Source: Elusimicrobiota bacterium
GTDB lineage: Bacteria; Elusimicrobiota; Elusimicrobia; F11
Assembly: GCA_022072025.1 (NCBI GenBank)
Contig: JAJVIP010000022.1
Coordinates: 1-33,086 of the forward strand
Direction of reading: 5' to 3'
DNA: 33,086 nt
The notes below the pieces were generated by a model. The model had not been told where the DNA came from and did no database searches. It saw only the letters and a list, made by a program, of their open reading frames with translations. This document shows positions 1 to 33,086 of the stretch, in pieces. The translations under genes were made by a program, and so were the position numbers. Within the stretch, counting starts at the first letter, position 1; each line of letters starts with the position of its first letter.

Positions 1-444
1 GTCCAACCCAGGGATTAGGGTCCCATCTATGATGTAGGGTTTGGCGTTAGACAGTTCGCCGGTTTGAACGTTTCGATCCAATTCGAGGATTTGGTTTTTG
101 TTGTCCAGGGAAACCATCACCCACATTTTTGTTCCATCGGCAGTGACGGTGGGGACACTCCAAATGTCCCATTTTTTTTCTGGCTCCAACCCCGGTATGG
201 GGGTTCCATTGATGATGATGGATTTCGCGTTGGACAAGGCGCCCGTTTGAACCTCTCGATCCAATTCGAGGATTTGGTCTTTGTTGTTCAGTTTAACCCG
301 CACCCACATTTTTGTTCCATCGGCTGAGAGGGTGGGGCTGTTCCGGATGTCCCATTTTTTTTCTGGCATACCCGGGATCGGGTCCCCGTTCCTGGGAAGA
401 CCGGGAATATCATCGGCGGTTTTGACGGTGTAGTTGTTCCAATT
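1..444 (-). repeat. Super-repeat 4, cut by the window edge
   Basis: NWNNYTVK lies at 444-421 and blade cores at 304 and 121. The frame enters the next blade (GTLIPGLD) and stays open at base 1, so the array continues beyond the window. Confidence 0.85.
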
Positions 445-3400
445 AAAGGACTTGGTTTTGGACGGAAGCAACGAACCAACCGCTCCGGCCGCGGCTTCGC
501 TGGTTTGATGTAACCTTTCAAGGGCCTGATTCAGGAGGGCGATTAATTTATCGAAAAAGGAATCGAGTGAACTGACGGTGGGAGCGGAAGAGCCTGCGGA
601 CAGGGGTGAAGCGCTTTGCGTGCTTGGCGTTGATTCGCCGCCATGCCCACCCTTTGGCGCATCCACCAATTGAGATGTTAATTCAAGGATTTGGAGTTTT
701 TTCTCCAAGTAAACCATCACCCACATTTTTTCCCCATCAACAATGACGGTGGGGGCGCTCTGGATGTCCCATTTCTTCCTCTTGCTCCTCTTGTCCAACC
801 CAGGTATGGAGGTCCCATTTATGATGACGGCTTTGGCGTTAGACAGTTCGCCGGTTTGAATATCTCGGTCCAATTCGAGCATTTGGGGTATGTTGTTCAA
901 TTTATCCACCACCCACATTTTTCTTCCATCAGCGGATAGAGTGGGGGTATCATCGACTTCCCATTTTTTCCCGGTTCCCAACCCCGGTATAGGAGTCCCA
1001 TTCATGATGACGGATTTGGCCTTGGACAGTTCGCCGGTTTGAATGTCCCGATCCAATTCGAGGATTTGGTGTTTGTAATCCAAGTAGACCCACACCCACA
1101 CTTTTGTTCCATCGGCAGAGAGGGTGGGGGAGCACTGGATGGCCCATTTTTTATATGAGTCCAACCCCGGTATGCGGGTCCCATCTATGATGGCGGATTT
1201 GGCGTTAGACAGTTGACCTGTTTGAATATCTCGGTCCAATTCGAGGATTTGGAGGTCGTTGTCGAGTTTAACCCGCACCCACATTTTTGTTCCGTCGGCA
1301 ATGACGGTGGGGCTGCTCCCAATGTCCCATTTTTTTTCTGGCTCCAAGCCAGGGATTGGGGTCCCACCTATGATGACGGATTTGGCGTTAGACAGTTGAC
1401 CTGTTTGAATATCTCGATCCAATTCGAGGATATGATCTTTGTTGTTCAGTTTAACCCGCACCCACATTTTTGTTCCATCGGCAGAGAGGGTGGGGCTACT
1501 CTGGATTTTCCAGGTTTCTCCTGGCATACCCGGGATTGAGTCTCCATTCCTGGGAAGACCGGGAATATCATCGGCGGTTTTGACGGTGTAGTTGTTCCAA
1601 TTAAAGGACTTGGTTTTGGACGGAAGCAACGAACCAACCGCTCCGGCCGCGGCTTCGCTGGTTTGATGTAACCTTTCAAAGGCCTGATTCAGGAGGGCGA
1701 TTAATTTATCGAAAAAGGAATTGAGTGAACTGACGGTGGGAGCGGAAGGACCTACGGACGAGGGTGAAGCGCTTTGCGTGCTTGGCGTTGAATCGCCTCT
1801 ATTCTCACCATTTTGCGAATCCACCGATTGAGATGTTAATTCAAGGATTTGGGGTTTGTTGTCCAGTTGAACCTGCACCCACATTTTTTCCCCTTTGGCC
1901 GAGATTGTGGGGGTGCTATAGATGTTCCATGTTTTCTCTGGATCCAACCCAGGGATGGGGGTCCCGTCGATGATGAAGGGTTTGGCGTTAGACAGTTGGC
2001 CCGTTTGAATGTCCCGATCACATTCGAGAATTTGGGACTTGTTGTCCTGTTTTACCCACACCCACATTTTTCCTCCATCGGCAGAGAGGGTGGGGCTGCT
2101 CCAGATGTCCCATTTTTCCTCTTGATCCAACCCAGGTATGGGGGTCCCATCCAGGATGACGACTTTGGCGTTAGACAGTTGCCCTGTTTGAATGTCTCGG
2201 TCCAATTCGAGCATTTGGCGTTTGTTATCCAAGTAAACCCACACCCACATTTTTGTTCCATCGGCAGAGAGGGTGGGGGCGCTCAAGATGTCCCATATTT
2301 TTTCTGGCTCCAAGCCAGGGATTAGGGTCCCATCTATGATGTAGGGTTTGGCGTTAGACAGTTGCCCTGTTTGTATGTTTCGATCCAATTCGAGGATTTG
2401 GTGTTCGTTATCCAAGTAAACCCACACCCACATTTTTGTTCCATGGACAGAGAGGATGGGGCTGCTCCGGATGTCCCATTTTTTTTCTGGCTCCAAGCCA
2501 GGGATTAGGGTCCCATCTATGATGTAGGGTTTGGCGTTAGACAGTTGCCCTGTTTGTATGTTTCGATCCAATTCGAGGATTTGGCGTTTGTTATCCAAGT
2601 AAACCCACACCCACATTTTTGTTCCATCGGCAGAGAGGGTGGGGCTGCTCCAAATGGCCCATTTTTTTTCTGGCATACTCGGGATCGGGTCCCCGTTCCT
2701 GGGAAGACCGGGAATATCATCGGCGGTTTTGACGGTGTAGTTATTCCAATTAAAGGACTTGGTTTTTGACGGAAGCAACGAACCAACCGCGCCGGCCGCC
2801 GCTTCGCCGGTTTGCTGCAACCTTTCAAGGGCCCGATGAAGGATGGCGATTAATTTATCGAGAAAGGAATCGAGCGAACTGACGGTGGGAGCGGAAGAGC
2901 CTGCGGACAGGGGTGAAGCGCTTTGCGTGCTTGGCGTTGATTCGCCGCCATGCCCACCCTTTGGCGCATCCACCAATTGAGATGTTAATTCAAGGATTTG
3001 GAGTTTGTTCTCCAGTTTAATGCACACCCAGATTTTTCCCCCTTTGGCTGAGATCGTGGGGGTGCTATAGATGTCCCATGTTTTCTCTGGATCCAACCCA
3101 GGGATTGGAGTCCCATTTATGATGACGGGTTTGGCCTTAGACAGTTGCCCTGTTTGAATGTCTCGATCCAATTCGAAGATTTGGTTTTTGTTGTCCAGGG
3201 AAACCATCACCCACATTTTTGTTCCATCGGCAGAGAGGGTGGGGGCGCTCCTGATGTCCCATTTTTTTTCTGGCTCCAAGCCAGGGATGGGGGTCCCATC
3301 CAGGATGACGACTTTGGCGTTAGAGAGTTGCCCTGTTTGAATGTCTCGGTCCAATTCGAGGATTTGGCGTTTGTTATCCAAGTAAACCCACACCCACATT

Positions 3401-6400
3401 TTTGTACAGTCGGCAGAGAGGGTGGGGGCGCTCAAGATGTCCCATATCTTTTCTGGCTCCAAGCCAGGGATGGGGGTCCCACCTATGATGGCGGATTTGG
3501 CGTTAGACAGTTGACCTGTTTGAATGTCCCGATCCAATTCGAGGATTTGGCGTTTGTTATCCAGGGAAACCATCACCCACATTTTTGATCCATCGGCAGA
3601 GAGGGTGGGGCTGCTCCGGATGTCCCATGTTTTCCCGGGGTCCAACCCAGGTATGGGGGTCCCATTCAGGATGACGGCTTTGGCTTTAGACAGTTGCCCT
3701 GTTTGTATGTTTCGATCCAATTCGAGCATTTGAGCTTTGTTATCCAGGGAAACCATCACCCACATTTTTGTTCCATCGGCAGAGAGGGTGGGGCTACTCT
3801 GGATTTTCCAGGTTTCTCCTGGCATACCCGGGATTGAGTCTCCATTCCTGGGAAGACCGGGAATAACATCGGCGGTTTTGACGGTGTAGTTGTTCCAATT
3901 AAAGGTCGGAGCGGAAGAGACATCCGGTTTTGAGGTGGATACAAGGACCTTGAGTTCCTCAAAAGTTTGCCTCAGTGTTTGCTCATCCACGAATTTGAGA
4001 GTAAGAATTTCAATGAGAAGTTCTGTAACGAGCCTTGCCAAATCCGATCCCAAATAGGGGGAAAGCCAAAGCAAAATATCTGTCAATGCGAGAATCTCAG
4101 GTTTGGGGTAAAGTTCGCGGGCCATTTCGAACAATCGGATGGCTTTACAACTTTCAATGATCACACTCGAAACAATCGGTTTATCGGAATAACCCAAGGC
4201 CTTGACCAAAGTGTCATGCGGTTGTTCAAGTGTGGCCTGGATATGGTCTGAGGAAAAGGCAAGAGCCAGGTTTTGAAGCTCTGGGTTGTTGGGGAGCGCC
4301 GTGATCGTGTTGTCCCTACGCATATCCACCAACGGAGAGGCCAATAAACACAAGGCCTCCATAACCTGGTCATGGACTTGGGTTTTATCGGCCGCTTGGC
4401 GAATTCTTTTTTTAAGGTCTTCGATGGCCCACTCACGCGCCTCTTGAGAAACCACGTCATGCAAGTGGGCAGATCGAACCCACCGCTCAAGAGCACCCCT
4501 TTGAGTTGGGTTCAACCCACCCAATGCGCTTGCTAAACATTGAACCGTCTTATTAATTGTAAGGAGATGAGTTGAATGACGGATTAAATTGTCAAAAATA
4601 AGGTCGGGATGTTCGTTTGTTAGTTTGATCAAAGGTTCATTTTCATTTTTCTCTCCACTCAAGCCCGCCAGAACCAGGCCCACCGCCTCCCCAATGGCAG
4701 GTGACAACTTGCGATTTTGAGCCGAATTGCGGGCCTTGGTTCGTAACCGCGGCCCCTCCAGGGGATGAACGGCCCTCAGGGCAACGCGCCGATGGTCGGG
4801 GTCGGTAATGATCAATTCCCGCAGATATTCTTCTTCGGCTTCCAGCAACCGCAACGGGTACCGGCCAAACTTTTGAATCAGCCGGTGAATTTGCCGATAG
4901 TCGGGCGGAGCGCCCAATTCGCTGGCCCGGTAAGCTTGCATGAGATTGAGTTGGCATTGGGCCAATGCGGTGATGGTGGTTTCATCCAAATCGTGCCAAT
5001 CAAAATCTTCTTCAACGGCTTCTTTTTTTAGACGCTTTTCATCCGCGCGAATAAGGTCTTGCAATTGTTTCAATTTCAGAGGCCGCCTTTGAAAAATGCG
5101 AACGCGAGAGGCGAACTCGGCGCTTAAAGCGTTGGACTGCGTTGACCCTGTGGCGGGGTTACCGTCAAAAACGATGTGGAATTTCCGGTTTTTGGCTTTG
5201 GCGCGGGCGGTTCTCCCCCCGGTAAAACTCTGAAACATATATTCCATGACATTGTTTAAAGCGGCCAGCGCGCTTTGTTTGCCTTTCGTGAATTCCGAAA
5301 AATTAATGGGACGGTCTTCAACCAAAGACGTTTCAAGCGGTGTTTGGGGGAAATGGCTTTTCCCGTCCACAATGTGTTGAACACCCAAAATGTCGTCTCC
5401 CTGTATGTTTTCGGTGATCTGCGGAGGTTGAACCAACCTCTGTCGCAACAACCCCTTGTACAGGTAAAGAATGGATTCAGTTTTTCCGGTGCCTTTTTCC
5501 CCGATGACCGCATAGTGATATCCCAAATAAATGGCTTTGGCCATCTGGTAGAGATCCAGTCGGTTGGTGGGAGTATCCAGAAATTCGAGGACCTCGGCTT
5601 CACTTAAAGGAAGGTCACCCCGCGCAATTGGAAATTCAGGAACTCCGGACTTGGCATCCCCAAAAACCACCATTTGTCGATCAAAATCCACCCGCGGCAT
5701 TCCCGGATCAATGGTGGGCTCCCCACTTTCATTATTCATGTAATGTTGATTGAATTTTCCCCTTCCAAAAAATTGGTCAAACCATTCGCTCATTTTTGTT
5801 TGAAACGCCTCTTGTTCTTCTTCGGCCAAGAGGAAAAGTGGATAGTCCATTAATAAAATGTCGCGAAGATAGGCCAGATCATCTGGAAATGTGAAAACTT
5901 GTTGAAGGGTTCTGCGTATCTGACGGCCATCCATAGGAGGGATATTGGCGTTTTGTCCAATGGGAGAAGCCGCATACGCCCGAATTTGGGCAGCGACATT
6001 CGCAGTCGCCATGGTGAGGTTGCGCATATGCTCTTTTGTCAGAGTTGTATCGATATTTTCAAACGACGCCATGAGCATATCGGTTTCTTCTTCAGGCGTT
6101 GGATAAGAAAAAGAGATACCGCTTAGGCGGCTGAGGAAATCGGAAACATTATCCATGCTTTGGCCGACATAAAGCCCGTTGGGGGGGTTCCACAAGAACA
6201 TCGCTCGAAAGGTGGGAGCGGCTTGAATAACCGTTTGGTCGGGCAAGCGGAGTCGACGGTTTTGGTTGATGGTGTTGAGCGCCGTCAAGGAACCGATACG
6301 CCGGGGCTTGGTGGCTTCATCCACCACAATCCAGTCGCCCACGCGGGCCGCATCGGCATATTCGCTTAAAAAAAGGTCGGTGGTTCCGGGCTTGAATAAA

Positions 6401-9400
6401 CCCACGGTTGTTTTCCAGAGCAAATCAATTTCGTTGATGTCTTCGTGCAAACTCATGGTGCGAACGGGTTGCCGCAAGAAACCGGCCAGCACATAGACAG
6501 CGGTGTTTTTGCCTGTGCTTTTGTCACCGGTGAGGGCCAGGTTGGTGGAGGCCGGGTCGGTTCGGCTCAACACTTCCATCATATCGGCCAATTGGTTCAC
6601 GAAGGTCGGAGTCAGCGTGATGACACGAGCAATCCCCTCAACGGTTAAGAGAATTTGGTTTGGAACCAGCCGGCCTTCTCTAAAAACTTGTTGAATGGTG
6701 GGAACATATTTTTCGAGCGTCGGTGTGACGTTCATTTCCTCATGGAGGGTCCATTCCCAAACTTGAGGGTTGGCCAAGGAAGCCGAAAAAAGTTGCAGGC
6801 CGTTGGTATCCGTTGCGGTCACCGACCCTTTTTTAAACACCAAACCCAGATCGGCCGGCGGCCCCTGGGCCAACCCGGTCGTGGTGCCATCCGCCTGTTG
6901 TTCGTACCAAATCCATTTTTCCCCCAACCATTCTCCGTAAATCCGAGGAGCGCCATTGGGCCGGTTAATGGAAATGCGATGCCGTTCGAGTTGCCATTCT
7001 ACGCCTTGATGATTAAAGGTGAATTTCGTGGTGTCGGGGCGAATGGGAAGCCTGACCTTTTGTCCCCATTTGTCAACCATGGTGAAATAATGTGTCCCAT
7101 TTATTTCCTCAAACGCATAGGGTGGACTGGCGGGGTTGCCCGCTTGTGAAGGGGGCGTAAGTTTCGCCGCTATCCCCACAAGGCCCATCCCAAGCATCAT
7201 GACGAACACCTCAATAGATGGGAATCCGTTCCATAAAAAATAACTGACCAAAACTCCGATCACCAACAACGGAGCCGCCCAATCATGCGCCTTGCGAACT
7301 TTGGCGGTGGCTTTTTTAATCATCTTTTCAGTTTGGGCCACCAGTTCGGACCGAAGTTTTTCCGCGCTCTCCACATGGGTCCAGAAAACGCGGGGGTTCG
7401 TTGCAGACTCGTAAACCTCCTTGATGACTTTTCCAACCGATTCTCCCCCGCCCACACCGGCCGTGAAATAAAAGACGTTTTTATTGGCCGGATCGTTAAA
7501 GATGGCTTGGATTTCGTCGCGAACCTGCGGCACATTTCCGTCGGTTCCGTGAATAACCAAGGTAATGGCGCGTTCTCCTTGGGCGCGTTTCCGTAAAGAT
7601 TCGCTTCCATTTCTTAAAGTGGGCGTGTCCGCTGTTCCCCGACGATTCAGCGGAGAAGAAAATAATTTTCCGATGGCTTGAGCCAATTCTTTTTCGCTGA
7701 GTTTTTGGCCAAACGAAAAAACCTTGATGTTGTCCTCCGCCGCGTACGCCCTGATTTCCGCGTCCAAATGGAGGAGGTCCCTCCACTTCCCATTTCTATT
7801 CAATTCGATGAAGGCCATTGCCTGGGCAATGAAGGCAATGGTGGTTTGAACCAAGGGAGAATTCATGTCCAATTTCTTTTCATCGGCATAGGGACCCCCC
7901 ATGCTGCCGCTCATGTCCAAAATCATTTCGAGCAACACCGTCAAAGAATCTGGAGCCGTGGTTCGCTCCAAAGCTCGTCCATCAATTAAGATATGGGCGA
8001 TATTTTTCTGGTCCACTGATTTCCCCGAGATTTGTCGCCCTTCTTTTCCTTCTGTGATCAACGACTCAAAATACGGCGCCCATTTGTTTTTTAATGTTGC
8101 CACCAACGGCATCGCGGCCTGCCGCAATTCCACCCAATGTTCGGCCCATTCAGGGGATATATTGAGACGCTCGGCCCATTCCCCTGGTGTATTACCAATA
8201 CTGGGGTTTCCGCCAGAGACGGCCGGGGTGTTTGCCAAAGCGTTCAAATCAGACAACAAACCTTCATCTATGATTTTCCGGTCAACCTCTGGAGAAGAAC
8301 CCTCTGGCGTTTCAGCGGGGCCAGGGAAAATCTCTCCGGGAGGGGTCAGAATGTTTCCCAAGATATTCGACAATTGTGACAGGGTCGCCGCCAAGTCATC
8401 GGCCTTGGACCCCACATCCTGCGCTTTGGATTCGATTTCTCCCGACTCACGGTCAATGCCTTGAGACTTGGCCGCCGTTTCAGTTTTGTCTTCTCCACTT
8501 CCCTGGTTGATCGCATTCAAAAGACTTTGGGCGGCTTCGGCCATTTGGCCGCTGATTGCTTGGACCTGGCCGGCGGCATGGTCCATTTGGGCCGCGCTAT
8601 CTGAAGCGGCATTGGCTCCTTGTTCAAGCGGAGGCTGATCTTCCATGGCTTTGAGACCCTGGGAGGTGTTTTGAACGCCTTTCAAAAGATCGTGGGTTTT
8701 GTTTTTTAAATCCTCCGCCGCCGTTGCCAACTGCTGGGCCAAATCTTGCATGGTGTTGGCGGTTTGGCCGCGGTTCCCATTTCCTTCTTGAGCGATCTCT
8801 TTGGCTTTCTGTCCCAACTGATGGGCGAAAACCGCCACTTGGCTGGCCTGATCTTTGATGGCCGGAAGATCTCCCCCCAACGCTGTTAATTTATCGTGAA
8901 GATTTTGAATATGTTGGGCAAGGTTTAGATGTTTTTCCGCGCCTTCTCTGGCGCCTTGCCCGGCTCCACCCAATTGACACGCTAAATTTTTGGTCGCCTG
9001 GTTCATTTTCGTTTTGGACCCATCCCCCCTCTGTCCAAGCTCCTCCGCGGTCTGATCTTTGGACTCTTTGGCCACCTCATCCAAAAGTTTTTTAAACACC
9101 GGCCAAATTTTTTCCCGCAAGAGGCTGAGTGAAATGGAAATTTGCTCAATTTGAACAAGGGCGGGGTTTCGTTCGGGATCGATCCCTTGTTGATCTCGCA
9201 CTTTCGCTTTGGCTTGTTGAAGAATGGTTTCTTGATCAAAAAATTCGTCCCACGCGGGTCTTGTTTCCTTAATTTTTTCAGCGACAACGGAATCAATACG
9301 AGGATCGGATTGCTTCTTGCGCGCGTTGAACATCACCCCCTCCAAATATTGGATATAGGCCGGCTGTTTTTTCATCCGTTCTCGCGCGGCCGGATTTTTT

Positions 9401-12400
9401 GGATTGGGGTACGCCTTCAGCACCAGGCGATCAAACACCTCCTCAAGACCGAGCCTTTTCATCAGCAACTCTTTCTCCGCCAACAGCATGTAAGCGACCC
9501 CCCAAAAAAGTTGAAACTCCGCGCTGTTGGATTCCTCAGCTATAAAGGTTGTTTTGAGGCGCTGCAAGACCACGATCGCCTGCGCCAAGCCTTTCATTTT
9601 GGTGATGGCCTCATCGGGATCAAAAAATTCTTGAACTGGATATTCAAGAAACGCCACCTCCTTTTCTGATTGCGGGGTAAAACGCCAATGGGGTTGGTCG
9701 GTGGGAGAATTCGCTTTCCACGGCTTCACCCTCAGTTTTGAAAGGCCCGTGAGGCTTTGCACTTCTTCCGTTAAATAAGTGGTTAAACGTTTTTCTCGTT
9801 CCTTGTCAAAAAACACGGGTTCAAAATTTTTTGATCCGTAAATCTTGGCCAATGTTGTGTTGGCATATTCGATCAGATGTCTTAACGCGGGGAAGGGATT
9901 GGTATCGGTTCCCTTTTCGGATCCGTACCAATGGTGGAAGACCATGCCCACGAAAACCCCGACCTTGCGCTCCGCATAGGTGGGGGCATTGGTCCAATTT
10001 AATAGGGCGTTTTGTTGACTTGAAAATTCAAATTCCTCCCAATGCTCAATGACGACTTCACTGACGATTTGAATCAGGGTTAAAAATTCTTTTTCCGAAA
10101 TCCCTTCGCCGGGCCTGTGGCTCTCGGCGAATTTTTGAGCGGCTTCGAACAAAATCAGGCCCGCTTCTTCGCCGTGTTGATTAAAACGTTCTTTGGTGGG
10201 TCTTTCATGGCGCAACAACTCCAGCATGGACACCGCCATCGGCATGAGCTCGCTGGAGGAAGGAAGCAATAAAACCTGGCGGTTACACAACCCATGAATG
10301 GTCTCGTGCAGAGCGATTTCGCTGGATTGGGTTTTGTCAGAGCGAGGCTGCATCACCACGCACAAATTGGAACGATCCAACTGAATATGATCTGGAATCA
10401 GGCGTTCATCTGTGAAATTTAAATTGGCGAGAAATCTAGCAATGATTTCTTCGAAAGGGCGGTTGTCACGAATGGCTTTTATGAATAATGAAGGCAGCAA
10501 AATGGTTTCCCCATTGGCCGCCACCAACTCAAAATGCTCTTTGAAGGGTTGAATGTCCTCTCTTTGATCCTCCGGGAACGAATCAAAAAGGACATGGACT
10601 CGTTCAGCAATATGATTCCGCATCTCTTGTGAGAGGTCTTCCTTGTTCCCCAGAATCCACAGTTCAGCGGCGCTCAGGGGTTTGAGGGGAAGATCGGGAT
10701 AGGTGGGCCAAATCCGTTTTGAATTGGAATCGTTTAAATAACCGCGCAACTCATCATAATTTCCAACAGAGTCGCGAATCTTTTGCGCCAGTTGGATGGC
10801 CGTCTGAACATCCGCTTGAAACTTGGGGATGTCTCGATTCTTAATATGACGAAGAAGATGAAGTGTTGTTTCGCGGTAAGTTTCGATATCGGCTTGAATT
10901 GGCGTTCTCTGCTTCGGGTCCACAGAGGGCTCCGTGGACAAGCGAAACGGCATCCAGCGTTGCCATAAAAAGGGCCTTAACCATTGGTAGGGGGGGCTCG
11001 TTTGTCGGATTTTTTGGTAGGCCAACAAAGCCGCCTGGACCCCATCTCCCACCAAGAGATTAAAACCGGCGATAAAAATATTTATCCCCATTACCGCTTC
11101 AAAAAATACGGGTTCATTAAATAGGATGTTTCCAATCCACCCGGTCAAGGCCAAAGCCAGATTCAAGGCCGGTCCCGCCAAATAAACCCGCACATGGGGA
11201 CGGCGGGCATCAAATTCGACGGGTTTGGCGCTGATCCCTTTCCAATGTTTGAAAAGATTGAGTGTGAGCCGCCCCTGGGCGCGCGGCATGTTGTCGCCCA
11301 AGTAAACCGCAGTCCAAGCATGGGCCCATTCGTGTAAGACCACCGAGATGACAATCAGCGCCAACCAAAGGGGTTGTTGAATGCCTGTGTGTTGGAATAA
11401 ACCGAAGGTAACAGAGATCGCGGTCGCATAGAAAGAGGCCCAGGCCCATTCTCTGAAGGGAGTTCCGCCATTCATAGCCTTCTTCGCCAATTTAAAAAAC
11501 AAGGGGGACGCCTCGGTGCGCAGGGGGGGCGCCTCGATCTGGGGTGCCAGCGGACCAATTCCCTCCGGTAAAGCCAAAAATAATTTTCTTCCTGAAAACA
11601 ACTTCTCAAGCGGTGATTTTTCTCGCAAGAAATAACGAAGCGCCTGGGTCCCGCTGGCCGTTTCAATACGTGAAATACGTGGGGTCAACACCGCAGTCGA
11701 ATAGCCCTGCTCTTTCAGCAATTCGAGCATTCCGGGCGTATGAAACCCGCCCGCCACCACAACCGATGTCTTTTCCCGCCCCAACTGGGCCACCATGGCG
11801 TGGTTGCGCTCTTCGGCGCAACGATAAAAATCCTCAAAGGGTGACAAATGAGGAAAAACCTGGCCCCCCGCCAATAACATGCCGGGGCGACGAAGGGACT
11901 GAAGTGTTTGCATCAGAGATCTATATTCAGACCATTCTTCAGGGGTCAGGGAAAATGTGATGAGTTTATTGGCCAAGCCGAGCCAACGATCGTTGTTGAG
12001 GAACTCCATCTCCGCCGCAGACGGCTTGAGTTGTTTTAAATAGGTCTTTTCAACCAGAGCCAAATCGGTCATCACACGGGCCGCTTCAATGGAATCGGCC
12101 AGCGATAGATATTGAAGGTAGGCTCTAAATGCGGGAGTGCTCGATAAGGACAACCGATATTTAGAAAAAAGGGACGTCAGAAAATAATACAGCTGGTTGG
12201 GACTCAAATGCTGAGTTTGAAAAGCTTGGGTTAATTCCAACAGAGTCTTTTCCTCTTGCTTGGAGAGCAAAGGGGCGAGCTTTGACAAAACATGGCCCCG
12301 CTCCGCTTGAGCCCGCGAAAAATCGATGGACCGTTCCAACTCATAGGCCGTTAAAAAAGTTTCGAGACCCAACGGGACATTCTCATCCCCCACCGCGCGC

Positions 12401-13104
12401 GCGAGCCGAATGGCATATTCCCCAAGAGACAGCCGGCCTTCTCGATAGGATATTTTCAACTCACGAAAGTCTTTGATTTGGCCTGACTGAGCCAAAGCTT
12501 CTTGTGTCAATTGCTCGTCGATCTTTTTCAACTTCTTTTCCACGTCCCCGTGATGATCCATGGCTTTTCGATATGAGGCAACGTGTTTGGAATAGAGGTC
12601 GGGTTGTTCGACTCCTTTGATCGTGAGTTTTGAAAAAACAGAATCTGGAAGTGTGAGACCGGCCAAAGAAACAGCCCCTATTCGTCCCTCTTTGACAAAA
12701 AGATCGGCAATTTTTTTGATTCGTGGAGCGGTGGAAGAGGCACGAAAACGCCTATAGTCAAATTCTCCACTGGATCCTTCCACTCCAACGGTGAGAGACG
12801 GAGTGGCTTGTGCCAATATGTCCAATGTCGCCGCCATGTTGCGCTGGGCTTCCTCATTGAGATGAATATCTTCCAGAATAAAAACGTGAGGACGCCCTGA
12901 GGACAGGGAGCCTTTTTTAAGACGCGCGAAGGGCGCCAGTCGATGGTTCAACAAGGAAGCCATTGGCGATATCGGCTGGAGTTTCAAGCGTTCTTCTAAA
13001 TATGCCTGTTCAATACGGCTCGCAAAAGCTCCCTGGACGAAAATCGATATACATATAAGGAAGGCCAATATTTTTTTCATCGTCGGTAATATTGACAAAC
13101 CCAC
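1..13104 (-). CDS. Giant multidomain exported/membrane protein (3' end beyond the window)
   Basis: The minus strand is open in one frame from the GTG at 13104 to the window edge, at least 4,368 codons; I saw no in-frame stop while reading it. GTG 13104 is chosen because AAGGAGAT (13111-13118) lies 6 bases upstream. The in-frame ATG at 13080 has no well-placed site, although the signal peptide hydrophobic core begins there. Domains by residue: signal peptide 1-28; TraB/ChaN-like about 69-480; M50-like membrane peptidase 549-695 (HEWAH 591-595); second HExxH (HETIH 933-937); Ala/Gln-rich helices 1369-1600; VWA about 1700-1930 (D1730, S1732, S1734); membrane hairpin 1942-1980; AAA+ 1 about 2120-2400; AAA+ 2 about 2505-2800; helical region to about 3064; propeller-like repeats to the edge. 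The VWA plus MoxR/midasin-like AAA+ pairing suggests a remodelling or chaperone machine on one chain; the repeats suggest a binding surface. Exact function is unknown. Confidence 0.9.
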   Translation of the reverse strand, partial: MGLSILPTMKKILAFLICISIFVQGAFASRIEQAYLEERLKLQPISPMASLLNHRLAPFARLKKGSLSSGRPHVFILEDIHLNEEAQRNMAATLDILAQATPSLTVGVEGSSGEFDYRRFRASSTAPRIKKIADLFVKEGRIGAVSLAGLTLPDSVFSKLTIKGVEQPDLYSKHVASYRKAMDHHGDVEKKLKKIDEQLTQEALAQSGQIKDFRELKISYREGRLSLGEYAIRLARAVGDENVPLGLETFLTAYELERSIDFSRAQAERGHVLSKLAPLLSKQEEKTLLELTQAFQTQHLSPNQLYYFLTSLFSKYRLSLSSTPAFRAYLQYLSLADSIEAARVMTDLALVEKTYLKQLKPSAAEMEFLNNDRWLGLANKLITFSLTPEEWSEYRSLMQTLQSLRRPGMLLAGGQVFPHLSPFEDFYRCAEERNHAMVAQLGREKTSVVVAGGFHTPGMLELLKEQGYSTAVLTPRISRIETASGTQALRYFLREKSPLEKLFSGRKLFLALPEGIGPLAPQIEAPPLRTEASPLFFKLAKKAMNGGTPFREWAWASFYATAISVTFGLFQHTGIQQPLWLALIVISVVLHEWAHAWTAVYLGDNMPRAQGRLTLNLFKHWKGISAKPVEFDARRPHVRVYLAGPALNLALALTGWIGNILFNEPVFFEAVMGINIFIAGFNLLVGDGVQAALLAYQKIRQTSPPYQWLRPFLWQRWMPFRLSTEPSVDPKQRTPIQADIETYRETTLHLLRHIKNRDIPKFQADVQTAIQLAQKIRDSVGNYDELRGYLNDSNSKRIWPTYPDLPLKPLSAAELWILGNKEDLSQEMRNHIAERVHVLFDSFPEDQREDIQPFKEHFELVAANGETILLPSLFIKAIRDNRPFEEIIARFLANLNFTDERLIPDHIQLDRSNLCVVMQPRSDKTQSSEIALHETIHGLCNRQVLLLPSSSELMPMAVSMLELLRHERPTKERFNQHGEEAGLILFEAAQKFAESHRPGEGISEKEFLTLIQIVSEVVIEHWEEFEFSSQQNALLNWTNAPTYAERKVGVFVGMVFHHWYGSEKGTDTNPFPALRHLIEYANTTLAKIYGSKNFEPVFFDKEREKRLTTYLTEEVQSLTGLSKLRVKPWKANSPTDQPHWRFTPQSEKEVAFLEYPVQEFFDPDEAITKMKGLAQAIVVLQRLKTTFIAEESNSAEFQLFWGVAYMLLAEKELLMKRLGLEEVFDRLVLKAYPNPKNPAARERMKKQPAYIQYLEGVMFNARKKQSDPRIDSVVAEKIKETRPAWDEFFDQETILQQAKAKVRDQQGIDPERNPALVQIEQISISLSLLREKIWPVFKKLLDEVAKESKDQTAEELGQRGDGSKTKMNQATKNLACQLGGAGQGAREGAEKHLNLAQHIQNLHDKLTALGGDLPAIKDQASQVAVFAHQLGQKAKEIAQEGNGNRGQTANTMQDLAQQLATAAEDLKNKTHDLLKGVQNTSQGLKAMEDQPPLEQGANAASDSAAQMDHAAGQVQAISGQMAEAAQSLLNAINQGSGEDKTETAAKSQGIDRESGEIESKAQDVGSKADDLAATLSQLSNILGNILTPPGEIFPGPAETPEGSSPEVDRKIIDEGLLSDLNALANTPAVSGGNPSIGNTPGEWAERLNISPEWAEHWVELRQAAMPLVATLKNKWAPYFESLITEGKEGRQISGKSVDQKNIAHILIDGRALERTTAPDSLTVLLEMILDMSGSMGGPYADEKKLDMNSPLVQTTIAFIAQAMAFIELNRNGKWRDLLHLDAEIRAYAAEDNIKVFSFGQKLSEKELAQAIGKLFSSPLNRRGTADTPTLRNGSESLRKRAQGERAITLVIHGTDGNVPQVRDEIQAIFNDPANKNVFYFTAGVGGGESVGKVIKEVYESATNPRVFWTHVESAEKLRSELVAQTEKMIKKATAKVRKAHDWAAPLLVIGVLVSYFLWNGFPSIEVFVMMLGMGLVGIAAKLTPPSQAGNPASPPYAFEEINGTHYFTMVDKWGQKVRLPIRPDTTKFTFNHQGVEWQLERHRISINRPNGAPRIYGEWLGEKWIWYEQQADGTTTGLAQGPPADLGLVFKKGSVTATDTNGLQLFSASLANPQVWEWTLHEEMNVTPTLEKYVPTIQQVFREGRLVPNQILLTVEGIARVITLTPTFVNQLADMMEVLSRTDPASTNLALTGDKSTGKNTAVYVLAGFLRQPVRTMSLHEDINEIDLLWKTTVGLFKPGTTDLFLSEYADAARVGDWIVVDEATKPRRIGSLTALNTINQNRRLRLPDQTVIQAAPTFRAMFLWNPPNGLYVGQSMDNVSDFLSRLSGISFSYPTPEEETDMLMASFENIDTTLTKEHMRNLTMATANVAAQIRAYAASPIGQNANIPPMDGRQIRRTLQQVFTFPDDLAYLRDILLMDYPLFLLAEEEQEAFQTKMSEWFDQFFGRGKFNQHYMNNESGEPTIDPGMPRVDFDRQMVVFGDAKSGVPEFPIARGDLPLSEAEVLEFLDTPTNRLDLYQMAKAIYLGYHYAVIGEKGTGKTESILYLYKGLLRQRLVQPPQITENIQGDDILGVQHIVDGKSHFPQTPLETSLVEDRPINFSEFTKGKQSALAALNNVMEYMFQSFTGGRTARAKAKNRKFHIVFDGNPATGSTQSNALSAEFASRVRIFQRRPLKLKQLQDLIRADEKRLKKEAVEEDFDWHDLDETTITALAQCQLNLMQAYRASELGAPPDYRQIHRLIQKFGRYPLRLLEAEEEYLRELIITDPDHRRVALRAVHPLEGPRLRTKARNSAQNRKLSPAIGEAVGLVLAGLSGEKNENEPLIKLTNEHPDLIFDNLIRHSTHLLTINKTVQCLASALGGLNPTQRGALERWVRSAHLHDVVSQEAREWAIEDLKKRIRQAADKTQVHDQVMEALCLLASPLVDMRRDNTITALPNNPELQNLALAFSSDHIQATLEQPHDTLVKALGYSDKPIVSSVIIESCKAIRLFEMARELYPKPEILALTDILLWLSPYLGSDLARLVTELLIEILTLKFVDEQTLRQTFEELKVLVSTSKPDVSSAPTFNWNNYTVKTADVIPGLPRNGDSIPGMPGETWKIQSSPTLSADGTKMWVMVSLDNKAQMLELDRNIQTGQLSKAKAVILNGTPIPGLDPGKTWDIRSSPTLSADGSKMWVMVSLDNKRQILELDRDIQTGQLSNAKSAIIGGTPIPGLEPEKIWDILSAPTLSADCTKMWVWVYLDNKRQILELDRDIQTGQLSNAKVVILDGTPIPGLEPEKKWDIRSAPTLSADGTKMWVMVSLDNKNQIFELDRDIQTGQLSKAKPVIINGTPIPGLDPEKTWDIYSTPTISAKGGKIWVCIKLENKLQILELTSQLVDAPKGGHGGESTPSTQSASPLSAGSSAPTVSSLDSFLDKLIAILHRALERLQQTGEAAAGAVGSLLPSKTKSFNWNNYTVKTADDIPGLPRNGDPIPSMPEKKWAIWSSPTLSADGTKMWVWVYLDNKRQILELDRNIQTGQLSNAKPYIIDGTLIPGLEPEKKWDIRSSPILSVHGTKMWVWVYLDNEHQILELDRNIQTGQLSNAKPYIIDGTLIPGLEPEKIWDILSAPTLSADGTKMWVWVYLDNKRQMLELDRDIQTGQLSNAKVVILDGTPIPGLDQEEKWDIWSSPTLSADGGKMWVWVKQDNKSQILECDRDIQTGQLSNAKPFIIDGTPIPGLDPEKTWNIYSTPTISAKGEKMWVQVQLDNKPQILELTSQSVDSQNGENRGDSTPSTQSASPSSVGPSAPTVSSLNSFFDKLIALLNQAFERLHQTSEAAAGAVGSLLPSKTKSFNWNNYTVKTADDIPGLPRNGDSIPGMPGETWKIQSSPTLSADGTKMWVRVKLNNKDHILELDRDIQTGQLSNAKSVIIGGTPIPGLEPEKKWDIGSSPTVIADGTKMWVRVKLDNDLQILELDRDIQTGQLSNAKSAIIDGTRIPGLDSYKKWAIQCSPTLSADGTKVWVWVYLDYKHQILELDRDIQTGELSKAKSVIMNGTPIPGLGTGKKWEVDDTPTLSADGRKMWVVDKLNNIPQMLELDRDIQTGELSNAKAVIINGTSIPGLDKRSKRKKWDIQSAPTVIVDGEKMWVMVYLEKKLQILELTSQLVDAPKGGHGGESTPSTQSASPLSAGSSAPTVSSLDSFFDKLIALLNQALERLHQTSEAAAGAVGSLLPSKTKSFNWNNYTVKTADDIPGLPRNGDPIPGMPEKKWDIRNSPTLSADGTKMWVRVKLNNKDQILELDREVQTGALSNAKSIIINGTPIPGLEPEKKWDIWSVPTVTADGTKMWVMVSLDNKNQILELDRNVQTGELSNAKPYIIDGTLIPGLD
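445..1602 (-). repeat. Super-repeat 3: five blades plus linker
   Basis: Length 1158 bp; blade cores lie at 1462, 1279, 1096, 913 and 721. The 913-721 step is 192 bp, an in-frame 9-bp insertion. The cap is the super-repeat 1 version, and 131 bp of its linker (569-699) are identical to 2876-3006 in super-repeat 1. Confidence 0.85.
1603..2751 (-). repeat. Super-repeat 2: five blades plus linker
   Basis: Also 1149 bp, with NWNNYTVK at 2751-2728 and blade cores at 2611, 2428, 2245, 2062 and 1879. Its cap reads IPGLPRNGDPIPSMP, the version shared with super-repeat 4 rather than 1 and 3. Its linker is a diverged version (LTSQSVDSQNGENRGDSTP). Confidence 0.85.
2752..3900 (-). repeat. Super-repeat 1: five propeller-like blades plus helical linker
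   Basis: Length 1149 bp (383 residues). It opens with NWNNYTVK (3900-3877) and an IPGLPRNGDSIPGMP cap, followed by five blades whose shared ccaca core (plus strand) starts at 3760, 3577, 3394, 3211 and 3028, exactly 183 bp apart. Each blade reads SPTLSADGTKMWV, a Leu-Asp-Asn-Lys turn, ILELDR, QTGQLSNAK and TPIPGL. The last blade is cut short and runs into a Ser/Thr/Pro-rich linker with one amphipathic helix (LDSFLDKLIAILHRALERL). The SP-LS-DG pattern resembles PD40/TolB-type propeller repeats, but the unit is longer. Confidence 0.85.
3913..4677 (-). other. Unrecognised helical region before the repeats
   Basis: Residues about 2810-3064 are mostly helical in character (EREWAIEDLKKR-like amphipathic stretches, LLWLSPYLGSDLARL), with no motif I recognise. 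It may be an alpha-solenoid-like spacer between the AAA+ ring and the propeller array. It ends in a Ser/Pro-rich stretch just before the first NWNNYTVK. Confidence 0.4.
4705..5592 (-). other. AAA+ module 2 of the giant protein, degenerate Walker B
   Basis: Walker A is GEKGTGKT (2535-2542). At the Walker B position the sequence is PINFSEF, so the expected Asp is Ser2603 while the catalytic Glu is kept (Glu2604). DGNPATGSTQSN gives the sensor-1 Asn of MoxR proteins (2649), and FASRVRIF holds arginine-finger candidates. The module can probably bind ATP; hydrolysis may be weak. Tandem AAA+ units with one impaired site are common in dynein and midasin relatives. Confidence 0.75.
5905..6747 (-). 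other. AAA+ module 1 (MoxR/midasin-like) of the giant protein
   Basis: Walker A is GDKSTGKN (2193-2200). Walker B is DWIVVDEATK with Asp2262 and Glu2263. A sensor-1-like Asn follows in MFLWNPPNG, and arginines in DFLSRLSG could be finger residues. The order, and the phrase on rehearsing targets after Walker B (ALNTINQNRRLRL), match MoxR and midasin AAA+ units. It should bind and probably hydrolyse ATP. Confidence 0.8.
7150..7287 (-). other. Transmembrane hairpin between VWA and AAA+ modules
   Basis: Residues 1942-1958 (WAAPLLVIGVLVSYFLW) and 1964-1980 are hydrophobic, with only five residues between them. The segment could be a two-helix hairpin or one kinked helix; which it is decides on which side of the membrane the AAA+ modules lie. 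Confidence 0.6.
7315..8007 (-). other. VWA domain with intact MIDAS in the giant protein
   Basis: The strand LLEMILDMSGSMG carries the DxSxS metal site (D1730, S1732, S1734). GTADTPT near residue 1828 and HGTDGN (D1855) match the later MIDAS threonine and aspartate positions. This is the CobT/NorD/BatA-like type of VWA domain. In relatives the domain coordinates Mg2+ and binds a client protein for an AAA+ partner; here the AAA+ modules follow on the same chain. Confidence 0.8.
8305..9000 (-). other. Ala/Gln-rich helical, coiled-coil-like stretch
   Basis: Residues 1369-1600 are rich in Ala, Gln, Asp and Leu with heptad-like spacing and repeated short motifs (LAQQLA, AAQSLL, SKADDLAATL), then turn Pro/Gly rich. 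It resembles the helical and acidic linkers before VWA domains in chelatase-like proteins. It probably acts as a spacer or oligomerisation region. Confidence 0.55.
9865..10557 (-). other. Second HExxH (zincin-like) segment of the giant protein
   Basis: HETIH at residues 933-937 follows a helix start (EIALHETIHGLCN), the usual setting of a zinc-binding helix in gluzincins. Acidic residues downstream (for example the NQHGEEAG stretch) could supply a third ligand, but I cannot assign one. It is separate from the M50 motif and not in a membrane segment. It may be a soluble metallopeptidase domain or an inactive relative. Confidence 0.45.
11020..11460 (-). other. M50 (site-2 protease)-like membrane segment of the giant protein
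   Basis: Residues 549-695 contain four hydrophobic stretches. The second ends in HEWAH (591-595), the HExxH zinc motif of M50 peptidases. The third begins YLAGPALN, matching the conserved GP-N segment of the family, and the fourth carries NLLVGDG (682-688), placed like the family's N-x-x-P-x-x-x-LDG motif. The two His plus Asp687 would be the zinc ligands. This predicts an intramembrane zinc peptidase fused inside a larger protein. Confidence 0.7.
11665..12900 (-). other. TraB/ChaN-like domain of the giant protein
   Basis: Residues 69-480. The start reads HVFILEDIHLNEEAQ with His81, followed by VGVEGSSG with Glu109; the end reads VVVAGGFHTPGM with His455. An N-terminal xxxH strand, an acidic residue after the second strand and a C-terminal GGFH motif are the pattern of the TraB/Tiki, ChaN and erythromycin-esterase-like fold. 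Those relatives are metal-dependent hydrolases or haem-binding proteins. The specific activity here cannot be read from the sequence. By the signal peptide this domain should be outside the cytoplasm. Confidence 0.55.
11858..11891. repeat. Half of a palindromic repeat embedded in coding sequence
   Basis: These 34 bases match 20999-21032, the right half of the nested palindrome at 20950-21032, at 31 of 34 positions, and end in the same 16 bases (aacatgccggggcgac). No match to the left half is seen upstream. On the minus strand the segment is read in frame by the giant gene, around residues 405-416 (LRRPGMLLAGG), inside the TraB-like domain. Confidence 0.6.
13021..13104 (-). other. Signal peptide of the giant protein
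   Basis: Residues 1-28 contain a short N region with Lys10-Lys11, a hydrophobic core (ILAFLICISIFV) and a small-residue end (GAFA before Ser29) that fits signal peptidase I. Export of the N-terminus is therefore likely. If translation began at ATG 13080 the signal would be even more canonical. Confidence 0.75.
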
Positions 13105-13110
13105 CTTAAG

Positions 13111-13118
13111 ATCTCCTT
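13111..13118 (-). promoter_or_regulatory. Ribosome binding site deciding the start of the giant gene
   Basis: Read on the minus strand this is AAGGAGAT, six bases before GTG 13104. It sits between two copies of CCTTAAG (13104-13110 and 13115-13121, plus-strand spelling) spaced 11 bases apart. The first copy includes the last base of the proposed start codon region, so the repeat may be coincidental. Confidence 0.7.
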
Positions 13119-13258
13119 AAGTCTCTGTAAACATGTGGTAACTTTTCTTGTCTTTATCCCCACTCTGTCACGGCTTTTTCACAGATCCCTTCTAGACTGA
13201 GGCCATCAAAGAAACCGGCGTTCATGAAGTGAGGCCGGAGCCAAAGAGGGAGGATGCC

Positions 13259-13663
13259 ATGTACCAGTTAAAGAGAAGGGGCCCCATCGGGTACGAAGAT
13301 TTGCTCCGAGAAATGGAGTCAATTGAGCATCAGCTGCTGAGTGAAAACAGCTCCTTGGCGATGAATTTGATGGTGTTGGAAGCGCGTATTCGTGAACGTT
13401 TCCAGGTCCTCGATGCTCAAGCGCGGGGGCAGTTCATCTCCGAAACCACTCCCGTGGAAGAAACCTCCTATTTGGATGAAATTCGGGCGCTCATTCCCAA
13501 AGATATGCCTTATTTGCCGTCCCTTGAGCAGGCCGATATTTATCGCCGACGGAAAAAAACACTCGAAACCATGGGCATGGCCGCTTTGTTGGCGCTGGGA
13601 ACCGCCCTCGGAGTGTTTGGTCTGGCCTCTATCCTTCAGCTCGTTTTGGCCTGGGCGGCCTAA
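13259..13663 (+). CDS. Small C-terminally anchored membrane protein of unknown function
   Basis: This gene encodes 134 residues. ATG 13259 is preferred over the in-frame GTG 13229 because AGGGAGG lies five bases before it. Residues 1-100 are soluble, charged and largely helical (EDLLREMESIEHQLL, VLEARIRERFQVLDAQ), with coiled-coil character. The last 30 residues are a Gly/Ala/Leu membrane segment ending in LAWAA, so it is a tail-anchored protein facing the cytoplasm or the periplasm. I do not recognise the family. It is divergent from the giant gene across a 154-bp gap, so the two may share a control region. It is followed by two strong hairpins, the second a clear terminator, so it is probably a single-gene unit. 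Confidence 0.75.
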   Translation: MYQLKRRGPIGYEDLLREMESIEHQLLSENSSLAMNLMVLEARIRERFQVLDAQARGQFISETTPVEETSYLDEIRALIPKDMPYLPSLEQADIYRRRKKTLETMGMAALLALGTALGVFGLASILQLVLAWAA

Positions 13664-13671
13664 CAATTTGT

Positions 13672-13706
13672 GGGCCTGTGTTAACCCCCTCTTCTAACAC
13701 AGGCCC
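13672..13706 (+). other. Perfect 12-bp hairpin after the small membrane protein gene
   Basis: GGGCCTGTGTTA (13672-13683) pairs perfectly with 13695-13706 around an 11-base loop. No T-tract follows, so alone it is not a standard terminator. It could protect the mRNA 3' end or act with the terminator 28 bases downstream. Confidence 0.6.
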
Positions 13707-13734
13707 CAATCTTTAAAGTCGTCGCGTAATCTTC

Positions 13735-13777
13735 AAGGCCCGTCCGCCATTCTCTTGGCGGACGGGCCTTGTTTTTT
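13735..13777 (+). terminator. Rho-independent terminator
   Basis: AAGGCCCGTCCGCC (13735-13748) pairs perfectly with 13757-13770 around an 8-base loop, followed by GTTTTTT. It ends transcription of the small membrane protein gene and insulates the DUF4143 ATPase gene. Confidence 0.9.
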
Positions 13778-13790
13778 CCTGAAAATAATA

Positions 13791-13824
13791 TTGATTATGG
13801 TCAATTTTCAATGTAAATAGACCA
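13791..13824 (+). promoter_or_regulatory. Promoter with overlapping palindromic operator-like site
   Basis: TTGATT (13791-13796) and TAAATA (13814-13819) are 17 bases apart, a good -35/-10 pair, and would start transcription at or next to the ATG at 13826. TGGTCAATTT (13798-13807) and AAATAGACCA (13815-13824) form an inverted repeat, 9 of 10 matching, across the spacer and the -10. No ribosome binding site is present, so a leaderless mRNA is likely and a dimeric regulator could block it. Confidence 0.55.
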
Positions 13825-13825
13825 C

Positions 13826-14983
13826 ATGATATCTAGAATTCTGAGCCAGCGCTTAAAAAGCTCCAAAAAAAGCGTTTTATTGCTGGGACCGCGACAAGTT
13901 GGAAAATCAACGGTATGTCGAGCTTTGAATCCCAAACGAATAATCAATCTGGCTGACGAATCAATTTTCCTGAGTTATTCAAAAGATGCCGCAAAACTTT
14001 TACGGGAATTGCGCGCCGATCGAGAACCTGGCCTGATTGTTATTGATGAAATTCAACGAGTCCCGGCGCTGCTTAATTCTGTTCAAGCCTTTCTCGATGA
14101 AGGAGGGCTGTCTCGATTTATTCTCACAGGGTCAAGTGCCAGAAAACTGAAAAGAGGAGGGGCCAACTTATTGCCAGGAAGAATAATTTTGGAACACTTG
14201 GATCCGCTAAACATTTGGGAATTAAAAGAAGAATTTGAACTTGAAAAGATTTTGTTGCAAGGAAGTTTACCGGGTATCTACACCGATCCAACTGAAGGTT
14301 TACAGGTTCTGAATACCTATGCCCAGGTATATATTCGAGAGGAGATCCAAGCAGAATCTCTGACCAAAAACATCGGCGCCTATGCCAGATTTCTCGATGC
14401 AGCGGCAGAGGCCAGTGGTGATTGGCTGAATTACTCAAAATTTTCAAGCGATGCAGAACTCTCCAAAACATCTGTGCGACGATTTTTCGACATTTTGACT
14501 GAAACGTTGATAGCGTTCCGCCTGCCAGCTTTTGAACCACGCCAATCGCACCGACGGATCAGTCAGCGGGACCGTTATATTTTTTTTGACATTGGAGTGC
14601 GCAATGCCATTCTTGGATTGGCGGGCCAAATTCTTCCCAACATTGAGAAAGGAAAACTATTTGAACAATGGTTTATTTTGCAATGTTTCTCTTATGCTCA
14701 TTCGTTTGGAAATCAGTGGAAGTTCTCATCATTTCGAACGGATACCGGCTTAGAAGTTGATTTAATCATTGATACGGGCCCTCATCTCATTGCGGCAGAA
14801 TGTAAATACAGCCGCAACGTGAGTGAAACAGACCTGCGGGGCTTGCGCGCCTTTAGCGAATTGGCCCACAAACCCGTGAAAAAATATTTAATTTGCCTGG
14901 CCGACCAGCCTCAGAAATTCCCAAAAGATGAAGTGGCAATAAATTATAAAGACTTTCTATTAAAAGAGGTCCCCACGTTATAA
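13826..14983 (+). CDS. DUF4143-type AAA+ ATPase (AAA_14 family)
   Basis: This gene encodes 385 residues, full family length. The N-terminal AAA+ domain has Walker [10 protein letters not shown] (21-29), Walker B LIVIDEIQ (Asp74, Glu75) and the typical [11 protein letters not shown] sensor strand. A winged-helix-like middle part ([22 protein letters not shown]) precedes the DUF4143 C-terminus, where GLEVDLI and AAECKYS form the D-(E)xK signature of a PD-(D/E)xK nuclease-like fold. These proteins are common accessory genes of unclear role, often suspected in defence or toxin-antitoxin-like functions. It begins without a ribosome binding site. acs follows 11 bases after its stop, so read-through into acs is possible. 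A second family member lies at 31822-32964. Confidence 0.9.
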
Positions 14984-14994
14984 AAGGAGAACCC

Positions 14995-17022
14995 ATGTCT
15001 GAAATCACATCTATTCTCAAAGAGAAACGCGTTTTTAAACCCGGCGCCGCCTTCTCGCAAGAAGCGCACATCAAAAGTTTCCGAGATTATGAACGACTGT
15101 ATTCTCAAGCGATTAAAAACCCCGAGAAATTCTGGGCCACCCAGGCCAAAGAACAACTTCATTGGTTTAAACCCTGGAATAAGGTTTTGAACTGGAAACC
15201 CCCGTTCGCCAAATGGTTCATCGGCGGAAAAATCAACGTTTCCTATAACTGTCTGGATCGACATGTGGCCTCCTGGCGGAAAAATAAAGCCGCCATCATT
15301 TGGGAAGGCGAACCTCCCTTCGCCCCACAAAAAACCGGGGCAGCAGCAGGCAGGCCCCACGAAATCCGCACACTGACTTACAACCAACTCCACATCGAAG
15401 TCTGCAAATTCGCGAATGCGCTTAAAGGCCAAGGGGTTCGAAAAGGGGATCGCGTTATTATTTATATGCCGATGGTGCCGGAGCTGGCGATCGCCATGCT
15501 CGCCTGCGCCCGCATGGGAGCGATCCATTCCGTTGTGTTTGGGGGTTTTAGCGCGCAATCCCTGGTGGACCGCATCACCGATGCCCAAGCCACTTTTGTG
15601 ATCACGGCTGATGGCGGTTTTCGCCGGGGAACGTCCGTCAACCTTAAAGACGCGGTGGATGAAGCGTTAAAAAGTTGTCCCGGGGTCAAAAGCGTTATTG
15701 TGTACCAACGCACCAAACAAATTATTCACATGCAAACGGGACGCGACCATTGGTGGCACGACCTCATGGCGCAAGCCTCGCCTGATTGCAAAGCGGACCC
15801 GCTTGATTCCGAACATCCGCTCTATATCCTTTACACGTCTGGATCCACGGGAAAACCCAAAGGCATTCAACATTCAACCGGCGGCTATCTGCTGGGCGCG
15901 ACTTACACCTCCAAAATTGTTTTTGATCTCAAAGATGACGATGTCTATTGGTGCACCGCCGACATCGGTTGGGTCACCGGCCATACCTATGTGGTGTATG
16001 GCCCGCTCTCAAACGGCGCCACCGTTGTGATGTATGAAGGCGCGCCCAATTATCCGCAACCGGACCGTTTTTGGGACATCATCGAGCGCCACAAAGTGAC
16101 CATTCTCTACACCGCTCCCACCGCCATCCGCGCTTTCATGAAATGGGGCGACGAGTGGCCCAAGAAACATGATTTGAAAAGCCTTCGGCTTTTGGGTTCT
16201 GTTGGCGAACCCATCAATCCCGAAGCGTGGATGTGGTATCAGAAAAATATTGGGGGTGGACGTTGCCCCATTGTGGACACGTGGTGGCAAACGGAAACAG
16301 GTGGAATTTTAATTTCACCGCTGCCGGGCGCGACCCCCACCAAACCGGGCTCGGCCACGCGACCGCTGCCCGGCATTGTGGTCGATATCGTTGATAAAAA
16401 CGGCGACCCGTCCAAAGAAGGCGGCTTTTTGGTTTTGCGAAAACCGTGGCCGCATATGATGCGCACCATCTGGGGAGATGCCGAGCGTTTCAAAAAACAA
16501 TATTGGTCTCAAGTGAAACCCAACAAAAAGGGCGTGTCGGACACCTATTTCACGGGAGACGGCGCGCGCCGCGACAAGGACGGTTATTACTGGGTCATGG
16601 GCCGCGTGGACGATGTGATCAAAGTGTCCGGACACCGGCTTGGCACAGCGGAAATTGAATCCGCGCTTGTAAGTCACCCGAAAGTGGCGGAGGCCGCGGT
16701 CGTGGGACGGCCGGACGAATTGACGGGGGAGGCTGTGGTGTCATTTGTAACGCTCAAGATGGGAAATGGCCAGGGCCAGATTTCTCCCTCCGACGCGCTC
16801 AAAGACGAACTCAAAGCGCATGTGACCAAAGCCATCGGCTCAATTGCCCGCCCCGCGGAAATCCGGTTCACGGACGCGCTCCCCAAAACCAGATCCGGAA
16901 AAATCATGCGCCGCCTGCTCCGCGACATCGCCCACGGCCGCGAAACTGTCGGCGACACCACCACACTTGAAGATTTCTCAGTGCTCGCCAAATTGCGCGC
17001 CGCCCAAGGGGAGGAAGAGTAA
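14995..17022 (+). CDS. acs: Acetyl-CoA synthetase (AMP-forming)
   Basis: This gene encodes 675 residues, slightly over the usual 650. The enzyme activates acetate to acetyl-CoA through acetyl-AMP, in the cytoplasm. The sequence shows the N-terminal ACAS helix region, the P-loop [11 protein letters not shown], the adenylate motif [25 protein letters not shown] and the hinge [24 protein letters not shown] carries catalytic Lys636, the residue acetylated for control in relatives. A short extra loop ([17 protein letters not shown], around residues 110-127) is not in typical Acs. AAAGGAG just before ATG 14995 is the ribosome binding site and overlaps the previous stop. serS starts two bases after its stop, so the two are co-transcribed. 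Confidence 0.97.
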
Positions 17023-17024
17023 AT

Positions 17025-18296
17025 ATGCTCGACATAAAAACCATCAGAGAAAAACCCGACCTGGTTCGCAAAGGGCTTCAGGATCGGGGTGGAAAATATT
17101 TACCGGACTTGGAACAACTCATCGCCAAGGACAAAGAATGGAGGGATCTTCTCACGCAACTGGACCAATTGCGCGCTCAACGCAACAAAGCGGCCGATGA
17201 GATTGGCCGCCTTAAACGCGAAAAAGGGGATGCCACGGCGCTCCTCAGAGATATGGAAAGCGTCAAAACCGGCATGAAAGAAAAAGAAGAAGCCGAACGG
17301 CACCTCAAGCTCGCCGTCGACATGATGTTGCTCTCACTGCCCAACATTCCCGACCCATCGGTGCCGGTGGGAAAATCAGCCGACGACAACAAAGTGGTTC
17401 GCGAAAATGGAAAAAAACCGAATTTTTCTTTCAAAGCGAAAGATCATCACGAACTCGGCGTCAATTTGGGAATCTTTGACTTCGAGATGGCGACGAAATT
17501 GTCCGGCGCACGATTTGCGTTGTACAAAGGCGCGGGCGCGCGCCTCGAGCGCGCCATCGCCAATTTCATGCTCGATCTTCACACGAACGAGCATGGCTAC
17601 ACAGAAGTTCTTCCTCCCTTGCTCGTCACCGGACAAACCATGACCAACACGGGACAACTGCCGAAGTTCGCCGATGAACTCTATAAGTGTGCCGAAGATG
17701 ATTTGTACTTGATCCCAACATCCGAAGTGGCCCTTGCCAACTTGTTGCGAGAAACGGCAGTCCCCGAAGATGAGTTGCCCAAAGCCGTCACCGCGCTTAC
17801 GCCGTGTTTCCGCCGCGAAGCGGGCACCTATGGGAAAGACACACGCGGCCTCATTCGCAACCATCAATTCGACAAGGTCGAGTTGGTTCGTTTCTGCCGT
17901 ATCGAAGATTCCATCAAAGAACATGAACTCTTGACCCAACAGGCGGAAGAAGTATTGAAACGTCTCGAACTGCCGTACCGCGTTCTGACGCTCTGCACGG
18001 GAGACATGGGTTTCTCTTCAGCCAAAACCTACGACTTGGAAGTGTGGATGCCGGGTGAAAATGTGTGGCGAGAAATTTCCTCTTGTTCCACTTGCACGGA
18101 TTTTCAGGCCCGCCGTATGGATTTTAAAGTGTTGACCAAAGACAAGAAACGCGTGTTTGGCTGCACTTTGAACGGATCAGGTTTGGCGGTGGGCCGCACT
18201 CTGGCGGCGATTCTTGAAAACGGTCAACAAGCCGACGGTTCCATCCATCTGCCCAAAGCGCTCCACTCCTATTTTGGCGCCGAAAAAATCGGTTAA
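17025..18296 (+). CDS. serS: Seryl-tRNA synthetase
   Basis: This gene encodes 423 residues, the usual bacterial length. The enzyme charges tRNA-Ser with serine. The N-terminal long coiled-coil arm (about residues 30-100) that grips the tRNA long variable arm is followed by the class II core: TSEVALANL for serine binding, motif 2 CFRREAGTYGKDTRG, and motif 3 GSGLAVGRTLAAILEN. The RNHQFDKVELV strand is also typical. Its ribosome binding site GGAGG lies in the last codons of acs. No clear terminator is seen before the convergent peptidase gene at 18352. Confidence 0.98.
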   Translation: MLDIKTIREKPDLVRKGLQDRGGKYLPDLEQLIAKDKEWRDLLTQLDQLRAQRNKAADEIGRLKREKGDATALLRDMESVKTGMKEKEEAERHLKLAVDMMLLSLPNIPDPSVPVGKSADDNKVVRENGKKPNFSFKAKDHHELGVNLGIFDFEMATKLSGARFALYKGAGARLERAIANFMLDLHTNEHGYTEVLPPLLVTGQTMTNTGQLPKFADELYKCAEDDLYLIPTSEVALANLLRETAVPEDELPKAVTALTPCFRREAGTYGKDTRGLIRNHQFDKVELVRFCRIEDSIKEHELLTQQAEEVLKRLELPYRVLTLCTGDMGFSSAKTYDLEVWMPGENVWREISSCSTCTDFQARRMDFKVLTKDKKRVFGCTLNGSGLAVGRTLAAILENGQQADGSIHLPKALHSYFGAEKIG

Positions 18297-18351
18297 AAAC
18301 CAGTTCTGATTATGGCAAGGCCGACAACCACCGAGCGACTGGGAATGTGGG

Positions 18352-19338
18352 TTAGTTGCTGCTCCACTTGGCGGAGGTGCCGCGGGCGTCCACGTGAACG
18401 AACGGGCCATGGGATTTGGTGGGTTTGTACCAACCGAGGCCTCCCACAAAAGCCTTGGTGGCGGGTTTGTTGTTCCATTTCTCCATAACTTGAAAAAGAA
18501 GTTCGGCGTCTTGGGCGTCTTCTCTCCCATCGCCGTTTAAATCTTCCATGCTGAGCGAGTGGGGTTCGTTGTTGTTGATGTACACGTCCGCCGCGTCGCC
18601 CCACATGTGTCGACTGAGGCGCACGTTTCCGAGGCTCTTGTTGTAGGCCGGGGTCCGGTAGCCGCTCATAACCGAAAAGGTGCGCGCGGCCAACCCTTCT
18701 CGATTGACATGTTCCAGCAAATGCTCAAGTTTGAGCACCAAACGCTCCCGCAAAACCAAATATTTGGGAGATTTGCTGGAGGGTTGTTTGCAAAGAAATT
18801 GTCCCAGCGTAAAGTGAGGGGAAACCTGAACGTGTTTATTTTCAGAGGTGACTTCAATAAAACCTCGCGGCAAAGAATAAACCGTTTTCTTGGAAGGAGC
18901 CACTTTGGGATATTGACCAATTTTATATCCGTTCAATTTTCCATTTTGGATTTTCCCGTAGGGAATCATTACGAAAATATTGAGTGTCATGGTCTCACCC
19001 GATGATAACTCTGTCACCTTGGCGGAAGTAAACCCCGCTTTTGAAGGAGCGACCCAGGACCATTCAGTCGCAGAGCTGGCTTTCCACTCTCCCTTGACAC
19101 TTTCAACCACGAAGGGCCCCCGATCCTTGGCCGCGCCGATGATCAATTTGATTTCTTCCTTCGGCAGAACAAACATTGGCGTAATTTTGAATGGGGATAT
19201 TTCTCCCCGGTAAGAAACCGTAAAACCGGCTTTTTCCGGTGTGTATCCCACAGAAATATTGGCGGTTCCAAAACGAGGGGGCGCGAACAAGGTCAGAGTC
19301 AATATCAACGAAAAAAAGGCGGGAAGTTTGTGTTTCAT
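18352..19338 (-). CDS. Exported M15-type peptidase with an EF-hand loop
   Basis: This gene encodes 328 residues. It has a signal peptide (about 1-27), a beta-rich middle part, and a C-terminal M15 peptidase domain (about 165-320). SGYRTPAYNK and RLSRHMWGDAAD give the S-x-H-x-x-G-x-A-x-D metal motif (His244, Asp251), and FVHVD supplies the last ligand (His315). The family cuts D-Ala-D-Ala or L-Ala-D-Glu bonds of peptidoglycan peptides in the periplasm. Inserted between the motifs is a 12-residue Ca2+ loop DLNGDGREDAQD (266-277) of dockerin/EF-hand type. It overlaps the L,D-transpeptidase gene by ATGA, so the two are translationally coupled and act on the same wall. Confidence 0.88.
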   Translation of the reverse strand: MKHKLPAFFSLILTLTLFAPPRFGTANISVGYTPEKAGFTVSYRGEISPFKITPMFVLPKEEIKLIIGAAKDRGPFVVESVKGEWKASSATEWSWVAPSKAGFTSAKVTELSSGETMTLNIFVMIPYGKIQNGKLNGYKIGQYPKVAPSKKTVYSLPRGFIEVTSENKHVQVSPHFTLGQFLCKQPSSKSPKYLVLRERLVLKLEHLLEHVNREGLAARTFSVMSGYRTPAYNKSLGNVRLSRHMWGDAADVYINNNEPHSLSMEDLNGDGREDAQDAELLFQVMEKWNNKPATKAFVGGLGWYKPTKSHGPFVHVDARGTSAKWSSN

Positions 19339-20939
19339 TGGGAAACCTCCGAGTTCAAGGCATGGACCAAGGCCACGTCTCGTCCATAAATATCCTCTCG
19401 GAATTGCACATTGTCGCGCTCATCCACCCATGCGGTCCAATACATCAAGTGAACAGGGACCGGTTCGGGAAGAGGAATGATTTGTTCGGTTGATTCATTG
19501 ATCGCGGCCTCTATTTTCTCTTTGCTCCAACGATTTTCGTCATTTAATAAAACCTCCGCCAATTCAACTGGTTTTTCAACGCGGATACAACCTGAGCTGA
19601 AATCTCGCACTGTTTTTGAAAACAGGGAGCGGGATGGCGTGTCATGCAAATAGACATCAAACCGGTTCGGTAATAAAAATTTGATGCGACCCAAAGCGTT
19701 GAGAGGTCCTGATTTCTGGCGAAATTTATAGCGCAAGTTGGTGGAGGTCACGGTGGTCCAATCCACAGTCACGGGATCAAGGGGGGCGGCATTTTCTTCA
19801 TACCCATCAAACACTTCAAATTTGTGACGGGTCAAATAGTCCGGCTCTTCTTGAATATGCTCAAGAATGTCTGTGCGAGCCACATTGACGGGAACGGACC
19901 AGGGAGGATTAAAAACAATATGAGTCATTTTGCTGGAAAACACAGGCGTTTGGCGCATCTTTCTTCCCACCACGACTTTCATGGACAAAGTATCACGCGA
20001 GTTGTCTACCAAATGCAAGGTAAAAGATGGCACATTGACAAAAATGTGACGCTCCCCCAAGTCGCCCGGCAGCCATCGGCACCGCTCCATATTGAGCCGG
20101 ATTTGCTGCACCCGTTCCGTCACGGGAACATTGAGCGCTTTCAGCGTATCTTTCCCTAATATGCCGTCTGGAGCCAGTCCCACACGCGCCTGAAATTTTT
20201 TGAGCCCCCTCTCGAGAGCAGAATCAAACACCGGTTTGGCATGAGGTTTTTGATTTAAATCCCCTTCATAACTCAAACGTCGACGCAAGGTTGAGAGACG
20301 TTTGTCCCGGTCACCTTTCTGAATGGAAGGACCCGCCGGCAAAATGGGCCAGCCCCCATTTTTCTCCATCTGCCGATAACGAGCCAACGCCACCCGCATC
20401 CGTTGATACACAGGATGAACCGGCAAGAGGCTCTCCAATGTCTTGCGAACCTCTCGACTTTGAATGGCTTTTTCGAGCGTGACCGGCAGATCGCCGGTTC
20501 GACGGCCGGCAAACCAATCATCATCCACATCAAAGGGGTTGGTGCGGCCCGATAAGAGGTCCGACCCATAAGAAAGAAAGGCATCGGTGAGGGTTAATTC
20601 CAAATGCATTTGATCTTTCTCCAAGAGGCTCTCGGGGGTCGATTCCAATTGGTCCAATTGAGTTTGAAGGCTGTTTAAATGATAGTCCTCAGGGTGAAGA
20701 CCTTCGCGATCGGCCTGTTTAAGCGCATTCAACAAGTCGCTCACTTCGGGAATGAAATGCCCTTGGGCAAACCAGGCGGGTTCAAACGCTCTCGCTTCGT
20801 AAAATTTTTTTAAGAGAACCGGGGCCGAAAACCGCATTTCGGGAGCATCGAGTTGGGACTGGATCTCTTCATGGGGAGAAGCGAGAACAAATTGACTGGT
20901 GAAAAAAATGGGGAAAACAATGCTCAATATTTTGGACAT
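19335..20939 (-). CDS. L,D-transpeptidase of YcbB/LdtD type
   Basis: This gene encodes 534 residues. It has a signal peptide (1-20), a scaffold domain, a peptidoglycan-binding domain (FDSALERGLKKFQ to DGILGKDTLKALN) and a YkuD catalytic domain. The active-site block is HDTP (His432) followed by SSGCIRVE (Cys451), and the substrate-loop capping insertion typical of YcbB lies between them and VVVGRKMRQTP. The enzyme makes 3-3 cross-links or attaches proteins to peptidoglycan in the periplasm. It is first in a two-gene operon with the M15-type peptidase, which could trim the same stem peptides. A nested-palindrome repeat lies 10 bases upstream of the start, in the promoter region. Confidence 0.93.
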   Translation of the reverse strand: MSKILSIVFPIFFTSQFVLASPHEEIQSQLDAPEMRFSAPVLLKKFYEARAFEPAWFAQGHFIPEVSDLLNALKQADREGLHPEDYHLNSLQTQLDQLESTPESLLEKDQMHLELTLTDAFLSYGSDLLSGRTNPFDVDDDWFAGRRTGDLPVTLEKAIQSREVRKTLESLLPVHPVYQRMRVALARYRQMEKNGGWPILPAGPSIQKGDRDKRLSTLRRRLSYEGDLNQKPHAKPVFDSALERGLKKFQARVGLAPDGILGKDTLKALNVPVTERVQQIRLNMERCRWLPGDLGERHIFVNVPSFTLHLVDNSRDTLSMKVVVGRKMRQTPVFSSKMTHIVFNPPWSVPVNVARTDILEHIQEEPDYLTRHKFEVFDGYEENAAPLDPVTVDWTTVTSTNLRYKFRQKSGPLNALGRIKFLLPNRFDVYLHDTPSRSLFSKTVRDFSSGCIRVEKPVELAEVLLNDENRWSKEKIEAAINESTEQIIPLPEPVPVHLMYWTAWVDERDNVQFREDIYGRDVALVHALNSEVSQ

Positions 20940-20949
20940 TTTCAGATTC

Positions 20950-21032
20950 GTCGCCCCGGCACGCTTCTTGGCCGGGGTCCAGGTTTTCCATCAAGAACAC
21001 CTGGGCCCCGGCCAAAAACATGCCGGGGCGAC
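20950..21032. repeat. Nested palindromic repeat, family A copy 1
   Basis: The outer arms GTCGCCCCGGCA (20950-20961) and TGCCGGGGCGAC (21021-21032) are perfect complements. The inner arms 20968-20984 and 20999-21015 match at 16 of 17. It would fold into a long hairpin as RNA or cruciform DNA. It lies between the msrB stop and the L,D-transpeptidase start, and is related to 21597-21765. Confidence 0.8.
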
Positions 21033-21080
21033 AATATAACAGTCATCACAGCAATTATGTCCCTTTTATTAGAACTTGAT

Positions 21081-21554
21081 TTAACGTTTTTCAAATTTTA
21101 GAGACGCGGAATTAATGCAGTAACGTAAACCCGTCGGCTTGGGCCCATCTTCAAATACATGTCCCAAATGGGCTCCACAACGAGCGCAAGTAACTTCGGT
21201 GCGCACCATGCCATGGCTGGTGTCTGTGATTGTTTTGACATGGGCTTTGTGCGCCGGATCCCAAAAGCTGGGCCACCCCGTTCCCGAATCAAATTTCGTA
21301 TCGGACTTAAACAACTCGAGATCACAGGCCACGCAATAATAGGCGCCCTTTTCGTGGTTGTTCCAATAAAGACCCGTGAAAGGACGCTCGGTTCCTTTAA
21401 GACGGCAAACGTCATATTGCTCAGGCGTCAATGTTTTTTTCCATTCTTCTTCTGATTTCACAATCGGAATAATTTCCTTGTTAATGAATTTTTTCTTCTC
21501 CGCTCCCCACAGGGCGGCGGGCACCAAACACAGAATCAACAAACTCCATTTCAT
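21081..21554 (-). CDS. msrB: Exported peptide-methionine (R)-S-oxide reductase
   Basis: This gene encodes 157 residues. ATG 21554 is chosen because GGCGGAG lies seven bases upstream; an in-frame TTG 18 bases earlier has no better site. A signal peptide ([16 protein letters not shown]) precedes the MsrB domain, so it repairs oxidised methionine outside the cytoplasm. Two CxxC pairs (CVAC, CARC) bind zinc. [17 protein letters not shown] and the catalytic RYCINSASL (Cys146) are all present. No MsrA is visible in the window. It lies between two nested-palindrome repeats and probably has its own promoter. Confidence 0.96.
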
Positions 21555-21596
21555 AACACAGCTCCGCCGCAACCCAACAAGGGATCAAGCATGGCC

Positions 21597-21765
21597 GTCG
21601 TCCCGGCCCATTTTTTAAAGGATGTGTGCGCTGAGAAGAGAATAAGCCGGGACCCAGTCTCTCCCAAGAGGGAGGTGATCCCATCACACCTTCTGCCGGA
21701 ACGACTGGGCCCCGGCTTATACACTTGCCAACCATCACTCCCCTTAAATGCGAGGCCGGGGCGAC
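21597..21765. repeat. Nested palindromic repeat, family A copy 2 (longer)
   Basis: The outer arms 21597-21608 and 21754-21765 pair at 11 of 12; the inner arms 21642-21659 and 21703-21720 pair at 17 of 18. A small CTCCC-AAGA-GGGAG hairpin sits in the centre. Layout and arm sequences match 20950-21032. The rest of the 338-bp gap (21555-21892) shows nothing else I can identify. Confidence 0.75.
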
Positions 21766-21892
21766 AGCGACCTTCAAACATTTCTTCGTATAAAAACAAA
21801 ATCCCACAAATCCATTTCATAAGATAATTCATGGACCGCAGTTTAACTCAGTGGGCAGGATTTAATCAAAATCGTTTAGAATAAGGCTGGTT

Positions 21893-22918
21893 ATGACAGT
21901 GCGGAAACAATTCACAATCATTCTTCTATGCGCAGGCTTCCTGGGAAATGTCGCCGGGGCCCAAGGGCCTTACAAAATCATTAAAAAAGTTCCGCTGGTT
22001 GGAGACAGTGGGTGGGACTATTTAACATTGGACGTGGCCCAAAGACGACTTTATGTGGCGCATGGAACACGCGTGAACGTGATGGATGTGGACAGTCATC
22101 AACCCGTTGGCATCATTGCCAACACCCCCGGTGTGCACGGCGTGGCCATTGCCGGGCCCTTCAACCGGGGCTTTATCACCCAAGGTAGAACCGATTCGGT
22201 GGTGGCTTTTGATTTAAAAACCCTTAAAAAAATTGGAGAAACCCCCGCCCAAAAAAATCCGGATTTCGTTCTTTATGACCCGGTCAGTCAACGGGTGTTC
22301 GTATTTAACAGTCAGACCAACAGTGCCACCGTTGTTGACCCTCAAACCATCGAACCTGTGGCCACACTGACACTCTCCGGTAAACCGGAACAAGGCGTCG
22401 CGGACGGACAAGGCCGTGTGTATGTGAATTTACGAGATCAAAACAAAATCGCTCAAATTAATTCCCGCGTACTCAAGGTGGAAAAGGAGCTGCCGATCGC
22501 CGGTTGCCAACAACCCACCACGTTGGCGTTGGATGCCATCAACCGACGTTTGTTTGCGGGATGCGCGAACAAAGTCCTGGCCGTTTTGGATGCGGAGTCC
22601 GGCCAAAACGTGGCTTTGCTGCCCATCGGAGACCGGTGCGACACCACGCTGTACGACCCCGAATCCGCCCTTATTTTCAATTCGAACAACGATGGGACGG
22701 TCACCATCATCAAACAAAACTCCCCGGACAAATATTCCGTTCAGGAAACACTGACCACCCAAATCGGGGCGCGAACCGCCGCCTATGACCCCAAAACAAA
22801 AACGCTTTTTCTGGCCGTGGCTGAATTTGGACCTCTGCCGGAACCCACGGAGAGCAACCCCAAACCCAAACAAAAGATTCTGCCGGGCACCTTCAATATC
22901 TTGGTGGCCACCCCGTAA
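21893..22918 (+). CDS. Exported YVTN/YncE-type beta-propeller protein
   Basis: This gene encodes 341 residues. A signal peptide (about 1-23, LLCAGFLGNVAGAQG) is followed by about seven repeats of a YVTN-propeller pattern: RLYVAHGTRVNVMDVDS, RVFVFNSQTNSATVVDP, RVYVNLRDQNKIAQIN, RLFAGCANKVLAVLD, LIFNSNNDGTVTII. Such proteins form seven-bladed propellers in the periplasm and usually bind partners; no catalytic motif is seen. Two cysteines in the fifth blade and one nearby could form a disulphide. AAGG lies 8 bases before the ATG, a weak site. doxX follows after 23 bases with its own strong site, so the three genes to 23969 are likely one operon. Confidence 0.88.
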   Translation: MTVRKQFTIILLCAGFLGNVAGAQGPYKIIKKVPLVGDSGWDYLTLDVAQRRLYVAHGTRVNVMDVDSHQPVGIIANTPGVHGVAIAGPFNRGFITQGRTDSVVAFDLKTLKKIGETPAQKNPDFVLYDPVSQRVFVFNSQTNSATVVDPQTIEPVATLTLSGKPEQGVADGQGRVYVNLRDQNKIAQINSRVLKVEKELPIAGCQQPTTLALDAINRRLFAGCANKVLAVLDAESGQNVALLPIGDRCDTTLYDPESALIFNSNNDGTVTIIKQNSPDKYSVQETLTTQIGARTAAYDPKTKTLFLAVAEFGPLPEPTESNPKPKQKILPGTFNILVATP

Positions 22919-22941
22919 TATATATAGGAGGAACAATCCGA

Positions 22942-23355
22942 ATGCTCAATTGCGATGCAACAAAAGAAAAACTGCTTCACTCCGGCCTCTTGTGCCTGCG
23001 TATTTTCTTGGGGTTGGGCATGGCCTATCATGGGTATGGCAAGGTGTTTGGAGGGCACATCACTCTGCTCACCGAAGGGTTGGCCGGCATGGGTTTTCCT
23101 CTGCCCGTTGTGTTTGCCTGGTTGGCCGCATTGGCAGAATTTGGGGGCGGACTATGCATTGCCTTGGGGATTGGAACGCGGATCGCCGCGTTGTTCGTTT
23201 TCGTGACCATGGCCGTGGCTTTTTTCGTGGCGCATGCCAAAGACCCTTTCCAAGTAAAAGAACTGGCCTATTTGTACGGCGCTGGCGCGCTCTCTTTGAT
23301 TTTAACCGGAGGCGGACGGTTTTCCATCGACTCCCTGTTCTGTTGTAAAAAATGA
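22942..23355 (+). CDS. DoxX family membrane protein
   Basis: This gene encodes 137 residues with four membrane segments: about 14-30, 55-75, 78-97 and 108-125. GLGMAYHGYGKVFGG and LAALAEFGGGLCIALG are the family signature. DoxX proteins are inner-membrane proteins linked to thiosulphate:quinone oxidation or redox stress; the exact role here is not shown. AGGAGG lies 9 bases before ATG. It overlaps the carbonic anhydrase gene by ATGA (23352-23355), so the two are coupled. Confidence 0.88.
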   Translation: MLNCDATKEKLLHSGLLCLRIFLGLGMAYHGYGKVFGGHITLLTEGLAGMGFPLPVVFAWLAALAEFGGGLCIALGIGTRIAALFVFVTMAVAFFVAHAKDPFQVKELAYLYGAGALSLILTGGGRFSIDSLFCCKK

Positions 23356-23969
23356 AATTGCACCAACTTTTCGCGAACAATCGGGCCTGGTCCGAGAAAA
23401 TGACCCGCAGCGACTCAGGTTTTTTTCGACGGTTGGCCGAACAACAATCCCCCAAATATTTGTGGATTGGCTGTTCCGATAGCCGCGTTCCCGCCAACGA
23501 AATCGTGGGGCTTCTGCCCGGCGAACTTTTCGTTCATCGCAATGTGGCCAATCTGGTGGTCCACACCGACCTCAACTGCCTGTCGGTCATTCAATTTTCC
23601 GTCGATGTTCTGAAAGTTGAGCACATTATTGTATGCGGCCATTATGGTTGCGGCGGCGTGCGCGCTGTGGTGGAAAAAAGAGACATCGGCCTGGCGAACA
23701 ATTGGTTGCGCCACTTGGCGGACGTCCGAGACAAATTCCAAGACCCTCTCAAGCAATTGCCCCACGATGACGCGAGGGCCGACAAGTTATGCGAACTCAA
23801 CATCATCGAACAAGTCCGCAACGTGTGTGAATCAACGATTGTGACAGACGCTTGGAAAAAACGGCAACCGCTGACCGTTCATGGATGGGTGTACGGATTG
23901 GAAGACGGCCTTCTTCGCGATTTATTAACAAATCCCATCAACTCCATTGAAGAAAGCCTGCGGATATAA
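23352..23969 (+). CDS. can: Beta-class carbonic anhydrase
   Basis: This gene encodes 205 residues, typical of the plant-type beta class. It interconverts CO2 and bicarbonate. CSDSRV gives zinc ligand Cys41 and the Asp43-Arg45 dyad; CGHYGCGGV gives His97 and Cys100. VHRNVANLV is also conserved. It has no signal peptide, so it is cytoplasmic. It is translationally coupled to doxX. Bicarbonate supply for carboxylases is the likely role. Confidence 0.96.
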   Translation: MKLHQLFANNRAWSEKMTRSDSGFFRRLAEQQSPKYLWIGCSDSRVPANEIVGLLPGELFVHRNVANLVVHTDLNCLSVIQFSVDVLKVEHIIVCGHYGCGGVRAVVEKRDIGLANNWLRHLADVRDKFQDPLKQLPHDDARADKLCELNIIEQVRNVCESTIVTDAWKKRQPLTVHGWVYGLEDGLLRDLLTNPINSIEESLRI

Positions 23970-23999
23970 CCACACCCATCGATATCCTCTTCATTTTCC

Positions 24000-25352
24000 A
24001 TGAAACTAAAAATTTTTTTCGCTTTGAGTGTGACAGTCGTCGCTTTCCTAATGGCAGAACATATTCTTAGGAATAACTCTGAGGTACCAAAAACTTGGCG
24101 GAAAATGGACGGATCCTCTGAACATACCAATGCCGGGAATCTTCTCTGGTGCCAATACACCCATCATCGTCCTGACATTTCCTGGAAAGGTTTTCGTGAA
24201 ATGCGCCACAATGATGAAGAAGACGGTATTCCTCCCAATATTTGGCTCTCCTATAACAGCGATGGGATTCGTGGACCGGAATTGATCTCAAAAACAAAGC
24301 CGAGACTTCTTTTGCTTGGAGATTCCTTTATGCACGCGGAAATTATTCATTTTGAACAAACGGCGGGACAACAACTCCAAAAAATTGTTCGGAATTCACT
24401 GCAGGTTCTCCAACACGGCTATCACTCTTGGGCGCCTATCGTGGAGTTCGCTTGGTTTCACCATTTTGGAACACATCTTAAACCCGAGCGCATCTATTTG
24501 TTTTTACTCGACAACGATTTTTATCCCCGACGCGCATACTCAAAAACCGATCCGGCCTATCGTCGTCTCATGAAACTCGACCCAAATGGAGTGCCCCTCT
24601 ATATTCCAGATTTTCAACCAAAAATTCCAAGAATCTTTATGAGAACTTATCTGGGGAGGACAATTGAAACCAGACTATTTGATTTCTGGTCTGTCATAAA
24701 GCCGAAAATAGACCACTTAAAACAGCTGATGAGTGAACCGGAACCTTGGGGCAATAAAATGAAAAGGCTCTATTCGCGAATACAAGGCAACAGTCACCTT
24801 TATGAACCCGAATATGCTCCTCTCCCAACCGAAAAATTCGAATTGTTAAAGGCTTTTTACGCGCCCCACCGGTTCGATCCTCAAAATAATTATCACAATG
24901 AAATGGTTTTCATACGAATGTCAGAGTCAGCCTGGGACCCTGTTATGCAACAAGCGGTTCAATCGACGCTCAAATCCTTAATTGATTTCGGAAAATATTT
25001 AGGAAATCTCGGCTCAGAGCTCGTTGTGGTTTATGTTCCGCTTGGAATTGACGTGGACGCGCGAGAGAGTACGGGCGCTCGCGAAAAAATGGGACTTAAG
25101 AAGGGTTTTGTTTTCAAACAAGTGGACTTAGAGAAAATAGTGGACCACGAGCTAACTCGTCATAATATTCGTTTCATTAATTTGAAGCCTAAACTGCGCC
25201 AGTACAAAAATGATTTTGCTCCAGGGGAAAAAAATTTTTTGTATTACAAATATGATGGTCATTGGACGCCCGAGGGCCATATCGCCATCGCCCAAATTCT
25301 TAAAGACGATCTGGATCTTCATTCGGTTAAAAATTCATCTAATGGTCGCTAA
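24000..25352 (+). CDS. SGNH/AlgX-like hydrolase or acyltransferase, membrane anchored
   Basis: This gene encodes 450 residues. An N-terminal hydrophobic stretch (about 4-20) is a signal or anchor. The SGNH core begins LLLLGDSF (Ser109), and the C-terminus carries YDGHWTPEGH (Asp419, His421), the D-x-H pair of AlgX/AlgJ-like members. Between them sits a long insertion (about 200-320) rich in aromatic and basic residues. This branch moves or removes acetyl groups on exopolysaccharide or cell-envelope sugars outside the cytoplasm. It starts 30 bases after the carbonic anhydrase stop without a clear ribosome binding site. Confidence 0.75.
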   Translation: MKLKIFFALSVTVVAFLMAEHILRNNSEVPKTWRKMDGSSEHTNAGNLLWCQYTHHRPDISWKGFREMRHNDEEDGIPPNIWLSYNSDGIRGPELISKTKPRLLLLGDSFMHAEIIHFEQTAGQQLQKIVRNSLQVLQHGYHSWAPIVEFAWFHHFGTHLKPERIYLFLLDNDFYPRRAYSKTDPAYRRLMKLDPNGVPLYIPDFQPKIPRIFMRTYLGRTIETRLFDFWSVIKPKIDHLKQLMSEPEPWGNKMKRLYSRIQGNSHLYEPEYAPLPTEKFELLKAFYAPHRFDPQNNYHNEMVFIRMSESAWDPVMQQAVQSTLKSLIDFGKYLGNLGSELVVVYVPLGIDVDARESTGAREKMGLKKGFVFKQVDLEKIVDHELTRHNIRFINLKPKLRQYKNDFAPGEKNFLYYKYDGHWTPEGHIAIAQILKDDLDLHSVKNSSNGR

Positions 25353-25378
25353 AAATTTTAAAAATAGTGGGGGATGTT

Positions 25379-26137
25379 ATGAAAAGTCTTGGATTTATTG
25401 TGATGTTAATCCTTGCCAATACCGGATGGCTTAGGGCCGATGAAAATTGGGCGCTGACGCGAGATGAAGTGACTTCATTCAAACGGAAATTGCAGACCAT
25501 CGGTTCGGCTTTGGGGAATCCTCCGACGGGATATGAACGGGAGAAAGAAGAATTTGAACTTCCCACCGAATATAATCCCGGAGATAACCCAGGAAAATAT
25601 TTTCCCCAAATCGCCACTATGCGACTTCGGTACGGAGGTGGAACAGGCCGGATTGGTCAACAAGCAGGGGAACAGTCTCAAGATAATCAGAAGGCGCTCA
25701 TGGAAGCGATGTCGGCCGGCGACTATGAAAAGGTGAGTCAAATACAACAAAAAATGGCGCAACAAATGAGTCAAACCCAACAAGCTGGTATGGAATCGGC
25801 AAGGAAACCAGTTGTGAATATGACTGTGACACTCAATGCTAGCCCCGGTGAAGGAATTGACCCGGACAACATCCTATTTCAACGGCCTGGTGTCATAGCC
25901 ATCAAATACCCCCATCCGGAAGGAAACAGCCAACAGGGACGCGTCGGCGTTTACCTTGATCCGGTGGCGCTGAAAAATTCCTCGTCTGTATCTACGCTCA
26001 ATCTTCGGTCTGAAACTTCCAATCGGAAAACCGCCGTTGTTAACGCTGTCATCGAGATGTCGGGGCCAATGGAGTTAATCCAAGCCTGGGCCGCGAGATT
26101 TGTTACCTCCACCATGCTGTCTCAAATTGACCGGTAA
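25379..26137 (+). CDS. Exported protein of unknown function with a Gln-rich segment
   Basis: This gene encodes 252 residues from ATG 25379, which has GGGGGA just upstream; an in-frame GTG at 25367 is less likely. The signal peptide is about 1-20 (LGFIVMLILANTGWLRA). Residues 85-140 form a Gln/Met-rich amphipathic helix (QIQQKMAQQMSQTQQ). The C-terminal 110 residues look beta-rich (VVNMTVTLNASPGEG, RVGVYLDPVAL, TAVVNAVIEMSGP). I do not recognise the family. It follows the SGNH gene by 26 bases and may be co-transcribed. It could be a secreted accessory of the same envelope function, but nothing shows this. Confidence 0.7.
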   Translation: MKSLGFIVMLILANTGWLRADENWALTRDEVTSFKRKLQTIGSALGNPPTGYEREKEEFELPTEYNPGDNPGKYFPQIATMRLRYGGGTGRIGQQAGEQSQDNQKALMEAMSAGDYEKVSQIQQKMAQQMSQTQQAGMESARKPVVNMTVTLNASPGEGIDPDNILFQRPGVIAIKYPHPEGNSQQGRVGVYLDPVALKNSSSVSTLNLRSETSNRKTAVVNAVIEMSGPMELIQAWAARFVTSTMLSQIDR

Positions 26138-26280
26138 CGATCACAACTCCCGGAGTGTTAAACGCCCTGCTTGGCATTGTCGGGGGCATGTGACGCGGCG
26201 AAAATTTAAACCGCGCTTAAAAAGCTCATTCAGAAATACTCTCCCCACCTTGGTGCTCATGGGCAGATATATCATGCTCG

Positions 26281-26382
26281 TTACCTCACGCGGCCTTTAA
26301 ACGGGCTGTTGCTTTCCCAAGGAACAGGCGCATCGTAGAACCGGATGATTTTGATTTCGTTGGATTTATTTTTTGTGGTCAT
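26281..26382 (-). pseudogene. Truncated AHSA1/SRPBCC-type gene start
   Basis: A 33-codon frame begins at ATG 26382 after an excellent GGGAGG site. Its residues EIKIIRFYDAPV match the opening strand of AHSA1/SRPBCC proteins (family form: ...RVYDAPVxxVW), but the sequence diverges at once (PWESNSP) and stops at 26281. The rest of the domain is missing, so this looks like a gene cut by deletion. A genuine short peptide is less likely. Confidence 0.45.
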
Positions 26383-26461
26383 TTTTTCCTCCCTTGCTAA
26401 GTAAATTGGATCATAAATTCGCTCCTAGTTACGCCATCAATCAGCGGTGTCATCCCAAGCA

Positions 26462-26547
26462 TGTGTTGTCATCCCGAGCGCCGCGAGGGATCTCTCGGTC
26501 ATATATATCCCCAAGAGTTCCCTCGCGGCGCTCGGGATGACAACACA
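26462..26547. repeat. Perfect 29-bp inverted repeat (GTCATCCCGAGCG type)
   Basis: The arms 26462-26490 and 26519-26547 are perfect complements over 29 bases, with a 28-base loop. The arm begins TGTGTTGTCATCCCGAGCG. Palindromes of this type are scattered between genes in many bacteria and behave like MITE- or REP-type elements. It is unrelated in sequence to the GTCGCCCCGGC family upstream. Confidence 0.85.
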
Positions 26548-26724
26548 GTTGGAAGGCACAGAAGAAACCCGGAGCAGATTGATGAACCTGTGTCCCAAGT
26601 TTTACTTGATTTGACCGCCTTGGCTGAAATTGATCATGAGGAGTCGCTCTGGTTTCTGATTGGATAAGAAATTTACCGAAGTTGATGGTAATATCCCCCT
26701 CATTCATGATGATTTTGGAAATGT

Positions 26725-28374
26725 ATGCAAAAAAAACGTAACCCTCATGGCGTGACCGCCAGCAAAACAAAACCGGCTCCGCCTCCGGCCAGAAAACCCG
26801 TGGCCGTCATAAAAGCGGGGAACACGGAAGCCGATAAAATGGCCGCCAAGCAGCGCGATATTTCCGTCAGTGAATTCTTTTTAAAGAACCGACATCTGCT
26901 GGGATTTGATAACGCGAAGAAGGCGCTTTTAACAACGGTCCGCGAAGCGGTCGACAACAGCCTGGACGCGTGCGAAGAAGCGAAAATTTCTCCCGAGATA
27001 TGGGTCGAGATCAAACAATTGGCGGACGACCGATTTTCGGTCGTCGTCGCTGACAATGGCCCCGGTGTGGTGAAAGAACAAATCCCCCGCATTTTTGGAA
27101 AACTGCTCTACGGCTCAAAATTCCATTCGATGAAACAAAGCCGCGGCCAACAGGGCATCGGCATATCGGCCGCCGGCATGTATGGCCAATTGACGACCGG
27201 TTCTCCCACCCGCATCACCTCACGCATATCCGCCAAAAAACCGGCCCATTATTTCGAGATCCAGATCGACACGGCGAAAAACCAGCCGACCGTGATCAAA
27301 GACGAAGTGGTCCAATGGAAACGGCCGCATGGCACCAAGGTGGAAATTGAGTTGGAAGCCAAATTCCAAAAAGGCCGCCACTCGGTGGAAGATTATGTTC
27401 GCCAAACCATCATTGCGAACCCCCACATCGAACTCACGTATCATGGGCCCGATGGAGTCAAAGAACATTACAAACCCGCCAGCCGCGCCCTCCCCATTCA
27501 ACCCAAAGAAATAAAACCGCATCCGCACGGTGTTGAGCTGGGGATCCTCATGAAAATGCTCAAAAGCTCGACGTCCCGATCGGTTAAAACATTCTTGGCG
27601 AAGGATTTTGCCCGCGTATCTTCGAAGGTGGCCGGCGCCATCCTGAAATCGGCGGGCATCGATCCCAACGCCAAACCGACGGAAATTGCCCACAACGAAG
27701 CCGACAAATTGCACAAAGCCATTGGGCAAACCAAAATCATGAATCCCCCCACCAACTGCCTCTCTCCCATTGGTGAAAACAATCTTCTGAACGGTTTAAA
27801 GAAAAATATCACAGCTGAATTTTATACCGCGCTCACGCGCCCCCCTTCGGTGTACCGAGGCAACCCCTTCCAGATTGAGGTGGCGGTGGCTTATGGCGGC
27901 GAGTTGCCGAAAGAAGAATTGGCCGAGGTGATGCGCTTCGCGAACCGCGTGCCTCTTTTGTACCAGCAATCCGCTTGCGCCATCACGAAAAGCGTTCTCC
28001 AGACCGCCTGGAAAAATTACGGCCTCGAACAATCAAAAGGCGCGCTTCCCACAGGGCCGGTTCTCATCGCGGTCCATATGGCGAGCGTGTGGGTGCCCTT
28101 TACCTCCGAATCCAAGGAAGCCGTGGCCTCCTACGCAGAAATCACCAAAGAAATTCGCTTGGCGCTGCAAGAATGTGGACGACGACTTGACACCCATCTG
28201 CGTCGCGGACACCGCGAGGCCGAAGCCAAGCGAAAAAAAGATTACATCCGCTCTTACCTGCCGCACATCGGTATCGGCCTTCGCGAAATTTTGGGATTCA
28301 AAGAAAAAGAACAGAAACATATCCTCAACCTCCTCACCGACATCTTGGAAAAGGACAAAACCTCCCATGGATAA
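26725..28374 (+). CDS. top6B: DNA topoisomerase VI subunit B
   Basis: This gene encodes 549 residues, normal length. The ATPase subunit drives DNA strand passage by the A2B2 enzyme, which relaxes and decatenates DNA. The GHKL fold shows the N-box EAVDNSLDA (Asn78), DNGPG (110-114) and GQQGIG (141-146). The H2TH-like segment and transducer domain follow, with NRVPLLYQQ and ACAITKSV carrying the switch lysine. The first 40 residues are a Lys/Pro/Ala-rich extension; Met39 is an alternative start. It overlaps top6A by 8 bases. Topo VI is archaeal and eukaryotic in origin and is found in only some bacteria, so transfer is likely. Confidence 0.96.
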   Translation: MQKKRNPHGVTASKTKPAPPPARKPVAVIKAGNTEADKMAAKQRDISVSEFFLKNRHLLGFDNAKKALLTTVREAVDNSLDACEEAKISPEIWVEIKQLADDRFSVVVADNGPGVVKEQIPRIFGKLLYGSKFHSMKQSRGQQGIGISAAGMYGQLTTGSPTRITSRISAKKPAHYFEIQIDTAKNQPTVIKDEVVQWKRPHGTKVEIELEAKFQKGRHSVEDYVRQTIIANPHIELTYHGPDGVKEHYKPASRALPIQPKEIKPHPHGVELGILMKMLKSSTSRSVKTFLAKDFARVSSKVAGAILKSAGIDPNAKPTEIAHNEADKLHKAIGQTKIMNPPTNCLSPIGENNLLNGLKKNITAEFYTALTRPPSVYRGNPFQIEVAVAYGGELPKEELAEVMRFANRVPLLYQQSACAITKSVLQTAWKNYGLEQSKGALPTGPVLIAVHMASVWVPFTSESKEAVASYAEITKEIRLALQECGRRLDTHLRRGHREAEAKRKKDYIRSYLPHIGIGLREILGFKEKEQKHILNLLTDILEKDKTSHG

Positions 28375-29458
28375 AAAAACCGAACGACTTATTTACGAAG
28401 CGGCGGAACGTGTTTACAAAGACGTGCTGAAAAAACATGTCCCCTCCATGGATTTTCCATTGCGCAGTCTCGACAATGTGACCTATGACAAGAAGAAGGG
28501 ATATTTTGAAATTGGGGACCGGGTCAAAGAGCGCACACTGACCTTCAACACCGTCAAAACCTTCGCTCAAACCATTCGCATGATGGCGCTCTCGCACGAG
28601 ATTGTGCGGAAAGATGACATGGCCACCAAAAGAGAGGCCTATTACGTCTCAAAAAACTGGGGCGAGGCGCGATTCCACGAGCAGCCAGAGTCCGACACCA
28701 TCATGGACGACATCGAAGCGCACTTTCGTTTGAATCGGGAGAAGCTGGGCTTTATTCCCGAGGAGAAAGGCGGAGACGTGACGGGAAAGCTGATTGTGAT
28801 CGATAAAGACCCCGACTCTGGGAAAGACATCCGCATCGACTGCACCAAGTTTGGAACCGGTTCCTATTCCATCCCGACCACGTGTGAAGATCTGCGTTTT
28901 GAAACCAGCGCCAAATTTATTTTGGCCATCGAAACCGCCGGCATGTTCCAGCGCTTGGTCAAACACAATTATTACACCACCGCCAACTGCATTCTCATTT
29001 CCATGGGCGGGGTTCCCACGCGCGCTTGCCGCCGCTTTATTCGCCGCTTGGCCGACGACAAAAAAATTCCCGTTTACGCCTTCGTTGACGGGGACCCCTA
29101 CGGCATCACCAACATATACCGCACGCTGAAAGTGGGGTCGGGAAACAACGCGCATCTCAACCAATTCTTTTGCGTGCCCCAGGCCAGTTATCTCGGTGTG
29201 ACCCCCCAAGACATCATCGACTTCAAATTAAAGGACGCCACGCACCCCCTGGAGGAGGTCGACATCAAGCGCGCCAAAGACGCCCTCAAAAATGATCCTT
29301 TCATTAAATTCCACAAACCATGGAAACACGCCATGGAACAAATGTTGGCCATGGGCGTGCGCGTTGAACAACAAGCCTTCGCGAAACACGGCTTGAATCA
29401 CGTGATTGAGAAATATTTACCCACCAAACTGAAACGCCCCTCAAAATTTTTACCTTAA
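28367..29458 (+). CDS. top6A: DNA topoisomerase VI subunit A (Spo11-like)
   Basis: This gene encodes 363 residues. ATG 28367 is chosen because it gives the family N-terminus (MDKKTERLIYEAAERVYKD) and an AAGGA site inside top6B. The 5Y-CAP winged-helix domain has TKREAYY (Tyr92-Tyr93, one being the DNA-cleaving tyrosine). The Toprim domain follows with AIETAGMF (Glu189) and FVDGDPYG (Asp241, Asp243). The subunit makes the double-strand break with a 5' phosphotyrosyl link, and subunit B opens and closes the gate. All catalytic residues are present, so the enzyme should be active. Confidence 0.96.
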   Translation: MDKKTERLIYEAAERVYKDVLKKHVPSMDFPLRSLDNVTYDKKKGYFEIGDRVKERTLTFNTVKTFAQTIRMMALSHEIVRKDDMATKREAYYVSKNWGEARFHEQPESDTIMDDIEAHFRLNREKLGFIPEEKGGDVTGKLIVIDKDPDSGKDIRIDCTKFGTGSYSIPTTCEDLRFETSAKFILAIETAGMFQRLVKHNYYTTANCILISMGGVPTRACRRFIRRLADDKKIPVYAFVDGDPYGITNIYRTLKVGSGNNAHLNQFFCVPQASYLGVTPQDIIDFKLKDATHPLEEVDIKRAKDALKNDPFIKFHKPWKHAMEQMLAMGVRVEQQAFAKHGLNHVIEKYLPTKLKRPSKFLP

Positions 29459-29473
29459 AAGGACAAGGAAGAT

Positions 29474-29968
29474 ATGACAACCGAAACCAAAAAAATCGCG
29501 CTCACGCCGTGTCTCTGGTTCGACAAAAATGCCGAAGAAGCGGCGAGATTTTATGCGAAGACCTTCCCCAACAGCCGCGTCACCGCGGTGAATAAGTCGC
29601 CGAGCGATTACCCCAACGGCAAGGCCGGTGATGTATTGACCGTCGAGTTTACGGTGCTGGGCCAGCCTTTCGTCGGGCTGAATGGCGGCCCCGGAGTCCC
29701 CTTTACGGACGCGGTCTCCTTCCAGGTGTTCACCGATACACAGGAGGAAACCGACCGCTACTGGAACGCAATCGTGAAAGAGGGCGGGCAGGAGGTCGCC
29801 TGCAGCTGGTGCAAGGACAAATATGGACTCCGCTGGCAGATCGTGCCGCGGGTCTTGATGGAAGCGATGAACGACCCCGACACCGCCTCAGCCAAGCGCG
29901 TGATGCAGGCCATGATGCAGATGGTCAAAATCGACATCGAGAAAATCCTGGCCGCCCGCCGTGGATAA
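29474..29968 (+). CDS. VOC-fold protein of the PhnB/3-demethylubiquinone family
   Basis: This gene encodes 164 residues. The sequence ITPCLWFDKNAEEAARFY (here LTPCLWFD) with the later FVGLNGGP, AVSFQVFTDTQEETDRYW and KDKYGLRWQIVPR follows the 3-demethylubiquinone-9 methyltransferase-like VOC pattern of PhnB proteins. Most members lack a proven substrate. The N-terminus MTTETKK is preceded by AAGGA. It sits 15 bases after top6A but is functionally unrelated, and codon use is more GC-rich at third positions. This and the SDR are probably acquired genes. Confidence 0.87.
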   Translation: MTTETKKIALTPCLWFDKNAEEAARFYAKTFPNSRVTAVNKSPSDYPNGKAGDVLTVEFTVLGQPFVGLNGGPGVPFTDAVSFQVFTDTQEETDRYWNAIVKEGGQEVACSWCKDKYGLRWQIVPRVLMEAMNDPDTASAKRVMQAMMQMVKIDIEKILAARRG

Positions 29969-29974
29969 AATTTA

Positions 29975-30009
29975 GGAGAGGTGGCAAAGTGGTCGAATGG
30001 GCTCACCTT
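29975..30009 (+). pseudogene. 5' remnant of a tRNA-Ser gene
   Basis: Thirty of 35 bases match the first 35 bases of the intact tRNA-Ser at 31074, from the acceptor strand GGAGAGG to the start of the anticodon loop. It breaks off there and the 3' half is absent. The short upstream flank (gataaaattt) also resembles that of the intact gene. It lies just after the VOC gene stop. Confidence 0.65.
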
Positions 30010-30041
30010 AAAAATTAATAATCAGCCGAACCGTGAGTTTA

Positions 30042-30056
30042 TCCGCCGCAGGCGGA
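30042..30056. repeat. Short GC-rich palindrome
   Basis: TCCGCCGCAGGCGGA has a 6-bp stem and 3-base loop. Such palindromes occur as dispersed repeats in many bacterial genomes. It lies in the 195-bp gap between the VOC gene and the SDR gene, which otherwise holds the tRNA remnant and no gene. Confidence 0.5.
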
Positions 30057-30163
30057 CACTTTTCCGACATGGTGACTGTTACAGGTGTTCTGAGAGATGG
30101 CTGTAAATTAATAAATTGGTTGTAAAGTCGGTTTGAAAGAGTCGTAAAGCCAGAGGAGGTTTC

Positions 30164-31048
30164 ATGTCAAAAAAAATACTTATTACCGGCGCCGGCAGCG
30201 GCTTCGGCAAATTGATCACACAAACGCTTTTGAAGAAAGGCCACACGGTGATCGCTTCCATGCGGAACATTGACGGGCGGAACAAAGCGGCGGCCACGGA
30301 ATTAAAACTAAACGGCGCGCATATCGTGGAGATGGACGTCACGAATGACAGCAGCGTTGAGCGCGGCGTTGAGGCGGCGCGAAACCAGGCGGGCGGGTTG
30401 GACGTGGTCGTCAACAACGCCGGCGTGGGGGTGTTGGGGATTCAGGAGACGTTCACACCGGACGATTGGAAACGGGTTTTCGAGGTCAATGTGTTCGGTG
30501 TCCAACGCGTGAACCGGGCCGTATTGTCTCTCATGCGCAAAAACGAGGACGGCCTTCTTCTTCATATTTCAAGCCTGCTGGGACGGATGACGATTCCATT
30601 TTACGGCCCGTACAACGCCTCGAAGTGGGCGTTGGAAGCGCTCGCCGAGAATTACCGGGTGGAGACGTCGTGTTTCGGTGTGGACGTGTGCATCGTCGAA
30701 CCAGGCGGCTACGCGACGTCTTTTATGGACCACTTGGTCAAGCCGAGCGACGCGGCGCGGATCGCGTCGTTTGGAGATTTCGCGCAGATGCCCCAGCGGT
30801 CGTTCGAGGCGTTTGAAAAAGTGCTGGCCGCCACACCCGCCCAGGACCCGCAGAACGTGGCGAACGCGGTGGCCAAATTGGTAGACACACCCGCCGGGAA
30901 ACGCCCGTTCCGAACGGTGGTCGACGCCTTGGGTATGGGAGCCGCCATTGAACCGTACAACAGTCAGTTGGCGGCGGTCACAGCGCAAGTCTATAAGGCT
31001 TTCGGAATGGGTGACGCCTTGACGCTCAAGGCGAAAGCCCTGCGATAG
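30164..31048 (+). CDS. Short-chain dehydrogenase/reductase
   Basis: This gene encodes 294 residues of the classical SDR type. TGAGSGFG (8-15) is the NAD(P) loop, DVTN (58-61) contacts adenine, and NNAG (84-87) stabilises the core. The catalytic set is Ser136 or Ser137, Tyr150 and Lys154 (YNASK). Arg34 after the second strand favours NADP. The substrate cannot be read; the family covers sugars, steroids and short ketones. AGAGGAGG lies just before ATG. Third positions are GC-rich compared with neighbours, and it is bounded by a tRNA-Ser remnant and an intact tRNA-Ser, which fits acquisition. Confidence 0.92.
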   Translation: MSKKILITGAGSGFGKLITQTLLKKGHTVIASMRNIDGRNKAAATELKLNGAHIVEMDVTNDSSVERGVEAARNQAGGLDVVVNNAGVGVLGIQETFTPDDWKRVFEVNVFGVQRVNRAVLSLMRKNEDGLLLHISSLLGRMTIPFYGPYNASKWALEALAENYRVETSCFGVDVCIVEPGGYATSFMDHLVKPSDAARIASFGDFAQMPQRSFEAFEKVLAATPAQDPQNVANAVAKLVDTPAGKRPFRTVVDALGMGAAIEPYNSQLAAVTAQVYKAFGMGDALTLKAKALR

Positions 31049-31073
31049 AGTTGGAAGATTCCTGATAAATTTT

Positions 31074-31160
31074 GGAGAGGTGCCAGAGTGGTTGAATGGA
31101 CTCGCCTTGAAAGCGAGCAGGCCTGCAAGGGTCTCGTGAGTTCGAATCTCACCCTCTCCG
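31074..31160 (+). tRNA. tRNA-Ser (UGA)
   Basis: The acceptor arms GGAGAGG (31074-31080) and CCTCTCC (31153-31159) pair, with discriminator G31160. The anticodon arm CTCGC-CTTGAAA-GCGAG gives anticodon TGA (31108-31110), reading UCA and related codons. A long variable arm follows, as in class II tRNAs, then the T arm with GTTCGAATC. CCA is not encoded. Confidence 0.97.
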
Positions 31161-31196
31161 ATTTTTGCAACAGCCCCGACATAAAAAATGAAATGA

Positions 31197-31532
31197 TTAT
31201 CAAAACCTAATAAAGAATATCTGGCACTCCTCCAAGGAGTTAAGGGAAAGGTTCAAAAGGCGCGTCTCAACGCTTTTCGCTCCGTCAATAAAATCATGAT
31301 TCAGCTTTACTGGGACATTGGGGAAAGCATTGTTGAGCGCCAAAAGAAGTTTGGGTGGGGCAAAAAGATCGTCGAAAAATTGGCCCATGACCTACGAAAG
31401 AATTTTGCCGGACAAATTGGATTTTCCACACAAAACCTCTGGTATATGAGGCAGTTTTTCCTGACTTATAAGGACAATCCAATTCTCCAACGCTTCGCTG
31501 GTAATTACCATGGGGCCCTCTTTACCTTCTGA
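31197..31532 (+). pseudogene. Truncated YhcG/DUF1016 nuclease gene
   Basis: The frame reads KEYLALLQGVKGKVQKARLN, then IQLYWDIGESIVERQ, GWGKKIVEKLAHDLR and STQNLWYMRQFF, the DUF1016 N-terminal domain of YhcG-type PD-(D/E)xK nucleases. It stops at 31532, long before the nuclease domain (the family is about 340 residues or more). No start codon precedes the conserved N-terminus; the nearest in-frame ATG (31296) would lose a third of it. Both ends are therefore broken. It sits just after tRNA-Ser, a frequent site for mobile defence genes. Confidence 0.75.
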
Positions 31533-31821
31533 AGTGCCATGCATTATCGGATTAAAATAAATTAAACCGTTTAGTGATGTGTATGGAGTTTTATGGGGGG
31601 TTGGATGCGCTATAGAGATTGTAGAGACCCCTGGACCCAGCCAACTTTCAAGTCACCCACTTGCACATGATTATCCAGTGAGGAAATTTCAACTCCAAGT
31701 ACATTCCAAAACAGAAATAGCTCGAGAAACAGGCTCGAAGATATGAAAATGGAAATGTATGCCGTTCAAAAACCTGCTCAAATGCCAAATGACAACTGCG
31801 GCACCAATTCGTGTGCGCCTC
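31533..31821. other. Interval with no recognised gene
   Basis: This AT-richer 289-bp stretch follows the broken YhcG gene and precedes the 3' end of the convergent ATPase gene. I see no conserved motif or strong hairpin. It may be decayed downstream sequence of the YhcG locus. Confidence 0.5.
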
Positions 31822-32964
31822 CTATATAAAATCCCCTCCCCAAAGTTGATCAAGAAAATTTCGCCAGGGAAGGACGCGTATGTTTTTTTCTATTTGTCGC
31901 GGGTGAGTTTCCTGGCAAACGACCAAACATTCTTTGACCGGACCGTCCTCCAATAAAGCCTTCAATGATCGAATGTCCCCTTCATGAACGCGCCTTGAGG
32001 CTTTGATTTCTATGGCTACCTCTTTGTCGCCCAAAATGAAATCCACCTCTTGGCCCGTGCTGGTCCTCCAATAGGAAATATCCATTTCTGGTTTGACATA
32101 AGCCTGATACGCCTTTAATTCCATCAACAAATAATGCTCAAACGACTTTCCGAATTCGGGGCTCCCCATTTTTGGAACTCGCCCCATAAGATAATTGGCG
32201 ACACCTACATCAAAAAGGAAAAATTTTTCCGTTAATATCATCCGCCTGTTCTTTGATTTTCTCCAAGGTTGGACGCGAAACCCCAACAGCGTGTCTTCGA
32301 GAATATCGAAATAGGTCCGCACCACTTTTTGTGACAACCCCACTTCACTGGCAACATTGGTGTAATTAATAAGCTCACTGGAGGTGACAGCGGCGACCCG
32401 CAGGAATTCCGCGAATGAAGGAATATTTTGAACCACCGCCTCAGAAGCTATTTCTTCTTTTAAATAATCGGCCACGTAGGCCCTCAAATCTTCCAGCGGA
32501 CGGGTGGAGAGATAATGCGGAGGTAACAGCCCAGACACCATGACCTCTTCCAAATCAAATCCAACCACCTCTTTGTAACAGAGCGGTGCCATGGTGCGCC
32601 TCCAGGCTCGTCCTCCCAACAAATTGGCATGTCCCCGACGCAATTTCCGGGCGCTGGAACCCGTTAACAGGAAACTCAAACCTTTGTTTTCTATCAACCA
32701 ATGAACTTCATCCAACAGCGCGGGGACTTTTTGAACTTCGTCAAGAACAATAAGCCCTTTGTGATTTTGAAAGCGTTCCCTGAGAAGCGCCGGCCGCGTG
32801 GCATAGTCAGCAAAAATATCCGTTTGCAAGAGATCGATAAGTTTGGCTTGGGGCCGTTCATGATGAATCCAATAACTTTTCCCCACTTTGCGCGGTCCCC
32901 AAAGAAACGCAGATTGTTTGGGCGGGAGATCAAGGCTCAAGAGCCTTTTTACAATTTTTTTCAT
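31822..32964 (-). CDS. DUF4143-type AAA+ ATPase (second copy)
   Basis: This gene encodes 380 residues. Walker A is GPRKVGKS (23-30), Walker B LIVLDEVQ, then the sensor strand [11 protein letters not shown]. The DUF4143 C-terminus has GQEVDFILG and AIEIKAS, the acidic and E-x-K residues of a PD-(D/E)xK-like fold. Length and N-terminus match the copy at 13826-14983, so it is complete, though the two are clearly diverged. It has no ribosome binding site: a group II intron ends immediately upstream of its ATG, so the original leader has been displaced. Expression may depend on splicing or on a promoter inside the intron. The role of the family is not established. Confidence 0.9.
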   Translation of the reverse strand: MKKIVKRLLSLDLPPKQSAFLWGPRKVGKSYWIHHERPQAKLIDLLQTDIFADYATRPALLRERFQNHKGLIVLDEVQKVPALLDEVHWLIENKGLSFLLTGSSARKLRRGHANLLGGRAWRRTMAPLCYKEVVGFDLEEVMVSGLLPPHYLSTRPLEDLRAYVADYLKEEIASEAVVQNIPSFAEFLRVAAVTSSELINYTNVASEVGLSQKVVRTYFDILEDTLLGFRVQPWRKSKNRRMILTEKFFLFDVGVANYLMGRVPKMGSPEFGKSFEHYLLMELKAYQAYVKPEMDISYWRTSTGQEVDFILGDKEVAIEIKASRRVHEGDIRSLKALLEDGPVKECLVVCQETHPRQIEKNIRVLPWRNFLDQLWGGDFI

Positions 32965-32965
32965 T

Positions 32966-33086
32966 GGTAGAACTCAGGCGCCGGTGGCCATATAATATAG
33001 CGCCGGTTTCCTGAGTCCCCCTATCAAACCGTACGTGACCTTTCCGATCATACGGCTTACCATGGACACTTCAAGCATTGGCTTTC
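32966..33086 (-). mobile_element. Group II intron, 3' end (domains V and VI), rest beyond window
   Basis: On the minus strand, 33058-33026 reads AAGCCGTAT, a short stem capped by GGAAA, then a two-base bulge and GTACGGTTT. This is the domain V hairpin of group II introns, with the AGC catalytic triad near its 5' end and a 9-bp lower stem. Domain VI follows (GGGGGACTCAGGAAA ... CCTGAGTTCTACC): ACTCAGG pairs with CCTGAGT around an extra AT-rich hairpin. The 3' splice site should be at about 32966-32968, one to three bases before the start codon of the ATPase gene. The reverse-transcriptase part would lie to the right of the window. Confidence 0.75.

Follow-up and report, generated by a model that had tools for sequence, protein, structure and literature searches.

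Organization of the locus and of the giant gene

The window, viz. the whole stretch of 33,086 nucleotides that was analysed, is a complete contig (C22 of genome G000). Its first 13,104 bases are occupied by a single frame on the minus strand, which runs from position 13104 to position 1 through 4,368 codons without a stop, with the entire run on one contig. In 30 mononucleotide-shuffled versions of this stretch, of the same length, the longest frame did not exceed 237 codons. The frame opens with a GTG at 13104, with an in-frame ATG 8 codons further on. Bases 1-113 of the window have one other exact copy in the whole genome, which is the end of contig C7, and there the gene runs on along the minus strand (10251-7798, locus L005) to a stop preceding ATP synthase genes. 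When the two contigs are joined, the encoded protein is at least 5,148 aa long; this value is a minimum because contig C22 breaks off within a repeat array, copies of which may have collapsed in assembly at the C22-C7 junction. The original prediction of one continuous chain of at least 4,368 residues is thus borne out, and the extension of the contig that it proposed as a check has led to the stop on C7, past the 113-nt overlap. It is highly improbable that this chain is an artefact of assembly or annotation in which separate genes have been fused. The gene is carried by two contigs joined solely by a 113-nt overlap inside a repeat, but within the window it runs through 4,368 stop-free codons on one contig, and the same architecture is seen in independent assemblies (G003, G002, G010, G290, G292 and G294); for the part of the gene in the window, a joining artefact is refuted. 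The features of the locus are listed below with their positions in the window and, where applicable, the residues of the protein.

1..13104, minus strand: giant gene, with its N-terminus at 13104 and its 3' end off the contig, carried on in contig C7
1..113, no strand: exact overlap of 113 nt with the end of contig C7
13113..13118, minus strand: ribosome-binding site AAGGAG, 8 nt ahead of the GTG start, read directly from the sequence
13021..13080, minus strand: Sec-type signal peptide, residues 9-28 (MKKILAFLICISIFVQGAFA/S), from sequence and hydropathy
11560..12987, minus strand: candidate TraB/PrgY/ChaN (Tiki superfamily)-like domain, residues 40-515, motifs EDIHxNxEAQ and GGFH
10930..11472, minus strand: M50-like membrane metallopeptidase, residues 545-725, motifs HEWAH, GPALN and GDG
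9820..10902, minus strand: conserved HExxH...E zinc-peptidase-like domain, residues 735-1095, HETIH at 10294-10308 and Glu952 at 10249-10251
9085..9795, minus strand: conserved helical domain, residues 1104-1340, which in the split operon of G224 likewise adjoins the VWA and recurs in other genomes of the phylum
8155..9084, minus strand: Gln/Ala-rich helical (coiled-coil-like) linker, residues 1341-1650, weak coiled-coil family matches, 14% D/E and 8% K/R
7300..8136, minus strand: VWA with MIDAS motif DMSGSMG, residues 1657-1935, with D, S and S invariant, and a PDB profile match
7153..7278, minus strand: two-helix membrane hairpin, residues 1943-1984, from hydropathy, also in G003
5809..6603, minus strand: AAA1, residues 2168-2432, Walker A GDKSTGKN and Walker B VVDEA, Pfam AAA_5, invariant motifs
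4756..5619, minus strand: AAA2, residues 2496-2783, Walker A GEKGTGKT, second Pfam AAA_5 stretch, and alignment
3910..4734, minus strand: tail region (residues 2791-3065) that matches no family and is common to G003
1..3900, minus strand: 61-aa repeat array, residues 3069-4368, in modules of about five repeats and a helical spacer

The TraB/ChaN-like domain that had been predicted is a weak assignment: its two motifs are conserved, being kept in two family relatives, but the Pfam matches to TraB (0.022, in the window protein) and ChaN (0.14, in a relative), which belong to the same superfamily and both fall at the C-terminal GGFH, are below the cut-off. No match to this domain was found among PDB sequences, and the structural confirmation that was attempted failed with an AlphaFold model that was too weak (pLDDT 69), the fold search yielding no significant match, with EreC among the weak ones. 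For the predicted M50-like HEWAH module, the full motif set is present and Peptidase_M50 matches the isolated stretch with E=3.3e-4, but the score of 20.5 falls short of the Pfam cut-off of 27.2. Among the six sequences aligned at this position, these motifs are seen only in the window protein, and because they are missing from the other five, the M50 module is, on the sequences compared, an accessory of the window species that lies outside the conserved machine. The second HExxH of the prediction fared better, as its His, Glu and His as well as a Glu downstream are invariant in nine sequences. In the AlphaFold model of the zinc-peptidase-like domain plus the helical domain (pLDDT 84.7), the HExxH lies within one helix and the downstream Glu opens the next helix. 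Classing of this domain by its fold was also tried, and no significant match was found in the PDB; because the confident fold matches no solved fold significantly, the identification as a zinc peptidase is based on the motif, and peptidase activity is putative.

The MIDAS-containing VWA and the two AAA+ units which had been predicted are both confirmed. Pfam AAA_5 was found twice above the cut-off (E=1.2e-20). The VWA in the window protein itself is below the Pfam cut-off; its DxSxS MIDAS residues are invariant in nine sequences, and the profile of these nine members, when compared with the PDB, matches the MIDAS domain of midasin first (1.3e-6) and then other VWA proteins, with CobT at 3.3e-5. 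The Walker B of AAA2 is degenerate in the window protein, reading INFSE versus VIIDE in most relatives, viz. a change of Asp to Ser. The idea that the window genome holds a further copy in split form was rejected, as the other two-AAA ORFs examined (on C2 and C14) failed to match the core profiles. With regard to the repeat array and propeller that had been placed in the chain, the 61-aa array is real, but no profile makes its repeats propellers: they match neither a PDB profile nor the profile of the adjacent WD40 propeller. The latter lies beyond the window, on C7, where it comes after the last repeats and is itself followed by one TM helix, a C-terminal domain of ~200 aa and the stop. The array is also present in G003, whose contig likewise ends within it.

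Conserved core, split operon and six-AAA relatives

A scan of the genome contigs with the single protein found nothing, and an alignment-based search was needed for the relatives to be found. The AAA-pair profile matches in 21 of 341 genomes of the phylum that were searched (E <= 1e-10), and no relatives were found in the plasmid and viral collections. Those relatives that bear names comprise Elusimicrobia MAGs together with 'Candidatus Obscuribacterium magneticum'. The phylum is accordingly Elusimicrobiota, and an origin in Omnitrophota, which the original prediction mentions for its giant proteins, is rejected. G003, a member of the same family, has the same architecture with 40% identity across the VWA-AAA region. 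The window protein, G003, G002, G010, G011 and G326 have the order of the core in common, viz. peptidase-like domain, helical domain, VWA, AAA1 and AAA2, and confidence in this anatomy of the core is high. The peptidase motif, the VWA MIDAS and the Walker motifs are retained over deep divergence, except for the Walker B of AAA2 in the window protein, and the parts at the N- and C-termini differ among relatives (TraB-like, NHL, WD40 and 61-aa repeats). In G224 (L022:4884-14467, minus strand), most of the parts occur as three adjacent genes in which the order is kept: helical domain-coiled coil-VWA, AAA-AAA-ankyrin and Rce1-trypsin-PDZ. The first two of these genes are coupled through an ATGA overlap, and this split version lacks the HExxH domain.

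Some other observations were made in the genomes of these relatives. A second giant ORF is present in G010 (L024:12067-19998, minus strand), with three AAA_5, WD40 repeats and a divergent VWA; the fusing of two G010 contigs into a longer chain was dropped, as their ends do not overlap. G326 (L072) encodes a relative of 6,534 aa with its N-terminus off the contig. In G003 (L021:2-8488, plus strand), the relative has immediately upstream of it an ORF of 2,829 aa whose product carries AAA_11/AAA_12 helicase domains.

In G290, G292 and G294, which belong to family f21, one ORF (6,090, 5,192 and 6,027 aa long, respectively) combines the peptidase-like domain and the VWA with three AAA1-AAA2 pairs, i.e. 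six AAA+ modules, and six AAA_5 stretches are detected independently by Pfam in G290. The Walker A and B motifs of the f21 modules are intact, as far as the aligned motifs were readable. In a tree of 40 AAA modules, AAA1 and AAA2 are split with 100/100 support, and the modules of the first pair and of the third pair cluster by position across species. This clustering by position indicates that the pair was multiplied before the divergence of the f21 genera. Based on the triplication, a trimer is proposed for the one-pair window protein, in which three chains with two modules each would form a six-membered ring. In another f21 genome, G296, a lone AAA pair and the peptidase-like domain lie on separate contigs (C78 and C85; L074 and L104), which may represent an intermediate or a fragmented gene.

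Rea1 (midasin), dynein and RNF213 have been described as a special subclass with six concatenated AAA modules (PMC11603028), and no earlier bacterial case of six AAA modules in a single chain was found in the open-access literature that was searched. The occurrence of two-module, six-module and split-operon forms in one phylum provides a natural series for the origin of a concatenated ring, and this series predicts a trimer for the window form and a monomer for the six-AAA form. It can be suggested, tentatively and with more doubt than confidence, that Elusimicrobiota export a midasin-like machine in which one chain supplies all six AAA modules of the ring and also carries a VWA and a zinc peptidase. 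If this is true, then six concatenated AAA modules are not a eukaryotic invention only, an AAA+ motor works outside the cytoplasm where it is fed by external ATP, and the one-pair window protein represents the two-module state preceding the triplication.

Comparison with midasin and other AAA+/VWA systems

Midasin (Rea1/Mdn1) is a eukaryotic pre-60S remodelling factor, in which an AAA ring is followed by a linker of ~1,700 aa, a D/E-rich region and a C-terminal VWA. When the AAA-pair profile is compared with the PDB, midasin ranks ahead of CobS and NorQ/CbbQ with E=1e-53, a value summed over its six AAA modules, and one stretch of the match extends from one AAA module across the linker into the AAA module that follows. 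For AAA2 alone, the best midasin module scores 61 bits, as compared with 40 for NorQ and 37.5 for CobS. The comparison with midasin made in the original prediction therefore holds, in that midasin is the closest among solved proteins for both the AAA pair and the VWA. However, the lead over CobS and NorQ is modest per module and comes from a ranking of profiles rather than from a tree including midasin, and for these reasons homology is demonstrated to the level of the MoxR clade and no closer. Similar to midasin, the AAA modules and a MIDAS VWA share one giant chain, and in the f21 relatives there are also six concatenated AAA modules. Unlike midasin, the window protein has two AAA modules rather than six, its VWA lies ahead of the AAA block, the linker before the VWA is Gln/Ala-rich with 14% D/E, and the bacterial chain adds a zinc-peptidase-like domain, a signal peptide and repeats; no link to the ribosome was seen for the window protein. 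Due to its two AAA modules and different domain order, the window protein is not midasin by definition.

Of the features of the MoxR/AAA_5 type, the chain carries AAA_5 modules with Walker A and B (that of AAA2 being partly degenerate) and a DxSxS VWA. With NorQD, CbbQO and CobST it shares an AAA+/VWA pair of the same clade, and the split operon of G224 resembles their two-protein layout. It differs from them in being one chain with two or six AAA modules in tandem versus one per subunit, and in its peptidase-like domain and giant repeats. In its size class, the window protein is similar to the giant ORFs of Omnitrophota and Elusimicrobiota, the latter phylum being enriched in proteins of >5,000 aa, and these ORFs have been described as poorly characterised or as having few annotated domains (PMC10066038, PMC11573180). 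Unlike in those ORFs, here a core is identified that is conserved across families, so that some of the unexplained huge proteins of Elusimicrobiota are now given an identifiable core.

Possible function and cellular location

The interpretation towards which we lean, as somewhat better than an even bet, is that the product of the gene is a giant remodelling machine of Elusimicrobiota that resembles midasin and combines AAA+ with VWA. As judged from the sequences, its conserved core consists of the HExxH...E peptidase-like domain, the helical domain, the coiled-coil linker, the MIDAS VWA, AAA1 and AAA2 in one chain, and it is flanked by N-terminal domains that vary from lineage to lineage and by C-terminal repeat surfaces. 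That it acts in the manner of midasin has about an even chance, and its peptidase activity, trimeric state and export are presumptive. In such a machine, the VWA would capture a protein ligand via its MIDAS metal, and the AAA modules would close a six-membered ring, either from three AAA1-AAA2 chains or, in the six-AAA relatives, from one chain. ATP turnover would then rotate or pull the VWA and the linker, as proposed for NorQD and midasin, and the strained ligand would be remodelled and perhaps also cleaved by the zinc peptidase of the chain itself, with the WD40 propeller and the repeats possibly serving as a docking surface. Coupling of force between VWA and AAA has been proposed for NorQD from cryo-EM and biochemistry (PMC13036017), and it has been argued for Rea1 (PMC11603028). 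This reading is favoured by the profiles of the AAA pair and the VWA that match midasin first, the conservation of the motifs, the triplication in f21 and the operon of G224. What counts against it is the change of Asp to Ser in the Walker B of AAA2 in the window protein, the peptidase-like domain, whose fold matches nothing significantly and which the G224 operon lacks, the VWA-before-AAA order unlike that of midasin, the modest lead of midasin per module, and the lack of a known ATP supply if the protein is exported. The earlier view of a self-contained unfolding or processing machine is correct with regard to an AAA+/VWA pair in one chain; however, 'self-contained' is doubtful, because a six-membered ring needs more than two AAA modules and because one relative (G224) runs the same parts as separate proteins.

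Conflict systems that combine MoxR-vWA with propellers and peptidases were predicted by Kaur et al. (2020; PMC7159879), and the window protein could be a fused defence system of this kind, in which the AAA/VWA pair would impose a threshold, the repeats would act as sensor and the peptidase as effector. The ingredients of such ternary systems, viz. MoxR, vWA, beta-propeller and peptidase, are shared with them, and a trypsin/PDZ protein and ankyrin repeats are encoded in the G224 operon. However, no third component with a variable N-terminus was recognised in the chain or in the translations of its neighbours, no VMAP, iSTAND, FtsH or variable effector occurs in the chain or beside it, and no variability of effectors is seen. 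Further, its P-loops (GDKSTGKN and GEKGTGKT) are not of the GXXXTAKS form often present in the propeller subsystem, no PADLOC anti-phage model matches the VWA-AAA core, and the protein has a signal peptide; a conflict system is thus quite improbable. MoxR-VWA pairs commonly mature metalloenzymes or complexes, and this common role, together with midasin, CobST and NorQD being the nearest solved relatives, would suit a housekeeping envelope chaperone of the NorQD/CobST type dedicated to a specific membrane complex, with the giant flanks as a scaffold. The patchy spread among the genomes of the phylum that were searched, the highly variable flanks, and the fact that no metalloenzyme was recognised nearby in the window make this explanation unlikely as well, if slightly less so than a conflict system.

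The remodelling machine that we favour must also be placed in the cell. By eye, from sequence and hydropathy, Sec-type signal peptides are seen in the window protein, in G290 and G292, and in all three G224 proteins. Between the signal peptide and the AAA modules, no membrane helix is found in G290, G292 or the AAA protein of G224, and in G290 and G292 there is none among the AAA modules either; a membrane helix ahead of the peptidase-like domain, considered as a general feature, is contradicted by these two. The window protein contains 13 Cys, whereas 40 are expected from the local background (Poisson 6e-7, which ignores overdispersion), and the AAA span of G290 has 2 Cys in 2,917 aa as against ~37 expected, the background sets being small. 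The signal peptides and the depletion of cysteine suggest export; in the window protein and in G003, the K/R residues on the VWA side of the hairpin next to this domain suggest that the VWA is cytoplasmic. From its signal peptide and cysteine depletion the window protein would lie at or beyond the inner membrane, and its AAA ring may face either side. The 'surface-related' nature claimed earlier fits the signal peptide and the cysteine depletion and is putative.

It is possible, although we regard it as doubtful, that the whole chain including the AAA ring lies outside the inner membrane as an exported, ATP-gated machine that is active only with external ATP, e.g. when touching lysed or invaded cells. 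This would agree with the six-AAA relatives G290 and G292, with the AAA-AAA-ankyrin protein of G224, which has a clean signal peptide starting from its stop-overlapping ATG, and with the low cysteine counts. However, the AAA span of G326, unlike all others, is rich in cysteine (2%), the K/R residues of the hairpin point to the opposite placement, the background sets are limited, and the signal peptides were called by eye and hydropathy. Moreover, to our knowledge the periplasm is normally without ATP, and export would therefore leave the source of ATP unexplained; if export is confirmed, the question arises of where an AAA+ motor beyond the cytoplasm obtains its fuel.

Elsewhere in the window, two similar ATPases that look AAA_14/DUF4143-like are encoded at 13826-14983 (plus strand) and 31822-32964 (minus strand). 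Two overlapping ORFs at 26725-28374 and 28175-29458 (plus strand) have translations resembling the B and A subunits, respectively, of topoisomerase VI, an enzyme of archaeal/plant type that is uncommon in bacteria.
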